This document shows, piece by piece, positions 1 through 58,921 of a stretch of DNA of 58,921 nucleotides (position 1 is the stretch's first letter; each line of letters begins with the position of its first letter). This stretch comes from a virus. The stretch lies in the IMG/VR virus record IMGVR_UViG_3300049793_000053, positions 1-58,921 of that record. One strand, 5' to 3'. Below the pieces are notes generated by a model. That model worked only from the letters and a program-made list of their open reading frames with translations. It had not been told where the DNA came from and made no database searches. Both the position numbers and the translations under genes were made by a program.

Positions 1-38
1 TAGAGAGTCTAGCAGTAGTTGAAATGATTAAGGAATTT

Positions 39-89
39 GGAGCCTGTACGTCGCTATACGTGGATATGGTCTAGCGACCTACATGCTCC
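39..89. repeat. Left-end inverted repeat upstream of terminase genes
   Basis: Two 18-base arms (39-56 and 72-89) are complementary at 16 of 18 positions around a 15-base loop. The motif TTTGGAGC occurs at 36-43 and again at 92-99. The first 253 bases hold no convincing gene and look less GC-rich than the rest. A site just before the small terminase gene could be a packaging (pac/cos) or regulatory site, but only the symmetry is directly visible. Confidence 0.5.
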
Positions 90-253
90 ATTTTGGAGCG
101 GTTCTGACGTTCACTGGTAAGACCACTTCGGCGTCGTTCGAGTACTCGAGTCGCTGTGTCCAGGCCGTCGCGGCTTGACGGTGGGCAACCGGGCGCGCGA
201 TGCTGGTCGCGAGAATTCCGCGCCATTGGCGGGATGGCACGAGAACCGCGATC

Positions 254-1057
254 ATGGGCGAACCAGACAAGCAGAGCTCGGACGAGCCTAAGCGTCGATC
301 AGGCTTGACAACGGGCGCGCTTGTGATCTCGGACGGGCTACGTGACATCGAGGCGCGACGCGACGTCGGTGTCGATCCACCGATCGACGGCACGATCGCG
401 ATCGGGTTCAACGCCGTCACCGGCGAGGAGATCCACGGAACGCTCGTCCCGTGGAAGCTGCCGCGGCCGCCGGATGCACCACCTCCGCGCGCGGCGATCG
501 GTCCGACGCCGAACCACGAGCGACGCGCGTACGTCGAGCAGCTGTGGCGCGCGATGTACTCGCGCGGCGAGATCGTTGCCATCGTCTGCAAGCGGTTTCC
601 AGGGACGACGCCGCCGACGGTCGACAAGGACATCGCGCGCGTCAAAAAGATCTACCTCGAGACGGCGCGCGATCCTGATCGCGTCGAGCTCGCGCGCGAG
701 CAAATGGTCGGCATGCTGGTCGATCTGCAACGCGAGGCGCGAGCGTCGGGCGATCGCTCGACGGCGCGGTTTGCACTCGACAAGATCGCCAAGATCCAAG
801 GGCTGTACGCGCCGATCAAGATCGAAACGACCGAGAACCACGTGCACACGGTCGCGTTGTCGCTCGAAGAAATGGTTGGAGCACTCGACGAGGAAGGCCG
901 CAAAGCGCTCGAGCTTGTGCTCGCGCAGGTCGAGCGCGCTGGGATCAAGCCGCCCGAGCTGCCGGCCGCGGGCAACCTGTTGCGCCTACCGGGCGGCCGG
1001 GTGATCGATGCGGCGTCGGATGAGGTTGACGACGACGACGACTGCGGCGAGGATTAA
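254..1057 (+). CDS. Terminase small subunit-like protein
   Basis: A 267-residue protein in the usual place for the DNA-recognition subunit of the packaging motor. An N-terminal spacer is followed by a helical region around residues 68-110 that resembles a helix-turn-helix, then a helical segment ending in ALDKIAKIQGLYAP, a pattern common in phage small terminases. The C-terminus is strongly acidic (DDDDD). The ATG at 254 was chosen because the protein-like sequence begins there; an in-frame ATG at 200 would add 18 residues. Neither start has a strong ribosome site. The assignment rests on position and general pattern, so another DNA-binding protein remains possible. Confidence 0.6.
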   Translation: MGEPDKQSSDEPKRRSGLTTGALVISDGLRDIEARRDVGVDPPIDGTIAIGFNAVTGEEIHGTLVPWKLPRPPDAPPPRAAIGPTPNHERRAYVEQLWRAMYSRGEIVAIVCKRFPGTTPPTVDKDIARVKKIYLETARDPDRVELAREQMVGMLVDLQREARASGDRSTARFALDKIAKIQGLYAPIKIETTENHVHTVALSLEEMVGALDEEGRKALELVLAQVERAGIKPPELPAAGNLLRLPGGRVIDAASDEVDDDDDCGED

Positions 1058-1062
1058 CGGCT

Positions 1063-1098
1063 ATGGCTGACAACGTCAACACTGAGAGCGCGCGATGA
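1063..1098 (+). CDS. Possible 11-residue leader ORF
   Basis: ATG GCT GAC runs to a TGA whose first bases overlap the next start codon (ATGA at 1095-1098), the same junction seen along this whole chain. The peptide would be MADNVNTESAR. It may couple translation from the terminase gene to the next gene. It is too short to support by composition. Confidence 0.3.
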   Translation: MADNVNTESAR

Positions 1099-1262
1099 TT
1101 AAGCGGATCAAGATCACGCACTTTTCGCTCGTCCCGCTCACGTCACTCGACAATCCGCAGTGTCGGTGCGTGATCGCGCAACGCTTCATCGCACCGACGC
1201 CTGTCGGCACGTTGACGGCGCGACTGATGGCGACGCTGCCGGCGGCCGGAGTCGCGCGATGA
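1095..1262 (+). CDS. Small hypothetical protein (55 aa)
   Basis: An unrecognised 55-residue protein. It sits in an overlapping chain: its start overlaps the stop of the 11-residue ORF and its stop overlaps the next ATG at 1259 (ATGA). The C-terminus reads LPAAGVAR, identical to the C-terminus of the next gene product. No membrane segment or metal site is evident. Its position between the terminase genes suggests a packaging accessory or regulatory role, but this is only context. Confidence 0.5.
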   Translation: MIKRIKITHFSLVPLTSLDNPQCRCVIAQRFIAPTPVGTLTARLMATLPAAGVAR

Positions 1263-1543
1263 GCGCGCGCATGCTCAAGATGCCCTGTGAGCTCTCGTTC
1301 GAGCTCTATGCTGAGGTCGTGATCACGTCCGATGCTGCTGTCGCTTCGGTGCGCGAGGGTGCCGCCGAGCTCGCCGCATTCGTGGAGGAGCTTCGGCTGA
1401 TCGTCGACGATCCGCACGCACCGCGTGAGGTGATCACCGATCGAGCTCGAGCCGCGGTCGAATCGTGGTTCAGGATCGCCGGATCGATCCCATGGCGTGC
1501 ACCGGATGCGATGCCACTACCGGCGGCCGGAGTCGCACGGTGA
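1259..1543 (+). CDS. Small hypothetical protein (94 aa)
   Basis: An unrecognised 94-residue, largely helical protein beginning at the ATG that overlaps the preceding stop and ending in a TGA that overlaps a GTG start at 1540. The middle (residues 25-60) is rich in Ala, Glu and Val and could be a single amphipathic helix pair. It ends in LPAAGVAR like its upstream neighbour, although the two proteins are otherwise unlike. A longer frame starting upstream would overlap the previous gene, so the coupled ATG is preferred. Confidence 0.6.
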   Translation: MSARMLKMPCELSFELYAEVVITSDAAVASVREGAAELAAFVEELRLIVDDPHAPREVITDRARAAVESWFRIAGSIPWRAPDAMPLPAAGVAR

Positions 1544-2046
1544 TCGCGTTCTACGTCAATCCGTTCCACCGACGGTGGATCATCGCGCGGCTACGTGCAC
1601 CGTCGAAGCTGATCGCGTTCGCCTGTCGGCTCGGCCGCGACGTCGGTGTCGAGATCGAGCGCGGCTTGCGCGCGTGGTCCCCCGAGCTCGTCGAACAGGT
1701 TCGCGGGTGGCTTGCGCAAGTGCAGTACGTCCCCGACGAGTTTCGCGCGCGACTCGTCGGCGAGGCGCGTGAGATCTTCTACGAGCGTCAAGAGCGCTTC
1801 GTGATCACGCACGAGAACAGCGCACCGCCGTCGACGATCGAGCCGGCGAAGTGCGAGCGCTGCTACGGCCGCGGCTACCGCAACGACTCCGACGGCAGCG
1901 AGGTCGATGGAACGTTCGACTTCGTCGAGGTGTACTGCGATTGCACTGCCGGCGATCGCTTGCGCGCTGCCGACGAGCGGCCGCGGTGCACGGACTGCGG
2001 CGGCGGCACTTGCTTGTGCGAGCAGCTCGCCACGGGGCACGCATGA
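1540..2046 (+). CDS. Zinc-ribbon hypothetical protein (168 aa)
   Basis: The GTG at 1540 overlaps the preceding stop (GTGA) and was chosen over ATGs at 1465 and 1492 that would overlap that gene more deeply. Residues 1-100 form a helical domain of unknown role. The C-terminal third has clustered cysteines: CERCYGRGY, then CDC, then CTDCGGGTCLC. This resembles DnaJ-type CxxCxGxG zinc knuckles and probably binds one or two zinc ions. It may be a nucleic-acid or protein adaptor; no specific function is recognised. Confidence 0.65.
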   Translation: MIAFYVNPFHRRWIIARLRAPSKLIAFACRLGRDVGVEIERGLRAWSPELVEQVRGWLAQVQYVPDEFRARLVGEAREIFYERQERFVITHENSAPPSTIEPAKCERCYGRGYRNDSDGSEVDGTFDFVEVYCDCTAGDRLRAADERPRCTDCGGGTCLCEQLATGHA

Positions 2047-2195
2047 TCGTCGTGATCCGGATCAGGAAACCGCGCACGTTCGAGGTCGTGCTCGAAGCCG
2101 AATACAAGAGCGCGGCCGCCGTGGCGCAGCGTCTCCGCAACGACGGGCACAACGCTCGCGTTGCGGCCGGCGAGGTGATCGTGAGCGCGGAATGA
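2043..2195 (+). CDS. Small hypothetical protein (50 aa)
   Basis: A 50-residue protein with ATGA overlaps at both ends (2043 and 2192). The sequence alternates basic beta-like segments (VVIRIRKPRTFEVV) with a helix, suggesting a small compact alpha/beta fold. No family is recognised. Tight coupling on both sides is the main support. Confidence 0.55.
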   Translation: MIVVIRIRKPRTFEVVLEAEYKSAAAVAQRLRNDGHNARVAAGEVIVSAE

Positions 2196-2551
2196 CGGAC
2201 TGGAAACCGCTCACGCTGCCGACCGCACCGCCGAAGAAAACCGGACCGTCGCGCGTGACGTGCTGGTACATCCCGGTTCTACGTCGCGATCAGGAGCGTC
2301 GTCGCGCGCGCAAGCGTCGGCTCAAGCGTGACGAGATGCTGTGCGGTCGGCCGGTCGTCGCGATCTACACGCACGTGTTGGATCTCGCGGCCGACCGCGA
2401 CGCGCTGCCGATCATGTGCGCGTGCCGCAAGCACGACAACGTGATGCAGCTGCGGATCCGCACGCGCGACCCTGCGGATCGTGCGCTCGCTGGTCTGATC
2501 CGTCGTGAGGTCGCAACGTCGATCGTCGTCGAGAAAGTCGTCGATCGGTGA
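2192..2551 (+). CDS. Hypothetical basic protein (119 aa)
   Basis: A 119-residue protein whose ATG overlaps the previous stop and whose TGA overlaps the next GTG. The first 55 residues are very basic (QERRRARKRRLKRD), which suggests nucleic-acid contact. The remainder looks like a small alpha/beta domain with a Cys pair (MCACRKH). Function is unknown; the setting just before the large terminase is consistent with packaging or an HNH-adjacent accessory, but no HNH signature is visible. Confidence 0.6.
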   Translation: MTDWKPLTLPTAPPKKTGPSRVTCWYIPVLRRDQERRRARKRRLKRDEMLCGRPVVAIYTHVLDLAADRDALPIMCACRKHDNVMQLRIRTRDPADRALAGLIRREVATSIVVEKVVDR

Positions 2552-2826
2552 ACGCACGCGACGTCAAGATCGAAGCGATCCGATCGATCCACGCACTGAT
2601 CGCCGGCGGCGGTGTGCGTCTGCCGATCGCACGTATCGCGCGTGCGCCGTGGCGAGCTCGAGCTCGAGCGTGGTTCCGTTACAGCTTCGTGTTCGGCGTG
2701 CGCTGCCGGACGTGTGGCGTGCGCTGCAACGCGTTCGACGTGCCGTTCGAGCAGTGCCTCGAGTGCTGGTTCTGGTACGAGCGATCGGATGCTCCGTGGG
2801 TCGTCGCGAACCGGCGGCCGGGCTGA
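2548..2826 (+). CDS. Small zinc-finger-like protein (92 aa)
   Basis: GTG start in a GTGA overlap with the previous gene; it ends three bases before the large terminase start. A basic Arg-rich segment near residues 29-42 precedes a four-Cys cluster (CRTCGVRC, then CLEC near residue 72) that could hold one zinc ion, followed by an aromatic stretch (CWFWYE). It is likely a small nucleic-acid-binding protein. No family is recognised. Confidence 0.6.
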   Translation: MNARDVKIEAIRSIHALIAGGGVRLPIARIARAPWRARARAWFRYSFVFGVRCRTCGVRCNAFDVPFEQCLECWFWYERSDAPWVVANRRPG

Positions 2827-2829
2827 TCG

Positions 2830-4653
2830 ATGTTGCCTGCCAAGCTCGGCGCAGCGCCCGTCACGCTCGTCGGCCTCGCGGCCGCGAACATCCGACGTGC
2901 GTACGATGAGATCGCCAAGGCGCGCGCGATCGCGTCGCTGATCTCGTTCGTCGAGCTGTTTTGGCCGATCATCGAACCGCGCCAACCGTTCGTGCGTGGC
3001 TGGGTTCAGGAAGCGATCGCGCGGCATCTCGAGGCGGTCTCGCGCGGCGAGATCGACAAGCTGTTGATCAACGTGCCGCCCGGGTTCAGCAAGAGCACGC
3101 TCGTCAACGTGTTCTTTGCGGCGTGGGAGTGGGGGCCTGGTCGTCGTCCCGATCTGCGTTACATCAGCTGGTCATACGCGATCCGGTTGACGAAGCGTGA
3201 TAACGGCCTGTGTCGGAAGATCATCGAAAGCGAGCTCTACCAACGGTTGTGGGGGCAGTGCGAACCGTGCAAGGCGCGGATCTCGAGTGCGCCGCGCTGC
3301 GCGAAGTGCGAAAAAGAAAAGCGGTTCCGCCTCGACGACGATCAGAATTCGATCGTCTTGTACCGGAACGATTGGGGCGGATTTCGGTTCGCGAGCTCGA
3401 TCGGCGGCGGCGGTACCGGGTACCGCGCCGATCGTCTGATCTTCGACGATCCGCACAGCGTACAAACGGCCGAGTCGGATGCGCAGCGACAGGAAACGAT
3501 CGATTGGTTCGCCGGCACGTTGCCGTCACGCGTGCGCAACACCGACGGATCCGTCGGCGCGAAGATCAAGTTGCCCGACTGGGTTCGGCGCGCGCACAAC
3601 GTCGACGAGGATGCCGAGGACGAGCAGCCCGTCAAGTCGGCCACGATCGGGATCATGCAACGCGTTCACCTCCGCGACGTGTCGGGCGTGATCCTCGAGA
3701 CGCCGGCGCTCGGCTATCAGCATCTCTTGATCGAGATGGAATACGCCGGCAACGAGCATCCGGCGCGCGTTGCCAATGACAACGGACGCGCGGCATCGCC
3801 GGGCACAGCGATCGGGTACATCGATCCGCGGCGTGCGCTGCTTGCATCGGTGCCGGAGGATCTGCCGGGTGACGACGCGCTATCGCAGATCGGAAACGTG
3901 TTCGCGCGCATCGGGATCGATCGCGCGACGCTCGCCGATCCGGTTCGCTACCCTCGGCACGAGTACGAAAAGCTCAAGCATCAGCTGTTGCTCAAGAGCG
4001 GATCGAACGCCGACGCCGCGCAGTACAAGCAGTGGCCGCAAGAGGACGGCGGCGACTACTTCCCGATCGAGATCGGTCGCAAGAACATCATTTCCGTCGC
4101 TGATCTGCTGCCGGCGAAGTGCGGGTTTCAGACGCGCGGCTGGGATCTCGCGGCGACGGACAGCAACAAAGCGGCCGCGACGTGCGGCACGAAGGGATGG
4201 ATCGACACGAAGGATCGCGTGATCATCCGGCACGTCGCGAAGTTGCGCGGCGGGCCCGACGCCGTCGAGGCATTTCTCAAGACGACCGCCAAGAATGACG
4301 GCGCGAACGTCCGGCAGGATCTACCGAAGGATCCCGGCGCGGCCGGCAAGGTCGTCGCGCACAGCTACACGAAGCTGTTGATCGGCCACGACGTCGCGAC
4401 GTCCCCCGAGCTCGGCTCGAAAGTGATCCGCGCGAACCCGCTGTCGGCGCAGTGGAAGATCGGAAACGTCTATCTCGTCGACGATGGCACGTGGGACGTC
4501 AAAGAGTACCTGCGGATCATGTCCGAGTTTCCGGTCGGCACGTTCAAAGACGAAGTTGACGCGACGGTGCGCATGCTCGACTCTCAGGTGCGAGCGCCCG
4601 TCGTTCAACGACCGCACGGCGGCCGGCGCGTGGCACTCGACGAGGACGCATGA
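2830..4653 (+). CDS. Terminase large subunit (packaging ATPase/nuclease)
   Basis: The 607-residue motor that pumps and cuts phage DNA at the portal. The ATPase half shows a Walker A-type loop VPPGFSKST (residues 82-90) and Walker B LIFDD (203-207). The nuclease half shows the acidic positions expected of an RNase H-like fold: D439 in GWDLAATD, a middle Asp near 501 and D574/D577 in FKDEVD. An unusual insertion between ATPase motifs carries CEPC (144-147) and CAKC (157-160), a likely zinc ribbon. The start lies three bases after the preceding stop, and the stop overlaps the portal ATG. Confidence 0.95.
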   Translation: MLPAKLGAAPVTLVGLAAANIRRAYDEIAKARAIASLISFVELFWPIIEPRQPFVRGWVQEAIARHLEAVSRGEIDKLLINVPPGFSKSTLVNVFFAAWEWGPGRRPDLRYISWSYAIRLTKRDNGLCRKIIESELYQRLWGQCEPCKARISSAPRCAKCEKEKRFRLDDDQNSIVLYRNDWGGFRFASSIGGGGTGYRADRLIFDDPHSVQTAESDAQRQETIDWFAGTLPSRVRNTDGSVGAKIKLPDWVRRAHNVDEDAEDEQPVKSATIGIMQRVHLRDVSGVILETPALGYQHLLIEMEYAGNEHPARVANDNGRAASPGTAIGYIDPRRALLASVPEDLPGDDALSQIGNVFARIGIDRATLADPVRYPRHEYEKLKHQLLLKSGSNADAAQYKQWPQEDGGDYFPIEIGRKNIISVADLLPAKCGFQTRGWDLAATDSNKAAATCGTKGWIDTKDRVIIRHVAKLRGGPDAVEAFLKTTAKNDGANVRQDLPKDPGAAGKVVAHSYTKLLIGHDVATSPELGSKVIRANPLSAQWKIGNVYLVDDGTWDVKEYLRIMSEFPVGTFKDEVDATVRMLDSQVRAPVVQRPHGGRRVALDEDA

Positions 4654-6356
4654 CCCGAACCCGACAGACGAAGAAAACGAAAGCCGCTCGACTCGCGTAC
4701 ATCAACGCGAAAGCCGAGCGCTCGGGTGCGCTCGTCAAGGCCGGAGGTTCGCTCGCGTCGATGGCTTCGAGCGTCGAGAACCGTCCGACGTCGCCGTCGA
4801 TCAAGCCGCCCGGCACGCCGCCCGGCGATGAGAAACCGCAAGGGTCCGACGGCGTCTCGAGTTACGGCGGCTACATTTCCGTCGGTGAGACGCATCCCGA
4901 TCTGATCGGCGAGAACCTGTGGCGCACGTACGCGAAGATCCTCGGCGGTACGATCATCGTCGCGGCCGCGGTGCGCTACGCGTTGAACCTGATCGGCGGT
5001 GTGACGTGGACGGCCGAGCCGAACCCGCACGCCAAGGATCAGCGGATGGCGAAAAAGTGCGCCGAGCTCGTCGGCTTCGGCTTGCTCGATGCCGACATGC
5101 CGTTGCCGTGGCAGATGCACGCGAAAAAGGCCGCGCTCTATCGGTGGTATGGGTTCTCGCTGCACAACTGGATCATGCGCACGCGATCCGATGGTGTTCG
5201 CGTGTTCGCCGATCTGCAACACCGGCCGCAGCAGACGATCAAGCAGTGGGACATCCCAGCCGAGGGGATGCCATGGGTCGGCGTGATCCAGCAGACGCGC
5301 ACCGGCGGGCTCTACTACGTCGAGCGATCGCGATCGTTCTACTGCGTCGATCTGTCGATCACCGATCAGCCTGCCGGCGTCGGGCTCTTGCGCCATGTCG
5401 CCGAGCACGCGCGCCGGCTCGAGCGCGCCGAACAGATCGAGGCGTACGGCTACGATGCGAACCTCCGCGGCGTTCCACTGTGCCGCGCACCGCTCGCCGA
5501 GCTCTACAACTACGCAGTCGCGCACCCCGAGCTCGGCGATCCCGATGCGTACGTCGACGATCAGGTGCACACGATGGACGTGTTTCTCAAGAACCACGTG
5601 AAGTCGTCGAACCAGGGATACATGATGGACAGCGCGGTCTATCTGTCCAACGACACCGCCGGTGCGACGCCGAGCGGCACGCCGAAATGGGCGATCGAGC
5701 TCCTCAAGGGCGACGACATGTCGCTCGCCGAGGCCGCGCAGTGGATCGAGCGGATCAACCGCGAGATCGCACGCGTGTTGTCGGCCGAGTACATGCTCCT
5801 CGGTGACGGCGATGCCGGATCGAACGCGATGCACACGGACAAGACGGCGCAGCAAGGCGCGATGCTCAACGCCACGCTCGGCGAGATCGCCGCGTTCGCA
5901 CGCAACGATCTCGCGCGGCCGCTCGTCGCGCGCAACTTCGGCGCGAAAGTCGCCGAGGACTGCACGCCGATCATCACGCCGTCACCGATCTGCGTCGACG
6001 ATCTGCGCGTCGCGACGGGCGCGATGCTCGACATGGTCAACGCCGGCGCCTACGTGCCGCCCGATGATCCGGCATGGGCCGTGCTGCGCGATCGCGGCGC
6101 GCTGCCGCCGCCGATGCGCATCCCGCCGGCGATGCTCGGCGCGTTGCAGCGCGTGCCCCGGCAGAACATCGCCGACAACGGCGGTTCGACGGTCGTCGAT
6201 CCGAACAAGCCGCCGCCGCCGACTGATCCGAACAAGCCGCAACCGCCGTCGACGGACGACGGCGGGAAGCCAAAGCCGGGTACCGACGCGAGCAACGCGC
6301 CGGCCGATCAACTACGCGCCGGCGGCGAAGGCGCGCCGGGAAAGCAGGCCGCGTGA
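4650..6356 (+). CDS. Portal protein
   Basis: A 568-residue portal vertex protein that forms the ring for DNA entry and tail joining. It directly follows the large terminase with an ATGA overlap. The central region resembles DUF935/Mu gp29-type portals, including the segment GSNAMHTDKTAQQ and a helix-rich wing. The first ~65 residues are a basic, Pro-rich leader. The last ~70 residues are a low-complexity Pro/Asp/Lys tail (DPNKPPPPTDPNKPQPP), probably disordered. The family is inferred from pattern and position. Confidence 0.85.
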   Translation: MTRTRQTKKTKAARLAYINAKAERSGALVKAGGSLASMASSVENRPTSPSIKPPGTPPGDEKPQGSDGVSSYGGYISVGETHPDLIGENLWRTYAKILGGTIIVAAAVRYALNLIGGVTWTAEPNPHAKDQRMAKKCAELVGFGLLDADMPLPWQMHAKKAALYRWYGFSLHNWIMRTRSDGVRVFADLQHRPQQTIKQWDIPAEGMPWVGVIQQTRTGGLYYVERSRSFYCVDLSITDQPAGVGLLRHVAEHARRLERAEQIEAYGYDANLRGVPLCRAPLAELYNYAVAHPELGDPDAYVDDQVHTMDVFLKNHVKSSNQGYMMDSAVYLSNDTAGATPSGTPKWAIELLKGDDMSLAEAAQWIERINREIARVLSAEYMLLGDGDAGSNAMHTDKTAQQGAMLNATLGEIAAFARNDLARPLVARNFGAKVAEDCTPIITPSPICVDDLRVATGAMLDMVNAGAYVPPDDPAWAVLRDRGALPPPMRIPPAMLGALQRVPRQNIADNGGSTVVDPNKPPPPTDPNKPQPPSTDDGGKPKPGTDASNAPADQLRAGGEGAPGKQAA

Positions 6357-6958
6357 CGTTCAACGTAACCGTCGGACCCAACACCGCCGAAGTCTACGGC
6401 GGGATCACCGCATGCATCGCGTACCTGTCGTGGAATAGCGACGCAGCTGCGCAAGCGTTCGCAAACCTGTCGACCGACGATCAGAGCAAGCGACTCGTCG
6501 ACGCGACGCGATGGATCGATCGCAAGGTATGGGCCGGCGCACCGACGACGCCGGCCGTCGGCGGTACCACGTTGCAGTGGCCGCGTACCGGCGTGACGGT
6601 GCGCGTGAACAACGCGATCGTCGTGGTCGATCCCAACACGGTGCCGGTTGACGTCGTCAACGGATGCTTCGAGCTCGCCGCGCTCGCCGCGGCGGATCCG
6701 TCCGTGCTCACGGCGGCATCGACGGCGAGCAACGTGCAGTCGTTGCAGGCCGGCTCGGCCGGGATCGGATTCTTTCAACCGACGTCGCTCGCGAACGGTA
6801 CCGCGACGTTGTTTCCGACGATCATCGAGCAGCTACTCGCGAAGTATCGCCCCGGCGGTACGTCGACAGGGAGCTCGCGAGCGGGCACGTTCGCCGGTGC
6901 CGACGGCTGCTCGCGCTTCGACGACTGCGCCGTGATTTCGCGAAAGATCCCGTTCTAG
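6353..6958 (+). CDS. Head-tail adaptor (DnaT-like connector) protein
   Basis: A 201-residue protein overlapping the portal stop by four bases. It has the layout of the DnaT-like/gp6-type head completion proteins: an N-terminal helix with regular Trp/Ala spacing, DATRWIDRKVWAG near residues 44-61, then the WPRTGV motif and a VDVVNGCFELAALA helix. Such proteins bind beneath the portal. Residues 165-201 are Ser/Thr/Gly-rich with two Cys and look variable. The stop TAG shares CTAG with a possible opposing ORF. Confidence 0.75.
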   Translation: MTFNVTVGPNTAEVYGGITACIAYLSWNSDAAAQAFANLSTDDQSKRLVDATRWIDRKVWAGAPTTPAVGGTTLQWPRTGVTVRVNNAIVVVDPNTVPVDVVNGCFELAALAAADPSVLTAASTASNVQSLQAGSAGIGFFQPTSLANGTATLFPTIIEQLLAKYRPGGTSTGSSRAGTFAGADGCSRFDDCAVISRKIPF

Positions 6959-7212
6959 CGACGGCCGCGGCGAGCGCGCAACGACATCGCGCGCCGGCGA
7001 GCGGCTTTCCGATCGTCGCGCCGCATCGTCGCGCTACGCACGTCCGATGGATGACGAGCTCGAGCTCCATCGGCGCGCGTGTCGCCGGTGTGCAGGAGTC
7101 GCAGCGGCTTCGATCGCGACATGCGGCCGCGGCCGCCGATGGAGAGTCCGAGCGTAGTAACAGCTGCCAGCGTTTGATTGATCATCGCGCCATCGTAGTA
7201 GTCTGTTGCCAT
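6955..7212 (-). CDS. Possible minus-strand ORF (85 aa) in head gene gap
   Basis: This leftward ORF exactly fills the 252-base gap between two head genes. Its stop shares CTAG with the preceding gene and its ATG shares CCATGG with the next gene. Read leftward, an AGAGG lies 9 bases before the ATG. The product begins MATDYYDGAMINQTL and has an Arg-rich second half. The alternative is that the gap is noncoding, or that a 36-residue rightward ORF at 7047-7157 is used. It has no family match, and I hold it as a candidate only. Confidence 0.4.
   Translation of the reverse strand: MATDYYDGAMINQTLAAVTTLGLSIGGRGRMSRSKPLRLLHTGDTRADGARARHPSDVRSATMRRDDRKAARRRAMSLRARRGRR
7174..7204 (+). promoter_or_regulatory. 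Candidate leaderless promoter for the 7211 gene
   Basis: TAGTCT at 7199-7204 lies six bases before the ATG at 7211, and TTGATT lies at 7174-7179 (19-base spacer). No Shine-Dalgarno sequence precedes the ATG. The same arrangement recurs before other rightward and leftward genes. Confidence 0.4.
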
Positions 7213-7621
7213 GGGTAACAACCTCTTTGGTGCGAATATCTCGGGGCAGCTCAAAGCCGCGTTTGCCGGCAAGCTGTTGACAGCACAACTCCGTCGCGCG
7301 ACACCGACGACGCGCGATCCGGCGCATCCGGCGCAGGGCACCGCGCCGGCGCACACCGTGTGGACCGGGCTAAACGGATTCGTCGAGGCGTATCAGACGA
7401 ACATGATCGGCAAGCAGGTCGCGAGCGCGGCCGCTGGGATCGACACGACGATCCGCGCCGGCGACACGAAGGTGTCGATCCTCGGCGACACGATCCCTGC
7501 GGCCGCCGGCGATCCGCAGGGCAACGACGAGATTTTCATCGAGAGTCGGTGGCGCAAGGTCGTCGGGATCGACGGCCGCGATCCGGATCGCGCGATGTTC
7601 ACTTTGCATTGCCGCGGCTGA
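7211..7621 (+). CDS. Head closure/stopper-like protein (136 aa)
   Basis: A 136-residue protein in the neck gene block. Its pattern is typical of small head-closure proteins: an N-terminal helix (LKAAFAGKLLTAQLRR), a strand around VWTGLNGFVEAY, then IRAGDTKVSILGDTIPAA and a final DPDRAMFTLHCRG. It probably joins the adaptor ring to the tail. The ATG lacks a ribosome site but has a -10-like TAGTCT six bases upstream. The assignment is by order and pattern. Confidence 0.65.
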   Translation: MGNNLFGANISGQLKAAFAGKLLTAQLRRATPTTRDPAHPAQGTAPAHTVWTGLNGFVEAYQTNMIGKQVASAAAGIDTTIRAGDTKVSILGDTIPAAAGDPQGNDEIFIESRWRKVVGIDGRDPDRAMFTLHCRG

Positions 7622-7639
7622 TCGGTGAGAGTGGCAACC

Positions 7640-8047
7640 ATGCCCGAGAACACCGCCACCAATCCCGACACCGTCAACACCGCACTCGATGCCGCGACGA
7701 CTCCGATGCCGAAGCCGACGAGCTCGCCGCAGCGGCCGTCGATCGGTCGCGTCGTCCTCTACGCGCACGCGTGCGCGACCTATCCCAAGGTGCCGCGCTT
7801 CGACGAGGCCGGAACGCAGCTCGCCGATCCCGAGACGGGCGAGCTCCTCTACGACGTCGGTGCGCCGCAGGAAACGGTCGTCGTGCTCGGCGGATCGATC
7901 TCGTGGGTGAACGAGGACGGCACCGTCAACATCGACATGTACAACGACGGAACGCACAACATCGGGTTGCGCACCGGCGTCGCGTACGGTGGTGACGTGT
8001 CCGATCGCGACGCGGTCGGCACGTGGGCGTTCCCCCCGCGCGTCTGA
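7640..8047 (+). CDS. Hypothetical structural protein (135 aa)
   Basis: A 135-residue unrecognised protein in the head/neck block. A purine-rich GAGAGTGG lies about five bases before the ATG at 7640; a GTG at 7625 would add five residues. The first ~35 residues are Thr/Pro-rich and likely flexible. The remainder looks beta-rich (VVVLGGSISWVNEDGTVNI), as in small capsid accessory proteins. Function is not assignable. Confidence 0.6.
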   Translation: MPENTATNPDTVNTALDAATTPMPKPTSSPQRPSIGRVVLYAHACATYPKVPRFDEAGTQLADPETGELLYDVGAPQETVVVLGGSISWVNEDGTVNIDMYNDGTHNIGLRTGVAYGGDVSDRDAVGTWAFPPRV

Positions 8048-8073
8048 TCTGGCGTGTGGTGCGCGGCCTCTGA

Positions 8074-8079
8074 TACGGT
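8074..8079 (+). promoter_or_regulatory. -10-like element before the 8086 gene
   Basis: TACGGT is followed by six bases and then ATG, with no Shine-Dalgarno sequence. The -35 region is weak (CTGGCG near 8049). It shares TACNGTGG with the element before 13668. Confidence 0.35.
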
Positions 8080-8085
8080 GGCCGC

Positions 8086-8352
8086 ATGTCCAAGTTTGAT
8101 CCCGCGCGCGCCATGTTCACCGCCGAATCGCTCGAGCCGGCAACCGATCCCGTCGGCACCGTCGTCGGCTACTACTTGAAGCTCGCGAACGACAAGGGAG
8201 AGATCTTCGTCTCCGAGCAGTTCGTGCGCGACCACTTCACCGCCGCACCGTCGGTGATCAAGCCGACCGCACCGGCGGCCGACACGCTCGCCGGCGCCGC
8301 GGCCGCGTCCGAAGCGAAAGCGGACGCCGGGATCCCATTCAAGAAAGCGTGA
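8086..8352 (+). CDS. Small hypothetical protein (88 aa)
   Basis: An 88-residue unrecognised protein between structural genes. The middle (VVGYYLKLANDKGEIFVSEQF) looks like a small beta-hairpin domain, and the C-terminal half is Ala/Pro-rich and probably disordered. A TACGGT element six bases before the ATG suggests its own leaderless message. It may be a small capsid component. Confidence 0.55.
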   Translation: MSKFDPARAMFTAESLEPATDPVGTVVGYYLKLANDKGEIFVSEQFVRDHFTAAPSVIKPTAPAADTLAGAAAASEAKADAGIPFKKA

Positions 8353-8358
8353 TCGCGG

Positions 8359-9312
8359 GTGACCGCCGACGACATGGATCGGCTGATCGCCGGACTCGAG
8401 GAGCAACTCGGGGTCGGCTGGGTCGAAGTCGTCGAGTTTCTGCGATCGCAGAACAGCGTTGACGACATCGCGGCGGCGATCGCGCGCGGCGACATCGACG
8501 GTGCGGTGCAGGGGATCACTGACGCCGCGACGCGATGGGCGTCGCACGCGAACAACGCGACCGATGTCGCCGGTCGCGCCGCGGCCGAGTGGCTCGACAG
8601 CAAGGTCGATGGCTCGCTGATCTCGTACGACACCGCGAACCCGCGCGCGATCCAGCACGCGCAGCTCAACCGCTACCACTTGATCCGCGAGGTCACCGAC
8701 GATCAGCGCGAGATGGTTCGGCAGGTTGTCACGCGCGGGATCGCGAACGGCACGAACCCGCTCGACACCGCCGAGGAAGTGCGCACCGGAATCGGGTTGA
8801 CCGCGTCGCAAGAGGCGATCGTCGCGAACTACCGGCGCGAGCTCCGCACCGGCGACTACCAGGGTGCGCTCGATCGCGAGCTGTCGAGCGGGCACAGCGA
8901 TCGCGTCGTGCGAAACGCGATGCGCGACGGTCGCGCGCTCACCGAGCAGCAGATCAACACCGCCGTCGATCGCTACCGTGACAACTGGACGGTGTACCGC
9001 GCGCAGACGATCTCACGCACCGAGACGTTGCGTGCGGTGCACGAGGGATCCCACGAGCTCTACGAACAGGCGCTCGACAAGGGGCAGATCTCGCGCGATG
9101 AGATCTCGCGCGAGTGGGTCGTCGGTCCGCGCACCGGCAAGGACTCGCCGCGGCCGTGGCACGCGTCGATGGACGGACAGCGGCGCGGACTCGGCGAGTC
9201 GTTCGTCGACGGGCACGGCAATCACCTCGCGTACCCGGGCGACCCCCACGCGCCAGCCGACACCACGATCAACTGTCGGTGCGTCGTGTCGACGCGCTAC
9301 AACCCGGCGTGA
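8359..9312 (+). CDS. Phage head morphogenesis protein (Mu F / SPP1 gp7-like)
   Basis: A 317-residue minor head protein starting at GTG, six bases after the preceding stop. A helical N-terminal half (residues 1-210) leads into the family hallmark: YRAQTISRTETLRAVHEG, a WVVGPRTGKDSPRPWHASMDG segment, then GHGNHLAYPGDP and the terminal INCRCVVS Cys pair. Such proteins bind the portal and are packaged at low copy in the procapsid. The match to the family C-terminus is clear. Confidence 0.85.
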   Translation: MTADDMDRLIAGLEEQLGVGWVEVVEFLRSQNSVDDIAAAIARGDIDGAVQGITDAATRWASHANNATDVAGRAAAEWLDSKVDGSLISYDTANPRAIQHAQLNRYHLIREVTDDQREMVRQVVTRGIANGTNPLDTAEEVRTGIGLTASQEAIVANYRRELRTGDYQGALDRELSSGHSDRVVRNAMRDGRALTEQQINTAVDRYRDNWTVYRAQTISRTETLRAVHEGSHELYEQALDKGQISRDEISREWVVGPRTGKDSPRPWHASMDGQRRGLGESFVDGHGNHLAYPGDPHAPADTTINCRCVVSTRYNPA

Positions 9313-9328
9313 TCGGCGTCGCTCGCTC

Positions 9329-9402
9329 CTCGAGGTCGTCGTGATCACCGTCGTCGTTACCGTCTCGAGGTCGTCGTGCGTTACCGTCTCGAGGTCGTCG
9401 TG
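9329..9402 (+). repeat. Tandem repeats carrying GAGG-N5-GTG start signals
   Basis: CTCGAGGTCGTCGTG occurs at 9329-9343, 9364-9378 and 9388-9402; the last two lie in a perfect 24-base tandem unit. Each copy places GAGG five bases before a GTG. In the frame of the 9376 gene, two copies encode RYRLEVVV twice. Confidence 0.75.
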
Positions 9403-9663
9403 ATCGGAGAGCACCATCGCGCGCTCGCGCGCGTCGTTCAGGATCGAGCTCGAGCTCGCGGCGATCGCCGGATCGCGCGGTTCGGGTGGCACGTGCGCGC
9501 GCCGCGTCGGATCCCGCGATGGTGGCAGTGGTCGGCGTCGCTCGCCGCGGCGATTGCCGGCGACGTCGTTGCCGCCGGCGTCGTGCGACGCGGCAAGCTC
9601 GCGGCATGGCCGCCGAACGCGGACCACTACGCCGCTCGCGTGAAACTCGACGCCGCGGCGTAG
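9376..9663 (+). CDS. Hypothetical Arg-rich protein (95 aa)
   Basis: A 95-residue protein with no ATG. GTG at 9376 or 9400 could start it, each preceded by GAGG in a tandem repeat, so the start is uncertain. The product begins with a short strand repeat (RYRLEVVV), continues through an Arg-rich segment with WWQW near residue 49, and has a possible short hydrophobic helix (ASLAAAIAGDVVAAGVV). It may be a small membrane-associated or DNA-binding protein. It fills the gap between two head genes. Confidence 0.5.
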   Translation: MRYRLEVVVIGEHHRALARVVQDRARARGDRRIARFGWHVRAPRRIPRWWQWSASLAAAIAGDVVAAGVVRRGKLAAWPPNADHYAARVKLDAAA

Positions 9664-9681
9664 TTCGCGGATCCTGCCGCG

Positions 9682-11412
9682 ATGGCAGCGATCGCGCGGT
9701 TTGAAAAGCACGGCACGTTCCACAAGGTGTCCGGATCGATGGCGTACGGATGGGCGTTCGCCTCGACGTACAAGGGAAAGCCGTATTTCGACACCGGCGA
9801 CGGCGAGCACAGCGATCACATTCCCGAGGATGGTGTCGCCGACGTCGCACAGCTTTTCATGGAGCAAAGCCGCGTCGGGCTCGACATGCACAGCGGCGAG
9901 CAAGCGGCCGACGTCGTGTTCGCGTACCCGATGATCTCGGACATCGCGAAGGGCGTCGGGCTCAACGGCGATACGACCGGGCTGCTGATCGGCTGGTCGC
10001 CTCACGACAAGGCGCTGCTCGAGAAAGTCGCGAGCGGCGAGCGGATCGGGTTCTCGATCGGCGGCCTCGTCAACAGCTACGACATCGTCGACGTCGACGG
10101 CAACGTGATCGAGTCGATCAACCTGAAGTCGAACGCCGGTGCGCGGTTCGCGATGTTCGGCAAGGAGTCGGCCTACTACGACGGCGGCCCGAACATGAAG
10201 CGTCGGGTGTTTCGCTCGTGGAAGCTCTCGGAGATCTCGCTCGTCGATCGGCCGATGCAAGCACCGGCGCTCGTTGGCATCGTCAAGGGCCTGTCGGGCG
10301 CCAAGGTCGGATCGATGCGGAAGATCCGCACGCTCGCGCGCGCGGCCGCTATCGCGAAGTCGTCGATGTTGACCACGGCCGACGAGGGCCATCAGCATCT
10401 GATCGATCCGACGTGCTGTGACGAAAGCGGCGCGGGCAACACGGAGGGCGCGCTCAAGCCGGGCGACGACTGGGATCACTCGCACGCGTGGGTGCGTGAT
10501 CCGTCGACGGGCGCGATCACGATCGCGACGAACGACGGCCACTCGCACACGATCGAAGCGACGGCAAACCCGGCGCCGAGCGATGGAACGGTCGTGATCG
10601 CGATGCGGGAAAATTTGCCGCCGGCGCAAGAGATCGCTAGCGTCGACACCATGGCCGACGTCAAGAACGATCAGAACGCGAACGAGCTCGCCGATCTCCG
10701 CAAGTCGCGGGACGGTTGGCGCACGATGACGGACGCGCATCGCGCGCATGTCGCGAAGCTCTCGACCGAGGATCGTGACGCGTTCGTGCTGTCGACGCCG
10801 GCGCAGCGCAACGAGACGATCAAGGCGGCACTCGAGGCCGACCCCGTGGTCTACACCTCCGAGCGCACGAAAAAGGCGTACCGCGCGAGCGAGCAGTCGC
10901 TCGCCGACATGGCGAAGGAGAATGACGCGAACGCCATCGAGCTCGCCAAGGCGCGCACCGAGCGCGACGAAGCGCGCTACGCGAAGATCGCCGCGGACTC
11001 GTTCGGCGGCATCGCGCTCGTCGTCGAGAAGGGCAAGCACGACGATCGCCTCGCGCTCGCCAAGGCGATCCACACGATCACCGACGAGGCGCAGCGCGAT
11101 CGGATCTTCCTCGCGATCAAGGGCGCCGCGTCGGCGCTCGACGACGAAGGCAACCCGCACGGCGTCGGCGCCGACAACACCCCGCCCGGCGAGGACGAGG
11201 ACGACAAGCCGGCCGAGCCGACCACGCGCAAGAGCGGCGGCAAGAACCCGCACCGCGTCGAGTTGCAGAAGCGCGTTGCGGCGCACATGACCGCGAACAA
11301 GGTCGGCCGCGAGATCGCGACGGCCGCGCTGCTGAAGGAGGACGACGACTGCAAGGTCCTCTATCAGAAGGTCAAGGACTGGGATCGCGCGCACGCGCCG
11401 CGGCAGAACTAG
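9682..11412 (+). CDS. Prohead protease fused to scaffold (XkdF-like)
   Basis: A 576-residue fusion. Residues 1-210 resemble the XkdF-type phage serine protease that matures the procapsid: DMHSGE around H70 and GFSIGG around S125 fit the His and Ser of the active site, followed by the conserved W..SEISLVDRP region. Residues ~210-310 form a His/Cys-bearing insert (DEGHQHLIDPTCC; HSHAW). The C-terminal ~260 residues are charged and helical, as expected for scaffold, with an acidic stretch (GEDEDDKP). It directly precedes the decoration and capsid genes. Confidence 0.85.
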   Translation: MAAIARFEKHGTFHKVSGSMAYGWAFASTYKGKPYFDTGDGEHSDHIPEDGVADVAQLFMEQSRVGLDMHSGEQAADVVFAYPMISDIAKGVGLNGDTTGLLIGWSPHDKALLEKVASGERIGFSIGGLVNSYDIVDVDGNVIESINLKSNAGARFAMFGKESAYYDGGPNMKRRVFRSWKLSEISLVDRPMQAPALVGIVKGLSGAKVGSMRKIRTLARAAAIAKSSMLTTADEGHQHLIDPTCCDESGAGNTEGALKPGDDWDHSHAWVRDPSTGAITIATNDGHSHTIEATANPAPSDGTVVIAMRENLPPAQEIASVDTMADVKNDQNANELADLRKSRDGWRTMTDAHRAHVAKLSTEDRDAFVLSTPAQRNETIKAALEADPVVYTSERTKKAYRASEQSLADMAKENDANAIELAKARTERDEARYAKIAADSFGGIALVVEKGKHDDRLALAKAIHTITDEAQRDRIFLAIKGAASALDDEGNPHGVGADNTPPGEDEDDKPAEPTTRKSGGKNPHRVELQKRVAAHMTANKVGREIATAALLKEDDDCKVLYQKVKDWDRAHAPRQN

Positions 11413-11444
11413 CCGCAACCTCGACGACGATCACGACCTAACCC

Positions 11445-11480
11445 CGACGACGAATCACTCGAGCTACCAGGAGAATCCCA
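11445..11480 (+). promoter_or_regulatory. 5' leader of decoration gene with shared CGACGACGAAT element
   Basis: CGACGACGAATCACTC (11445-11460) closely matches CGACGACGAATTCTC before the capsid gene (12516-12530). Here it is followed by AGGAG eight bases before the ATG at 11481. The two genes with the clearest Shine-Dalgarno sites in the head block share this leader. Confidence 0.5.
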
Positions 11481-12470
11481 ATGAGCGCCAACGGACGTGC
11501 ACCACTTTCCATTCCGGCATCGGCCGATCTCTCGGCCTCGGAATTCTGCGGGGTGATCTCCGGCGTCAACGGGCTCGCACTGCCGGCCGCCGGCGGTTCG
11601 ATCATCGGGGTTCTCTACTCGAAGCCGAACGCGATCGGCAAGCCGGGGCTCGTTCGCAGCACGCCCGGTGATCGCCTCGAGATCAAGGCCGGCGGCACCA
11701 TCGCGCGCGGCGACGATCTCAAGGTCCAGGCCGACGGCACGTTCATCACGTGCGTCGCCGGCGACGTCGCGGCCGGCAAGCGCGTCGGCATCTGTTGGGA
11801 TGCCGCGACCGTCGGCAACCGCGGGTCGATGATCTTCCTCGGCGCGGCCGGTGCGACCGTGTCGACGAGCGGACAGGAGATCGTCGCGACCGGCGCGCTC
11901 GGTGCGGCGTTCGCGACGTCGTACCTCAACATCGTCGGCACGAAGGCGTACGTGTTGCCCGACGGACTGTTCGTCGGACAGCAGCACATCGTCGAGGTGC
12001 AGACCGCGACGACCACGCCGATCGGCACGCTCACCGTCACCACGCCGTACACCGGCGAGGCCGCGACGCACATCCTCAAGGCCGTCAAGCAGCGGCTCAC
12101 GTTCGTGTGGATGTTCGACGGTGCGGTCACCGGATGGCACTTGCTCGCCAAGCAGCGCGGCGGAAAGTCGACGTACATCGTCGCGACCGACTCGTTTGTC
12201 GGCAACAGCGACAAGTCGATCGACCTGTCGATCGCCGGTACCAAGACCGGCGCGCTCCCCAACGGCGGCGCGGTCGGCGAGGTCATCGTGATCTCGATCT
12301 CGTCGGCGACCGCGACCCCGGTCGGCAACCTGACCGGCCTCTACCGCACCAAGTTCGGCGTCGCGGCGACGAACCTCACCGGCCTCGACGCAACGACCGA
12401 CTTCGCGGTGCTCGAGTGGGACGGTGCCGCGTGGTGCGAGCTCAACTCGACCGGCGTGACCTTCGCCTGA
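11481..12470 (+). CDS. Capsid decoration/head protein with duplicated C-terminal domain
   Basis: A 329-residue protein between the protease/scaffold and the major capsid genes. Residues 1-125 look like the DUF2190-type small capsid decoration fold (TPGDRLEIKAGGTIARGDDLKV; AAGKRVGICWDAAT). Two beta-rich repeats follow, about 160-228 and 248-325. Their parallel segments are IVGTKAYVLPDG/IAGTKTGALPNG, TPIGTLT/TPVGNLT and WDGAAWCEL matching FDGAVTGWHLL. Strong ribosome site AGGAG. It probably binds the outer capsid surface in many copies. Confidence 0.7.
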   Translation: MSANGRAPLSIPASADLSASEFCGVISGVNGLALPAAGGSIIGVLYSKPNAIGKPGLVRSTPGDRLEIKAGGTIARGDDLKVQADGTFITCVAGDVAAGKRVGICWDAATVGNRGSMIFLGAAGATVSTSGQEIVATGALGAAFATSYLNIVGTKAYVLPDGLFVGQQHIVEVQTATTTPIGTLTVTTPYTGEAATHILKAVKQRLTFVWMFDGAVTGWHLLAKQRGGKSTYIVATDSFVGNSDKSIDLSIAGTKTGALPNGGAVGEVIVISISSATATPVGNLTGLYRTKFGVAATNLTGLDATTDFAVLEWDGAAWCELNSTGVTFA

Positions 12471-12478
12471 TCTATCGT

Positions 12479-12505
12479 CGGCGGCTTGACCGGCCGCCGT
12501 TTGTT
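12479..12505 (+). terminator. Hairpin terminator before the capsid gene
   Basis: CGGCGGC (12479-12485) pairs perfectly with GCCGCCG (12493-12499) around a seven-base loop and is followed by TTTGTT. It lies between the decoration and capsid genes and could set capsid levels apart from upstream transcription. Confidence 0.6.
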
Positions 12506-12546
12506 CCTGCTTTCTCGACGACGAATTCTCACAAGGACCATTGAAA

Positions 12547-13596
12547 ATGTCTCAGCGTAATCGCGGCAGCTACATCGAGGCGGTTCAGAAGGGCGGCCTT
12601 CCGGATCAGATCGATGTCTACCTACAGCCCGAGCTGACCGACATCTCCGTCGCGTACACGATCCAGAATCAGCAGGATTTCGTGCACGACGTGTTCGGTC
12701 CGGTGCCCGTCGCCAAGCAGGCCGGCAAGTACCGCCGCTACAAGCCGGGTTCCTTCATGCGGAACAAGATGGAAAAGCGCGCCGATGGCGCGGAGTCCGT
12801 CGGTTCCGGCTTCGAGACGGATCTGCTGTCCTATGACACGGACGTGTGGGCGTGGCACATCGACATCGGTCCGCAGATGCGCGCGAACGCCATCGGCAAT
12901 ACCGACGTCGAGACGGCCGCGGCCGAGCTCTGCGCGAACGCGGCGATGATCAACGCCGAGGTCGAGTGGCTCAACGCGTACTTCAAGACCGGCATCTGGT
13001 CGACCGAGTACACGTTCGCGGCCGCGCCCATCGGTGCGCAGAAGTTGTCGTTGAAGGACGACGCTTCTGATCCGATCGCGATCATGCGCGCGGCGCTCGC
13101 CGAGCAGAAGCCGCGCGCGGCCGGCTACCGCTGCAACGTGTGCGTGATGTCGAACGACGTGTGGGAGCGGCTGCTCGTCCACCCGAAGCTCCGCACGCTG
13201 TGGGGCACCGGACAGACCCCGGGCGGTCCCGCGATGGGCAATCCGCAGGTCGTGCGCCGGCAGCTCGCCGAGTACCTCGAGATCGACGAGATCCGCGTCG
13301 CGGCCGCGGTCTACACGACGAGCGCGGATGGTGCCGGCGCCGAGACGTTCGGCTACATGGCGCCGACCGGCGTCGGGTTCTTCTACCGTCCGGCGCGGCC
13401 GTCGACGCTCACGCCGGCCGCCGGCTACACGTTCAACTGGACTGGCTACCTCGGTGCCGGCAGCAACGGCAGCGTGATCACGCGCGAGGTGATTCCGTTG
13501 ACGAAGGGCGCACAGCGCTACGAGATCGAGCGCGCCTACGGCTACGGGCTCGTCGCGCCGGACTGCGGCATCTGGTTCCAGAATCCGCTGGCCTGA
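12547..13596 (+). CDS. Major capsid protein
   Basis: A 349-residue protein in the standard place for the HK97-fold shell subunit. The sequence has the expected flow: N-terminal helix, E-loop-like YRRYKPGSFMRNKMEKRA, a long central helix (ETAAAELCANAAMINAEVEW), and a C-terminal P-domain with DEIRVAAAVYTTSADG and TGVGFFYRPARP. AAGGA lies nine bases before the ATG; a TTG two codons upstream is less likely. It is bracketed by two terminator-like hairpins, in keeping with separate high expression. Confidence 0.9.
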   Translation: MSQRNRGSYIEAVQKGGLPDQIDVYLQPELTDISVAYTIQNQQDFVHDVFGPVPVAKQAGKYRRYKPGSFMRNKMEKRADGAESVGSGFETDLLSYDTDVWAWHIDIGPQMRANAIGNTDVETAAAELCANAAMINAEVEWLNAYFKTGIWSTEYTFAAAPIGAQKLSLKDDASDPIAIMRAALAEQKPRAAGYRCNVCVMSNDVWERLLVHPKLRTLWGTGQTPGGPAMGNPQVVRRQLAEYLEIDEIRVAAAVYTTSADGAGAETFGYMAPTGVGFFYRPARPSTLTPAAGYTFNWTGYLGAGSNGSVITREVIPLTKGAQRYEIERAYGYGLVAPDCGIWFQNPLA

Positions 13597-13622
13597 TCGA
13601 CAACCATCCTCGAGGAGCGACG

Positions 13623-13650
13623 CGGCCCCACTTGGGGCCGTTGCCGTTTT
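13623..13650 (+). terminator. Hairpin terminator after the capsid gene
   Basis: CGGCCCC (13623-13629) and GGGGCCG (13634-13640) form a seven-bp stem with the loop ACTT, followed by TTGCCGTTTT. It closes the capsid transcript and overlaps the promoter of the next gene. Confidence 0.65.
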
Positions 13651-13660
13651 CGGGTACCGT
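13632..13660 (+). promoter_or_regulatory. Candidate leaderless promoter for the 13668 gene
   Basis: TTGGGG at 13632-13637, a 17-base spacer and TACCGT at 13655-13660, then seven bases to the ATG. No Shine-Dalgarno site. It restarts transcription right after the capsid terminator. Confidence 0.5.
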
Positions 13661-13667
13661 GGTCGAC

Positions 13668-14039
13668 ATGGCAACCAACAAGGCACAGAACTACTCTCCC
13701 GAGACGGGCGCGCACGCACTCGTCGATCTCCGTCTCAACAGCCTCGACTATCTCGCCGGCGAGGAGATCGACGCGACGACGATTCCCGACGCCGACCTCC
13801 GGCAAATGTGGGCGGCGAACCGTGTCGGCTTCGGCAAGCCGTCGCAGAACCTCGTTGCGCGGCTCAAGCTCCGCAGCAAGGAGCTCGCCGAGGTGCACCG
13901 CACGAACAAGCAGCGACTCGCCGACGCGGCGCAGGCGCAGAAGGAAGCCGACGATCTCGAGCTCGCCGAGATGGAGCGCTACGCGCGCGCGAACGGCCAG
14001 CTCGGCGAGAGCGGCGAGGCCGGAGCACCCCAGGCGTGA
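13668..14039 (+). CDS. Hypothetical helical virion-block protein (123 aa)
   Basis: A 123-residue, mostly helical charged protein between capsid and tail completion genes. A long helix from about residue 60 to 105 (LKLRSKELAEVHRTNKQRLA) suggests a coiled coil. Position suggests a neck or head-tail joining accessory. Its ATG is seven bases after a TACCGT -10 element and its stop overlaps the next GTG (GTGA). The family is not recognised. Confidence 0.65.
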   Translation: MATNKAQNYSPETGAHALVDLRLNSLDYLAGEEIDATTIPDADLRQMWAANRVGFGKPSQNLVARLKLRSKELAEVHRTNKQRLADAAQAQKEADDLELAEMERYARANGQLGESGEAGAPQA

Positions 14040-14500
14040 GCGACGCGGTCGCCATCGTCGCGGGTATCGCTGCGTTCGTGCAGCGACAGCGCGACGCGTT
14101 GGCGATCGAGATCGTCGCCGAGCTCCAACGACGGCCGCCGAGCGGCACGCCCGTCAGAACGGGCTACGCGCGCGCCATGTGGGTACCCATCCTCGGACAG
14201 CCGCAGCTCGCTACCGTGCGACTGCCGACAAGCGGGACGGCACAGCAGCGACGCGCGGTGCAGCAGTCGGCGGCCGTGAGCGCGGCCGCGCGACAGCAAG
14301 CGGCGATCGCGCGGCTGCTCGCGACCGGACCGAGCAACCCGACGGTGAGCGCGCACGTGTACAACCCGGCGCCGTACGTGAACCGGCTCAACGACCCCGG
14401 GCACTCGCCGCAGTCACCGGCCGGCTGGGTCGAGCGATCGGTCGCGCGCGCCGTGGTCGCTCGCCGCACGGCAATGGCGCGCATCCTCACCGTGTTGTAG
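14036..14500 (+). CDS. Tail completion protein (HK97 gp10-like)
   Basis: A 154-residue protein with a GTG start overlapping the previous stop. It carries the arrangement of HK97 gp10-type neck proteins: an N-terminal helix, PVRTGYARAMWVP near residue 40, then YNPAPYVNRLNDPGHSPQ and GWVERSVARAVVA near the C-terminus. An Ala/Gln-rich insert lies between. It probably joins the connector to the tail tube. Family membership is inferred from these motifs and gene order. Confidence 0.75.
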   Translation: MSDAVAIVAGIAAFVQRQRDALAIEIVAELQRRPPSGTPVRTGYARAMWVPILGQPQLATVRLPTSGTAQQRRAVQQSAAVSAAARQQAAIARLLATGPSNPTVSAHVYNPAPYVNRLNDPGHSPQSPAGWVERSVARAVVARRTAMARILTVL

Positions 14501-14503
14501 CGT
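14498..14503 (+). promoter_or_regulatory. -10-like element before the 14510 gene
   Basis: TAGCGT is followed by six bases and the GTG at 14510, with no Shine-Dalgarno sequence. No good -35 box is seen. Confidence 0.3.
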
Positions 14504-14509
14504 CGTCGG

Positions 14510-14983
14510 GTGACCCCCGACGGTGCGAACGATGCGATCGTGATCGAGCTGCTTGCCAACTGGCCAGCGGCCGCGGCCGCGGCGCTCGGCGCGGTCTATC
14601 CCGTCGCCGGCGTGCCGGTGTTTCTCGAGGACGAAAACCAGGCCGAGCCGAATCCCGGCACGCCCTACGTCTACGTTTCGATCGAGCACGGCATCGCGAT
14701 CCGTTGGACGATGGGGCGCAACGCCAAGTTTGGCACCGACGGAACGATCTACATCAAACTCGCGTGGCCGATGGCGGGGGGCAACGGGTTCCCCGACGGT
14801 AGCGCGTGGCTGTTGAAGCTCGCGGCCGCGATCAAGAACGCGATCAGCGTCCGGCAGCTCGCCGCGGGCGCCGGCGAGGACGGTGTGACGGTGCAGGCCG
14901 CATCGATCTCGGCGGCCGCGCAGGACGGCGCGTACTGGATTTTGGCGGTCACGCTGCCGTTCCAATACACTGAGATCCGCTAG
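14510..14983 (+). CDS. Tail terminator protein
   Basis: A 157-residue protein with the usual features of the tail terminator (gpU/DUF4128-like): an N-terminal helix, PVFLEDENQAEPNPGTPYVYVSIE-type strands, FGTDGTIYIKLAWPMAGGNGFPDG (the GxG-rich strand-turn) and the helix LLKLAAAIKNAIS. It would cap the tail tube after the tape measure sets its length. The GTG start follows the previous stop by nine bases. Confidence 0.75.
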   Translation: MTPDGANDAIVIELLANWPAAAAAALGAVYPVAGVPVFLEDENQAEPNPGTPYVYVSIEHGIAIRWTMGRNAKFGTDGTIYIKLAWPMAGGNGFPDGSAWLLKLAAAIKNAISVRQLAAGAGEDGVTVQAASISAAAQDGAYWILAVTLPFQYTEIR

Positions 14984-15014
14984 TCACCCTACGCCCTCGC
15001 CGGAGATCTGAACC

Positions 15015-16499
15015 ATGCGCACGCTTAGCGAAGCAACCGTTTTCCAGTCCGTGATCGAGTCGGCGTTCATGACGCCCGGCACGACGCTGTGGCGACAGCA
15101 TCAGCCGAACGATCTACAGAAATTCGGCGCGGCGTTCAAAAAGATCAGCCGCAACCCCATCGGCGGAAACCGGCAGCTGCAAAAGGGTGACGTCGTCGAT
15201 CTCGAGGCCGCGACCGAGTGGACATGCGATCTCACGAAGGATCTCGTTGATCACTTCGTCGAGGGGATCATGCTCGCGTCGAGCAAGCAGAACGGCGGAT
15301 CCGGCACGTGGCAGTTTCGGCCGACCGCGTACACCGCGACGACGATCACCGTTCCCGCCGGCGGCGCGCTGCCGCAGTACACGTTGATCTACGGCCGCGG
15401 CGCGTTGCAGGCCGCGAACAACGGGCTTCGGCAGGTCGGCGCAGCCTCGACGGGCGTCTCGATCATCACGACCGGCGGCGCGGTCGAAGCGGTGTCGGGC
15501 TACCTCGCGACCGTCGAAGTTGCCGGCTATCGCGCGAGCGTTGCGGCTGACATCCAGATGGACGCGTCGGGCAACATCATCGGCACCGTCGCCAACTTCA
15601 CGACGATGGGCCTGTTCGTCGGCCAATGGATCTGGGTCGGCGGCATCCTCGGCGGCTCGAACGCATTCGCGAACGCGTCCTATCGCGGCTTCGCACAGAT
15701 CGCCGCGATCGCGACCGGCAAGATCACGCTCGCGCGGCGGTCGTGGACCGTCGGCGCGGCCGACACCGCGACCGGCAAGTCGATCGATCTCTACTTCGGT
15801 CGATGGTGCCGCAACACCTCGGCGCAGTCGGGTGACTACAAGGAGACGAGCTACACGTTCGAGACGACCTACGCGACGCTCACCGCAGGCGGCGCGGCCG
15901 AGTACGAATACAGCGAGGGGAACTATCTCTCGCAGATCGTGCTCAATCTCCCCGTCACCGACAAGGTGACGTGCGACATGACGTTCATCGGCGCGACGAC
16001 GATCGATCCGTCGACGACGCGACTGACCGGCGCGAGCACGGCCGACGCTCCGCTCGCGACTGCGATGGTGAACACGTCGACGAACATCGGGCGCGTGCGG
16101 ATCTCGAACACCGACGAGTCCGGGCTGTCGACGGATATCAAGTCGCTCAAGGTGACGCTCGCGAACAACGTCTCGCGCGAGCTCGTGATCGCGACGCTCG
16201 GCGCGCGCTTCATGAACGTCGGCGACTTCGTGGCGACCGTCGAGGGTGAGCTCCTGTTCACCTCCGATCTCGTGGTCACCGCGGTGCGTGACAACCGCAC
16301 GATCATGTTCGAGTGCTCGCTGCGCAACGGCGACGGCGGGTTCTTGATCGACATCCCGTCACTCACGCTCGACATGACCGACCGCAAGTTCACCGCGAAC
16401 ATGTCGGTGACGGTGCAGGCGAAGGCGACCGGGTTTCAGGACGCGCTCTACGGCTACACGTGCGGCATCACGGAGTTTCCGTTCCTGCCACCCGTCTGA
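15015..16499 (+). CDS. Major tail tube protein
   Basis: A 494-residue beta-rich protein placed just before the tail assembly chaperones, as tail tube proteins are. GGAGA lies eight bases before the ATG. N-terminal residues 1-75 contain the typical LWRQHQPNDLQKFG and NRQLQKGDVVDLEA segments. A large Gly/Thr-rich central part (about 100-280) is probably an added surface domain, and the C-terminal part (YLSQIVLNLPVTDKV; DRKFTANMSVTVQAK) resembles the conserved tube core. It is longer than typical tube proteins (150-300 residues). Confidence 0.8.
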   Translation: MRTLSEATVFQSVIESAFMTPGTTLWRQHQPNDLQKFGAAFKKISRNPIGGNRQLQKGDVVDLEAATEWTCDLTKDLVDHFVEGIMLASSKQNGGSGTWQFRPTAYTATTITVPAGGALPQYTLIYGRGALQAANNGLRQVGAASTGVSIITTGGAVEAVSGYLATVEVAGYRASVAADIQMDASGNIIGTVANFTTMGLFVGQWIWVGGILGGSNAFANASYRGFAQIAAIATGKITLARRSWTVGAADTATGKSIDLYFGRWCRNTSAQSGDYKETSYTFETTYATLTAGGAAEYEYSEGNYLSQIVLNLPVTDKVTCDMTFIGATTIDPSTTRLTGASTADAPLATAMVNTSTNIGRVRISNTDESGLSTDIKSLKVTLANNVSRELVIATLGARFMNVGDFVATVEGELLFTSDLVVTAVRDNRTIMFECSLRNGDGGFLIDIPSLTLDMTDRKFTANMSVTVQAKATGFQDALYGYTCGITEFPFLPPV

Positions 16500-16546
16500 T
16501 AGGCTGCGCGCTGGCCTAGCCAACGAGATCACCGTATGGTGGTCGA

Positions 16547-16576
16547 ACGCCCCGAGGACAGCAATCCTCGGGGCGT
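16547..16576. terminator. Strong 12-bp hairpin after tail tube gene
   Basis: ACGCCCCGAGGA (16547-16558) pairs perfectly with TCCTCGGGGCGT (16565-16576) around CAGCAA. No U-tract follows, so termination may be incomplete or the hairpin may be an RNA-processing or stability element. The 209-base gap 16500-16708 also contains TATGGTGGTCG (16535) resembling other -10 elements here. Confidence 0.55.
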
Positions 16577-16671
16577 CGTCCGTCGACCAGCGACGCCCGC
16601 GTCGCTTCGAGCAGCTCGTCGCCGTCGTTGCTGCAGCCGAGTCGGCGGCCGCCGGCAGTCAGCGACGCCGC

Positions 16672-16701
16672 TTGTCAACACCCCGCGCGCGGGCGTAGCT
16701 T
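16672..16701 (+). promoter_or_regulatory. Promoter for tail assembly chaperone (leaderless)
   Basis: TTGTCA (16672-16677), an 18-base spacer and TAGCTT (16696-16701) form a near-consensus sigma-70 promoter. The ATG at 16709 is seven bases beyond the -10, with no ribosome site. Confidence 0.65.
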
Positions 16702-16708
16702 GGGCCTC

Positions 16709-17176
16709 ATGTCCTTTACCAGCTACAGCGCGCAAGACGTGCAGACCGAAGCCGTACCACTCGTCCTCGCATCGCTGCGCAACGTCGGGCGCGCGAAGCC
16801 TAACCCGATCGTGCATCTGCTGCACACCGGCACGACGAATCCGAAGTACATCGAGGCTGAGATCGCAGACGCCGACGACGCCCCGAGCGTCGGTGCGTCG
16901 TCCGGCGGCGACTTCGACATCGCGCGCGAGGAGGCCGCGACGGTGCGGCTGCGCAAGCGACTCGCGCTGCACGCGGTGCGCGGGCTCGAAGGCGTCTACC
17001 ACGACGACGGGCGCGAGGTCACCGGAACGCCGGCAGAGATCATGGAATTCTTGCTCGCGATCCCGAAGTTTGTCGTGTTGCAGATCCGCGGATGGTCCAA
17101 GGACCCCGTTAACTTCCAAGGCGACGCGCCGGCGCCGGCTACGCCGACGAACGTCGAGGGCGTCGCAAAAAAATAA
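16709..17176 (+). CDS. Tail assembly chaperone, short form (G-like)
   Basis: A 155-residue protein between the tail tube and tape measure genes, the classical place of the G/GT chaperones that load the tape measure. Residues 15-50 resemble a strand-helix core (VPLVLASLRNVGRAKPNPIVHLL), and residues 70-135 are helical. The zero frame ends VAKK followed by TAA, directly within a run of seven A residues that permits a -1 slip into the downstream extension. The leaderless ATG follows a TAGCTT box by seven bases. Confidence 0.75.
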   Translation: MSFTSYSAQDVQTEAVPLVLASLRNVGRAKPNPIVHLLHTGTTNPKYIEAEIADADDAPSVGASSGGDFDIAREEAATVRLRKRLALHAVRGLEGVYHDDGREVTGTPAEIMEFLLAIPKFVVLQIRGWSKDPVNFQGDAPAPATPTNVEGVAKK

Positions 17177-17535
17177 TCGCCCGGCTCGACTGGGAAGATC
17201 GCTACGCGAAACAGAAGTGGTCGATCGAAGCCGGGAAAGAAAAGCGCGCGCTCTACGGCGACGCCGCCCGGCCGTGGACGGCCGTCGAGCTCGAGCTCGA
17301 GCGCGGGAAAGTGATCCATCGTCTCGACGAGGGGACAACTATCCTGCGTCGAGCCTACGTGCAGTTGTCGACCGAGCGCTCCATCGGCTTCGGGTGCGTC
17401 GGTCCCATTCCTTGGACAGCGATCAACACGTGGTGTCAAACTAGCGGCTACACCGCCGCAACCCGCCGGCGTATCGAGGCCGTCGTCGAGCTCGTCGACG
17501 CCGACTACCTAGCTCGCGTGAACAAGACGAAGTGA
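16709..17535 (+). CDS. Tail assembly chaperone, frameshifted long form (GT-like)
   Basis: A -1 ribosomal frameshift at the seven-A run 17167-17173 would join the short form to a 120-residue extension ending at 17535, giving about 275 residues. The extension starts IIARLDWEDRYAKQKW and has an alpha-helical charged first half and a Cys/Trp-bearing second half. It has no start of its own except a GTG at 17311 far inside it, and it ends one base before the tape measure ATG. This is the usual organisation of lambda-type G/GT genes; slippage itself is inferred. Confidence 0.75.
17167..17173 (+). promoter_or_regulatory. Programmed -1 frameshift slippery site
   Basis: A AAA AAA is read GCA AAA AAA TAA in frame zero. 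Slipping back one base gives AAA AAA ATA ATC and opens the extension frame. The slip site touches the zero-frame stop, a layout that favours pausing. Confidence 0.75.
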
Positions 17536-17536
17536 C

Positions 17537-20500
17537 ATGGCGCTAGTTATTGACGTCGAAGTCAACCCGAACAAGGCGACCCCGGGCATCACTCGGATCG
17601 CGACGGGGATCCGCGGACTGACCGACGACGCCAAGGCGGCCGGAGCCGCGATGGGTGCGGCGTTCGACGACCGCGGTCGCGCCAAGGACTCGGCCGGCCG
17701 CTTCACGACGACGGCGACGGCGGCCGACAAGGCGACGACCGCAGTGCGTGGGCTCGACGAGGTGCTCGCCGAGCTCGCTGGATCGTCGGCCGTCGACGCG
17801 GCTACCAAGCGGTTCAACGACTCGCTCACGCGACAGGCTGCGATCCTCGAACAAGTGCGCGGGCCGGCGCAGCGCTACCGCGACGACATGGCGGCGGTCA
17901 CCGCGCTGTTCTACAAGGGCAAGATCAACGCGGACGAGTACACGCAGCAGCTTTCGCGGCTCAACACGCAATTGCAGTCGTCGACGAAGTCGAACGCGAC
18001 GTCGAACCTGCAAACGCCGACGGCCGCGGTCGCGGCACCGACGGGACTGTCGGCAATGCTTGCGTCGCTCACCGACGCCAAGACGCAAGCGACGACGTTC
18101 CAGGGGGCGATCAAGGGGCTGCTCGTCGACTCGACGGGCGAGGCCGGCAAGATCTTTTCCGCGTTCGCCGAGGGTGGCGAGGCCGCGGCCGGCGCTGTCG
18201 CCGCGTTGGCGCACGCATTCATCTCGCTCGCCGACGAGTACGCGAACCTCGAGAACCAGGCGCGCAAATTCGTCGTGTCCGGGCACGACGTCAACGACGT
18301 GATCAACGATCAGCTCGAGCTGTCACGCACGCTCGACTCGTCGCTCGCCGACACGATGGAGACGTACGACGCGATCCGCGACGGCACCGACGATCTAAAT
18401 CTGTCGTACGAGAAACAGATCGAGTTGACAAAGGACATCGGCGAGGCGATCCGGCTGTCGGGTGCTGGACTCAAGGAGGGCAGTGGGTTGATGACCACGC
18501 TGTCGTACGCGTTCGCGAGCGGTGCGATCGGCGGCCGCGAGCTCAAGGGGATCATGAAATCGATGCCCGACATCGCGCAGCTACTCACCGAGCAGCTCGG
18601 CAAGAACCGCAAGGAGCTTGTCGCGATGGCCAACGAGGGCAAGATCACCGGCGACATGCTCAAGAACGCGTTTCTTTCTGCCGGCGGAACGCTCGATGAA
18701 AAGATGGAATCGCACATCGTCACCGTCGGTTCGGCGTGGTCACACCTCAAGGAGCAAGTTTCCGTTTCGCTCGGCAAGCTCGCCGAGAGTACGGGAATCA
18801 CAGAGGCGTTGTCGACGGTGATCCAGGGACTGACCGGCGCGGTTCAGGCGCTCGTGTCTGCATTTGAAACGCTCGACGAGTGGACGGCCAAGCTCGGACG
18901 CAATGCGGTTCTGACCGCGCTGTCGTACCTGTCCGGCAAGAAAGGAATGGACGAGCAGCAGGCGGCGATCAAGGCCAACATCAAGGAATTCACCGAGTAC
19001 AGCGCGAAAATGGAGGAAGCGCGCACGTACGATCAGCGCTTCGCAGCCGGCGTCAAGGCGTCCAACGATCTGCTCGCGATGGCCAACACGCTGCTCGCGC
19101 TGCACAACGATCTGACGAATCAGAAGGCGAACGACTCAGCCGCCTATCAGAAGTCGATCTACGAGGAGAAACTCAAGATCAAGGCGCTCGACGAGACGTA
19201 TCGCGACCTCATGAAAACCCAACAGGGGTTCGAGGCCGGACACTTCAAGACGCGCGTTCCGGGGGCGTCGTTCGACACGCGACGTGACAAGGACCCCGAT
19301 CAGATCCTCGCCGAGATCAACGAGCACAAGCGACAGCTCGCGCTGCTCGAGACGCCACAGCTCGCCGGCGCGATGGCCATGGATCAGACCGTCGCGAAAG
19401 CGAAGGAGCAACTCGCTGTGCTCGCCGACGGGCGCGCGCGCGACATCATTTCCAAAAAGGCGTACGCCGCGGAAACCAAAAAGCTCAACGACGAGATCCG
19501 CAGCGCGTACGGCGACGCCGGAACCGACTACGTCAAGCAGCAGCTCGACGCGATCAAGGGACCGTTGCGCGACTTCGAGGGCGGCGTCGCAGCGGTCAAC
19601 TACTTGCTCAAGGTCCATGCGATCAACGCTGAGCAAGCCGCGGCGCAGATCAGCAAGCTCTATACGGCGTACGCCGGACCCGAGCTCGCCGCGATCGGAA
19701 CCAAGATCGGCGAGGCGATCGGCGGCGGGCCGCAGGGCGTCGCGATGGGCATCGTGTCCGTGTTCGAGGCCGGCGGCCGCGAGCTCCGCAAGATTTTCGC
19801 AGCGGGCAAGGCCGAGCTCGAAGCCGCGAAAAAGGCCGACGAATTCAATCCGTTCGCGTCGACGAAAGACACGAAGCAAGGCGAAGGAACGTGGAAGGAC
19901 ACCCACGGTACTGCACTGCTCGACGTGCTCACGAAGGTCAACGCACCGCTCGTCGAGTACGAAAAGCAGCTCACGCTGGTTTCGATGCTCGAGAACAACC
20001 ACGCGCTGTCAGCCGAGCAAGCCGCGACGCAGGTCGAAGCGTTGACGAAGGCGTACGAGGAAGCGAGCGGCAAGATCGTCGCGACGTCGACGTGGTCTGA
20101 ATTCGCCGATGGCGCCGTGGCCGCGAGCAAGCAGATCTCGAAGTCGTTGATCCACACCGCCGACGCCGTGAAAGACGCATTCACCGGATCGCTTGACGAT
20201 GTCAACAAGCAGCTAAAGGATCTGATCCTCACGGGAAAAGCGGATTGGGGAAAGTTTCTCGACTCACTCGCGAACCGCTGGACGGATCTCGCGCTCAAGC
20301 AAGTCGAGGGATCGATCCTCAAAATGGCGGGGCACGGCGTGGGCTCGGACGGAGCCGACGTTGTCGCGAGCGCGAAGTCGAGCGCGGCGCAGTCGGCGAT
20401 CGCAGCCGCGGCCGATCACGGAACGGCGTCGATCGCCGCGCTCGGCGGATCGGCCGACCTCGCGGTCTACTCGCTCGAAGCGTTCACGGCCGCCGTCAAC

Positions 20501-20908
20501 GCCGCTTCGGCCGCGGCCGCGGCACAGGCTACCGCCGACGCGGCTGCGGCTGCGGCTGCGGCGTCGAGCGGCGCGGCCGACCTCGTCGGTGGCGTCGGCG
20601 CGATCGCCAGCACGGCACGCTACGGCGGGGCGCCCCCGGCCGGCGGCGCCCCGACGATGGCGGCCGGTGCGTGGCGGCCGTCGCGGATGGACGTCGGCGG
20701 ATCCGGCGACGGCGCTCGCTACGGCACGCCCCCGGCCGGCGGCGCGCCGAGCTCGGACACGATGATCCCGGGGATCAAGATCGTCAACCAAGTGCTCGAC
20801 GGACGGAAGGTCGCGATCGACGCAGTCAAGTCGCGCGAGGGCGACCGCGTGATCATGAACAAGATCGATCGGCTCGACCGTCGTCGTCGGCCGCGCGGCG
20901 CTGTCTAG
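17537..20908 (+). CDS. Tape measure protein
   Basis: A 1123-residue protein that spans the tail lumen and fixes tail length; by the usual ~1.5 angstrom per residue rule the tail would be near 170 nm. Residues ~205-410 contain the phage tape-measure N-terminal domain (GRELKGIMKSMPDIAQLLTE; MANEGKITGDMLKNAF). Long helical, coiled-coil-like stretches follow. Residues ~870-935 resemble the lambda tape-measure C-terminal domain (SLDDVNKQLKDLILTGKADW). The C-terminus is Ala-rich with two RYGxxPPAGGAP repeats. The ATG lies one base after the chaperone extension. Confidence 0.9.
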   Translation: MALVIDVEVNPNKATPGITRIATGIRGLTDDAKAAGAAMGAAFDDRGRAKDSAGRFTTTATAADKATTAVRGLDEVLAELAGSSAVDAATKRFNDSLTRQAAILEQVRGPAQRYRDDMAAVTALFYKGKINADEYTQQLSRLNTQLQSSTKSNATSNLQTPTAAVAAPTGLSAMLASLTDAKTQATTFQGAIKGLLVDSTGEAGKIFSAFAEGGEAAAGAVAALAHAFISLADEYANLENQARKFVVSGHDVNDVINDQLELSRTLDSSLADTMETYDAIRDGTDDLNLSYEKQIELTKDIGEAIRLSGAGLKEGSGLMTTLSYAFASGAIGGRELKGIMKSMPDIAQLLTEQLGKNRKELVAMANEGKITGDMLKNAFLSAGGTLDEKMESHIVTVGSAWSHLKEQVSVSLGKLAESTGITEALSTVIQGLTGAVQALVSAFETLDEWTAKLGRNAVLTALSYLSGKKGMDEQQAAIKANIKEFTEYSAKMEEARTYDQRFAAGVKASNDLLAMANTLLALHNDLTNQKANDSAAYQKSIYEEKLKIKALDETYRDLMKTQQGFEAGHFKTRVPGASFDTRRDKDPDQILAEINEHKRQLALLETPQLAGAMAMDQTVAKAKEQLAVLADGRARDIISKKAYAAETKKLNDEIRSAYGDAGTDYVKQQLDAIKGPLRDFEGGVAAVNYLLKVHAINAEQAAAQISKLYTAYAGPELAAIGTKIGEAIGGGPQGVAMGIVSVFEAGGRELRKIFAAGKAELEAAKKADEFNPFASTKDTKQGEGTWKDTHGTALLDVLTKVNAPLVEYEKQLTLVSMLENNHALSAEQAATQVEALTKAYEEASGKIVATSTWSEFADGAVAASKQISKSLIHTADAVKDAFTGSLDDVNKQLKDLILTGKADWGKFLDSLANRWTDLALKQVEGSILKMAGHGVGSDGADVVASAKSSAAQSAIAAAADHGTASIAALGGSADLAVYSLEAFTAAVNAASAAAAAQATADAAAAAAAASSGAADLVGGVGAIASTARYGGAPPAGGAPTMAAGAWRPSRMDVGGSGDGARYGTPPAGGAPSSDTMIPGIKIVNQVLDGRKVAIDAVKSREGDRVIMNKIDRLDRRRRPRGAV

Positions 20909-20912
20909 CTAC

Positions 20913-20942
20913 TTGCCGCCGACGTCGCCGGCGTGGCACCCT
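20913..20942 (+). promoter_or_regulatory. Candidate promoter for the 20950 gene
   Basis: TTGCCG (20913-20918), an 18-base spacer and CACCCT (20937-20942), with ATG seven bases later. The -35 is the same TTGCCG as before 31921; the -10 is weak. Confidence 0.35.
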
Positions 20943-20949
20943 CGGGGCT

Positions 20950-21399
20950 ATGGGCAATTACGGTGTCAAGATGCAACGCACCGCGGGCACCGCGGTGTCT
21001 GTCGGCAACATCACGGCGCCGGCGAGCTCGATGCGGCGCGTGCGGCTCTACGAGGCAAATTTCGGATCCGAGGACGCACCGGCCGACAACGCGTTTCTCT
21101 GGCAACTGCAACGCTGCACGACCGTCGGCACGCGCACGAGCTTTACCCCGGTGATCCTCGATCCGGCCGACGCCGCGTGCGCGTTCACCGCCGGCGAAAA
21201 TCACACCGTCGAGCCGACCTACACCGCGGGTGCGATCCTCCTTCATTGGCCGATGAATCAGCGCGCGTCGTTGCGCTGGATCGCGGTCGACCGCGACTCG
21301 GAGCTCGTGATCCCGGCCGTCGCGAACAACGGGATCGGCTACCTCACGCCGACGGCGCCGGCGCTCAAGGCCACGGTTTACACGTTCGCGAGGGAGTAG
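20950..21399 (+). CDS. Virion-associated beta-rich protein (149 aa)
   Basis: A 149-residue unrecognised protein in the tail block, alternating short strands and turns (VRLYEANFGSEDAPADN; YTAGAILLHWPMNQRASLRW). This looks like a jelly-roll or beta-sandwich, as in capsid or tail decoration proteins. No ribosome site; a promoter-like element ends seven bases upstream. It starts the run of minor tail genes after the tape measure. Confidence 0.6.
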   Translation: MGNYGVKMQRTAGTAVSVGNITAPASSMRRVRLYEANFGSEDAPADNAFLWQLQRCTTVGTRTSFTPVILDPADAACAFTAGENHTVEPTYTAGAILLHWPMNQRASLRWIAVDRDSELVIPAVANNGIGYLTPTAPALKATVYTFARE

Positions 21400-21401
21400 C
21401 G

Positions 21402-21710
21402 ATGTCGTCGAGCGGACGACGGACCGGCGGCGTGGTGCAGACGTTCGCGCCGGGTGCCGCGCGCGCGATCGAGCAAGGCACGCACACGTGCGCCCATTGT
21501 CAGCACGTCGTGGCGGTGCACGACGCGAACGGGATGCGGCTGTCGGCCGAGCAGCAGCCGCCGTTTTGTTTGCAGTGCTACCGCGTGATCTGCAACGCGT
21601 GCGGCGAGCTCGGCAAGTGCACGCCGTTCGAGGCGAAGATCGAGGCGTACGAGAAAGAGGCCGCGGACGCTGCGCGGTTCGGACGGCAACTCGAGGCGGT
21701 GCTCCGATGA
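21402..21710 (+). CDS. Zinc-finger tail-block protein (102 aa)
   Basis: A 102-residue protein beginning two bases after the previous stop. It contains a compact zinc-binding core: CAHC, then CLQCYRVICNACGELGKC around residues 51-68, followed by PFEAKIEAYEKEA, a charged helix. Similar small Cys-rich proteins occur in phage tail regions, with unknown function. It overlaps the next ATG (ATGA). Confidence 0.65.
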   Translation: MSSSGRRTGGVVQTFAPGAARAIEQGTHTCAHCQHVVAVHDANGMRLSAEQQPPFCLQCYRVICNACGELGKCTPFEAKIEAYEKEAADAARFGRQLEAVLR

Positions 21711-22102
21711 AAGCGGACATGATCGCGACGCAGTGCGATGGGTGCGGCCACCTCGAAGTGGTGCCGCGCGCGACGCACGATGCGCGCGATCGCGTCCCCG
21801 ACGAGCAGGCGCACGGCCACCACGTGATGCCCGGCGACCAGGACAACGACTGGATCTGCTATGGGCAGCCGATCGAGGTCGACCACCCCGAAGCGATCGC
21901 CGCGCACGCCGAGCGCAGCATCTACGGCGTCGCGGAGCTTCAGATCTCCGATGCCGATCGCGTCGCGATGCGTGAGCTGTCGTACGACGAGCGCAAGCTC
22001 GCGCTCGCGAGCGGAGACTTCGTTCGCGAGGCCGCGGAGATCGAGGCCAAGATCGCGAGTGCTTCGATCGCAGCGGACATCAACAAGGTTGTGACGCCAT
22101 GA
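21707..22102 (+). CDS. Hypothetical protein with Cys/His site (131 aa)
   Basis: A 131-residue protein with ATGA overlaps at both ends. Residues 10-50 carry CDGCGHLEVV and HGHHVMPGDQDNDWICYG, a possible metal-binding domain. The second half is helical with acidic and Ala-rich stretches (SYDERKLALASGDFVREAAEI). It is unrecognised and may act with the preceding zinc protein in tail assembly. Confidence 0.6.
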   Translation: MKADMIATQCDGCGHLEVVPRATHDARDRVPDEQAHGHHVMPGDQDNDWICYGQPIEVDHPEAIAAHAERSIYGVAELQISDADRVAMRELSYDERKLALASGDFVREAAEIEAKIASASIAADINKVVTP

Positions 22103-22935
22103 GCGCGATCGCGGATCTTCACGAGCTCGTTAACCGCTTGAGCGGCGGCAACAGTGGCAATCCCGAATTGCTCATGATGCACAAGGAGTCGCGCGTCGCC
22201 GGTGCGGCCGCAGCGGCTCCGATCGTCGGGTTCGCGACATCGTTGTGGGAGTACGAGGGCACGCCGTCGCACGGGGCGGTCCCTCCGACGACGGTCGCCT
22301 ATCCCGACAACACGACGCAAGGATCGTGGAAGCAAACCAATCCGTCGGGCGGCCGCCAAAAGTGGGCCTCGTCGATCGGAGGCACTGTCACGTCACCCGG
22401 AACGCTCGTCGTGTTCGACCGACTCGCGCACATCAGCGGTTTGTCCGGCACGACGATCACTGCGCAAAACGTCCTCGCGACCGCGATCACGCGCAACACG
22501 AACGGCGTCGGTAACTTCATTTTCGGAGAGATCTATACGCAGGTTGGCGGCACGGCCACGACGATCACCGCGAACTACACGAACCAGGCCGGTGTCGCGG
22601 GTCAGACCTCACAGGCTGTGGTCTTCGGAAACACTGGTCGTCGCGAGGCCCAAAGGTTTTTTGAGATCAGCCTCGCCGCGGGCGACACCGGCGTGCAGGC
22701 GGTCAACACGGTGACCGTTCTCGCCTCCACGCTGGTCGCCGGCAACTTCGGCATCGGCATTGGCCATAAGGTTGCTTCGCTCATGGTTGGAACGAACAGC
22801 ATGGCGGATATTCGATCGTTCCTCGATGGTCCGCTTACTGAGATCCTGACAGGAGCGTGCCTGTCCTGGTACTGGCTCCCGGCCGTCGCTACTGCCATGG
22901 TCTGTGACATGTGGTCGACCACGTTGGAGCGATAA
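22099..22935 (+). CDS. Virion structural protein, paralogue A (278 aa)
   Basis: A 278-residue Gly/Thr/Ala-rich beta protein. Its C-terminal half closely matches the next gene: both contain YTNQAGVAGQ, SLAAGDTGVQAV and STLVAGNF in the same order. The pair looks like a tandem duplication of a structural subunit, perhaps a tail-tip or decoration protein. The ATG overlaps the previous stop. Codon choice looks slightly looser than in neighbouring genes. Confidence 0.65.
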   Translation: MSAIADLHELVNRLSGGNSGNPELLMMHKESRVAGAAAAAPIVGFATSLWEYEGTPSHGAVPPTTVAYPDNTTQGSWKQTNPSGGRQKWASSIGGTVTSPGTLVVFDRLAHISGLSGTTITAQNVLATAITRNTNGVGNFIFGEIYTQVGGTATTITANYTNQAGVAGQTSQAVVFGNTGRREAQRFFEISLAAGDTGVQAVNTVTVLASTLVAGNFGIGIGHKVASLMVGTNSMADIRSFLDGPLTEILTGACLSWYWLPAVATAMVCDMWSTTLER

Positions 22936-22936
22936 C

Positions 22937-23776
22937 GTGGCGCTTGCCGACTACACCGCGCTGAAGGCCAAGATGGATGCGCCGTCTCAGCACTACGATC
23001 ACCTCCGGGCGTTGACGATCCCGAACAATACGCCGACGCGTTGCAGCTTCGTGTCCAGTTGGAAAGCCAACGGTGCGCCGCTGGCTGGCGCGACCCCAAC
23101 TGCTGCGGCCGTGTGTGATCGCACCACGGCCGGCGCAGTACCAATCGTCAACGCGAGTGCTGGCGAGCTCCGTATGTGGATTCGTCGTTGCATCGCCGGA
23201 CGCGCCTCCGGTTCCACCCCGGCCACCGGCAGTTTCATGTTCGCCGATCGACTCATCCATCAGGGCGGGCTCGACGGCACTGTCACGACGGCGCAGACTG
23301 TGTCCACGCCAGCGCTCACACGCGCGACGAGCGGTGCAGGTGTGATCGCAGCGCTGGAATGCTACACCGCCGTCGGCTCGACGGTCGCAAGCGCAACGGT
23401 CTCGTACACGAACCAGGCGGGTGTCGCGGGACAGGTATCGCAGCCGATCGACTTCATCTCGACCCTCAGTAACCAGGGAGGCCGCATCCTGCCGATCTCC
23501 CTCGCCGCGGGGGACACCGGAGTGCAGGCGGTCAGTACCGTGACACTCTCCGCATCGACGTTGGTTGCCGGTAACTTCGGCGTGACTCTCTATCGCCCGA
23601 TCACTGGCTGGATTCCGATCGACATCAACTATGCATCGGCAGGCCATCCGCTCCTCGACACGGGGGGGTACGCCGGGCTCGTTCCGACGGATGCGTGCAT
23701 CTGGATGCTCATCAACTCCAACGGCGGGCCGATCACCTCGTACGCGTCGATCGACATGAACTTTTTTGAAGATTGA
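22937..23776 (+). CDS. Virion structural protein, paralogue B (279 aa)
   Basis: A 279-residue paralogue of the preceding product, starting at GTG one base after its stop. Residues 1-30 (MALADYTALKAKMDAPSQ) form a helix, then repeated beta segments lead to the shared YTNQAGVAGQ and GDTGVQAVSTVTLSASTLVAGNFG region. I associate this type of sequence with uncultured-phage structural proteins of unknown exact role. The C-terminal 50 residues differ from paralogue A. Confidence 0.65.
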   Translation: MALADYTALKAKMDAPSQHYDHLRALTIPNNTPTRCSFVSSWKANGAPLAGATPTAAAVCDRTTAGAVPIVNASAGELRMWIRRCIAGRASGSTPATGSFMFADRLIHQGGLDGTVTTAQTVSTPALTRATSGAGVIAALECYTAVGSTVASATVSYTNQAGVAGQVSQPIDFISTLSNQGGRILPISLAAGDTGVQAVSTVTLSASTLVAGNFGVTLYRPITGWIPIDINYASAGHPLLDTGGYAGLVPTDACIWMLINSNGGPITSYASIDMNFFED

Positions 23777-23782
23777 TCCGCG

Positions 23783-25315
23783 ATGGCGAATCGACACCTA
23801 ACGATCGGACACCGCCTACTGTTCGACGGTGCGGCGCAGTTGTTCGACTCGATCCCGGTCGAAGTAACCGGAGCGCCGACAGACGTCGCGATGTTCGGAT
23901 CGATGCCGATCGCGCGCGCACGTGTCGACGGCAAGCAGCGCGTCGCACCCTACTTGTTCCGGCCGCTGTTGCCACCCGTCGTCGTGCCGGCGCCACTCGC
24001 GACGCCGTTCCTCGGGTGGCAGCCGAGCCGCGGCGCGAAGATCGATGCGAAGGGGCGTCGAGCTCCGTACTACTTCGCACCGCACAAGCCGCCGACGTTC
24101 TTGCCGCCGTATGGGCCCGCGCTGTCGTCGGTGCTCGTGCTCGATGTCGAGGCCGGCGGGGCGGTCACGTTCGCGTGGGCGACGAACGTGATCGAGAACA
24201 ACGGCGGGCAGGAGTACCGCCGGTGCGTGCGAGCTCGAGCTCGATCGACGTGGTCGTTTCCGATCATCCTGAACGATCAGCGATCGCGCGACGTGCGGTC
24301 GCGGCTGATCCGCGGCGTCGCACTCGGCCGCGTGTTCGGGCTCGCGCTGCCCTACGAAGCGATCTACGCGAGCGACGACGCGAGCGGATCGACGTTCAAC
24401 GCGCCGACGGCGTTCGCCGATTGGGCGATCGCTCGGCAGCCTGTCGCCGTCGTCGGCTTCGACGGATCGATCATCCCGGCGACGATCCAATCAGTGACCG
24501 GAACGACGGTCGTGATCGACCAGTCGATCGCCGGCGTGTGTGCTCGCGCCGGCGCGCGCATGATGCCGATCGTCCCCGTGTTCCTCGAAGCTGCGCAGCC
24601 GTTCGGGCGCTACGCTGTCAACGCCGAGCAGTGGACGATCGAGGCGATCCCCGCGTCGACGCCGGGCTTTGTCAACTCGATCGCCGTCGTCGGCGCGTCG
24701 GTCACGTACGCGCCGGGCGGCGATCCGTTGTTCGATCGCGGGCTCAACGTCACCGACGGCACGAACGCAACGGGGTGGGTCGGCAAGACGGATCTCGTCG
24801 ATCTCGGATCGCTGCTCGAGATCAAGAGCAATCAGAGCGTCGCGGACGGCACGCGGCAGATCAAGTATCGGTCGGCGAGTCGTGCCGAGTGGCAGTGGCT
24901 CAAGCTGTTTCTCGCGACGGTACGCGGTCGCAACAAGCGTTTCGTGTTGCCCACGGGGCGGCCGGATCTCGTCGGGCTCGCGATCGGCGGCGGCGGTACG
25001 ACGCTCGACGTCGAGGCACCGCCGGCGGCGTACGCGGCCGACTACCTCAACGAGTGGTATCCGTCGATCGCGCATCGGCTGTTGCAGCTCGTGTGGAAGG
25101 ACGGCACCTACGATCTGATCTTCGCCGACGGCGTCACAGACCTCGGCACGGGCGTGCAGCGGATCGCGCTCGACACGACGGCATCGCAGGCGTTCGCGAA
25201 CCTCGCGCGGATCTCGTTCGCCGAGACGGTGCGGCTTGACACCGACGAACCGCCGATCACGTGGAACGCGACGACGTTCGCGATCGACGTGACGGCAAAG
25301 GTCGTGCAACAGTGA
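23783..25315 (+). CDS. Minor tail protein (510 aa), distal tail-like
   Basis: A 510-residue protein in the place of the distal tail/baseplate hub component, followed by the DUF2163-like and tip genes. The N-terminal 110 residues are Pro-rich and positively charged (PLLPPVVVPAPLATPF). Later parts are beta-rich, with a C-terminal domain (ETVRLDTDEPPITWNATTF) that resembles tail adaptor domains. ATG is six bases after the paralogue B stop. The exact family is uncertain. Confidence 0.65.
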   Translation: MANRHLTIGHRLLFDGAAQLFDSIPVEVTGAPTDVAMFGSMPIARARVDGKQRVAPYLFRPLLPPVVVPAPLATPFLGWQPSRGAKIDAKGRRAPYYFAPHKPPTFLPPYGPALSSVLVLDVEAGGAVTFAWATNVIENNGGQEYRRCVRARARSTWSFPIILNDQRSRDVRSRLIRGVALGRVFGLALPYEAIYASDDASGSTFNAPTAFADWAIARQPVAVVGFDGSIIPATIQSVTGTTVVIDQSIAGVCARAGARMMPIVPVFLEAAQPFGRYAVNAEQWTIEAIPASTPGFVNSIAVVGASVTYAPGGDPLFDRGLNVTDGTNATGWVGKTDLVDLGSLLEIKSNQSVADGTRQIKYRSASRAEWQWLKLFLATVRGRNKRFVLPTGRPDLVGLAIGGGGTTLDVEAPPAAYAADYLNEWYPSIAHRLLQLVWKDGTYDLIFADGVTDLGTGVQRIALDTTASQAFANLARISFAETVRLDTDEPPITWNATTFAIDVTAKVVQQ

Positions 25316-25322
25316 GCGCGCC

Positions 25323-26198
25323 GTGACTTTCGACGCCGACGACAGAAGCATTCAGGACTCGGAGATCACCGAGCTGTTTGCGTTCACCTATCCGGGTGGC
25401 GTGATCCGCTACGCGAGCGGCGACATCGACATCGCCGTCGACGCAGACGGCGACACGATCGTCGAGACGTACGTCGCGAACCCGAGCTCGACGGGCCGCA
25501 TCGCGATCGCGCAAATCACCGACAGCGGCGAGCTCGACATCGAGCTCGCGTCCGACGACCCCGTCGCGGTGCTCTACTCGGCGGGGCCGCTCGCCGGCTA
25601 CGGGCCGCCGCTGCGCGCACTCGAGGCGCGCGTGTGGCACTACCAGAAAGTCAGCGGTACGACGCAGCAGCAGTGGCGCGGCTTCGTCGGCGGCCAGTCG
25701 TACAACGAGGGCGTGTGCACGCTGCGCGTGACGTCGGGCACCGACGACGCATTCGCGACCGAGATCCCGTCGGTCGTGTTGCAGCGATCGTGCAACGTGT
25801 TTCTCGGGTCGTCGCGCTGCACCGTCAACCTCACATCGTTTTCGACGCTCACGAGCGTCGCGATCGGCGGCATCGATCCGACCGGGCGCTATATCACCGT
25901 AGCGGCCGGCGGCATCGCGGGACCGTCGCCGTACTACGTACAGGGCACGATCAAGAACATGCTCGACGGCGAGATCCGCGGCGTGTCTCAGCAGAGCGGA
26001 TCCGTGCTGCGGATCAACCTGCCGTTTCGCAACCTGCCCGCACTCGGTGCGATCACGATCGTCGCCGGCTGTAACAAGCTCGTCAACACGTGCCGCGATC
26101 TGTTCGGCAACGTCGCCAACTTCCGCGGGCACCCTCACGCGCAGCTCGCAAATCCTTTCATCGTCGGCGTGCGCAACGTCGGCCGTCGGAGCTCGTAG
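25323..26198 (+). CDS. Tail assembly protein (DUF2163/BR0599-like)
   Basis: A 291-residue protein directly before the tip protein, matching the usual order DUF2163 then host-specificity protein. The C-terminal half carries the BR0599 signature: LQRSCNVFLGSSRCTVNL (residues 158-175), then a GCNKLVNTCRDLFGNVANF block and FRGHPH near residue 272, where Cys residues are typical. Such proteins help form the tail hub. GTG start, seven bases after the preceding stop. Confidence 0.8.
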   Translation: MTFDADDRSIQDSEITELFAFTYPGGVIRYASGDIDIAVDADGDTIVETYVANPSSTGRIAIAQITDSGELDIELASDDPVAVLYSAGPLAGYGPPLRALEARVWHYQKVSGTTQQQWRGFVGGQSYNEGVCTLRVTSGTDDAFATEIPSVVLQRSCNVFLGSSRCTVNLTSFSTLTSVAIGGIDPTGRYITVAAGGIAGPSPYYVQGTIKNMLDGEIRGVSQQSGSVLRINLPFRNLPALGAITIVAGCNKLVNTCRDLFGNVANFRGHPHAQLANPFIVGVRNVGRRSS

Positions 26199-26201
26199 CA
26201 C

Positions 26202-29200
26202 ATGTGGATCACGCTCGGCATTTGGCTCGTGGTGTGGGGTGCGTCGAAGATCTACAACAAGATCAGTCGGCCGCCGCCGAAGCGACCCGACTCGCAACTC
26301 ACGGAGATCGCCGCGAACATTCCGCGCACCGACGAGGGCACGCCGATCCCGATGATCTTCGGGCGCGTGCGCGTCAACCGCCCGCTGCTCGTGTGGTACT
26401 CGCCTCCGCAAAACATCTACTTCGACAACCCGCCGCGCTACCGGTACGGCGTCGACATGGCGTTCGTCGTCGGCATTCCGATGGAGTTTCCGCCGCCGGC
26501 GTTCGATGGCCTCGGGTTTCCGACCTACAACCAAGAGCCGCGGCTGTGGGATGTCTTCGTCGGCGATGACAACTCGGTCGCGACCGGCGGCACCGGCGGC
26601 GGCTCGTGGCTGCCGGCGAGTCACGCCGGCGTGGTTCCGCTCGCGCTCGACCAGGGCGGCGACGGCCTCGGTGGTTGGCTGCGGGGAACGCTCACGTTCT
26701 ACAACGGCCGCGAGCAGCAAGTGATCTCGAATCAGCTCGGCAACTTCACGCTCGATGCGGCGTCGGGCGGCACGTACCTGCACAACGGCAGCGCCGGCGG
26801 CGTCAATGACGTCACGATGATCGCGAGCTCGATGCAGCTCAACGGCGAGGACGGCACCACGATCCCGAACTACCGTGGTCAGATGCTCGTTGCGATCACG
26901 GCCGCGGGGCAGCTCTACAGCGGACTCGATCAGGCGTTCGAGGTCGGCGAGTCGCCGCAGATCTCCGCGCTCGGCTTCGAGGTCGAAAGCTACGGGCCGC
27001 ACCACTACTCGATCCCGGGCTTCAACGGCCTCGGCTTCGAGGCTGATCCCGTCGAGGTCATCCACGACATCATCGTGAGCGATTGGGGAAAGACCGCGTA
27101 TCCGTCGGCGAAGATCGACACCGTATCGTTCCAGGCCGCGAGCGATACGCTGTGCGCCGAGGGCCTCGGCTACTCGCGCGTGCACTACGACACCGAGGAT
27201 GCAAAGCAGGTCATCCAAGGGATCCTGAAACAGATCAATGGCGCGATGTACGAGGAGCCCAAGACGGGCTTGCTCGTGATGAAACTGATCCGTGCCGACT
27301 ACAACCCGCTCGCGATTCTCGCGCTGTCGGGCAACGGCGGCGGAATCGTCGACGTGAAAGACTACGCGTGCGGCGGTTGGCCGGACACCTACAACACGGT
27401 GCACCTCACGTACACGTCGCGCGGCGTCGGCTACCTCACGCGCACGGCCGTCGCCGAGGATCCCGGCAACGGCGATCAAGCGGGCGTCCCGCGGCGCACC
27501 GTGACCGTCGACTACCCGGGCATCTGCACCGAAGCGGCCGCGTCGCTCGTTGCCGGCCGCGAGCTCGGCGTCGTCTCGCGGCCGCTCGCGAAGTGCACGC
27601 TCGTTTGCGATCGCCGCGCGTCGGATGTTCGACCGGGCGACGTCGTCTCGGTGACGTGGGCGAAGGAGCGGATCGTCGCGATGGACATGCGCGTGATGAA
27701 CGTCGATCGCGGCACGGTGTTCGATGGTGCGATCGAGCTCGACGTGATGCAGGATGTTTTCGACGGCCAGATCATCGGACAGGATCCCGCGGACGTCGAG
27801 CCGATCTTTCCGTCGCCGGGGCCGATCACGACGCGACTCGTGACCGAGTCACCGTTCGGGCTCACGATCCTCGCGCTCGCGAGTGGTGTCGTCGGCGGCA
27901 CCGGCACGACGCAACGGATCCTTGCGATGACGTCGGACGAAAACAGTTTCGGCGAGGTCGGGCTCACGCCGCTTTGGTGGTTCGAGCAAACCGTGTGGCG
28001 CGACGCTCCGGCGATCTTTCAATTCTACGCCACCGACGTCAAGCAGCAGTCGTATCAGCCGGGACCGAAGGGCACGTTGACGATCGCCTACCCGCGCACG
28101 TTGATGCCGTACGACACGCTCACCGGAGTCACGATCCGTCTCGACGCCGGCACGATGCCGGGGCCGTTGCCGTGGGCGACGATCAGCACGACCGCACAGA
28201 ACCTCATCATGATCGACGGCGAGATCATGGGGTTCGAGTCGGCGACGCCGCTCGGCGGCGGCCTCTACAACCTCGTCAACGTCTCGCGCGGTTTGCTCGA
28301 CACCGCCGAGGACGATCACGCTGTCGGCGCGACGGTGTGGTTTCCGGTGACGACTGACGTCGGCGGCCGCTCGTGGTCGTTCCCGAATGCGAGCGCGGTC
28401 GTCGCCAACTGCCAGGCGATCCCGCACGCGCATTGGCGGATCGGATCTGGCGAGGAGCCTGTCGACGTTCTCACGATCCGCAACCGGCACTTTCTGCCGC
28501 TGCGGCCGCAGGGCATGTGGTGCCAGGTCAAGGAGGCGAACGTCGACGGCACCGGCACGATCAAGAGCGGATCTGCGGCGCCGAACTACGTCGAGCTCTC
28601 CGTGCTCGATGGCGGCGTCGACGCGCTCGCGTTCCGTCGCGATCGGTTGCAGTGGTCGATCGCGCGCGGCGACACGGCCGACCAACCGAACAGCGAGAGC
28701 GGCGCGACGTACGTCGCTCGCGCGACGAAGGTCGGCGGCTCGTCGGGCGCGCACGACGTCACGCTCGCCACGCTCGCCGACGCCGCGATCGTTGGCGGTC
28801 ACGCGTTCGGACTCGGCGGCGGCGGCCACGGCCTGATCGATCTCAATCTCCAAACGCAGCGCACGATCGTCGCCGGCGATCAGTCCGTCGGCGCCGGAAC
28901 GTTCAACGTCGGCACGGTCATGACGTCGTGGCAGCGCGCGCGCGTGCGCGTCGTCGCGCCGCGTTGGCGGAACCTCCTCACCGATCCGCGGTTCGTGTAC
29001 GGTTTCCCCGGACCGCTCACGAACGGATGGCAAGACTTCGGCGCCGGCGGCGGCGTGCCGACGCTCGCGTCGGGGGCGTTCTCGATCCGACGCACCGCCG
29101 GCGGCAAGTACATGACGTCCGTGGGGGCGGGCAAGCCGGGCGCGTACAAGTCGACGTCGGACGTCTCCGGCTACTTGCCGCGCGGCATGCGTGCGCTCGC

Positions 29201-31889
29201 GATCTGGTACGCGCGAAACAACGTGTCGACGCTCGACAACTGTCGGATCGATGTCGACGCGCTCGACATCGCCGGCGCGTCTGTTAACAACGTCAACGGA
29301 ACAATCGTTCCGGGCGCGACGACGTGGGGTCGCAACTCGATCGACACGCCGGTGTTGCCGGCGAGCACCGCGAGCATGCGCGTCGCGTTCACGGTCAACG
29401 ACGTCGGCGGCGGCGGCTCGGCGAACCCGGACGCCGCGGTGTCCGACGTCGAGCTCATCGTCGGACAGTTCAACTACGACGTGCTCACCAATGGCAGCTT
29501 CGAGACGGGCGGCGGATCCACGACCGGCTGGACCGTCGACGCCGGCGGCTTCACGATCGCGACGGCGATCGCCGCACCGAGCTCGCACTACATCCAGGGT
29601 GCCGCGAACGCGTCGAACGTGATCCACGAAGATCGCGCTATCCCCGCCGGCTACGGCTTCGGCGGCTACGTGCTGCGCGCGTGGCGGGCACAGACGCTCG
29701 CGAACGACACCGGAAATCTCGAGCTGCTGATCCTCGACGCCGGCGGCGCAACGATCGCGTCGACGTCGACGGGCCTCGTCGCACAAACCACGCTGAACGA
29801 GTGGCTGCCGGTGCGGCTCGCGATCGAGCTGCCGGACGACGGCACCGCCGTCACCGCGCGCATTCGTTGGACGGCAAACCGCGCGCTCGGCGCCGGTATC
29901 GCGTCGGCATGCCTCGACGAGTGCGTGCTGTCCGAGCACAACCAACTCGACTCGACGTTCGTACAAGACGCGCTATTCAGCTCGCCGCGGTTGCAGTCGA
30001 TGCCGACGACGTGGCAACAAGCGCACCTTGCGTGGCCGACGCTGCCGCGGTGCGACGTGTTCGACGGCAACGCGTTGACGCCGGGCGCCGGGATCCTCGG
30101 CTACGGCTTCGAGTGGTCGGACGGTTCGAGCTCGCGACCGAGCGCAAAGCAAACGGGGCAGTTCGGTGGCGGCGTGTCGAGCGTCAACGCGTACGGCTTC
30201 ACGCGGCAGACCGGACCGACGGCGCTGCACATCCGATCGACGAACAGCGCGTCACGCTACGCACGGTTCGGGCGCGCGCGCGGATTGCGGCAAGGCTTCA
30301 CGATCGCCGTGATCTACTCCGTCGACGAGGCGGGATTCGCGGCGGCGTGCGGGCTCGTCGGGCGCATGTCGGCCACGCGTGGATGGGGACTATCACTCAA
30401 CGCCGCCGGACAGCCGACGGCGAAACTGCGCGGCGATCTCGGCTCGGTGTTCGTCACGAACGCCACGCCGGCGCAGGGCGGGGGTAATCACTACGCTGCA
30501 ATCACGTGGGATCCCGTGACGGATCTGCTGCGCGTTGACAGCGAGAACGGCAGCAACTCGATCAGCACTGCGGCGATCGGCGAATTCTACACCGAGGATC
30601 TCGACGCCGTGTTCCGCATCGCCCGCGACGAGTCGGCGTCGGCCACGCTGCCGGGCATGATCTCTCGCGTGTTCCGATTCCGGTACCCGCTCACGACGTC
30701 GCAGTCGTTCACGCTGTTCGCGAACAACTACGCCGGCGATCCGACCGGGTTGATCGATACGCAAACGCGCACCGCGCCGGTGTGGTGCCCGCAACCGCCG
30801 GACGCCGCCGGCGAGACGCTCGCGCTGCTCGAGCCGGCGGCGATCGCGCTCGGGTGGTCGGCCGCGAATGCGGCGAACGTCGACGCGGATACTGGCTACG
30901 GCCACGGCCTCACGACGAGCGCGCGCGCGATCAACCTCGCGCCGAGCTTCGTGTGCACGAACGCGACGTACTGGGATCGCGTGAGCGCGGCGAGCGCGCT
31001 GCAACAGGCGATCGTCGACGCGACCGGACAGGCGAAGGGCATCGGGATCACGGCCGCCGGCGTGGCGACCGGGATCAAGATGCAGGCGATCCCGTTGACG
31101 GCGACGGCGACCGTCAAGATCATCCTGTACGTCAAGGGTTCGGCCGGAACCGCGTTGAACGCGACGCTGCGCAACTCGGCCGGCGTACTCAAGCAAACGA
31201 TCGCGATGGCCGCGTTGACGACCGGCTGGCAACGCCGCGTCGTCGACTTCACGACGTGGGACGGCTCGACGGCTAACGGGATCATTTCGATGGAGATCGG
31301 AACCGTCGGATCGGTCTACGTCACGCATGCGTTTTACGTGCAGCAAGGACCGACCAGCGCGCCGGCGCTGTGGCATCGCGATGCCGCCGGTGACACGGGC
31401 GTCGCGTCGTCCTACCAGATGGTTCCGACGGTGCCGGCGCAGTTCAACACCGAGGGCGAGATCATCGTCGAGGGCTGCGGCCTCGCGACGACGCCGGGGA
31501 CGCTCGGCGTGCTTGCGTCGGTCGACAACTCGGCCGACAACAAGAACCGTCGCGAGCTCGTGATCGACGGCGCGGGGCAGACCGTCGCGCACCACTGGGA
31601 TGCGGTCACGCCGACGGACGTGACGTCGACGGCCGGCGCCCACAATAACGCGGCGTACTTCCAAGTGCGATCGCGATGGCGCCGCGCGAAGTTGCTCGAC
31701 AGCGCGGTCAACCCCTACGCCGGCGTGATCTCGCCGACGGCTGCGGTGTACGGGCGCACGGCGGCGTGGACGCCGAGCAATGTCGCCGCGAACCGACTGA
31801 ACATCGGAACCGGACAGGCAAGCTCGCTGCCCTACAATGGGCATCTCCGTCGGATCAAGATCGCTACCTGTGAGGCAAAGTTGCCGTAA
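26202..31889 (+). CDS. Tail tip / host specificity protein with carbohydrate-binding-like domains
   Basis: A 1895-residue protein. Residues 1-20 are hydrophobic (WITLGIWLVVWGASKIY). Residues ~35-65 (EGTPIPMIFGRVRVNRPLLVW) and the region to ~560 resemble the Phage-tail_3/gpJ-like hub. Beyond ~970 the sequence is beta-rich: NGSFETGGGSTTGW introduces a CBM-like domain, a LamG-like domain lies near 1350-1510, and another jelly-roll is at the C-terminus. These distal domains probably bind host surface glycans. It is the last gene before the membrane block. Confidence 0.85.
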   Translation: MWITLGIWLVVWGASKIYNKISRPPPKRPDSQLTEIAANIPRTDEGTPIPMIFGRVRVNRPLLVWYSPPQNIYFDNPPRYRYGVDMAFVVGIPMEFPPPAFDGLGFPTYNQEPRLWDVFVGDDNSVATGGTGGGSWLPASHAGVVPLALDQGGDGLGGWLRGTLTFYNGREQQVISNQLGNFTLDAASGGTYLHNGSAGGVNDVTMIASSMQLNGEDGTTIPNYRGQMLVAITAAGQLYSGLDQAFEVGESPQISALGFEVESYGPHHYSIPGFNGLGFEADPVEVIHDIIVSDWGKTAYPSAKIDTVSFQAASDTLCAEGLGYSRVHYDTEDAKQVIQGILKQINGAMYEEPKTGLLVMKLIRADYNPLAILALSGNGGGIVDVKDYACGGWPDTYNTVHLTYTSRGVGYLTRTAVAEDPGNGDQAGVPRRTVTVDYPGICTEAAASLVAGRELGVVSRPLAKCTLVCDRRASDVRPGDVVSVTWAKERIVAMDMRVMNVDRGTVFDGAIELDVMQDVFDGQIIGQDPADVEPIFPSPGPITTRLVTESPFGLTILALASGVVGGTGTTQRILAMTSDENSFGEVGLTPLWWFEQTVWRDAPAIFQFYATDVKQQSYQPGPKGTLTIAYPRTLMPYDTLTGVTIRLDAGTMPGPLPWATISTTAQNLIMIDGEIMGFESATPLGGGLYNLVNVSRGLLDTAEDDHAVGATVWFPVTTDVGGRSWSFPNASAVVANCQAIPHAHWRIGSGEEPVDVLTIRNRHFLPLRPQGMWCQVKEANVDGTGTIKSGSAAPNYVELSVLDGGVDALAFRRDRLQWSIARGDTADQPNSESGATYVARATKVGGSSGAHDVTLATLADAAIVGGHAFGLGGGGHGLIDLNLQTQRTIVAGDQSVGAGTFNVGTVMTSWQRARVRVVAPRWRNLLTDPRFVYGFPGPLTNGWQDFGAGGGVPTLASGAFSIRRTAGGKYMTSVGAGKPGAYKSTSDVSGYLPRGMRALAIWYARNNVSTLDNCRIDVDALDIAGASVNNVNGTIVPGATTWGRNSIDTPVLPASTASMRVAFTVNDVGGGGSANPDAAVSDVELIVGQFNYDVLTNGSFETGGGSTTGWTVDAGGFTIATAIAAPSSHYIQGAANASNVIHEDRAIPAGYGFGGYVLRAWRAQTLANDTGNLELLILDAGGATIASTSTGLVAQTTLNEWLPVRLAIELPDDGTAVTARIRWTANRALGAGIASACLDECVLSEHNQLDSTFVQDALFSSPRLQSMPTTWQQAHLAWPTLPRCDVFDGNALTPGAGILGYGFEWSDGSSSRPSAKQTGQFGGGVSSVNAYGFTRQTGPTALHIRSTNSASRYARFGRARGLRQGFTIAVIYSVDEAGFAAACGLVGRMSATRGWGLSLNAAGQPTAKLRGDLGSVFVTNATPAQGGGNHYAAITWDPVTDLLRVDSENGSNSISTAAIGEFYTEDLDAVFRIARDESASATLPGMISRVFRFRYPLTTSQSFTLFANNYAGDPTGLIDTQTRTAPVWCPQPPDAAGETLALLEPAAIALGWSAANAANVDADTGYGHGLTTSARAINLAPSFVCTNATYWDRVSAASALQQAIVDATGQAKGIGITAAGVATGIKMQAIPLTATATVKIILYVKGSAGTALNATLRNSAGVLKQTIAMAALTTGWQRRVVDFTTWDGSTANGIISMEIGTVGSVYVTHAFYVQQGPTSAPALWHRDAAGDTGVASSYQMVPTVPAQFNTEGEIIVEGCGLATTPGTLGVLASVDNSADNKNRRELVIDGAGQTVAHHWDAVTPTDVTSTAGAHNNAAYFQVRSRWRRAKLLDSAVNPYAGVISPTAAVYGRTAAWTPSNVAANRLNIGTGQASSLPYNGHLRRIKIATCEAKLP

Positions 31890-31910
31890 TCGTAGCGGCC
31901 GGGCTAGCCT
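31881..31910 (+). promoter_or_regulatory. Candidate promoter for the membrane/lysis block
   Basis: TTGCCG (31881-31886), an 18-base spacer and TAGCCT (31905-31910), then ten bases to the GTG at 31921. The -35 lies over the last codons of the tip gene. Confidence 0.45.
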
Positions 31911-31920
31911 GGCAAAAGCC

Positions 31921-32496
31921 GTGGCTGATGATCCCGATGACAACCCGCCGCCGCGCCGGCGTCTCCAAACGTCGACGGATCGCGACGCCGCCGGGCTCGC
32001 GCGGATTCGTCGTGATCGCGAGCTCGAGCGGCTCGCGAAGTCGCGCGATCGGAAGTCGACCGACCTCCGCGGCGTGCCGGCTGTGCCGCGTGCGATCCAC
32101 GATCCCGACACCGGCCGCACCACGCGGATCGAACAAGATCCGGATCTGAACATCCTCTATGTGCGCAGCGAGCACAATCGCGCGCTGATCGCGCAGCAGA
32201 ACCGCGAGACGAAGGATGCGATCCTCGAAGTCGCCGGCGAGCGGCCGCCCGAGGAGCGTTTCGCCAAGGTCGAAAAGGGCGTCAAAATTGCACACTGGAT
32301 CATCACGGCGATCGCGGTGCCGGCGATCTCGGCGACGCTGCTCGTCGGCAAGTACATCGTCACGAAGGCACGCGAGGACGAGCGCGCGCTGATCCAGCGC
32401 GAGGCCGACCGTGCGCAGATCGCAGCGAACACGCGACGGATCAACGAGCTCGAGGCCGAGCTCGCGAAACTCACTGCACCGAAAGTCACCCCATGA
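31921..32496 (+). CDS. Membrane protein with C-terminal coiled coil (191 aa), holin/spanin-like
   Basis: A 191-residue protein. A charged N-terminal cytoplasmic part (residues 1-115) leads to one transmembrane helix (IAHWIITAIAVPAISATLLVG, about 122-142) and a C-terminal charged helix (READRAQIAANTRRINELEAEL) that should form a coiled coil. One-helix plus coiled-coil proteins downstream of tail genes often serve in lysis (inner-membrane spanin or holin-like), but topology is not decisive. GTG 31921 was chosen because upstream codons lie against the promoter. Confidence 0.55.
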   Translation: MADDPDDNPPPRRRLQTSTDRDAAGLARIRRDRELERLAKSRDRKSTDLRGVPAVPRAIHDPDTGRTTRIEQDPDLNILYVRSEHNRALIAQQNRETKDAILEVAGERPPEERFAKVEKGVKIAHWIITAIAVPAISATLLVGKYIVTKAREDERALIQREADRAQIAANTRRINELEAELAKLTAPKVTP

Positions 32497-33485
32497 ACAA
32501 GCATCTGCGATCGATCCTCCTCGTTCTGTCCGTCGTCCTCGCCGGCACCGCCGGTGCTTTCGCAATCGAGCGCGTCGCGCTCGCGCAGGCCGCGGGCTCC
32601 GGCGTCGTCGACGCCGGCGGCAACGACGTCGCTCCTCGAGGTGCGTCGCCGGCGGGATCGGGTTCGGCCGCCGTCGTTCCTGCAGCTGCGTCGCCGATCG
32701 ATCCGCAGGCACCGGGCGCGCCGCACGTGACCTCGACGGATCCCGCGATCGATCCGGTGTCCGAGCTCGGGCTCCTCGTGCAGTTTGCCCGCACCGGCGA
32801 GGGTCGGCTCGCGCTCGGGGCCGGCCTCGTCCTGTTCGTGTGGGCGCTGCGCGCGTTGCTCAAGCCGCGGATCGCATGGTTCGGTACACCGGCCGGCGGC
32901 TACTTGCTCGGCTTCGGATCGGCCGCGATCTTCTACGTCGGTGGCGCGATGCTCGGCGGCGTGGCTGTGACATTCAACCTCGCGTGCGACGCCGTCGTCG
33001 CAGCGTTCGCGGCATCCGGCAAGTGGGAAGCGCTGCGCGACGTGCTCGCCAAGATGGGCCGGCTGCCCCCGACGTTCAAAGCGGCCGGCGCGTCGCTCGT
33101 CGTCGCGATCACCGGAGTCGCGCTCGTGGTCACCGCGGTCGGCGGCTGCAAGACGGCGAGCGGCGTCGCCGGCGCCGGCGGCCACGCCCTGATCGACTGC
33201 GGCAAGGCCGACCCCGCGATCCTCGCCGACGCGTTGTCAGACCTTGCATCGCTGCTCGCCGGGCAGTCGCCGGACTGGAACGCGATCGAGCAGCAAGCCG
33301 AGCTCCATGGTGAGAAGATCGGCGGCTGTGCGATCGCCGAGCTCGTGCAACGGTACCTTGCCCCAGAGCCCGGCCGGTCCGCGCCGGCGCCGGAGTCCGG
33401 TCGCGCGGCTAGCGCTGCGCTGGAACGCTTCCGCGCCTCTGTGGCGCACGGAGCGACCTTCCGCGTCGGCGGCTCGGACCTGTGA
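32493..33485 (+). CDS. Multi-pass membrane protein with internal lipobox (330 aa)
   Basis: The ATG overlaps the previous stop. Residues 1-32 look like a secretory signal (SILLVLSVVLAGTAGAFA). Residues ~106-165 contain two hydrophobic helices (LALGAGLVLFVWALRALL; YLLGFGSAAIFYVGGAMLGG). A third segment (ASLVVAITGVALVVTAVGGC, 200-219) has the exact form of a lipoprotein signal peptide and follows an internal ATG at 33054. Holin and outer-membrane spanin roles are both possible. It lies in a probable lysis block before a cysteine peptidase. Confidence 0.6.
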   Translation: MNKHLRSILLVLSVVLAGTAGAFAIERVALAQAAGSGVVDAGGNDVAPRGASPAGSGSAAVVPAAASPIDPQAPGAPHVTSTDPAIDPVSELGLLVQFARTGEGRLALGAGLVLFVWALRALLKPRIAWFGTPAGGYLLGFGSAAIFYVGGAMLGGVAVTFNLACDAVVAAFAASGKWEALRDVLAKMGRLPPTFKAAGASLVVAITGVALVVTAVGGCKTASGVAGAGGHALIDCGKADPAILADALSDLASLLAGQSPDWNAIEQQAELHGEKIGGCAIAELVQRYLAPEPGRSAPAPESGRAASAALERFRASVAHGATFRVGGSDL

Positions 33486-34246
33486 CCGCTCGTTGCCTAG
33501 GGCGCACGCCATCGCGTAGGGACAGCCGTACCCTACGCCTCGCGTCCTACCTCGCGGCCGAGCTGCCGACGCCCCCGCCGGCGCGCAATTGGGGGGCCGG
33601 GGTCGCGTTCGGGATGTACCGCAACGACCGGATCGGATGCTGCGCAGTCGCGGCACCGGCGAACATGATGCGGGCGTGGGCGCATGCACACGCCGCGATG
33701 GCCGATCGCCCGGTGCCCACCGACAACGCGATCGAAGCCGCCTACCGCGCGGTGTCGGGCTACACGCCGGCCGATCCGTCGACGGACGTCGGATGCCAAA
33801 TGATCGACGTGCTCAAGCTGTGGCGAGGGCAGGGTATCGCCGGCGATCAGATCGGCGCCTACGCGGCCGTCGAGCCGGCGAACCGGAACCACGTCGCGAT
33901 CGCCGTGAACCTGTTCGGCTCGTGCTACGTCGGTGCGGATCTGCCGCTCGCGTCGCGCGACGTGCCGGACGCGGGCGTGTGGGACGTCGCGCCGATCGGC
34001 CGCGGACATCAGTCCGAGTGGCTCGGCGGGTCGTGGGGCGGGCACGCGATGGCGGTCGTCGGCTACGACCGCACGCACGTTCATCTCGCGACGTGGGGCC
34101 GCGTGCAGCTCGCGACGTGGGAGTGGTTCCGCGCCTACGTCTCCGAGGCATGGGCCGTGATCGATCCGCTGTGGATCGCCGACGACCGTTACACGCCGAG
34201 CGGCTTCGACCTCGTCACGCTCGCGGCCGACCTCGCGCGGCTCTAG
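33482..34246 (+). CDS. Papain-fold cysteine peptidase-like protein
   Basis: A 254-residue protein with the core of a papain/C39-like cysteine peptidase: NDRIGCCAVAAPANMM (catalytic Cys near 53-54), TDVGCQMIDVLKLWRGQGI, and GGHAMAVVGYD with the catalytic His at 188, followed by ATWG. It may be the endolysin or a virion-associated wall-degrading enzyme, since it sits after membrane proteins. No signal peptide is present. The GTG overlaps the previous stop, and its TAG overlaps the stop of the opposing gene within CTAG. Confidence 0.65.
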   Translation: MTARCLGRTPSRRDSRTLRLASYLAAELPTPPPARNWGAGVAFGMYRNDRIGCCAVAAPANMMRAWAHAHAAMADRPVPTDNAIEAAYRAVSGYTPADPSTDVGCQMIDVLKLWRGQGIAGDQIGAYAAVEPANRNHVAIAVNLFGSCYVGADLPLASRDVPDAGVWDVAPIGRGHQSEWLGGSWGGHAMAVVGYDRTHVHLATWGRVQLATWEWFRAYVSEAWAVIDPLWIADDRYTPSGFDLVTLAADLARL

Positions 34247-34851
34247 TCGTCGTATCCGTCGCCGCGCGATCGAGCTCGCAGTCGCGCGATCAGGTCGAGG
34301 TTGACACCGTCGACGAGCGCCTTGTACCCCTCGTCCTGTTCGTCAACTTCGCCGTTCTCGACGTCGCGCGGGATGCCGAATTTTAGTTTGAGCAAGCCGC
34401 GCGTTTCGATCTGCCGAATCCGCTCGCGCGTTAGGTTCATCACTTCGCCGACGTCCTCGAGTGTGATGCCGCCGCGCTCGGCGATGTCGAGCGCGCAGCT
34501 GTTGCGCATGTCGTAGACCTCGACGTCGGGAAAGTTGATCTTGATCGATCCCGTCGACGGGTTCACGTCGAGGTACAAGTGATGCTTGCAGGACACGAAC
34601 GGGCACGGCCGCATCGTCGGATCGCGGCAGTCGTCGCGCGTCACCGGGCGCTCGACATCGTGCGGGTAGTCGCGGGATCCGTCTCCGATCAGGCGTTGAC
34701 GCGTCGCGACCGGCGTGCCGCGCAGATGGATGGTTTGTCCGCGCGGCCGTGTCCGACGCTTGCGCCATCGCTTGCGCGACGGTGCGGTCGTGCTCGACGA
34801 CTTACCAGGGGTCGGCGACGCGGCGCTGAACACGTCGCTTGTTCGATCCAT
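34243..34851 (-). CDS. Sigma-70 region 4-like DNA-binding regulator
   Basis: A 202-residue protein at the end of the leftward block. A basic disordered N-terminus (1-75) is followed by CPFVSCKHHLYLDVNP, then a sigma region-4.2-type helix-turn-helix (GGITLEDVGEVMNLTRERIR, 127-146, followed by QIETRGLLKL). Region 4 binds -35 elements, but regions 2 and 3 are missing, so it is more likely a regulator than a full sigma factor. Its start codon is enclosed in a perfect palindrome, suggesting autoregulation. I associate this Cys-plus-HTH layout with myxobacterial proteins. Confidence 0.75.
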   Translation of the reverse strand: MDRTSDVFSAASPTPGKSSSTTAPSRKRWRKRRTRPRGQTIHLRGTPVATRQRLIGDGSRDYPHDVERPVTRDDCRDPTMRPCPFVSCKHHLYLDVNPSTGSIKINFPDVEVYDMRNSCALDIAERGGITLEDVGEVMNLTRERIRQIETRGLLKLKFGIPRDVENGEVDEQDEGYKALVDGVNLDLIARLRARSRGDGYDD

Positions 34852-34860
34852 TATCGAACA
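34840..34860. promoter_or_regulatory. Palindromic operator over a regulator start codon
   Basis: TGTTCGAT and ATCGAACA are perfect 8-base arms around CCATT, which contains the start codon of the sigma-like regulator. A dimeric DNA-binding protein at this site would block translation or transcription start, most simply the encoded regulator itself. Confidence 0.55.
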
Positions 34861-34888
34861 CGGTAGCGCAGCACACTCCCGACTACAA
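34860..34888 (-). promoter_or_regulatory. Promoter of the sigma-like regulator
   Basis: Read leftward: TTGTAG (34888-34883), 17-base spacer, TACCGT (34865-34860), then eight bases to the ATG. The palindromic site overlaps the transcription start. Confidence 0.5.
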
Positions 34889-34947
34889 CGGGCGTCGTCA
34901 ACCGCCGGCGGTCGGCGACGCCGTCGCGCGGCCGCTGGCGACGCCGA

Positions 34948-35247
34948 TCACTTCGGCTTGGGATGATCGCGGCGCGTCTCGCCCGACGGCTCGAGCGGAA
35001 CATCGTACTCGGCGACGGACACGATCACGGTGCGGCCGTCCGACCCCGGGTTCGGGTCGATGCGTGCCGTCACGCCGCAGTAGGGTGCGCCCGACGCCGT
35101 GAGCTCGGCGAGTGCGAACGCCTTCGCGCGATCGAACACGCCGAGTTGCTCGGGGTTTTGGATGCCGCGCGCCGGCTCGGTGCCGGCGTCGTCGGCGAGG
35201 TGGGCGATCACTTCGGGGGTGCTACCGCTCAAGTCGATCAGGATCAT
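34948..35247 (-). CDS. Small hypothetical protein (99 aa)
   Basis: A 99-residue unrecognised protein, the last gene before the regulator. The ATG overlaps the stop of the methyltransferase gene (ATGA), but TAGCTT seven bases upstream also resembles the leaderless promoters. The sequence suggests an alpha/beta fold with strands ILIDLSGS and VIVSVAEYDVPL and a helix FDRAKAFALAEL. Co-translation with the DNA-modification cluster is the only functional hint. Confidence 0.6.
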   Translation of the reverse strand: MILIDLSGSTPEVIAHLADDAGTEPARGIQNPEQLGVFDRAKAFALAELTASGAPYCGVTARIDPNPGSDGRTVIVSVAEYDVPLEPSGETRRDHPKPK

Positions 35248-35936
35248 GGGCTCGAAGCTATCACGGCCGTCGAGCTCCTCGAAACTTCGTCCCATGCCTT
35301 GCCGACGTCGCCGCTGCCGGGATAGGCGTCCTCGAGAACATCGCCCGGTAGCATCCCGAGCGCGCGAAACAGGAACGCCGAGAACGCGAGCGGCTTGCGC
35401 CCAACGAGGTCGCAGTCGTCGCCGCGCGCCGTCGCGGCGACGAGGTAGTCGGGCACGCCGCCACGCCCGGAGACGCGGCCGCCGACGACGATCACGGGCT
35501 CCCAGCTGTTGGACAGCCCGAACGCCGTCGCGGACATGTTCGACGGCTTCACCCACGGGCAGACGTGTGCGCACGGCGGGCAACACCCGAGCACGAACCG
35601 CAACGCCGCGGCGCTCGTCGAGATCGCGTATCCAGCGAGCTCTCCGGCGACGCGCCGGCGTTCGGCCTCGCCGATCATCGCAACGTGATCGACCTCGCCA
35701 CCGTAGCTGTCTTGATCCTTGTAGCGCCACGCATGGCCGGGGTACGGCGGATCGTGGTAGCGAAAACGCAACGGCGTGCCGACGGTGCGCGGACCGAGCG
35801 CGCCGGTGCGCTTGCGGATCCGGTAGGCCGTCTGTCGGTGCCGCTTGCCGCAGAACCTCGACGGGATCCCGCGGGCGTCGAGCGCGGTCGTCGGCGCGCC
35901 GCACCACTCGCACGGCCATGGATCCAGTGTGGTCAC
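35244..35936 (-). CDS. DNA methyltransferase (DPPY class) with N-terminal zinc finger
   Basis: A 230-residue putative amino-methyltransferase. Residues 9-31 (CEWC...FCGKRHRQ) form a small zinc finger likely to touch DNA. DPPY (62-65) is the catalytic motif of N6-adenine/N4-cytosine enzymes. DAYPGSGDVG (203-212) is the AdoMet-binding loop, placed after the catalytic motif as in the beta/permuted classes. GTG start overlaps the upstream stop. It may protect phage DNA from restriction; target base and site are unknown. Confidence 0.75.
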   Translation of the reverse strand: MTTLDPWPCEWCGAPTTALDARGIPSRFCGKRHRQTAYRIRKRTGALGPRTVGTPLRFRYHDPPYPGHAWRYKDQDSYGGEVDHVAMIGEAERRRVAGELAGYAISTSAAALRFVLGCCPPCAHVCPWVKPSNMSATAFGLSNSWEPVIVVGGRVSGRGGVPDYLVAATARGDDCDLVGRKPLAFSAFLFRALGMLPGDVLEDAYPGSGDVGKAWDEVSRSSTAVIASSP

Positions 35937-36478
35937 AGCTCGTCGGGCTCCGGCTTGTTGCCGAGCGGAACCTCGACGCGCGCCTTGCCGGCGGCGAGGT
36001 AGATCGACGCGAACCGCAACGCCACGCACGGCAGCGTCGAGATCTGCAACGGCTTGCGGCGCGCGATCGATCCACACGAAATGTGCGGCTGAAAACCGAA
36101 CGTCCGATCGTGCGAGACGCCAGAATGCGCGAGCTCGCGCGTCACGTCGGTTCGGAGGTCACCGATCGCCGCAGCGTTCAACAGCAACACGACAACGTCG
36201 AAGTCGGTCGATCCTTCGCGGCAGAACCGCGCCGCGCCGTCGGCCTTGCCAACGAACGGAGGAGTAGCCTTCGCGACGCGCTGTAACGCGTTGGCGATGC
36301 CGCGGATCTGCGCCGGCAATCGGCGGCCCGGTCCGATGAACGCGAGGGTGACGTGTGGATCCTTCGCATCCATCGCGCCGAGCAAGAGGCGCGGAGGATC
36401 GACGGGCGACGTTCCGATCCACAGCGCGTGACCGTTCGCCGTGTGCGCGGCGACGGAGTCGACATCGTATTGCCTCAT
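35933..36478 (-). CDS. 2H phosphoesterase (LigT-like)
   Basis: A 181-residue protein with two HxT/S motifs, PHVTLAFIG (His42, Thr44) and FQPHISCGS (His132, Ser134), separated by about 90 residues as in the 2H phosphoesterase fold. Members cut cyclic or 2',5'-phosphodiesters in RNA repair; phage members include anti-CBASS Acb1-like enzymes that destroy cyclic nucleotide alarms. Which applies here cannot be told from motifs. ATG and GTG overlaps tie it to the methyltransferase and the glycosylase-like gene. Confidence 0.75.
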   Translation of the reverse strand: MRQYDVDSVAAHTANGHALWIGTSPVDPPRLLLGAMDAKDPHVTLAFIGPGRRLPAQIRGIANALQRVAKATPPFVGKADGAARFCREGSTDFDVVVLLLNAAAIGDLRTDVTRELAHSGVSHDRTFGFQPHISCGSIARRKPLQISTLPCVALRFASIYLAAGKARVEVPLGNKPEPDEL

Positions 36479-37092
36479 AGAGCATTCCCCACACGAAAGC
36501 CGGCCGTCGCGCGTGCGGCGATGCCGGCGGCCATTTGATTTTTCTTGTCGTCGTAGATCTTGCTTCGGATCCCCGGGTGCGGGATCGAGCGGTAGCAGTG
36601 ACCGTCGATCTCGACGGCTTGCATCGGCAGCTCGATCCCGAACGCCGCGGACACGCGCATGCCGAGTAAGAGGAGTTTGAGCGGGCCGGCGTCGCTCGTC
36701 GACGCGCGACGCGCCTCGAGATCGTCGGCGAGCATCTTGCGGATCGCCGCGGCGCGCTCCTTCGCACCTTCGAGCGGCCATGGATCGATCGCGCGATCGT
36801 ACAGGTTGATCCGACGCAGCCGCCCGATCCACTGACCGACGGGCATGCCCGACCACGCCATCAACAGCGCGCCGGCCGACGAGTCGGCGCCCGGATGGAG
36901 CGGCATCACGGTCGGGTTCGCGCCGGGCATCGCGCCGATCACGATGCCGAAGATCGGACCCTCGACATCGGCCGGACGGAGGCCGCGCTTTCGCGCGAGG
37001 ATCGTGAGCTCCTCCGGGTGAACGTGCGCGCACTCCGGCCGCCGCCACGCCGTCGGCAATCGATCCGTGTAGCACGGCCACGGCGACGTCAT
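36475..37092 (-). CDS. Uracil-DNA-glycosylase-fold-like protein
   Basis: A 205-residue protein with a layout recalling the UDG superfamily: VIGAMPGANP (51-60) in place of the water-activating GxxPG loop, SSAGALLMAWSG as the following helix, LLLLGMRVSAAFG (140-152), and PHPGIRSKIYDD (171-182) like the C-terminal PHPS/N loop. It would act on altered bases, perhaps in repair or on modified DNA. The usual catalytic Asp/Asn is not certain. It overlaps its neighbours by ATGA at both ends. Confidence 0.5.
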   Translation of the reverse strand: MTSPWPCYTDRLPTAWRRPECAHVHPEELTILARKRGLRPADVEGPIFGIVIGAMPGANPTVMPLHPGADSSAGALLMAWSGMPVGQWIGRLRRINLYDRAIDPWPLEGAKERAAAIRKMLADDLEARRASTSDAGPLKLLLLGMRVSAAFGIELPMQAVEIDGHCYRSIPHPGIRSKIYDDKKNQMAAGIAARATAGFRVGNAL

Positions 37093-37466
37093 GCCTGATC
37101 TTCGACGGCGTAGATCACGACGGCCGCGCCGGTGATCGGGTGACCAAGGCATCCGATGCGGCGCATCCGCTTGCCGTTGGCGGCGAGCGGATACGAGAAC
37201 GCACCGCCGCCGTCCGGCCGCGCGGCGACGATCGCGAGGATGCGGATCATCAACTCTTCGGGATCGTCGCCGTGCTCGTACGTCACGCGCGCGTAGGTTT
37301 TCCCGCGGCCGATCTTGCTGCCGGACAACGCCGTGAGCTTCGACTCGATGGAGATCGAATGCACGCCGACGACTTCACCATCGGCCGGGATCGTGACGTC
37401 GAACATGACGTGGCTCGAATCGGCGAGCTCGTCGATCGCGAGATCGATCGAGGTTACGCGGGTCAT
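37089..37466 (-). CDS. Hypothetical beta-rich protein (125 aa)
   Basis: A 125-residue unrecognised protein in the same coupled chain (ATGA at both ends). Alternating strands (SSHVMFDVTIPADGEVVGVH; KTYARVTYEH) and two helices suggest a compact beta-barrel-like domain, perhaps binding a nucleotide or nucleic acid. No catalytic motif is seen. Confidence 0.6.
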   Translation of the reverse strand: MTRVTSIDLAIDELADSSHVMFDVTIPADGEVVGVHSISIESKLTALSGSKIGRGKTYARVTYEHGDDPEELMIRILAIVAARPDGGGAFSYPLAANGKRMRRIGCLGHPITGAAVVIYAVEDQA

Positions 37467-38083
37467 GGCACCACTCGCAGGATCCGCGAGCGATGCTCGG
37501 GCTTGGGCCACTGCGAAGAATGCACGCGCCACGCGACACCATCGGACAGCACGACGCCCGGGTGGTGATCGTTCGGGCCGCAGCACTGCACGACGTCGAG
37601 CGTCGCGAAGTCGGGGGCGCGTGGGTTCCACTTCGCGAGCGCACGCGTCACGTCGACGACGATCCCGTTGTGCCCCGTCCCATCGAAATACTTCGTGCCG
37701 TCGGCGTGGCGCAGGGTGATCGACGGCCACGCAAGGATGTCGCCGGGCGCCGGCAACTCGTGGTCGTCGAGCTCGCGCATCAGATCCTGTGCGTAGTTCG
37801 CATCCTCGATCTGGCTGTTGCAGTTGATGTCGTCGACGATCGACGGCGCGTTGCCGTCGGGCCCCATCAGGGTGCGCCGGCGGCCTGGGATGTTCCGGTT
37901 GAAGCCGGGGCGGTGCCGCTTGATCCCGTAGCAGTGAACCAGCGCGAACACGCAATCGGTTTTTCCTTCGATCGGCGTATCGAGATCGCCGGTGCCGAGC
38001 TGATAGGTGAAGTGACCGACGGCGGCACGCGCGTGCATGACGGCTTGCGCGGCGGTGTAGAGCGGGCGTGGATTCGTGATCAT
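37463..38083 (-). CDS. NlpC/P60-CHAP-like peptidase (206 aa)
   Basis: A 206-residue protein with a probable Cys-His peptidase/amidase core: KTDCVFALVHCYGI (Cys44), PAPGDILAWPS (112-121) and GTGHNGIVVDV (His138), the order seen in NlpC/P60 and CHAP domains. Such domains cleave peptidoglycan cross-links. AAGGA lies about eight bases before the ATG. It sits among DNA metabolism genes, away from the other lysis candidates, so its role (lysis, or another amide hydrolysis) is uncertain. No signal peptide. Confidence 0.65.
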   Translation of the reverse strand: MITNPRPLYTAAQAVMHARAAVGHFTYQLGTGDLDTPIEGKTDCVFALVHCYGIKRHRPGFNRNIPGRRRTLMGPDGNAPSIVDDINCNSQIEDANYAQDLMRELDDHELPAPGDILAWPSITLRHADGTKYFDGTGHNGIVVDVTRALAKWNPRAPDFATLDVVQCCGPNDHHPGVVLSDGVAWRVHSSQWPKPEHRSRILRVVP

Positions 38084-38096
38084 GATCGGTGTCCTT

Positions 38097-38552
38097 TCAG
38101 AACGGGAGATCGAGCAGTCGCTGCGGGATCGCCGGCGACTCAGCTGCAGCAACGACGGCGACGGGCACGCGTGCGACGCCGTCGAAATGACGGTGAGGGA
38201 GATCGCAGTGTTCGCACACGAGGATGACGCCGCCGCGTCGCGCGAGCTCGCGGCGAGCGCGAGCGACGCGACAGTCGGGGCAGAGGATCGACGAGCAGCC
38301 GGCGCCGGCCGTCGATGCGTAGAACACGTGCGGCTGAATGCGGCCGCGCTCGTCGCGGAAATCCTCGGCGAGTCCGTTCGCCGGCGCCGGCGTCCAACAC
38401 GGCCGCCACACGTCGACGGTTGCGCCGCTCGCGCCGGGGCAGATCGCGCGCGACTTGCGCAACCGTCCGAGCGTGGTTCCGCTGTGCCGCGATCCGGGCT
38501 TCGTCTCGACGAAGCGATCGCCGTACCACTTGAGGCCGAGCTCGTTCGTCAC
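38097..38552 (-). CDS. Hypothetical zinc-ribbon protein (151 aa)
   Basis: A 151-residue protein with a GTG start overlapping the preceding stop. Residues ~80-120 contain CSSILCPDC and CEHCDLPHRH, a likely zinc ribbon. The N-terminus (GLKWYGDRFVETKPG) precedes a basic stretch (LGRLRKSRAICPG). No family is recognised. It is probably a nucleic-acid-binding accessory in the early block. Confidence 0.6.
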   Translation of the reverse strand: MTNELGLKWYGDRFVETKPGSRHSGTTLGRLRKSRAICPGASGATVDVWRPCWTPAPANGLAEDFRDERGRIQPHVFYASTAGAGCSSILCPDCRVARARRELARRGGVILVCEHCDLPHRHFDGVARVPVAVVAAAESPAIPQRLLDLPF

Positions 38553-38791
38553 CGAAGCTCTCCACCGTCGGCGATCACGGCGTCGAGATCGAGCCGACGC
38601 AGCGCGATCCGGATCAGCTGTGACTTCGACATGCGCGTGAGGCCACCGGCGCGGCACAGCGCGACCCGCTCGTCGAGCGCGGCGATATCGGCGTGGTACA
38701 TCGAGATGCACACGACCTTGTACGGCAGCGCGGCGACGGGCGCCGGCTGCTCGAGCTCGGCTGGCGTGGGCTGCGGATCGAGCTCGCTCAC
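38549..38791 (-). CDS. Ribbon-helix-helix-like regulator (80 aa)
   Basis: An 80-residue protein whose C-terminal 50 residues look like an Arc/CopG ribbon-helix-helix: strand YKVVCISMY, helix ADIAALDERVALC, helix MSKSQLIRIALRRL. A Pro/Glu-rich N-terminus precedes it. Such proteins bind short palindromes as dimers, so it is one candidate for binding the repeated early operators. GTGA overlaps at both ends. Confidence 0.6.
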   Translation of the reverse strand: MSELDPQPTPAELEQPAPVAALPYKVVCISMYHADIAALDERVALCRAGGLTRMSKSQLIRIALRRLDLDAVIADGGELR

Positions 38792-39018
38792 CGTGGACAC
38801 CCCCAATCGTGCACACGATAGCGTAGCGGTTCGCGGCACGCGCCGCAGCTCGAGCGGGCACCGAACGACAGCGGCAGCGATCCGATCAGCGGCCGCCGGA
38901 GATGCTCCTCACGCCGCGCCGCGCGACCGAGCAGCGCGATCGCGACGACGCCGGCGATCACCGATCCGATCGAGAACACGATCAGGATCAACCACTCGAG
39001 CGGTCCCGCGTTGTGCAT
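38788..39018 (-). CDS. Single-pass membrane protein (76 aa)
   Basis: A 76-residue protein with one clear transmembrane helix (WLILIVFSIGSVIAGVVAIA, residues 9-28) and a C-terminal cytoplasmic tail with CGAC and a further Cys. AAGG six bases before the ATG at 39018 marks the start; a TTG two codons upstream is less likely. It has its own promoter just after the primase gene. Function is unknown; it might be holin-like or a membrane anchor. Confidence 0.6.
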   Translation of the reverse strand: MHNAGPLEWLILIVFSIGSVIAGVVAIALLGRAARREEHLRRPLIGSLPLSFGARSSCGACREPLRYRVHDWGCPR

Positions 39019-39026
39019 TGTCAACC

Positions 39027-39056
39027 TTGATAGACCGTCGGTGCGGCTGTTGTCAA
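39027..39056 (-). promoter_or_regulatory. Promoter of the small membrane protein gene
   Basis: Read leftward: TTGACA (39056-39051), an 18-base spacer, TATCAA (39032-39027), then a short leader with AAGG. CTGTTGTCAACAG over the -35 is a degenerate form of the early operator. Confidence 0.5.
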
Positions 39057-39060
39057 CAGG

Positions 39061-41550
39061 CTAGAACGCGCTCGCGGCTTCGGGCACGTCGTCGCGACAC
39101 TGGATCGTCGGCCACTCGTGCGAACCGAAGCGCGAGCTCGAGAACGCGGCGCGGCACTTGTCGAGCGCGGGCAACTCCCAAAACTGGCGGCGCACGATGC
39201 GGCGGCCGCGCTCGTCGCAGATCTCTTGACGTCGTTGGTACGACTGGATCCCGGGCACGACCCTGTTGAGGAAGTGGCCGAGCGTCGTCTCGGTCGATCG
39301 CCGCGCGCCGACGCGCGAGGTGTAGCGGAGGAAGTCGTCGACGATCGCCTCCTTGCAGATCGGCGCCTGCCACTCGAGGTGATCGGAGACGATGATCCCA
39401 TCCTCGAGTTTACGGAACCACCATTCATCCATTGGATCGAGCGACAACATCCGTTGCTCGCGCAGCGCGATCGTCTGCGGCACGGTGCGCACCGTGAACC
39501 GGGATAGATCGTAACCCTGCAAGTAGTACAACAGCGACGCATAGCCGGCGTTCCCGTTCGCCTCGAGATCGGCGCGCAGCGCGGCAAAGTACGGCTCGTC
39601 CTGTCGACGATCGGACAGCACGTCGAGCACGAGAAAGCGCCGCTCGTGGTGCCCGACCGGCACGACCCACGAGCTGTTCGACGCCATGATCAAGTGGACG
39701 CAGTTCCGCGACTGCGTCGCGTCGAGTCCCTTGTTTTCGATCATGAGGGTCGGCTCGGTGATCAACGCCTTGAGCGCGCCCTCGTGTTGCTTGTCGCCGG
39801 CGAAAAAAGCCTCGTCGGCGAACACGAGCACCGAGTCGCGCAGCGCTGCATTGAAGTGCCCGACGAGATGGTGAGCGCTCGACAGGTACAGGTAGTGGCG
39901 GCCGAACAGCTTGCCGAACACGTGCGCGAACGTTCCTTTGCCGGCGCCGCGCTCGCCGCGCAACACGACGGCGACCTCGCCGGTATCGGCCGGATGTTGG
40001 ATCGCGCGCGCCATCCAACCGATCAAGTAGCTGTAGATCTCCTCGTTGCCGCCGCAGAGATTCGCCTTGACGTGCGCGAGGAATTTCTCGTGTCCGGTTC
40101 CCGGACGCGCCTCGAACGCGAACCCCTGCCACATGTTGTACGCGCCGGTGATCTCGCGACCGGGCGCGAACACGATCCGCTCGAACTGCTTGCGCGACTC
40201 GTGGTGCAGCCAAAATTTTCCCAGCGGCATCGTGATCGGCTGGTTCTTTTTGTCGACGCCGATCTGTACCGATAGGTTGTCGAACCGCTTTCCGAAGTGC
40301 TCGAACGCCTGCAACGACAGCGTGTCGCGTTGCATGACTTCGTCGTAGACCTCTTCCATGACGAGGCACTTGCCGCCGTGGTTCTCGATCACCGCAAAGC
40401 GCTCGTTGAATTCACGGAGCCGCGGATGGATCGCGTCCTCTTTCGCGCGCTCGATCTGCCGGTTCGCGTAGCGCTCGACGTTCTTGTTGTCGAGCACGCT
40501 CGAGCTGATCTTGTAATCCTTGTCGGTGATCACCGAGTAGATCACGGCGTCCGGCACGCCGGCACGCACGAGATCGCAACAGACGTTGAACAGCCACTCC
40601 GATCGCCGCGCACCGCGATCTCCGACGAGCAGCACTTGTCGATCGTCGGGGTCGACACCCTGCACGATCTTGATCAACGTGCGCTTGTTGATCCGCGGTC
40701 CCCATGGCTCGGCCGCTTCGAGCTCGTCGATCGCCCAACGCCGCACGTTGCCCACCGACGTCGCGACGGCCGTCGCCGGCCGCGGCCGCGCGGTGCGTGT
40801 CGATGCGATGCCGCCGCCGGAGCTCTGCACCGGCTCGGCCGCGACGAACGCCGACAGCGGATGCGATCCGATCGCGTCGAACCACACGACGGACGAGCGC
40901 GCGATCGATCGCCCCTTCGCGCGTTTCTTCGTGTCGGGATAGTTCAGTGTGCCGGGTAGCCGGAGGATGCGATCGGCGTTGTGGCAGTGGTCGCCACCGA
41001 ACGCCCACTCGAGCGCGCGGTTGTACCGCTCGACGTCCTCGCACGACTTCTCTCGCGCCTTGACGTTGTCGCCGGTGATCTTCGACGGCACGTCGAGACG
41101 CCACAGCGCCTGGTAGCCGCCGCCGGAATCGATGAGGCCGGACGGCCGCGGTACCGGCGACGGCGTCGGGGAAAACTTACCGCGGATCCGCGTGCGCTCC
41201 TCGACGACGTAGGCGACGAGCTCCTCGCGCGTCGGCTCTGGCTTCGCGAGCTCGCGCGGATCAACGTCGACGTGCAGGTACGCGACGGCGTCGACTTCCG
41301 ACTTGTCGGCTTTCTCGGCGAGCGATCCAACATGCGGGTTGAGCATGTAGTAGACGTTGCGATCGCCGAAGCGATCGAGGAACGACGCGATGCCGGCGTC
41401 GTCGTCGCCGGCGAACTGCCGCGTGTCGATGCCGCGTTGATCGACGGCGATCGCCGTGAGCAACCACGGACCGTCGGGACGTAGCACACGCAAGAACGCG
41501 AGCGCGGCCACAGGGTCATGGAGTTGTTTGCGCGGTTGTTCGTTCGCCAT
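39061..41550 (-). CDS. Primase-helicase (PrimPol plus SF3 helicase)
   Basis: An 829-residue replication protein. Residues 1-240 form an archaeo-eukaryotic primase-like domain: HVDVDP with D95/D97, DSGGGYQALWRL (141-152) and RILRLPGTLNYP (194-205). Residues ~460-700 form an SF3/D5-type ATPase: GERGAGKGT (532-540), LVFADE (575-580), the Asn sensor in MASNSS and HHERRF with the likely Arg finger. It should unwind and prime phage DNA. The C-terminus ends EAASAF, shared with the ssDNA-binding-like protein. Confidence 0.85.
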   Translation of the reverse strand: MANEQPRKQLHDPVAALAFLRVLRPDGPWLLTAIAVDQRGIDTRQFAGDDDAGIASFLDRFGDRNVYYMLNPHVGSLAEKADKSEVDAVAYLHVDVDPRELAKPEPTREELVAYVVEERTRIRGKFSPTPSPVPRPSGLIDSGGGYQALWRLDVPSKITGDNVKAREKSCEDVERYNRALEWAFGGDHCHNADRILRLPGTLNYPDTKKRAKGRSIARSSVVWFDAIGSHPLSAFVAAEPVQSSGGGIASTRTARPRPATAVATSVGNVRRWAIDELEAAEPWGPRINKRTLIKIVQGVDPDDRQVLLVGDRGARRSEWLFNVCCDLVRAGVPDAVIYSVITDKDYKISSSVLDNKNVERYANRQIERAKEDAIHPRLREFNERFAVIENHGGKCLVMEEVYDEVMQRDTLSLQAFEHFGKRFDNLSVQIGVDKKNQPITMPLGKFWLHHESRKQFERIVFAPGREITGAYNMWQGFAFEARPGTGHEKFLAHVKANLCGGNEEIYSYLIGWMARAIQHPADTGEVAVVLRGERGAGKGTFAHVFGKLFGRHYLYLSSAHHLVGHFNAALRDSVLVFADEAFFAGDKQHEGALKALITEPTLMIENKGLDATQSRNCVHLIMASNSSWVVPVGHHERRFLVLDVLSDRRQDEPYFAALRADLEANGNAGYASLLYYLQGYDLSRFTVRTVPQTIALREQRMLSLDPMDEWWFRKLEDGIIVSDHLEWQAPICKEAIVDDFLRYTSRVGARRSTETTLGHFLNRVVPGIQSYQRRQEICDERGRRIVRRQFWELPALDKCRAAFSSSRFGSHEWPTIQCRDDVPEAASAF

Positions 41551-41575
41551 AGGGACAGCTAGACGATCGCCGAGC

Positions 41576-41980
41576 CTACGGCTTTACCAAGTCGATTAGC
41601 TCTTTGTCAACAAGCCGAGGCGACCAACACCATCGCGCGACGCGTTCGAGATCTGCGCGTGTTGCGTGACCGACGACCGCGGCCGCGGTGTGCCCGTCGA
41701 ACAGCAACCACTGTTGCTCGACGAGCAGCAACAGATCCGCGCGGCCGCCGGCGCGAACGCGTCGCGTCAACCACGTGCGCTGCTGTCCCGTGAAGTGCGG
41801 GATCCGCAACGGCGTCGCGGCGCGCTTCGGCCACGCGGCGACGTACTTGAGCTCCATCCAACCGCCGACGTGGTTGACGTCGGCCGTGCCAGGGTGCACG
41901 AAGTTTTCCACGCTGATCGCGTCGAGCGGCCGCAACGCCTCGACGACGCGCTGTCGCATCCGACTCTCGCGGCCGCTCAC
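41576..41980 (-). CDS. PD-(D/E)XK (VRR-NUC-like) nuclease
   Basis: A 134-residue protein with the core of small VRR-NUC/Holliday-resolvase-like nucleases: ENFVHPGTADVNHVGG (Asp34), WMELKYV (Glu43, Lys45) and a Gln/Trp helix (GQQRTWLTRR), followed by GRADLLLLVEQQWLLFDG. Such enzymes resolve branched phage DNA. The GTG start overlaps the previous stop; starts further upstream would overlap that gene. It lies next to the primase-helicase. Confidence 0.75.
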   Translation of the reverse strand: MSGRESRMRQRVVEALRPLDAISVENFVHPGTADVNHVGGWMELKYVAAWPKRAATPLRIPHFTGQQRTWLTRRVRAGGRADLLLLVEQQWLLFDGHTAAAVVGHATRADLERVARWCWSPRLVDKELIDLVKP

Positions 41981-42225
41981 GTGTAGCGCCGGCGCGGCCG
42001 TGCGATCGGCGGTTGGAGATCTGCGATCGCCGCCGGATAGCTGCACGTCGCGCACACGTCGAACGCGACCGCGAACCTGTTCGGTGGGCTCTGGATCGTG
42101 CCGCTACGCCAACCCGCTTTCGCGGCGAACGCGCGTGCGTGATGGATCAGCGCGTTGCACGTGTGGATCGTGTTCGAGCAACCGATCCGATCGCACCGAA
42201 GCATGTAGACCGCGCGGCCGCTCAC
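41977..42225 (-). CDS. Small zinc-binding protein (82 aa)
   Basis: An 82-residue protein with four or five Cys: CDRIGC (10-15), C23 region and CATC (53-56). It is probably a single zinc ribbon. GTG start in a GTGA overlap. Its first bases (GTGAGCGGCCGCG) are the same as those of the next gene in the chain. No family is recognised. Confidence 0.6.
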   Translation of the reverse strand: MSGRAVYMLRCDRIGCSNTIHTCNALIHHARAFAAKAGWRSGTIQSPPNRFAVAFDVCATCSYPAAIADLQPPIARPRRRYT

Positions 42226-43013
42226 TTCCCCTCGAGTACGTTCGCGACCTCGCGCCGGAGTCCGAGCAAGATCGCGATCGCGGCGCACGTCTCGAACCTG
42301 TGGCTGTCGCCGGCGACGGCCGACAGAATCTCGACACAAGCCATCGCGGCTCCGGCCGGCGACAGCGGCTCGGGCGATTCGATCTCCGCGAACGACGACG
42401 AGCTCGGCAACGCCTCGATGCGAGCACGCAACACGTCGCGCTCGCGTTGCGCGCCGTGGCGGATTCCGGCCTCGACGGCCTCGACAACGACACGATGCGC
42501 CATCGCGATCCGAATGGCTGCCGCGTGGTCGGACTCGGCGCGAACCGGACGATCGAAGCCGAGGCCCTCGAGTTTCTCCGCGAGTTTCCCGTCGGGAAGG
42601 ATCGCCGGTTCGATCGTGTGGCCGAGCGCGCGGATCTCCCCCTCCTTGATTCCATTGACGACCGCCGTGATCACCCACGGGTGCGGCTGAAACGGATCAG
42701 TGTAGTAGCTCGGCGGGCTCTCCTTCGCGGCCGCGACTGCGATCGTGTGCGCGCGTTGGATGTACGTGTCGAGCGCGAGCGATTCCATCTTCGCGTACTT
42801 GCCGGCCTGCCCCGGCGGCCACTCGCGCGGCCGGAGCTCGTTCGGTGTGCAGCCGATCCGCACGCCGTTGTCACGCGCGATCTGATAGCTGATCGCGTTG
42901 CCGTGCGTCGGGTCGCTGAATCGCTGCGCGACGTGTCCCTTGATCCACACGCCGTGATAGTTCACCTCGACGAGATCGCCGACGCTTAGGTTGTTCATTT
43001 TCGCCGTCGTCAT
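42222..43013 (-). CDS. Hypothetical protein (263 aa)
   Basis: A 263-residue unrecognised protein. The first 60 residues (VGDLVEVNYHGVWIKGHVAQ) look like a small SH3/Tudor-like beta barrel. The rest is helical with Ser/Pro-rich linkers, and includes an LEGLGFDRPVRAES region similar to accessory segments in other phage early proteins. The start overlaps the previous stop (ATGA). Role is unknown. Confidence 0.6.
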   Translation of the reverse strand: MTTAKMNNLSVGDLVEVNYHGVWIKGHVAQRFSDPTHGNAISYQIARDNGVRIGCTPNELRPREWPPGQAGKYAKMESLALDTYIQRAHTIAVAAAKESPPSYYTDPFQPHPWVITAVVNGIKEGEIRALGHTIEPAILPDGKLAEKLEGLGFDRPVRAESDHAAAIRIAMAHRVVVEAVEAGIRHGAQRERDVLRARIEALPSSSSFAEIESPEPLSPAGAAMACVEILSAVAGDSHRFETCAAIAILLGLRREVANVLEGK

Positions 43014-43237
43014 GTTGAAAGCTCCTCGCAGTTGCCGTGGTTAAACTCGAACATCATGATCTTGAGCGCACGCCAATAGCCGAGCACGCCGTTGCGCCGC
43101 TTCGATCGCCAACCGCCCGTCACCGGATGCGGGTCGTCGTGCATCTGCTTGCGCACCGACGCGAACGTCTCGCCCGTCTTGAATTCGGAGTAGAGCGCGC
43201 CGCACACGCACGGCCGCGGCGTTCTACGCGACGGCAT
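43010..43237 (-). CDS. Small hypothetical protein (75 aa)
   Basis: A 75-residue protein with CVCG near the N-terminus, a basic centre (WRSKRRNGVLGYWRALK) and a C-terminal HGNC. It may bind zinc and nucleic acid. It overlaps the nucleotidase gene by 14 bases and the next gene by four. Similar short Cys/Trp proteins recur in phages without a known role. Confidence 0.55.
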   Translation of the reverse strand: MPSRRTPRPCVCGALYSEFKTGETFASVRKQMHDDPHPVTGGWRSKRRNGVLGYWRALKIMMFEFNHGNCEELST

Positions 43238-43820
43238 CCCACGCGTCTCGCATGCGCAGGTACTCGATCAACTCGTGGAAATCTTCGACGACAACACCGC
43301 TCCATCTGTCGTGCTCGTTGTGCGGCGTCCGCCACAGCACCGGCGTACCTTCGGGATGCTGCGCGTGCCACGCTTCGAGCGTCTCGACGTGATCGTCGAC
43401 GAGCATGTCGCCGCCGACGACATACTTCGCGTCGGTGTGAACGACGCGCGAGCGTGGGATCGCGAGCTTGCTCGCAAGCCACGCGGTGCGCTCGTGGCAC
43501 CACGTCGGGCCATCCTCCCACGGCTTCGTGACGATGAACACCTCGCGCAATCCGCGCAGCGTCTCGACGCCCGACTCGGCGCCGGGCAACACCGGCAGCG
43601 CGGCGCACCATCCGGGCTCGGCGATCGCGTTCCAGAGATCGCCGCGCTCGAGCTCGGTGAGCTTGAGCGCGGCCGCGAAGTTGTATTGATCGACGTCGGC
43701 GACATAGACCGTACGCAGATCTCCTTTCGCACGGCGATGTCTGTTGACAGTGGCAACGACGCCGGCAATGAAGCCGGACAACACGCCGTCGGAATCGAGG
43801 AGCAATCGTTTGGGGATCAT
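43224..43820 (-). CDS. 5'(3')-deoxyribonucleotidase (HAD family)
   Basis: A 198-residue HAD-type phosphatase: LLLDSDGVL (Asp8 nucleophile, Asp10), VFIVTKPW as motif II, and a VVGGDMLVDDH motif IV with the metal-binding Asp pair. Family members remove phosphate from dNMPs, adjusting the pool for replication. It lies directly downstream of the DNA polymerase, with a separate MazG-like gene further up, so nucleotide-pool control is a credible shared task. Confidence 0.75.
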   Translation of the reverse strand: MIPKRLLLDSDGVLSGFIAGVVATVNRHRRAKGDLRTVYVADVDQYNFAAALKLTELERGDLWNAIAEPGWCAALPVLPGAESGVETLRGLREVFIVTKPWEDGPTWCHERTAWLASKLAIPRSRVVHTDAKYVVGGDMLVDDHVETLEAWHAQHPEGTPVLWRTPHNEHDRWSGVVVEDFHELIEYLRMRDAWDAVA

Positions 43821-43823
43821 GAC

Positions 43824-45794
43824 CTAGGCCGCGAGCTCGAGCTCGGTGAGGTGTGCGTAGTCGGCGCCGGTTTCGACGTCGACGCGTGACGGAACGTTCA
43901 GCGGCAGAGCTTCGAGCATGATCTTTGCGATGCTCGCGCAAGTGCCACGTAGATTTCCACGGGAAAGAGAAAAATCGAATTCGTCGTGCACGGTGAGCCG
44001 CGGCTTGAAGCCTGCACGCCCGAGCAGCACGAGTGCAGTCTTCGTCTGGATCGCGGCCGATCCCTGGATCAAACGGTTGAGCGCCTTGTAGGTCCAATCG
44101 AAATTTCCGAAGTCGTCGGTTGGGAACCTGCAACGACGCTTGTCGATCAGCAGCAGATAGCCGCGCGCCTTCGCCTTCTCTTGGCAGAGGTACGACAGCG
44201 CACGCACGAACGGCACGCGCTCGTCAAACTGATCGAGTACGGCCTGCGCCTCGGGGCCCGCGTACAGCTTGAGCTCGCCGCGTCGGTCGCGCCGCTCGAC
44301 GGTGGGAAGCCCGAGCTTCGTCGCGAGCAAGCCGCCACCCATGCCGTAGCAGAGGCCGAGAAAGACCTCCTTGGCATCCTTGCGAGGGAGGCCGGACATT
44401 TTCGCGAACATGTCGTGGCTGTCGGTGCGCGGATCGTTGCGATAGAGATCGGCGAACGCTTTCGCGCCGTACAGGTTCGAGAGCTCGGCGTAGTGCACCG
44501 TCGTGCGCGGCTCTTGTTGCGAGTAGTCGAAGCAAGCCCAATCTTCGCCCTCCTCGGGGATGTAGATCGCGCGCCACATTTTGCCGAATTCAGGATGCCG
44601 CGCCGGCGACGCTTGCACGTTCGGGTGACGCGACGCCGTGCGGCCGAACCGCGCGCCCTCGTCCTCGGCGTCGTCGTCGTTCTCGCTCGCCGCGTGCATC
44701 TGCTTGTACGCGGGGTGCAGGCGATCGCCGATGAGATGCTCCTCCACACCGGCGACGTACGTCGTCAACACCTTGTGCGCCGCGCGCGCGTGCAAGATCG
44801 CCTGCACGACCTCGTCGCGCTTGTGCGCGAGCAACAGCTCCTTGGTAACCGACGGCTGAGTTTTCTTCGTGATCTTGTGCGGGTTCGTCCTCGGCACCGC
44901 GATGCCGCGGTGCGCGAGCGCGGGCTCGAGCTCGCGAGCGGTCATCACACGGTGCACGCCGGTCCGCTTGTCGACGGAGATCCGAACGCCGGTGAGGTGC
45001 TCGATGCGCCCGGCCTCGTCGGCGATCACGCGCTCGCAGTGGACGCGCACGCCGGCGAGTCGCTCGCGCGAGACGCGGACCCCGCGCCTCGTCATGCGGA
45101 GGAGCTCGAGCATCGCTTCGGACTCCATCGCGAACGGGCCGAGCAGCGACTGCGCGGCGAGCTCGCGCTCCTGTCGGCGCAAGAGCTCGAGCGGGCCGAC
45201 GACGTCACGCTCGGCGTACGCCCCGACGGCACCGGCGTGCAACCGCCACAGGTCGCGTTTCGCGTTGAGGCCCCACGCTTCGGCGTGCCGCCGGAGCTCG
45301 TCCTCGTCCTTGCCGGGCAACCCTCGACGTTTCAGGATCGCATCGAGGTTGTACTCGTGTTGGAGCTCGTCGAGCAGCGGCTCCGCGATCTGCACGTCGC
45401 GATGGCTCGTCGCGCCGGCGAACACGACGTCGGCATCCCAGAGGTACTCGAGATCGTAGGGCAGGCCGTTGCCGGCGATCTCGCCGCGGAAGTCGCGCGC
45501 CTGATCGCGCATGTACGCGAGCACGTTGCCGCGATCGAGGTTGCCGCCGTCCTCGTGTCCGAACGGCAGGTAGCGTGATGGGCCGTCCTCGATCGCGAAC
45601 GAGATGCCGACCATCTTGCCGCCGCGCCGCACGCCGCAGCCGAGCGCGGTCAGATCGTCGTCGCGCGTCTCGACGTCGACAGCGACGCGCTTCGCTTGGG
45701 ACCACGACGGCAGCGACGCGATCGCCGGCGCTGTCCACGTCGTCGCCGGCCGAAACATCGGCTGCTGTGACCATCCGGCATCTCGTGGCGACAT
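43824..45794 (-). CDS. DNA polymerase, family A with 3'-5' exonuclease
   Basis: A 656-residue replicative polymerase. Exonuclease motifs: VAVDVET (D40, E42), GNGLPYDLEY (D114) and YAERD (D197). Polymerase motifs: A, CFDYSQQEPR (D423); B, R471..K475..L479..Y483 followed by GMGGG; C, VHDE (603-606). The residue matching E. coli Phe762 is Leu479, a form linked in viral surveys to temperate or slower-growing phages. The 5' nuclease domain is absent. An ATG two codons into MFRP is a possible alternative start. Confidence 0.9.
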   Translation of the reverse strand: MSPRDAGWSQQPMFRPATTWTAPAIASLPSWSQAKRVAVDVETRDDDLTALGCGVRRGGKMVGISFAIEDGPSRYLPFGHEDGGNLDRGNVLAYMRDQARDFRGEIAGNGLPYDLEYLWDADVVFAGATSHRDVQIAEPLLDELQHEYNLDAILKRRGLPGKDEDELRRHAEAWGLNAKRDLWRLHAGAVGAYAERDVVGPLELLRRQERELAAQSLLGPFAMESEAMLELLRMTRRGVRVSRERLAGVRVHCERVIADEAGRIEHLTGVRISVDKRTGVHRVMTARELEPALAHRGIAVPRTNPHKITKKTQPSVTKELLLAHKRDEVVQAILHARAAHKVLTTYVAGVEEHLIGDRLHPAYKQMHAASENDDDAEDEGARFGRTASRHPNVQASPARHPEFGKMWRAIYIPEEGEDWACFDYSQQEPRTTVHYAELSNLYGAKAFADLYRNDPRTDSHDMFAKMSGLPRKDAKEVFLGLCYGMGGGLLATKLGLPTVERRDRRGELKLYAGPEAQAVLDQFDERVPFVRALSYLCQEKAKARGYLLLIDKRRCRFPTDDFGNFDWTYKALNRLIQGSAAIQTKTALVLLGRAGFKPRLTVHDEFDFSLSRGNLRGTCASIAKIMLEALPLNVPSRVDVETGADYAHLTELELAA

Positions 45795-45820
45795 GGCAGA
45801 TCAGAGCGAAAGCGAATCGA

Positions 45821-46378
45821 TCACGACATCACTTCCCAGTCCGTCGCGATGTAGTCGTCGGGCGCGAGGTTGATCGGTAGCCCGACCAGGAGGTTGACGA
45901 ACGACGGCGCGTCGGGCGCGGCGCGGTGCGCGATCGGGTAGATGAACAGGTGCCGCTCGAGCATGTCGTGGGCGACCGCGCGATCTCCGGCGGCCGGGCC
46001 GCGCGTGATCCACTTGCGCCGGCGGATCGGGCGACCGCTTTCGATCGCCTCGACGAAGCCGACGAGGTTCGCCGACATGATGTTCGTCGCGTTGAGCTGC
46101 GCGGCGTAGTCGGAAGGCAGCTCATCGTTCGCCGGCGGCGGCACCTCGCGCACGATCGGCTCGGGCTTCGCGAGCACGCGAACGTCACCGATCGGAACGC
46201 TGTAGACCTGCCCGCTGTTGCTGATCGGCGCGACGTAGTAGCCCGTCACGACGGGCGGCGACGTCTCGCCGAACGTGACGCCCTCGACGGAGCACACGCA
46301 CCACGCGTCGATGATCACCGACGGAAGTCGCGCCTCGACTCGATCGCCCTCGTAGAACCGGCTCGGGTCCCGCTCCAT
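45821..46378 (-). CDS. Hypothetical protein (185 aa)
   Basis: A 185-residue protein just upstream of the polymerase. Residues 1-75 are beta-rich with a barrel-like pattern (YEGDRVEARLPSVIIDAW; VVTGYYVAPISN). Residues 85-185 are helical with a basic IRRRKWITRG segment. No family is recognised. Its ATG overlaps the MazG-like stop by one base (TGATG). It may be a replication accessory. Confidence 0.6.
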   Translation of the reverse strand: MERDPSRFYEGDRVEARLPSVIIDAWCVCSVEGVTFGETSPPVVTGYYVAPISNSGQVYSVPIGDVRVLAKPEPIVREVPPPANDELPSDYAAQLNATNIMSANLVGFVEAIESGRPIRRRKWITRGPAAGDRAVAHDMLERHLFIYPIAHRAAPDAPSFVNLLVGLPINLAPDDYIATDWEVMS

Positions 46379-46842
46379 CAGGGCACCATCGGCGTCGCAC
46401 GCGCGATCGTCTCGGCGGCGTCGATCAACTTCTGTTCGGCCGGCGACGGCTTGCGGGTGTAGTGCATGCCGTCGGGCTCGAGCACGATCGGTGCACCGAC
46501 GCGCACGGACACTTGGTTAAACTTCGACATGATCGCCGCGCCGAGATTGACCCCGAGGCGATACGACAGGATGTCGAGGTAGCACGCGACGTCGGCGCAC
46601 TCCTTCGCGATCTCCTCGCGGCACGCATCGAGCGTGGTGTCGCCGCGCTCGACTTTCTTGATCAGGTTCGCGAGCTCGCCGAGCTCGCCGAGCACGGCGT
46701 TACTCCACGTCGACGGCTTCCAATCTGAGCCATCGACTTCGCTGTGCGCGGGGCCACCCTTCGCGTTTTTGAACAGCGGGATCCGCGCGATGTTGCCAGC
46801 GCGCAGCGTGTTGAAAGTCAGTCCGTCGGTTCCGTATCCCAT
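46378..46842 (-). CDS. MazG-like NTP pyrophosphohydrolase
   Basis: A 154-residue all-alpha protein with the MazG core: WSNAVLGELGELANLIKK (Glu53, Glu56) and EECADVACYLD-type second motif (EIAKECADVACYLD, residues 78-90). These enzymes hydrolyse (d)NTPs to monophosphates; phage versions trim nucleotide pools. GAGGAGG lies five to six bases before the ATG at 46842, a strong start; an upstream ATG at 46947 would overlap the helicase gene. It feeds the polymerase/nucleotidase group. Confidence 0.8.
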   Translation of the reverse strand: MGYGTDGLTFNTLRAGNIARIPLFKNAKGGPAHSEVDGSDWKPSTWSNAVLGELGELANLIKKVERGDTTLDACREEIAKECADVACYLDILSYRLGVNLGAAIMSKFNQVSVRVGAPIVLEPDGMHYTRKPSPAEQKLIDAAETIARATPMVP

Positions 46843-46858
46843 GTGATCCTCCTCGGTG

Positions 46859-48112
46859 CTAGAGAACAAGCGTGAGCTCGCGGCGAGCTCGAGTGACTGC
46901 GGTGTACAGATGCCGGTGTGCATCGTGGCCGAACGACTTCGACTCATCGAACACGACGACGTTTCCGAATTCTGATCCTTGCGACTTGTGCACCGTGATC
47001 GCGTAGCCGTAGGCGAATTCGTGCGCCTCGTTTTTCGTGTAGCCCTTGAGATCTTTCTCGCGGCCCTCGAAGTGGTGCAGCCATGCCGTCACGCCGATCG
47101 CACCGCCCTCGCGCTCCTCGTCGCCGTCGTCGTCCGAATCCCGGACAACGAGGTGCACGAGTCCGTTCGCGTGGTCCGGCGTCGCGGCAACGCAACGGTG
47201 CATGCCGCCGTTGAGCAAGCCGAGCTCGTGATCGTTGCGCAAGCAGATCAGCCGATCGCCCGGCACCGGGCCGGGCGCCATGCCGCGCAGCCGGCGGATC
47301 TTGTTGTTCGTGCCGTGGCGCGTGGCGTTGCGACCGACGAGCAGTTGATCGGCGGCGAGCGCGCGCTCCTCGATCCTGTAGTCGCCGTATCGCATGACGT
47401 CGACGCCCTCACCGAACGATCCGAGCTCGGGCCGCTTGCCGTGTCGGATCATCGTCGCAAGCCGGAGGATCGGCGAGTCGGCGGCCTGCCGATGGATCTC
47501 GGTGAGCATGAAGTCGGGATCGCGTTGCGTGAAAAATCCGAGGCCGGCAACGGGGGGCAGCTGTGCGGGATCACCGAGCACGAGCAGCGGGATCCCGAAC
47601 GACAGGAGATCGAGGCCGGTGCGCGCGTCGATCATCGAGCACTCGTCGGCGATGATCAACGCCGCGCCGTGCGCAGGGCCGAACGGATTCAGCCTGAACC
47701 GCGGGCCCTTGCGGTTCGCATCCTCTTTCGCGCGCGTGAGCCGATCGCCGGCGACAGCGAGCACAGCTTCGTCGAGCGGCACCGCAACGCGCGCGGCTTC
47801 GAGCTGCGCGGCGAGGATCGCGATCATTTGCGGCGTCGGTGGATCACCGCCGGACGCATAGATCAGCTTGTGGATCGTCGTCGCACCGGCGCACCCTTTC
47901 GACCTCAAGACGTGCGCAGCCTTGCCGGTAAACGCGCAGTACTCGACGCGGCCGTCGACGCCGGCGGCGAACAACTTCGCGATCGTCGTCTTGCCGCTGC
48001 CGGCGTTGCCGCCGAGGTAGAAGACTTGCCCCGGTGTGTTGGCCTTGGGTCCGGATCGGAACCAACGTGCGACGCGATCGAGCGCCGCGGCTTGCGCGTT
48101 TGATGGCTTCAT
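46859..48112 (-). CDS. SF1B (RecD2/Dda-like) DNA helicase
   Basis: A 417-residue helicase with Walker A GGNAGSGKTT (34-43), AFTGKAAHVL, Walker B LIIADECSMID, motif III LLVLGDPAQLPPV and, in the C-terminal half, YAITVHKSQGSEF and YTAVTRARREL. This is the RecD-like/Dda class that unwinds 5'-3' at phage forks or in recombination. It ends 16 bases upstream of the MazG-like ATG. No Shine-Dalgarno is evident; the tRNA-like element lies just upstream. Confidence 0.85.
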   Translation of the reverse strand: MKPSNAQAAALDRVARWFRSGPKANTPGQVFYLGGNAGSGKTTIAKLFAAGVDGRVEYCAFTGKAAHVLRSKGCAGATTIHKLIYASGGDPPTPQMIAILAAQLEAARVAVPLDEAVLAVAGDRLTRAKEDANRKGPRFRLNPFGPAHGAALIIADECSMIDARTGLDLLSFGIPLLVLGDPAQLPPVAGLGFFTQRDPDFMLTEIHRQAADSPILRLATMIRHGKRPELGSFGEGVDVMRYGDYRIEERALAADQLLVGRNATRHGTNNKIRRLRGMAPGPVPGDRLICLRNDHELGLLNGGMHRCVAATPDHANGLVHLVVRDSDDDGDEEREGGAIGVTAWLHHFEGREKDLKGYTKNEAHEFAYGYAITVHKSQGSEFGNVVVFDESKSFGHDAHRHLYTAVTRARRELTLVL

Positions 48113-48138
48113 ATGGACAGGTTCCCGACGAAGAAAGG

Positions 48139-48223
48139 CCCTACTGGATGGAGTCGAACCATCACGGTCTAGCTCGCGACCTGTCCGACGCGAGCATCAA
48201 CCGTATCACCACTGATCCGTAGG
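48139..48223 (-). ncRNA. tRNA-like element (possible degenerate tRNA)
   Basis: Read leftward, CCTACGG (5') pairs with CAGTAGG (3') at six of seven positions. Near the 3' end GATGG-TTCGACT-CCATC is a perfect T-arm with the GGTTCGANTCC consensus. ATCA/TGAT can form a D stem, and GCTCGCG/CGCGAGC forms a seven-bp anticodon-like stem, but with a ten-base loop lacking a standard anticodon layout. CCA is not encoded. It may be a decayed tRNA, a tRNA mimic or an att-like tRNA remnant. Confidence 0.4.
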
Positions 48224-48260
48224 AAAAGACGCGCGCCGAAGAGGGTAGCCGGCGCGCGTC
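48224..48260 (-). terminator. Rho-independent terminator after the ssDNA-binding-like gene
   Basis: Read leftward, GACGCGCGCCG and CGGCGCGCGTC form a perfect 11-bp stem with an 11-base loop, followed at once by TTTT. The T-run touches the 5' end of the tRNA-like element. It lies 49 bases after the stop of the 48310 gene. Confidence 0.8.
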
Positions 48261-48309
48261 CCGAGGTCGTCGTATCGCGAGCGGTCGACTGCTCGCTACG
48301 CGTCGGCCT

Positions 48310-49335
48310 CTAAAACGCCGATGCGGCTTCGCTCGTCGGTGCGCCGGTCGACTGCGGATCGTCGGCCTGCGTCGTCTCGTAGGCGCCGGCCTTCGCACCC
48401 TTCATGTACTGCTCGTGCAGCACCTTGGCGGCGATGTAGCGCTCGTCGTCGAGGCCGAGCAGCGATCGATCCATGCCGCTGCGGCCGTTCTTTTCGCTGA
48501 ACACCGGCGACAGATCCGGCACGTACCACGAGAGTTTCCCCTCCTGCCGGAACACCGTCGTGAGCCGCACGCGGTGCGCGAACATCGGCACCGGGGCCTT
48601 CGTGATCTTGCCGGTCGCGGCGTCCTTGACCTTGCTCTGATAGAGCGACACGTTCGTGTTCCACTCGCGGTACGCCTTGATCTTCGTCGAGGTGAACGAG
48701 ATCAGCACGGGGCCCTCGGCGTTCTTGCCGCCGAACACCGGCACGAGCTTGTCACCCTCGCGTTTCCACGCCTGGAACACGATGCCGGGCACCTCGTACG
48801 TCTCGACGAGCTCGGTGTCGGGCACGAGCTTGTTGTCGCGATCGAGCAGCGGCTTGCCGGCGGGGTCGAGATGCTTGAGCGGGATCTTACCGATGAACTT
48901 GCCGCCGTTCGCGTTGATCGCGTCGCGCACGATCTTGGCGTTCTTGGGATGACGGCCGCGGAAACCGCCGCCCTGTCCCTTTTCGTCGAGCGGCTTCCAC
49001 TCGGTGAACACGTGATCGGTGCCGGACGGAACGAAGTCGACCGCGTCGTAGATCTCGCCGGTGACGCTGTTGATGATCTGTCCGGCCTTCGCTTCACCCT
49101 TCGTCACGATCGGCGTGCCGGGTTGCAGGATGACGAGCATGGGGATCTTGCGATCGTCCATGTCCTGATTCTCGTGCCCCTTGCCGGCGTCGGTGCCGTA
49201 GTCCTCGGCGTCGAAAGTCGCCTCGTCGTCCTCGCGCTCGGCGAGCGCCTGCGTCTGCTGCGGCGCAGTCATCGCCTTGTTGTCCTCGGGTGCTGCTTCG
49301 GCCTTCGTGTTCTTGTTCTTGCTCGGAGTCGCCAT
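48310..49335 (-). CDS. ssDNA-binding-like replication protein (341 aa)
   Basis: A 341-residue protein with an acidic, disordered N-terminus (1-60), a beta-rich core (about 60-300, with KIPMLVILQPGTPIV and TYEVPGIVFQAWKREG) and a flexible C-terminal tail ending EAASAF. I associate this kind of protein with phage early regions, near polymerase and helicase genes, where single-stranded DNA-binding proteins lie. No OB-fold motif is certain by eye. It is followed by a strong terminator, fitting high independent expression. Confidence 0.5.
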   Translation of the reverse strand: MATPSKNKNTKAEAAPEDNKAMTAPQQTQALAEREDDEATFDAEDYGTDAGKGHENQDMDDRKIPMLVILQPGTPIVTKGEAKAGQIINSVTGEIYDAVDFVPSGTDHVFTEWKPLDEKGQGGGFRGRHPKNAKIVRDAINANGGKFIGKIPLKHLDPAGKPLLDRDNKLVPDTELVETYEVPGIVFQAWKREGDKLVPVFGGKNAEGPVLISFTSTKIKAYREWNTNVSLYQSKVKDAATGKITKAPVPMFAHRVRLTTVFRQEGKLSWYVPDLSPVFSEKNGRSGMDRSLLGLDDERYIAAKVLHEQYMKGAKAGAYETTQADDPQSTGAPTSEAASAF

Positions 49336-49424
49336 GGTCGTTTCGTTCCTTCGCTATTCGTTGACGCTCGAGACGGGGAATCCGCCGCGAGAAAAAGCAC
49401 GGTACGCGATCGGTCTGACGTCCG

Positions 49425-50042
49425 CTAGCCGCGGCCCGTCATGTCGCGGGTGATCTTCGCGATCTTCTGATCGAACACGTTGATCTTGTCGCGCGGCACT
49501 TCGGCGCCATCCTCGAGGAGCTCGCGGACGAGCTTCGATAGCGTCGTGTGGTGCACGTCCTTGACGGCTTCGACCTCGAAGCCGCGCGCTTCGAGTTCGA
49601 CGCGCAGCTCGTCGGCGCGGGCATCCTCGCCGCGCGATAGATCGACCCCCACGTGGTTCTTGATCACACCGCCGTGACCATTGGCAGCAAGCCACTCGAT
49701 CGCCGCGGCGCGCTTCGTGGGGTCGTCCTTGAGTGCCGGCAGTGATGCGCGGATCTTGCGGTCGATCGTGATCTTCGTCTTGTCGGCGAGCTTGCACTCG
49801 GAGAGCCGCATCGTGACCATGTGATCCGGGATCTCGCGCTCAACGAGATTCTTTAGCTTCAACTTCGCGGCTTCGAGATTCGCTTCGGCAAGGATCACTG
49901 CGTCGGACGCGACGAGCTCCTGTCCAACGAGATCTTCGAGCTGTGCGAAAGCGAGCTTTGCGTCGGCGGCCGCGACGTGCGATCCGGTGCCGTAGTTCGG
50001 AGCTTCCTCGGATGCCTCATCCGTCTCGATCTGATCGGTCAT
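49425..50042 (-). CDS. Hypothetical replication-associated protein (205 aa)
   Basis: A 205-residue protein with an acidic N-terminus, a long helix (KLAFAQLEDLVGQELVASDA, extending through LEAAKLKLKNLV), then an IPDHMVTMRLSECKLADKTKITI segment and a WLAANGHGG...VKNH-type alpha/beta region. This architecture is frequent next to phage ssDNA-binding and helicase genes, with unknown activity. ATG 50042 was preferred over starts inside the next gene. A TTGCGT/TAACAG promoter precedes it. Confidence 0.6.
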   Translation of the reverse strand: MTDQIETDEASEEAPNYGTGSHVAAADAKLAFAQLEDLVGQELVASDAVILAEANLEAAKLKLKNLVEREIPDHMVTMRLSECKLADKTKITIDRKIRASLPALKDDPTKRAAAIEWLAANGHGGVIKNHVGVDLSRGEDARADELRVELEARGFEVEAVKDVHHTTLSKLVRELLEDGAEVPRDKINVFDQKIAKITRDMTGRG

Positions 50043-50050
50043 GATGATCC

Positions 50051-50080
50051 CTGTTACCATCGTCAACAGATCGAACGCAA
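50051..50080 (-). promoter_or_regulatory. Candidate promoter for the 49425 gene
   Basis: Read leftward: TTGCGT (50080-50075), an 18-base spacer containing an operator half-site CTGTTGAC, TAACAG (50056-50051), then eight bases to the ATG. Confidence 0.35.
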
Positions 50081-50097
50081 GCGCGATCGTAGATTTC

Positions 50098-51759
50098 TTA
50101 CGACAGCCACTCGCGGAGATCGTCGCCGACAACCTCCGCGGCGATCTTGTTTTTCTCGATCAGCGACTTTTGGATCTTTTCGTCGACGGTGCGCAGCGCG
50201 ACGAGGTCGTAGTACGTCACCGGGTTGTGTTGCCCGACGCGATGGCACCGGGCCTCGCTCTGGATCCGCTCGTCGTACTTGAAGCTATTCGAGTAGTAGA
50301 TCGCTGCTTTCGCCTCGACGAGCGTAACGCCTACGCCGATCGCGGCCGGGTTCGCGACGAAGAATTGCGCCTTATCCCCGCCGCGGAACGCGTCGATCGC
50401 GGCCGCGCGCGCCTTGCTCGACGTGACCGCGCCGTCGTAGCGGACGCAGCGATCGCCGAGCATCTTGCACAACCGATCGACGTCGTGCCGGAACCGCGCC
50501 CAAATGATCGCCTTGTACGGGATCGACGCGCAGAGATCGATCGCATGCAGCATGCGCGGATCGTCGAGCTCGTTGCCGGGCAACCGCATCGGCTCGGCGT
50601 CGGGGTCGTCGGGGTTAGGCAGGTAGCCGCACGCGATCTGTTGCAGCCGGAGGATCTTGACGATCGCGAGCGTCGCTGTCACGAGCTTGCCCTCGAGCTC
50701 GAGCATGCATTCGCGCTTGAGCTTGTCGTACGCGGCGCGCTGGATCGGCGCGAGCTCGAACGGGATCCGGGTGTAGAGCTTCGGCGGTAGATGGATCCCG
50801 GCTTGCTCCTTCGTGAGCCGCGACGTGATCGGCGCGATCATGCGGTGTAGCTTGTCGAGGTCGCGGTAGTACGCGATCACCTCGACGGTGCGGCCGCGGC
50901 TCGCCGGCACCGGCGACGCGGCTGCAGCAGCGACGGGGGCCTCCTCACCGTCGTCACCGGCGACCAGGTCGCCCGACTCCATCGCGAGCTCGAACGCCGC
51001 CGCATCGCCGACCACGGGTTCGGCGACGAGCTTGCGGCTCGACGCCGGCTCGCGCGCGGCTACACCGTCCGTCGGTGCCGCGATCACGATCTTGCGCTTG
51101 ACCGCGAACGTTGCCTCGAACGCGGTGTAGCTGGCGATCCCGTGGCGTCGCCAAAAGTGCTCATCGATCATCACGATCTGAGAGTAGAGATCGAGCGGCG
51201 AGTTGCCGACCGGCGTGCCGTTGAGGATCCGCACGCACGCCGCGGCGATCGCGACAGCCTTGCAGATCTTGGTTCGCGCGGTCGTCGCGCCGGCGACGCG
51301 GGACGACTCGTCGATCACGAGCATGTAGCGGGGGAACGCGCGACGAAACGCACGCGCGACCTCGAGTCCGGCCGGCGTCTTGAGGCCGTCGTAGGTCATC
51401 GCCAGCCACAGCAGACGGCCGCGACCGCCGAGCACTTGTGCGACGTCGGCGATCTGCTGCCGAACCTTCGCGCGCTGTGCATCCCAGTCGACGCCGATCC
51501 ACGGTGCGCGGCAGTGGCGCGGCAGCTCGTCGGTGATCCAATTGCGGTGCACGCCGTCAGGCGCGAGCACGATCACGCCGTCGATATGCTTGTTCTCGTA
51601 GAGCCGCACCGCCGTCTCGATCGTCGGGCGCGACTTCGCAACGCCGGGCTCCCATAGGATCCCGAAGCCGCGCACGTGCCACGTGTCGGCAACGAGCGCG
51701 GCCTGATGATCGAAGTCGTCGGCGAATTCGCGCTCGCCCAAGCCGCCGCCGAGGGTCAC
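50098..51759 (-). CDS. SNF2-family DNA helicase/translocase
   Basis: A 553-residue protein with a two-lobe SF2 fold. Lobe 1: GILWEPGVAKSRPTIETA (33-50) in the Walker A position, LVIDESSRV as the DEAH-box equivalent and LNGTPVGNS as motif III. Lobe 2: IIWARFRHDVDRL and the SNF2-type QSEARCHRVGQHNPVTYYDLV. The A loop reads GVAKS rather than GxGKT. GTG start overlaps the wHTH gene. An Ala/Pro-rich acidic linker (about 260-290) separates the lobes. It probably remodels DNA or removes bound proteins. Confidence 0.85.
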   Translation of the reverse strand: MTLGGGLGEREFADDFDHQAALVADTWHVRGFGILWEPGVAKSRPTIETAVRLYENKHIDGVIVLAPDGVHRNWITDELPRHCRAPWIGVDWDAQRAKVRQQIADVAQVLGGRGRLLWLAMTYDGLKTPAGLEVARAFRRAFPRYMLVIDESSRVAGATTARTKICKAVAIAAACVRILNGTPVGNSPLDLYSQIVMIDEHFWRRHGIASYTAFEATFAVKRKIVIAAPTDGVAAREPASSRKLVAEPVVGDAAAFELAMESGDLVAGDDGEEAPVAAAAASPVPASRGRTVEVIAYYRDLDKLHRMIAPITSRLTKEQAGIHLPPKLYTRIPFELAPIQRAAYDKLKRECMLELEGKLVTATLAIVKILRLQQIACGYLPNPDDPDAEPMRLPGNELDDPRMLHAIDLCASIPYKAIIWARFRHDVDRLCKMLGDRCVRYDGAVTSSKARAAAIDAFRGGDKAQFFVANPAAIGVGVTLVEAKAAIYYSNSFKYDERIQSEARCHRVGQHNPVTYYDLVALRTVDEKIQKSLIEKNKIAAEVVGDDLREWLS

Positions 51760-51992
51760 GGTTTCGTCTCCACAAGACGCTTGCGACCAGCGTCGGTAAT
51801 ACGCCACGTGCCGCGCTCGCGACCGACGCCGGGGCCGCCGACGTACGCGATCGCGCCGGCCTGGTTCAGCGGCATCAACACCGATCGCGCGTTGCTGATC
51901 CCGATCGCCTTGCCGATCTGTTTCGCTGTCAACGCGGACGCCGCGATCAGCTCGAGCGCGGCGCGCTGTGCTTTCGACAGCGCGAGCGTCAC
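51756..51992 (-). CDS. Winged-helix DNA-binding protein (78 aa)
   Basis: A 78-residue protein that is little more than a winged helix-turn-helix: helices KAQRAALELIAA and LTAKQIGKAIG, recognition helix SNARSVLMPLNQAG, then the wing (GTWRITDAGRKRL). It resembles MarR/ArsR-like minimal regulators and is a second candidate for early-operator control. GTG in a GTGA overlap with the Dam-like stop. Confidence 0.7.
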   Translation of the reverse strand: MTLALSKAQRAALELIAASALTAKQIGKAIGISNARSVLMPLNQAGAIAYVGGPGVGRERGTWRITDAGRKRLVETKP

Positions 51993-52831
51993 CCGATCGC
52001 GCCGATGACTTCGTGCCGCTCGAAGATCGATTTGGGGACCGACGCTTGCGCGGCGAGAAACTTTCGCGCTGCGATCTGTTGCTTGTCGCGGATCTTTTTC
52101 CGCGCGTCCCACAAGATCGCGAGGTAGCTCGAGTGCGTAGGTGCGGGACCCTTGACCGGCGAGTCGTCCGATCGATTGAGGAGCTCGTCGCGGCGACGCT
52201 CGAGCTGCTTGCGATCGCTGCCGCCGGGCTTCGTCAACCGCTTTTCGATGATCGCGATCATCGCGTTCGGGTGGCACATGTACGAGACGCGGCGACCGGG
52301 GAACACGCACGCGACGCGCGGGTCGAGTGGCGACAACACACCGGCCTTACGCTCGGCCGCGTCGGGCAACGTGCTGCGGAGTTGCTCGAGCGAGAACCCA
52401 ACCCACAACGCCGATCCGATCTTGCCGGCGCGGTACCGCGACTCGAGGATCGACCACGCGGCCTGCACGTTCTCGCCGGTCGGATCGCCGTTCGGGTTCC
52501 AGAATGCCGAACCGATCTTCGGCGCTTTGGCTTCCCAGTGCTCGATCGAGTAGCAATCGCCCATGCCTTTGCCGTCGAAGAAAGCGGCCGGGCGCGAGCG
52601 CGGTTCCCACTGCTCGTTCCAGTAGTGGGACGTCGACGCGTCGAAGTCGATCGACGTCACGTCCGGTTCACTTGCCGCCGGCGCGAGCACGACCGAGGCG
52701 AACCTGCGGATCGCTTCGGGCGTTCCCCAATCGTCGGACGCCGACGACGTGAGCGCACCGCGCGAGCTCATCGCGGCGCGAGCTTCGGCCGCGACACCAT
52801 CAGGCATCGTGGTCGCGAGCGCGGGATCCAC
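51989..52831 (-). CDS. Dam-like N6-adenine methyltransferase with altered catalytic motif
   Basis: A 280-residue protein with the order of the phage Dam family (PF05869 type): SASDDWGTPEAI (31-41), IDFDAST (61-67), then GSAFWNPNGDP (107-117) where a catalytic NPPY/DPPF is expected, and a helix ALWVGFSLEQL. NPNG replaces the usual PPY, so activity is doubtful or changed. A basic helical C-terminal extension follows. GTG overlaps the upstream stop by one base. Confidence 0.6.
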   Translation of the reverse strand: MDPALATTMPDGVAAEARAAMSSRGALTSSASDDWGTPEAIRRFASVVLAPAASEPDVTSIDFDASTSHYWNEQWEPRSRPAAFFDGKGMGDCYSIEHWEAKAPKIGSAFWNPNGDPTGENVQAAWSILESRYRAGKIGSALWVGFSLEQLRSTLPDAAERKAGVLSPLDPRVACVFPGRRVSYMCHPNAMIAIIEKRLTKPGGSDRKQLERRRDELLNRSDDSPVKGPAPTHSSYLAILWDARKKIRDKQQIAARKFLAAQASVPKSIFERHEVIGAIG

Positions 52832-53052
52832 TATCCCGCCTTCGACGCGTTGGCGTTGGCGATGTCGTCGGTCGCAAGCTTGCGGAGGTACGCGCCGGCG
52901 CCGCGCTCACCGAAGCCGAGCGCCTTCGCGCGACGCTGCCAGCGGGCGAGCTCGGGATCCGTCGTACGCACCATGTAGCGCACGTCGAGCGTCGACTTCG
53001 GGTTCGGGTTCGGCCGCGGTGCGCGGGCTTTCTTCGGATTCGCTTTCGTCAT
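52831..53052 (-). CDS. Small basic RHH-like protein (73 aa)
   Basis: A 73-residue protein with a basic Pro-rich N-terminus (KKARAPRPNPNPK) and a strand-helix-helix body (VRYMVRTTDPELARWQRRA, then GAYLRKLATDDI). It may be a ribbon-helix-helix DNA-binding protein. ATG 53052 is preferred because GGGAAAG lies just upstream and a longer frame would run through the promoter. Confidence 0.6.
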   Translation of the reverse strand: MTKANPKKARAPRPNPNPKSTLDVRYMVRTTDPELARWQRRAKALGFGERGAGAYLRKLATDDIANANASKAG

Positions 53053-53061
53053 GATCTTTCC

Positions 53062-53091
53062 CTTGTACGCCGCGGCTGCGGCGATTGTCAA
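53062..53091 (-). promoter_or_regulatory. Promoter of the RHH-like gene
   Basis: Read leftward: TTGACA (53091-53086), an 18-base spacer, TACAAG (53067-53062), nine bases to the ATG. Only the CTGTTGAC half of the early operator is present. Confidence 0.5.
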
Positions 53092-53096
53092 CAGCA

Positions 53097-54071
53097 TCAC
53101 TCGGGGAAACCGGCCGCACGATGCGCGACGGCTTCCTCGAGAGAATCGTAGAGCTCGACATCGAACCAGCCCGCGGCGTGTGCGGCGTCGAGCTCGAGCT
53201 CGCGCACGTCGTCGGAGTAGCGTGACAGCGCGTGCGCCTTGATCTCCGTTGCGCCGCGCACGCCGGCAAACCGCGCCTCGTCCTGATAGCGCGTGAGCAC
53301 GCGAGGCCCGTAGCCCGGTCCGTTCTTGCGACCGACGAGGCCGGGCACGAGCGCGGAGTCGGACGTGATCTCAGCGTTCGGACGGATCGACTTGATCGCG
53401 CGGATCGCATCCCAGTAGCGGCCGCCGCGCGCCTTCGGTCCGATACCGAGCAAGTGCAGACGCGCGCCATACCACGGCAGCGACGCACAGAAGTGGCGTA
53501 GATCATCGATCGACGTCGCGGCTTTCATCATGGGGATCCCGGCGATCGGTGCCTCGCGCAAGCCGAGGATCGCGCACTCGCGCGCGTACATTTCGGACAT
53601 CGGGATCTCGCCACCCTGAACGACAACGATGATCCGGGCGCGCGTCGAAGCGACGGCCGCGACGTTCACGGCGTACCGCTCGAGTCGCGCGAGCGTGTCG
53701 AGCTGATTGCCGACGTGGTCGGGCGCGACAACGAGCGCGCGCGTGCGGAAGTTGATCCCGGCCCACATGTAGAGCTCGAACCGCTCGAGCCAATCCGCGT
53801 GCGTGATCGGAGCAACGTCAACGAGCCGACCGAGCTCCTCATCGAAGTCGACCTCTGAGAACGCCGCCGAATCGACGAACAGCTCGGTGACGCCGCCGGC
53901 GCGCAACTCGAGCGCGTCGAGCAACGGCTTGCGCGCCTCGCCGCACGTGATCCCGATGTTGCCGCACAGGCCATCGACCTCGCCCGGATGGTTGATTCCG
54001 CTCGCGAAGTGGCGGCCGATCTGCTCGAGCTCGGTAGGGAACGCGACGTCGGGGCGGTACTTGTTCGACAT
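53097..54071 (-). CDS. DpdA-like / tRNA-guanine transglycosylase-fold protein
   Basis: A 324-residue protein with motifs of the TGT/DpdA base-exchange superfamily: LFVDSAAFSE (Asp67), VVAPDHVGNQLDTLARL (Asp118), VVVQGG (149-154) and HLLGIGPKARGG followed by EITSDSA (Asp238). Phage DpdA enzymes insert 7-deazaguanines into DNA, protecting it from restriction. The Zn-binding Cys cluster of tRNA-acting bacterial TGT is not seen. No preQ0 biosynthesis genes are in the window, so a host precursor would be needed. It has its own strong promoter with operator. Confidence 0.6.
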   Translation of the reverse strand: MSNKYRPDVAFPTELEQIGRHFASGINHPGEVDGLCGNIGITCGEARKPLLDALELRAGGVTELFVDSAAFSEVDFDEELGRLVDVAPITHADWLERFELYMWAGINFRTRALVVAPDHVGNQLDTLARLERYAVNVAAVASTRARIIVVVQGGEIPMSEMYARECAILGLREAPIAGIPMMKAATSIDDLRHFCASLPWYGARLHLLGIGPKARGGRYWDAIRAIKSIRPNAEITSDSALVPGLVGRKNGPGYGPRVLTRYQDEARFAGVRGATEIKAHALSRYSDDVRELELDAAHAAGWFDVELYDSLEEAVAHRAAGFPE

Positions 54072-54077
54072 GAGAAC

Positions 54078-54106
54078 ATCCTAGCTACGTCTGTTGACGT
54101 TGTCAA
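54078..54106 (-). promoter_or_regulatory. Leaderless promoter of the DpdA-like gene
   Basis: Read leftward: TTGACA (54106-54101), 17-base spacer, TAGGAT (54083-54078), six bases (GTTCTC), ATG. It is near consensus, with no ribosome site. Confidence 0.8.
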
Positions 54107-54109
54107 CAG
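54091..54109. promoter_or_regulatory. Early operator site 1 (19-bp palindrome)
   Basis: CTGTTGAC-GTT-GTCAACAG, perfect 8-base arms. It covers the -35 box and part of the spacer of the DpdA-like promoter, so binding should repress. Confidence 0.75.
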
Positions 54110-54113
54110 CTAG

Positions 54114-54374
54114 TTACCCGATCGGTACCCGAGGGTCGAGAGTCGCGAGGAGCTGTGCCGTGATCGTGCGTTCCTGATCGGCAGCGTCGACTTTGTCGGC
54201 GAGCTCGACGGCACCATAGATCAGCGACGTCAAGCAACGCCGCGTGTCCTTGGAGCACGCGCACGCCGTGATCAACGTAGCGAGCTGATCGAGGTTGATG
54301 ATCGAGGTGCCGGTCGCGCTCGCGATCGCGTTGATGTCGCGCACAACCTTTGTCATTCGTGGATCGATGGGCAT
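54114..54374 (-). CDS. Small hypothetical protein (86 aa)
   Basis: An 86-residue helical protein with ACACSKDTRRC in the middle (three Cys). No family is recognised. It has an own leaderless promoter with operator site 2, located inside the end of the upstream gene, so it is likely under the same regulator as the DpdA-like gene that follows it. The ATG is six bases after the -10 box. Confidence 0.6.
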   Translation of the reverse strand: MPIDPRMTKVVRDINAIASATGTSIINLDQLATLITACACSKDTRRCLTSLIYGAVELADKVDAADQERTITAQLLATLDPRVPIG

Positions 54375-54380
54375 GCGACT

Positions 54381-54409
54381 ACTCTAGCCACGTCGGTTGA
54401 CGTTGTCAA
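54381..54409 (-). promoter_or_regulatory. Leaderless promoter of the 86-aa gene
   Basis: Read leftward: TTGACA (54409-54404), 17-base spacer, TAGAGT (54386-54381), six bases, ATG. It lies within the coding end of the upstream gene. Confidence 0.75.
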
Positions 54410-54854
54410 CAGACTTGAGCTCGAGCGTGCGAGGCCACGTGGCAAGCGGCCGCCGGCGTGGTAGCCATTCGTCGTGCAGGAACATCCCGAGGCCGGGCGG
54501 TGCGATCATCCTTGACGAGAAACGCATCTCGGGGCGTCCGAAACGATCGCTTGCCGAGCTCTGCACGAACCGTGGCGGCCGCAGCCATTCGGATTGCATG
54601 CGCGCTAGCCCGAGTGACATCGAATGCCGCGGCTCGATCGACAGCAGCATCGGTGACAGTCCGCTCGACAGCAGACGCTCGGCGAGCGCGATGCGGTAGC
54701 GAACCATCGCGGCGATCTTCGGATCGTTGTCGGCGAGGAACAACGCGAAGTCGATCCCGTGCGTCCCCTCGCTGCGCGGCGCGACGTACGGCGGCCGCGA
54801 CTTGAAGCGATCGGCGTCGTCGCGCCACCATCGCACCGGCGTCGTCTTGCTCAT
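54384..54854 (-). CDS. Hypothetical protein (156 aa)
   Basis: A 156-residue protein starting at an ATG that overlaps the next gene's stop (ATGA). The sequence has a basic N-terminus (VRWWRDDADRFKSRP), a central helix pair (KIAAMVRYRIALAERLL) and a Pro-rich C-terminus. Its last codons (KSVDNVNRRG) also contain the promoter and operator for the next gene. No family is recognised. Confidence 0.6.
   Translation of the reverse strand: MSKTTPVRWWRDDADRFKSRPPYVAPRSEGTHGIDFALFLADNDPKIAAMVRYRIALAERLLSSGLSPMLLSIEPRHSMSLGLARMQSEWLRPPRFVQSSASDRFGRPEMRFSSRMIAPPGLGMFLHDEWLPRRRPLATWPRTLELKSVDNVNRRG
54394..54412. promoter_or_regulatory. Early operator site 2
   Basis: CGGTTGAC-GTT-GTCAACAG, one mismatch from site 1 in the palindrome arms. 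It covers the -35 box of the 86-aa gene. Confidence 0.75.
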
Positions 54855-55504
54855 GGTGTCAGATCCTTTCGCCACGCTTCGTTCCGTCGCCGCACACGCT
54901 CGAGCTCGAGCTCCTTCGCGTAGCAATTCCACGCTTCCATCTGCCGCTCGGCGAACAAGAACGCCACATCGATGTCGTCGGTGCGGACGTTCGCGACCGG
55001 AGGCCGGAGCACGCTCGTCGCGCAGCGCGGGCACGTCTGCGATACACGACTGCAATAGTGGTGGTCGTACGCGAGCTGCATCGCAAGCAGCTCGATCACT
55101 TTCGACGGCACACCCCAATCCGGCTCGTGCAAGCCGAGGCGTTTCCTCGGCGAGCCGCACTCGGGCATCCGGCACACGTACGTGACGACGACCGCGAGCG
55201 TGTCGTAGTCGCGCTCGAGCTCGTAGGCGAACGTCCCCGGATAGATCGGCTGCCGGATCTCAGTCGCTCGCTTGAGCACGCGGTGCCAATCGATCTCCGG
55301 CGGCTGCGTCACACCGAACATCGTGTCGCGGATCTCGCGATCCTCCGGTGTTGACGCACCCATCGGGCGCATCCGCGCTTGCATTTTCGCGTTGTAGCTC
55401 GGCGTGCGCGCGTGGTGAACCGCTCGATCGATCTCGTGCGTGCCGTGCTCCTCGCACAGCTGCTGAACCTGTGCGGCGATCCGCTGCTGCCGTGTGCGGC
55501 TCAT
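54851..55504 (-). CDS. Hypothetical zinc-binding protein (217 aa)
   Basis: A 217-residue charged, helical protein. Residues ~108-160 carry CRMPECGS, a further Cys/His group (HHYCSR) and CPRCATS, so one or two zinc ions are likely. The N-terminus (SRTRQQRIAAQVQQL) is helical and the C-terminus forms a long charged helix (EAWNCYAKELELERVRRRNE). ATGA overlaps at both ends. It may be a nucleic-acid-binding protein; no family is recognised. Confidence 0.6.
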   Translation of the reverse strand: MSRTRQQRIAAQVQQLCEEHGTHEIDRAVHHARTPSYNAKMQARMRPMGASTPEDREIRDTMFGVTQPPEIDWHRVLKRATEIRQPIYPGTFAYELERDYDTLAVVVTYVCRMPECGSPRKRLGLHEPDWGVPSKVIELLAMQLAYDHHYCSRVSQTCPRCATSVLRPPVANVRTDDIDVAFLFAERQMEAWNCYAKELELERVRRRNEAWRKDLTP

Positions 55505-56364
55505 GACACCGTCGGGCGCAGATGGAGCTCGTGCATCGCGATCGCGAACCGAGCGAGCGCCTCGACGGGGATCGACGTCGACGCTTTCGTATTGGCGATC
55601 AGCTCGCCCATCGCGTTCGCGAGCGACGCGGCGCGCGTGTGGATGTCACCGATCGAGCACTCGGTGTGCTGGTCGTCGGTGCGGCCGTCGCAGGCCGGAT
55701 GCCCGAGCTCGTGCGCGACATCGGCCGCGCACTGGTCGAGCGTGAACAGCACGCGCCACTGACACCGGCCGCCGAGCGACAGACCGTCGGGCATCGCGTG
55801 CCAGTCGGTCGACTCGATCAGATGCTCGAGCTCACCGACACCGGCGCCGATGCGCGCGAGCTCGAGCCGCAGATCGCCGAGTCCCGATCCGAGGTCGAGC
55901 AGCGCGGCGATCCGATCCGACAGCTTCGTCGGTGCCGGCGGCGGCGACGCATCGATCATGTACGCGTGCCGCAGGATCAGCCGCTTCGCTTCGGCGCGCG
56001 GGATGCGGAGGATGTTCGCGACGACAAGGTAGACGTCGAACGTGAACGTGCTCGAGCTCGGCGCGGTCGGCGGCGGCCCCATGTTCGGTTCGTCGTCGCC
56101 GGACCTGCCGTGCCAATCGTCCTGCGATCGGGGGAAACCGTGATCGCACTTGCTGCACTGCTCGTACTCACCGTGGCGGCCGCCGTACGGACACCGCTCG
56201 AGCTCGGCCTTGCGGCGCGACTCGAGCTCGCGCACGGCGCGGATCGCGAGCGTCTGCAACACGCGGCATTCTTCGACGGTGGCATCAGCGTCGAACGCGA
56301 CGTCGAATTTTCGCAGCGCTGTCATTTCCTCGTCGGTCAGTGGAACGTCGTTCGGATGGCTCAT
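55501..56364 (-). CDS. Hypothetical protein with Cys cluster (287 aa)
   Basis: A 287-residue protein. Residues 50-75 hold CPYGG and CSKCDHG with nearby His, a possible zinc site. The rest is helical, with LSDRIAALLDLGSGLGDLRL and ARFAIAMHELHLRP. Its start and stop both overlap neighbours (ATGA). No enzymatic motif is evident. The position in the early block suggests host take-over or regulation, but that is only context. Confidence 0.6.
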   Translation of the reverse strand: MSHPNDVPLTDEEMTALRKFDVAFDADATVEECRVLQTLAIRAVRELESRRKAELERCPYGGRHGEYEQCSKCDHGFPRSQDDWHGRSGDDEPNMGPPPTAPSSSTFTFDVYLVVANILRIPRAEAKRLILRHAYMIDASPPPAPTKLSDRIAALLDLGSGLGDLRLELARIGAGVGELEHLIESTDWHAMPDGLSLGGRCQWRVLFTLDQCAADVAHELGHPACDGRTDDQHTECSIGDIHTRAASLANAMGELIANTKASTSIPVEALARFAIAMHELHLRPTVS

Positions 56365-56699
56365 GGTGCCCTCGCAATGAAGTAGTGGATCTCTTGCAGA
56401 CCGCAGCGGCAAACGCCGGTGCTCGTCGTCGCGCCGTTGTAGGTCGCCCACTCGAAATCGTGCTCGACGTTCGCGAGCGAGCACGCCGAGTGATCGTTCG
56501 AGAACGTCGGCGGTGCGAAGCCGTACCACGGACACTCGTCGCTGTGGCCGAGCTTCGCGACGCTGTGGCCTTCGTCGCACTCGCACTCGCCGCGCGATCG
56601 TCCGAGCGTCGGACGTCCCACGAGATCGATCGCGGCAACGCTCGAGCTCGCACGCCGCTCGGCGCCAACCATGCGGCGAAGGAAGTCGAGCGCGCTCAC
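56361..56699 (-). CDS. Cys-rich hypothetical protein (112 aa)
   Basis: A 112-residue protein from a GTG that overlaps the preceding stop. Clustered Cys and His (CECDEGHSVAK; DECPWYGF; VCRCGLQEIH) suggest two metal-binding sites; the N-terminal 35 residues form a helix. A longer upstream frame would overlap the next gene heavily. No family is recognised. Confidence 0.55.
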   Translation of the reverse strand: MSALDFLRRMVGAERRASSSVAAIDLVGRPTLGRSRGECECDEGHSVAKLGHSDECPWYGFAPPTFSNDHSACSLANVEHDFEWATYNGATTSTGVCRCGLQEIHYFIARAP

Positions 56700-57268
56700 G
56701 GAGCTATCCGCTCGCACAAGCGACACACGAGCGCACCGCCGACGTCGCGATACACCGCATTCGTGCCGCACGCACAGCGCGCGCGCTCACCACCGAGCGG
56801 GCGCCCGCACTGGCGACAGATCACCTCACCGTTGCCACCGATCACGGTGGCGAATCCGCCGCAGATGCACGTTGGCAGATTGCCGGTCGGCAACGGCGGT
56901 ACGCGCTCACGCTCGATGCGTAGCGTCGAGCGGGTGTCGTTGCGCTTCGCATCCTCCGTCTTCGTCGCGACGAGCTTGATCAACTCCTCGATCAACTGTT
57001 GTGCAGCGCCGGTGCCGCACAGGTTGATCACACGCTCGATCGCTTCGAGATCGGTGATACGTCGCGCCGCGATCGCGTCGGTGTACACGTTGACGGCGCC
57101 GTCAACGATCAGCTCGTCGAGGTAGACGTCGAGTTTGATCTTCGCGATCGGGAGCTCGCCGGCGACGATGTCGACGTTGACGGCTTGGACGTTGTTAAGT
57201 TGCACGCCGTCGAGCACGACGTACGTGCCTTCCGGTGTGCCGTCGCTCTTGATCGATACGCGGTTCAC
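56696..57268 (-). CDS. Double zinc-ribbon protein (190 aa)
   Basis: A 190-residue protein with a GTG start in a GTGA overlap. Residues 1-60 are beta-rich (VVLDGVQLNNVQAVNVDIVAG), then come helices (LEAIERVINLC). The C-terminal 70 residues hold two zinc-ribbon halves: CICGG and CRQCGRPLGG, then CACG and CRLCERI. The sequence resembles phage proteins with a strand-rich front and a rubredoxin-like tail, function unknown. Confidence 0.6.
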   Translation of the reverse strand: MNRVSIKSDGTPEGTYVVLDGVQLNNVQAVNVDIVAGELPIAKIKLDVYLDELIVDGAVNVYTDAIAARRITDLEAIERVINLCGTGAAQQLIEELIKLVATKTEDAKRNDTRSTLRIERERVPPLPTGNLPTCICGGFATVIGGNGEVICRQCGRPLGGERARCACGTNAVYRDVGGALVCRLCERIAP

Positions 57269-57624
57269 GCGACACCATCGGGGCGGTAGCATGCGGCGAT
57301 GTTGCGCGCGGCGCGGCCGCCGGCCGGCGAGAACAGCGCGAGGCGCTCGACGGTCGTGACCACGCCGAACAGCGACAGCCGCACGTAGCCGGCGCGGATC
57401 ATCGGCGCCACATCCGGGTGCGCGATCACGAAGTCGAACCACGGCGGGGCCGAGCACATGACGAGCTTTCCATCGTCGTTGAACAAGCGACAGTGCGGAT
57501 CTTCGAGGACACGAACCGGGTAGACGATCGGCGCGTTGCTCGTGTTGTTCGTCAGTCCGGTGAACATCGCGAGATCCTCGTCGGGGGCATAGCTGAACCC
57601 GAGGCCGAGCGCGCGATCGCTCAC
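57265..57624 (-). CDS. Hypothetical protein (119 aa)
   Basis: A 119-residue protein, GTG start overlapping the lipoprotein stop (GTGA). It is alpha/beta with FTGLTNNTSNAPIVYPVRVLED in the first half and WFDFVIAHPDVAPMI. No motif is recognised. The overlap couples it to the lipoprotein gene. Confidence 0.55.
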   Translation of the reverse strand: MSDRALGLGFSYAPDEDLAMFTGLTNNTSNAPIVYPVRVLEDPHCRLFNDDGKLVMCSAPPWFDFVIAHPDVAPMIRAGYVRLSLFGVVTTVERLALFSPAGGRAARNIAACYRPDGVA

Positions 57625-58013
57625 GGCCAACACGCCGCCGGCGCGTAGGCTGTCCCATCGCACGCGGCATCCTCGTAGGTCGCGACGCACGACTCGAACG
57701 CCGCAAGGTCACCGGGGAACGGTGCCGACTCGTCGAGCGTCGTGCACGTCGTCTGTCCGTTGTCCGACTTCGCACACGGTTGCAGGATCGCTTTCGTCAT
57801 GTTGACGACGCAGGTCGGCTCGTAGCTGCCGGCGATCGCATCGCATGCGACGGCGCGACGACAGTCGGCTTGCGCTTCGAGGTTCGCAGCCTCGCCGATC
57901 GTCGCGGTGTCGGGCGCATCGACCGAGCAGCCGAACAACTGCATTCCGGCGAACACGGCGATCGCCGTGCAGAGAGCAAGCAGGATGCCGCGCGTGATCG
58001 TGTGGGTTCTCAT
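57621..58013 (-). CDS. Secreted lipoprotein (130 aa), possible moron
   Basis: A 130-residue protein with a lipoprotein signal peptide: basic N-terminus, hydrophobic ILLALCTAIAVFAG and lipobox LFGC with Cys29 as the lipid anchor. The mature part carries several Cys (CRRAVACD; CVVNM; CAKS; CTTLD; CVATY; CDG) that should form disulfides outside the cytoplasm. Phage lipoproteins often block superinfection or act in lysis. ATGA overlap with the neighbour; early-block location argues against late lysis. Confidence 0.7.
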   Translation of the reverse strand: MRTHTITRGILLALCTAIAVFAGMQLFGCSVDAPDTATIGEAANLEAQADCRRAVACDAIAGSYEPTCVVNMTKAILQPCAKSDNGQTTCTTLDESAPFPGDLAAFESCVATYEDAACDGTAYAPAACWP

Positions 58014-58207
58014 GACGAGGACTCTGCCACGTTGCAGACGTGCTCGTCATGGAGTTTGATCGCCGCAGCGAACCGCGGCGCGTCCGAGACGATGCCGCAC
58101 GCACACTCGATCAGGATCGACGGGGCATCCGGATCACAGAGGCCGACGACCGCGACCCATCGGCGCGCAGCGGCCGCGGTTGACGGCGGCGGTTCAGGTT
58201 CAGACAT
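58010..58207 (-). CDS. Small zinc-binding-like protein (65 aa)
   Basis: A 65-residue protein beginning MSEPEPPP. The 58207 ATG is chosen because the ATG at 58216 lies within the -10 box. Residues 24-45 include VGLCDPD and IECACG, and a late HVC, a possible metal site. Its stop overlaps the lipoprotein ATG. The promoter carries operator site 3. Confidence 0.6.
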   Translation of the reverse strand: MSEPEPPPSTAAAARRWVAVVGLCDPDAPSILIECACGIVSDAPRFAAAIKLHDEHVCNVAESSS

Positions 58208-58215
58208 GATGCACA

Positions 58216-58244
58216 TGGTTACATTCTCCGGTTGACGTTGTCAA
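58216..58244 (-). promoter_or_regulatory. Promoter of the 65-aa gene/lipoprotein operon
   Basis: Read leftward: TTGACA (58244-58239), 17-base spacer, TAACCA (58221-58216), eight bases to the ATG at 58207. Near-leaderless. Confidence 0.6.
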
Positions 58245-58247
58245 CAG
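58229..58247. promoter_or_regulatory. Early operator site 3
   Basis: CGGTTGAC-GTT-GTCAACAG, identical to site 2. Overlaps the -35 box. Confidence 0.75.
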
Positions 58248-58255
58248 CTTGAGCG

Positions 58256-58531
58256 CTAGTCTTCGCCGAGCGGCTTGCCGTCGGCACCGCGCAGCACGAC
58301 GCGACGTCGGTCGTTGAGGATTTTGGCGCAGAGCTCGCGCGCTTTCAGCGTGTTGCGGATCCCCTGTTCACCCCAAACACGCACCGCGTCGCGGTCTTTG
58401 ATGTCGCGGATCGCGACACCGTAGAAGTGCTCGCGCGTCCCGAACGGACAGTGCTCCTCCGGGGTCGCCACGTGGCATGCGGTGCCAATCTGCTCGGGGC
58501 TGATCGTGTCGGCCGTGATCGCTTTCGTCAT
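58256..58531 (-). CDS. Small hypothetical protein (91 aa)
   Basis: A 91-residue protein starting MTKAITADTIS, six bases after a TAGGAT box. It has two Cys in ACHVATPEEHCPFG and a basic C-terminal region (CAKILNDRRRVVLRG). No family is recognised. Controlled by promoter and operator site 4. Confidence 0.6.
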   Translation of the reverse strand: MTKAITADTISPEQIGTACHVATPEEHCPFGTREHFYGVAIRDIKDRDAVRVWGEQGIRNTLKARELCAKILNDRRRVVLRGADGKPLGED

Positions 58532-58537
58532 GCGTAC

Positions 58538-58566
58538 ATCCTAGCTACGTCTGTTGACGTTGTCAA
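58538..58566 (-). promoter_or_regulatory. Leaderless promoter of the 91-aa gene
   Basis: Read leftward: TTGACA (58566-58561), 17-base spacer identical to that of the DpdA-like promoter, TAGGAT (58543-58538), six bases, ATG. Confidence 0.8.
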
Positions 58567-58569
58567 CAC
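58551..58569. promoter_or_regulatory. Early operator site 4
   Basis: CTGTTGAC-GTT-GTCAACAC, last base off. The TGTTGAC/GTCAACA core is a perfect palindrome. Confidence 0.75.
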
Positions 58570-58577
58570 CAATCGAA

Positions 58578-58921
58578 CTACGACGCGAACGTCGCTCCGA
58601 TCTCGGACGGCTTGAGCGTCGCGACGCGCTTGCCGAACCGCACGCGCAGCATCGGCACCGCGGTGTCCGCGACGTACGACTCGATCACGCCGTGCTCGCC
58701 GGCGTGGTAGCACGCGCAGCCGACCATGGCGATCGCGTGCGCGATGGCGCGCTCGGCGAGAATCTTGACGCACGCGCGAGCATCGCAGCGGTAGCCGTTG
58801 AGTGCGCGAAACGCGATGTTGGCGGTGCGCTTGTCGCCGATCGCGCGCGAGTACTCGAGCAGACCCTTGACGGCCGCGTAGTCGAGGCCGGCGTAGGTCG
58901 TTTCATTCGTGGTCTTGTTCG
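58578..58921 (-). CDS. Partial hypothetical protein, 5' end beyond window
   Basis: An open frame of 114 codons ending in TAG at 58578 with no start before the window edge. The visible part includes TAGLDYAAVKGLLEYSRAIG-type helices, FRALNGYRCDARACVKIL and FGKRVATLKPSEIG. It is probably an alpha/beta protein with several Cys. Reading across to base 1 gives no start codon before a stop, so the gene continues in sequence not shown. Confidence 0.6.
   Translation of the reverse strand, partial: NKTTNETTYAGLDYAAVKGLLEYSRAIGDKRTANIAFRALNGYRCDARACVKILAERAIAHAIAMVGCACYHAGEHGVIESYVADTAVPMLRVRFGKRVATLKPSEIGATFAS

Follow-up and report, generated by a model that had tools for sequence, protein, structure and literature searches.

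Matching C-terminal tails on the primase-helicase and SSB-like protein of a phage suggest a shared docking motif

Why should two replication proteins of one phage end in the same six residues? The window (the whole 58,921-nucleotide stretch of virus record IMGVR_UViG_3300049793_000053 that was analysed) encodes, on its minus strand, a primase-helicase and a protein that resembles a single-stranded DNA-binding protein (SSB), and both end in EAASAF followed by a stop codon:

39061..41550, minus strand: primase-helicase, 829 amino acids (PHROG 1829, with a DUF5906 SF3-type helicase region; activity predicted)
39064..39081, minus strand: terminal EAASAF codons of the primase-helicase, read directly (stop codon at 39061-39063)
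48310..49335, minus strand: SSB-like protein, 341 amino acids (PHROG 2402, Pam3_Gp34 PF23977; putative DNA binding)
48313..48387, minus strand: predicted disordered C-terminal tail of the SSB-like protein, residues 317-341 (pLDDT under 50)
48313..48330, minus strand: terminal EAASAF codons of the SSB-like protein, read directly (stop codon at 48310-48312)

The primase-helicase ends in ...CRDDVP-EAASAF, encoded by GAA GCC GCG AGC GCG TTC TAG, and the SSB-like protein ends in ...GAPTS-EAASAF, encoded by GAA GCC GCA TCG GCG TTT TAG. Both genes use GAA GCC for the first two residues of this ending, and the differences begin at the third residue. A first-pass annotation had quoted these codons correctly and had taken them as an argument against copying; they do exclude recent copying of DNA, and they show nothing beyond that.

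The identity of the two ends exceeds what chance would give, though the window had been selected for it. Among its 50 likely genes, this is the only pair with more than three terminal residues in common, and the probability that any of the 1225 pairs would share six is about 3e-4 under a null built from real 6-mers in the window's proteins. A better null uses tails from the same two families, drawn from different genomes. This gives a six-residue match in about 1e-4 of cross-genome pairs, so that 194 genomes should yield about 0.02 such matches; the window is the sole case among them. Only 3 of the 50 window proteins end in F or Y: the two EAASAF proteins and a head-tail adaptor (RKIPF). The adaptor (PHROG 477, window 6353-6958, plus strand) has a tip, SRKIPF, that is basic rather than acidic, and its ending is probably a coincidence.

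By its profile matches, the 829-residue protein is a primase-helicase. PHROG 1829 spans its residues 55-775, DUF5906 (PF19263) matches residues 530-638 at 82.1 bits (above the curated cut-off of 27.6), and there is a significant profile match to the NrS-1 primase-polymerase (PDB 6k9c, 6k9e) over the SF3 helicase region. In NrS-1, too, synthesis is enhanced by an SSB from the same phage (PMC7102993); the part of the NrS-1 literature covered here does not mention a shared SSB-type tail. Relatives of the window's protein are the primases of YuA-like siphoviruses (about 43-44% identity); many of these genomes label the gene as an integrase, a misannotation that has already been reported (PMC11946847).

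The 341-residue protein is likely, but not proven, to be the phage's SSB. It matches PF23977 (Pam3_Gp34) at 127.3 bits, above the curated cut-off of 27, and both this family and PHROG 2402 are listed as of unknown function. Its AlphaFold2 model is confident for roughly residues 50-310, and both termini, including the tail, are disordered. The top VIA-align match to this model is RB69 gp32, at a modest Z of 6.2 (175 residues); the gp32-Dda complex comes next, followed by many SSB and PriB OB folds. Foldseek returned nothing significant. A search of the PDB with the family's sequences gave only a weak match to ribosomal S10, which we judged to be due to chance. We consider an SSB role likely because of the model matches, the position between helicase genes and the tail, and the earlier description of the protein as ssDNA-binding-like is plausible on family membership and on these modest model matches. 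A comparable case is Enc34 ORF6 which, like further SSBs of T7-type phages (DUF2815), was a conserved hypothetical replication-module protein with an acidic C-terminus before it proved to be an SSB (PMC5686142). Like ORF6, the window's protein is a conserved hypothetical protein of a replication module with an SSB-type C-terminus, but it matches PF23977 rather than DUF2815 at the thresholds used.

Is the tail conserved? As a single-protein search of viral contigs found no relatives of the SSB-like protein, they were collected by alignment-based searches. In L166, the closest relative found (58% identity for the primase, 49% for the SSB), the tails are ASDAF and GDAAF, so EAASAF itself is one variant of a motif rather than a conserved peptide: on the sequences collected, the exact ending is private to this phage, and what is conserved is the class of tail. 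Over 14 aligned rows of the SSB-like protein (27-36% identity) the terminal Phe is invariant and the preceding linker is not. Across the collected loci, the last residue is aromatic (F, Y or W) in 169 of 188 distinct SSB tails (~90%), in 72 of 88 distinct primase-helicase tails (~80%) and in 103 of 123 tails of stand-alone AEP primases. For control genes of the same loci the total is 4 of 392 (PolA 0/97, SF1 helicase 0/43, gp33-like 0/91, SNF2 0/75, PHROG 2165 protein 4/86). The commonest ending is -PF, with Pro at -2 in most relatives. From these comparisons, the tail is a disordered tip of SSB type whose last residue is a hydrophobic anchor, normally Phe, and the resemblance to SSB tails that the first-pass annotation had noticed holds across families (DDDIPF, SDIPF, DEVPF, EPF and similar). 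We conclude that the shared ending is real and that its motif has been conserved.

Shared tails at the replication fork are already known as a kind. In T7, the primase-helicase gp4 ends in DTDF and the SSB gp2.5 ends in DGDF, and the gp4 tail binds the phage polymerase (PMC12593628, PMC5997990). As in T7, the primase-helicase and the SSB of one phage both carry an acidic, disordered-type tip with a terminal Phe. Unlike in T7, the primase-helicase is of the AEP-type/SF3 kind with DUF5906, the SSB belongs to the Pam3_Gp34 family, the tails are mostly -PF (and are weakly acidic in the window), the receptor is only a candidate, and in some lineages the anchors switch jointly to aliphatic residues. 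Likewise, the tails resemble the bacterial SSB-Ct (DDDIPF) in their disordered linker, in the terminal Phe, in often having a Pro before it and in the acidic residues upstream. They differ in that the primase also carries one and in that neither protein has an aromatic anchor in some lineages. The window's own tails end in -SAF: both have the terminal Phe, with Ala rather than Pro at -2 and a single Glu rather than an acidic triplet. On average, tails of this class are net acidic. A literature search, made mostly without subscription journals, found no description of shared tails in these phages, and the term SSB is absent from the paper on phage Lydia and the Mesyanzhinovviridae.

The unusual part is that the anchors change together. 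In 194 genomes from both lineages (primase-helicase and stand-alone AEP, additional loci included), both last residues are aromatic in 164, neither is in 19, only the primase has lost its aromatic end in 11, and only the SSB in 0. The 52 distinct pairs of lineage 2 comprise 43 with both aromatic, 8 with both aliphatic and 1 that is discordant. Joint switches of the two tails include KDIL/KGIL (L057), ESMI/DIPV (L114), GDVL/PEVM (L360), PY/PY (L001), and NLL or SLL with DAI, ETI or TII (L071, L086 and relatives). In L318, both tails are ESNY, identical to each other and unlike the usual -PF. Several of these switches look independent of one another (e.g., KDIL/KGIL and NLL/DAI). The coupling was assessed by a permutation test that ignores kinship, and the assessment was then repeated on clusters and on trees. 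When the trees are built from the SSB core with the tail removed, the two ends switch jointly in 5-6 of 6-7 supported independent pairs and in none do they switch in opposite directions; with so few events, p is about 0.03 (FastTree) or 0.06 (IQ-TREE). Two SSB-like proteins (L393 and L402) end in ETVPFEV, a PF tip plus two residues, and the primases of these genomes end in TKSS and TKNN; both tails seem to have been lost together.

At least four terminal residues are identical in 8 pairs from the same genome, against 2.0 expected from cross pairs, and this window has the longest match. Inner tail positions co-vary only weakly in a register test, with some shifted controls equally high, which is suggestive at most, and position -2 is not coupled between the tails. 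Because of this, the coupling, as far as the tail sequences tell, is one of anchor class and not of the whole peptide.

The same kind of tail recurs on other priming and helicase proteins. Marine-type contigs have the SSB-like gene and a related polymerase and lack the SF3 primase; a stand-alone AEP primase (AEP-TOTE, PHROG 21866) follows the SSB gene and has a tail of this kind. Five Pbunavirus-type phages have the SSB-like gene without that primase or that polymerase. Their VapE-like SF3 helicases end in DEF, EDF, EAF, GAF or DAF, and their SSBs have matching ends of the [DE]xF type (EEF, EGF, EQF or DNF). Luteibacter phage Pluto adds a sixth VapE-like/SSB pair (GGF and DNF). AAT-1, Mallos, AXL_1, Tedan and JWT have neither the SSB-like nor the gp33-like gene, and their primases, which share the C-terminal part, stop without such a tail; the phages are partly related, so this represents few independent losses. 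In Vibrio phage phiVC8, neither the primase (DTEE) nor the Pam3_Gp34-type protein (FPDEM) ends in F. A second annotated SSB of phiVC8, p31 (L239:2270-2785), contains MDFDDDIPF at an internal position, with 16 residues after it.

We propose that the two EAASAF ends are copies of one docking motif and that a single phage-encoded pocket might serve both tails; judging from the tail sequences, we see the case for this as evenly balanced. The motif would consist of a disordered tip, usually acidic, whose last residue is the hydrophobic anchor, as in the tails of bacterial SSB and of T7 gp4 and gp2.5. Both tails would compete for, or alternate in, a single pocket, and the phage-encoded protein that bears this pocket would co-evolve with both of them. 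Docking could then hold the priming enzyme at the SSB-coated template, with hand-over between primase and SSB. The first-pass annotation had suggested a common docking partner, and the correlated anchor switches point that way; its interpretation names the right kind of explanation, with details that are still hypothetical, and is partly supported.

Which protein could carry the pocket? The genes between and beside the two tail-bearing genes offer the candidates:

43824..45794, minus strand: family A DNA polymerase, an alternative candidate receptor (PF00476, 123 bits)
46859..48112, minus strand: Dda/RecD-like SF1 helicase (PHROG 325, AAA_30, UvrD_C_2)
49425..50132, minus strand: gp33-like protein (DUF7307, PHROG 2378), candidate tail receptor (PF23984, 79.6 bits against a cut-off of 27)
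50098..51807, minus strand: SNF2-type helicase (PHROG 62, E 5.8e-90)

YuA-like and Rhizobium phages retain the same gene order (SNF2 helicase, gp33-like, SSB-like, Dda/RecD-like helicase), and the gp33-like gene adjoins the SSB-like gene in most relatives. Any choice of receptor is a ranked guess, and the gp33-like protein or the SSB core most likely fits the distribution of the tails best. The pocket would thus lie in the SSB-gp33 module, a weaker inference that we draw because the SSB and gp33-like pair tracks the tails across all three lineages, and PolA and SNF2 do not: the SNF2 helicase is also present in genomes without tails, and the A-type polymerase is missing, by profile search, from the Pbunavirus-type genomes that carry them. 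The model of the gp33-like protein gave no fold match, including by Foldseek. We also compared equally distant genomes in a scan for columns linked to tail type in PolA, the SNF2 helicase, the SF1 helicase, the gp33-like protein and the SSB core; no residue tracked the tail type in most lineages. Two residues of the gp33-like protein (D110 and R137, in the numbering of the scan) were early hints and failed in lineage 1. Several observations count against a single pocket. The inner tail positions co-vary weakly, position -2 is uncoupled, and the tree tests have few events behind them. There are also the 11 genomes in which the SSB anchor is kept and the primase anchor is lost. In addition, a VapE-like protein of Corynebacterium phage Lederberg (L421:106-2523) ends in FDTPF, and no Pam3_Gp34/SSB-like or gp33-like gene was found in its record. 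This tail may go with another SSB.

A different receptor would be the phage's family A polymerase, which would tether the primase-helicase and the SSB as in T7, where the gp4 tail and gp2.5 both act on the polymerase gp5. A related polymerase does occur in records with PF-type tails and in records with aliphatic ones (including L057 and L114). This nevertheless seems unlikely, as the Pbunavirus-type genomes have the tails without such a polymerase and the scan of the polymerase showed no tail-linked residues.

Another possibility is that each tail has its own receptor, and that the likeness comes from general rules for SSB tips together with a genome-wide bias in amino acids. This would agree with inner positions that co-vary little above shifted controls and with the genomes that retain only the SSB anchor. 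We think it quite unlikely, since the anchor class switches jointly, the SSB anchor is lost alone in none of the 194 genomes, and long shared ends are in excess of expectation.

Third, the tails could mimic the host SSB tail to recruit readers of DDDIPF such as DnaG, the chi subunit, PriA or exonuclease I. The host receptors and their motif are known (PMC5872125), and many tails come very near to it (DDDIPF, SDIPF). However, the window's tails have Ala at -2 and few acidic residues, and in entire groups both proteins have I, L, V or M as their last residue. Host SSB-Ct receptors grip the terminal Phe (PMC5872125) and would be expected to read aliphatic or EAASAF tails poorly. We regard host mimicry as improbable, and it is because groups with aliphatic ends exist that we favour a phage-encoded pocket.

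Finally, it is very improbable that the hydrophobic last residue is a stability or degradation signal, or that the match is chance: the exact peptide is indeed not kept in the nearest relative, but the tail class is kept in many genomes and in specific protein families only, and a general turnover signal does not explain coupled anchor classes.

To return to the shared phage-encoded pocket, it can be extended to a broader reading, which we offer tentatively and think somewhat more apt to fail than to hold. Phages with a Pam3_Gp34-type SSB may use a private tail code, in which at least three kinds of priming or helicase protein (the AEP-SF3 fusion, the stand-alone AEP and the VapE-like protein) would have gained the tail type of their SSB, and in which a phage-encoded receptor, possibly the gp33-like protein, would have led to joint rewriting of the anchor (from F to I, L, M, V or Y). 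If this is true, two widespread phage families that are listed as unknown would have likely functions (PHROG 2402/Pam3_Gp34 as SSB, and PHROG 2378/gp33-like as a possible tail reader). T7-style wiring of the replisome through shared tails would recur in unrelated replisomes, and the naturally occurring pairs whose anchors have switched (F, Y, I and L) could be used to study how a motif and its pocket co-evolve.

Elsewhere in the window, the C-terminal half of the protein encoded at 35933-37081 (minus strand) resembles both head maturation protease and RNA ligase PHROG families, with similar weak scores.

What the first reader, a model, noticed from the sequence alone, without database searches (positions are those of the whole stretch)
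53097..54071. DpdA-like enzyme suggests 7-deazaguanine DNA modification
The protein has TGT/DpdA-type motifs (DSAAFSE, APDHVG, VQGG, LLGIG, SDSA), lacks the tRNA-TGT zinc site and is strongly and separately promoted. Phage DpdA enzymes swap guanine in DNA for deazapurines, giving resistance to many restriction enzymes. No biosynthesis genes are in view, so a host preQ0 source or a divergent substrate is implied.
Basis: partly seen in the sequence, partly recalled or inferred. Interest (0 to 1): 0.8.

Follow-up and report, generated by a model that had tools for sequence, protein, structure and literature searches.

The report
Phage DpdA-like DNA-guanine transglycosylase, third lineage
A phage carries an enzyme built like those that swap guanine for a modified base in DNA; it belongs to a so far apparently undescribed branch of that enzyme family whose other members sit mostly inside giant multi-domain phage proteins and on plasmids, and it probably helps the invading DNA hide from host defences.

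Summary
The 324-aa ORF is real, has the motifs named, lacks the TGT zinc site, and its record has no QueC, QueD or FolE. Alone it hits nothing in Pfam, PHROGs or the PDB. Through 26 plasmid and about 45 further relatives it becomes a clear member of the tRNA-guanine transglycosylase/DpdA superfamily. The model is an eight-stranded barrel, and 49 of its 50 best PDB matches are TGT (best E 1.3e-6). Profile comparison with phage DpdA gives 97% and score 83 (permuted-column controls at most 16).

It is neither a 9g-type DpdA nor a DpdA2. It belongs to a third lineage: mostly domains of 1,600-5,800-aa polyvalent phage proteins, some plasmid genes (one beside a DndB-family gene) and a few stand-alone phage genes. 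Catalytic-type residues are kept (D67, D118, Q152, H206, D238), but the substrate loop is altered. Most likely it exchanges guanine in DNA for a host-made 7-deazaguanine. Fold and family are shown; DNA target, base and benefit are inferred. Published lone-DpdA phages range from no modification (Orion) through traces (7-11) to dADG (MED16), so function cannot be assumed. 'Separately promoted' is half right: the promoter is one of four copies.

The parts
53097..54071 (-). DpdA/TGT-like gene, 324 aa; strand-end motifs D67 (VDSAAF), D118 (APDHVG), Q152 (VQGG), G178 (AGIP), H206/G209 (LHLLGIG), D238 (SDSA)
53337..54014 (-). barrel region, residues 20-245; mostly pLDDT about 80-97 except residues about 70-110; residues 246-324 are poorly modelled
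54078..54106 (-). sigma-70-like promoter TTGACA-17-TAGGAT ending 6 nt before the ATG; suggests a leaderless mRNA
54094..54106 (.). palindrome TTGACGTTGTCAA overlapping the -35 box; one of four identical copies, possible phage operator
   Evidence: 13 matches with up to one mismatch against 1.0 expected
54114..54374 (-). 86-aa gene upstream of the DpdA-like gene, with its own near-copy of the same promoter (54381-54409); no family found
52831..53100 (-). small gene directly downstream; no convincing family
51989..52831 (-). 280-aa gene downstream; by eye resembles a diverged phage N6-adenine methyltransferase, but no Pfam hit
50098..51807 (-). SNF2-type helicase of phages (phrog_62 5.8e-90)

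Best explanation
The gene encodes a phage DNA-guanine transglycosylase of the TGT/DpdA superfamily, in a third lineage distinct from 9g-type DpdA and from DpdA2. It is probably made early, from one of several similar promoters. It most likely works by base exchange as TGT does: D238 attacks C1' of a deoxyguanosine, guanine leaves, and a host-supplied 7-deazaguanine (preQ0, preQ1 or a close derivative) held by D118, Q152 and the G178-P180 loop takes its place, with D67 as acid/base. The altered guanines would block host restriction. Shown: gene, superfamily, predicted fold, residue conservation, and absence of QueC, QueD and FolE from the record. Inferred: residue roles (from TGT by position), DNA as target, the base, host supply, and protection.
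For: Fold: eight strands in barrel order, pTM 0.68-0.69; 20 of the top 20 and then 49 of the top 50 PDB matches are TGT, best E 1e-4 and 1.3e-6. Profiles: family against phage DpdA 97%, score 83 against at most 16 for 40 permuted controls; the window with its two nearest relatives alone still gives 84%, score 47. The window plus its two nearest matches the rest of the family at E 9e-43. PHROG 887 'queuine tRNA-ribosyltransferase' hits 18 of 31 members, best 8.7e-8. Reciprocal: the family profile's only hits in the genomes of phages 9g, RHEph06, Megan, MS1 and nt-1 are their dpdA/dpdA2 genes. DpdA-type marks that seven tRNA TGTs lack: His at the HxxG motif (Tyr in TGT), the D-x-[VI]-G-[DN] stretch shared with 9g-type DpdA, and no zinc site. 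DNA-modification context of relatives: gene directly before a C5 methyltransferase (L075, PF00145 2.1e-44); domain in one protein with LPD1 and a weak C5-methylase match (L012); gene beside a DndB-family gene (L001, PF14072 1.9e-37). DpdB, needed for insertion in some bacterial Dpd systems, is described as a ParB-like ATPase (PMC12839542). Host supply: 7 of 8 bacterial carriers have a true QueC and 8 of 8 have TGT.
Against: The window protein alone reaches no TGT/DpdA model significantly (best TIGR00449 at E 0.024, cut-off not met). Fold TM-scores are moderate (0.37-0.46) and the C-terminal 80 residues are poorly modelled. Residues near-invariant in the family are changed here: G69A, P150V, S181M, N182M, R243P. 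No preQ0 gene was found in the record. No ParB/DpdB-like gene was recognised nearby. Published lone-DpdA phages include Orion, with no modification at all (PMC6884629). One carrier, Microvirga BT688, shows no true QueC.
Confidence: 0.6

Rival explanations
1. It uses the same base-exchange chemistry but on another target: tRNA or another RNA of the host, shifting translation during infection.
For: The fold matches tRNA TGT best. Gln152 sits where TGT has its base-reading Gln (VQGG in both). The window's best curated model is tgt_general, E 0.024.
Against: No zinc site; no PF01702 match in the record. The HxxG and D-x-[VI]-G-[DN] motifs side with DpdA, not with tRNA TGT. Profile match is to phage DpdA, not to tRNA TGT. 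Relatives lie beside or fused with DNA methyltransferases.
Confidence: 0.1
2. A diverged or inactive transglycosylase fold that binds a 7-deazaguanine or modified DNA and acts as decoy, sensor or remover of a host mark rather than as a writer.
For: Window-specific changes in residues otherwise near-invariant (G69A, P150V, PSN to PMM, R243P). Long branch. Lone DpdA of phage Orion gives no modification (PMC6884629).
Against: All five catalytic-type residues are kept; relatives L074 and L075 keep them too on phages with otherwise unrelated surroundings, which argues for selection on activity.
Confidence: 0.17
3. It attaches or removes a 7-deazaguanine on a host defence protein, like CBASS Cap10, which is a TGT-family enzyme remodelled to bind a modified protein end.
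For: Cap10 (9ntn) is among the fold matches at E 1e-3. Deazaguanylation in type IV CBASS is reported (abstract of PMC11996544). Polyvalent proteins often carry domains aimed at host defence (PMC5512222).
Against: Cap10 ranks below about 30 matches, nearly all TGT, and is not in the top 50 of the second model. Cap10 acts in one pathway with Cap9, a QueC-family protein (my own knowledge for the family of Cap9); no QueC-family gene is in the window or in any of six stand-alone relatives.
Confidence: 0.06
4. It is another TIM-barrel enzyme (for example a sugar epimerase or isomerase) with chance motif likeness.
For: Some isomerases appear lower in the fold lists.
Against: Nearly all top fold matches are TGT; motif order agrees strand by strand with TGT and DpdA; profile scores are far beyond permuted controls.
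Confidence: 0.04

Closest known systems
Phage DpdA, 9g type (PHROG 887; phages 9g, CAjan, Rosebush)
   Same: Barrel, DSGAF-type motif, D-x-[VI]-G-[DN], HxxG, final D-S/A motif, no zinc site; phage gene; profile match 97%
   Different: Gln instead of the invariant His in the QxGE/HxGE motif; window has no sequence hit by BLAST or PHROG; no preQ0 genes alongside; family mostly fused into polyvalent proteins or on plasmids
Phage DpdA2 (Vibrio phage nt-1 ORF390)
   Same: Gln (3 of 4 rows) in the QG motif; HxLGxG; D-S near the end; weak reciprocal profile hit (E 0.001)
   Different: 464 aa; FDEIP instead of APDxxG; sits among GTP cyclohydrolase I, PTPS and QueC-like genes; profile match only 39-46% for the family and 1% for the window's own branch
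Bacterial tRNA-guanine transglycosylase (TGT, PF01702)
   Same: Best fold match; same order of motifs on the strands
   Different: No zinc site, His instead of Tyr before LGIG/MGVG, no PF01702 match
Cap10 of type IV CBASS
   Same: TGT fold; fold match E 1e-3
   Different: Acts on a protein end in a defence operon; no QueC-family partner here
Polyvalent proteins of phages and conjugative elements (Iyer 2017, PMC5512222)
   Same: Most viral relatives lie in giant multi-domain ORFs, some with LPD1; several others on conjugative plasmids
   Different: The window's protein stands alone; searches of the 2017 paper's main text for TGT, queuine and deaza found nothing

Membership tests
TGT/DpdA superfamily | TGT-type (beta-alpha)8 barrel | tested here: met
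   predicted structure and fold search
TGT/DpdA superfamily | Catalytic-type Asp in the DSGxF motif, base-reading Asp, and Asp in the final motif | tested here: met
   D67, D118, D238 conserved
9g-type phage DpdA | Sequence membership (BLAST or PHROG 887) of the protein itself | tested here: not met
   no hit for the window; 18 of 31 family members hit
9g-type phage DpdA | Invariant His in the HxGE motif (9g H141) | tested here: not met
   Q152 here
9g-type phage DpdA | Inserts preQ0 or a derivative into DNA | not testable with these tools
   needs LC-MS of DNA
DpdA2 | Sequence/profile membership | tested here: not met
   family 39-46%, window branch 1%
DpdA2 | Lies with preQ0 biosynthesis genes | tested here: not met
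   no QueC, QueD, FolE in the record
tRNA TGT (PF01702) | Pfam TGT match | tested here: not met
tRNA TGT (PF01702) | CxCxxC...H zinc site | tested here: not met
Cap10 | QueC-family partner (Cap9) nearby | tested here: not met
Cap10 | CBASS CD-NTase nearby | not tested
   window ORFs were not scanned against defence models
Polyvalent protein | Domain fused in a very large multi-domain protein | tested here: not met
   window ORF 324 aa; 24 of 31 viral relatives are in ORFs of 560 to about 5,800 aa

The most novel reading that the evidence does not exclude
A third lineage of DNA-guanine transglycosylase exists as a module of giant phage and plasmid proteins that enter the recipient cell with the DNA, rewriting guanines of incoming DNA at once with the host's own queuosine precursors. 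The window's stand-alone gene is an early-expressed offshoot with a changed base pocket.
Probability: 0.3. Interest if true: 0.8.

Novelty: new variant of a known kind. Interest (0 to 1): 0.55.

Why it matters
DpdA enzymes define 7-deazaguanine DNA modification, but the published survey of phages relied on two sequence families (9g DpdA and nt-1 DpdA2), and no annotated phage record matched this protein or two of its plasmid relatives. If it works, deazaguanine marking extends to many more phages and conjugative plasmids without biosynthesis genes, living off the host's queuosine pathway. The domain's place in polyvalent proteins suggests modification upon entry rather than during replication, a testable new form of anti-restriction. 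The altered substrate loop in the window's branch is a lead to a base not yet described.

Tried and rejected
Single-protein searches of Pfam, PHROGs, PDB sequences, INPHARED phages, IMG/VR and GTDB contigs gave nothing; only tblastn against plasmids opened the family. Sequence profiles against PDB chains gave chance hits or none. Profile comparison with tRNA TGT fails, but so does 9g-type DpdA against TGT, so this does not count against kinship. PADLOC gave nothing useful. Palindrome avoidance as a sign of DNA modification: none in the window (O/E 1.00 for 6-mers), but the known modified phage 9g does avoid them (0.74), so the test is uninformative. tRNA search empty. The idea that the promoter marks this gene out was dropped, as three other genes share its -35 palindrome. 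Host could not be named: terminase and helicase relatives point to Shewanella, Rhizobium, Erythrobacter, Pseudomonas and cyanobacterial phages alike.

Full report
WHAT IS THERE. The window is one whole viral record of 58,921 bases, linear, possibly incomplete. It has terminase, portal, scaffold, major head protein and tail genes on the plus strand, and DNA polymerase A, primase, helicases and small genes on the minus strand. The gene in question is 53097-54071, minus strand, 324 aa, with a normal coding signature. Downstream lie a small gene, a 280-aa gene and a SNF2-type phage helicase; upstream lie small unassigned genes.

HOW THE FAMILY WAS FOUND. On its own the protein matches nothing at useful significance. 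tblastn against plasmids gave 26 records at about 26-33% identity, best E 2e-7, from Alteromonas, Microvirga, Cupriavidus, Stenotrophomonas and Pseudomonas plasmids, 16 of them typed conjugative. Six sequences made an alignment which found 24 viral and 15 bacterial loci. The enlarged alignment found 7 more viral loci, among them the two nearest relatives, L074 (36%) and L075 (32%). No record of the INPHARED phage set matched the window or two of its plasmid relatives.

WHY IT IS A TGT/DpdA-TYPE ENZYME. First, fold: two AlphaFold models (pTM 0.68 and 0.69) show eight strands in barrel order. Their best PDB matches are TGTs, 20 of the top 20 and then 49 of the top 50; TM-scores are moderate. Second, profiles: against nine 9g-type phage DpdA sequences the family scores 97%. 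Permuting the columns of the DpdA alignment 40 times gives at most 15.9 against 83.5 observed, and reversing it gives 13.9. The window with L074 and L075 alone gives 84%, and matches the rest of its family at E 9e-43. Third, library hits: PHROG 887, 'queuine tRNA-ribosyltransferase', hits 18 of 31 members. Fourth, reciprocity: searched through whole phage genomes, the family profile lands only on dpdA in 9g, RHEph06, Megan and MS1, and in Vibrio phage nt-1 only on ORF390. That ORF lies between GTP cyclohydrolase I and the QueC-like exsB gene, the place expected for the published DpdA2 (PMC6884629). These reciprocal E-values are weak (6.7e-6 to 0.008), and five of the ten phage genomes searched gave no hit.

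ANATOMY. The motifs fall at the ends of successive strands in the order of TGT: VDSAAF (TGT TDSGGF), APDHVG (FDEC), VQGG (VQGG), AGIP (GG[LV]), LHLLGIG (YLMGVG), TSDSA (FDCV). By position D67, D118, Q152 and D238 would be the counterparts of the Zymomonas TGT residues Asp102, Asp156, Gln203 and Asp280, whose roles (acid/base, base reading, nucleophile) are established for TGT (my own knowledge); the transfer of roles is inference. Two features side with DpdA rather than with tRNA TGT: the His at HxxG, which all three DpdA-type alignments share where seven TGTs have Tyr, and the missing zinc site. Gln152 differs from the invariant His of 9g-type DpdA and agrees with most DpdA2 rows and with TGT. 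PMC6884629 reports that DpdA2 lacks a conserved histidine numbered 196; I could not verify which residue that number denotes.

DEPARTURES IN THE WINDOW'S OWN BRANCH. Against its relatives the window changes G69, P150, S181, N182 and R243, S181 in a variable and the others in a near-invariant or common state elsewhere. L074 and L075 also depart in the loop after G178 (ALPCQA, ALPCRA), and share with the window GPxxGPRxLT after D238. The three form one supported branch (97/94), though on long branches. L074 and L075 share no other gene with the window within the 10 kb searched on each side. An altered base pocket with catalytic residues kept is the simplest reading.

WHERE RELATIVES LIVE. Of 31 viral loci, 24 have the domain inside ORFs of 560 to about 5,800 aa (mostly above 1,600), six have a shorter stand-alone gene and one was not measured. 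One giant ORF (L012) carries LPD1, the mark of polyvalent proteins, and a weak C5-methylase match. The Cupriavidus plasmid copy is a domain of a 2,206-aa LPD1 protein. The best structural match among viral proteins is an 'ART-PolyVal-like' protein. The 2017 survey of polyvalent proteins contains no mention of TGT, queuine or deaza compounds in its main text, and no Pfam model covers the domain, so I found no earlier description; its supplementary tables were not read. In the Alteromonas plasmid the gene is followed by a DndB-family gene, with a PAPS-reductase-type gene and an adenine-methylase-like gene close by. In L075 it is followed by a C5 methyltransferase. These contexts point to DNA as the target.

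SUBSTRATE SUPPLY. QueC, QueD/PTPS and FolE are absent from the window. QueC is absent from 19 of 20 viral relatives (the twentieth has one weak sub-threshold hit) and from six stand-alone relatives. Eight of eight bacterial carriers have tRNA TGT and seven have a true QueC; Microvirga BT688 appears to lack it. So a host-made or salvaged precursor is the natural source, as proposed for lone-DpdA phages (PMC6884629). Precedents are mixed: Orion no modification, 7-11 dADG in traces (PMC6884629), MED16 dADG (PMC8306585).

EXPRESSION. The promoter TTGACA-17-TAGGAT ends 6 nt before the ATG, which suggests a leaderless message. The -35 box is part of the palindrome TTGACAACGTCAA, found exactly at four sites near the right end (54094, 54397, 58232, 58554) against about one loose match expected in the whole window. 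The gene is thus one of a set under a common signal, not specially promoted.

VERDICT. The claim of 7-deazaguanine in this phage's DNA remains an inference of moderate strength. The finding is best filed as a new variant: a third lineage of DpdA-like transglycosylase, of which this is a stand-alone phage member with an altered pocket.

Noticed in passing
54094, 54397, 58232, 58554 (minus strand promoters): Four exact copies of TTGACAACGTCAA as -35 region; in at least three the -10 box ends 6-7 nt before an ATG: leaderless genes under a common, probably repressor-bound, promoter.
   Followed up: partly
L008-L030, L077-L080: A TGT/DpdA-like domain inside giant polyvalent phage proteins; no Pfam model covers it.
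   Followed up: partly
L001:4743-7290 (Alteromonas mediterranea plasmid CP004847): DpdA-like gene directly followed by a DndB-family gene, with a PAPS-reductase-type gene upstream: a possible hybrid of Dpd and Dnd systems on a plasmid.
   Followed up: partly
51989-52831 (minus): 280-aa protein with DWGTPE...FDAST...NPNG pattern resembling phage Dam methyltransferase, NPPY changed to NPNG; no Pfam hit.
   Followed up: partly
L032 genome (Microvirga sp. BT688): Carries a DpdA-like gene and tRNA TGT but shows no true QueC, so it may depend on salvaged queuosine precursors.
   Followed up: no
48310-50132 (minus): Two genes match cyanophage Pam3 gp34 and gp33 families beside the SNF2 helicase, a conserved phage gene trio of unknown role.
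   Followed up: no
window, whole: Several palindromic 6-mers are absent though expected (AGGCCT, TTCGAA, TTGCAA; ACCGGT nearly so), while palindromes overall are not avoided.
   Followed up: partly
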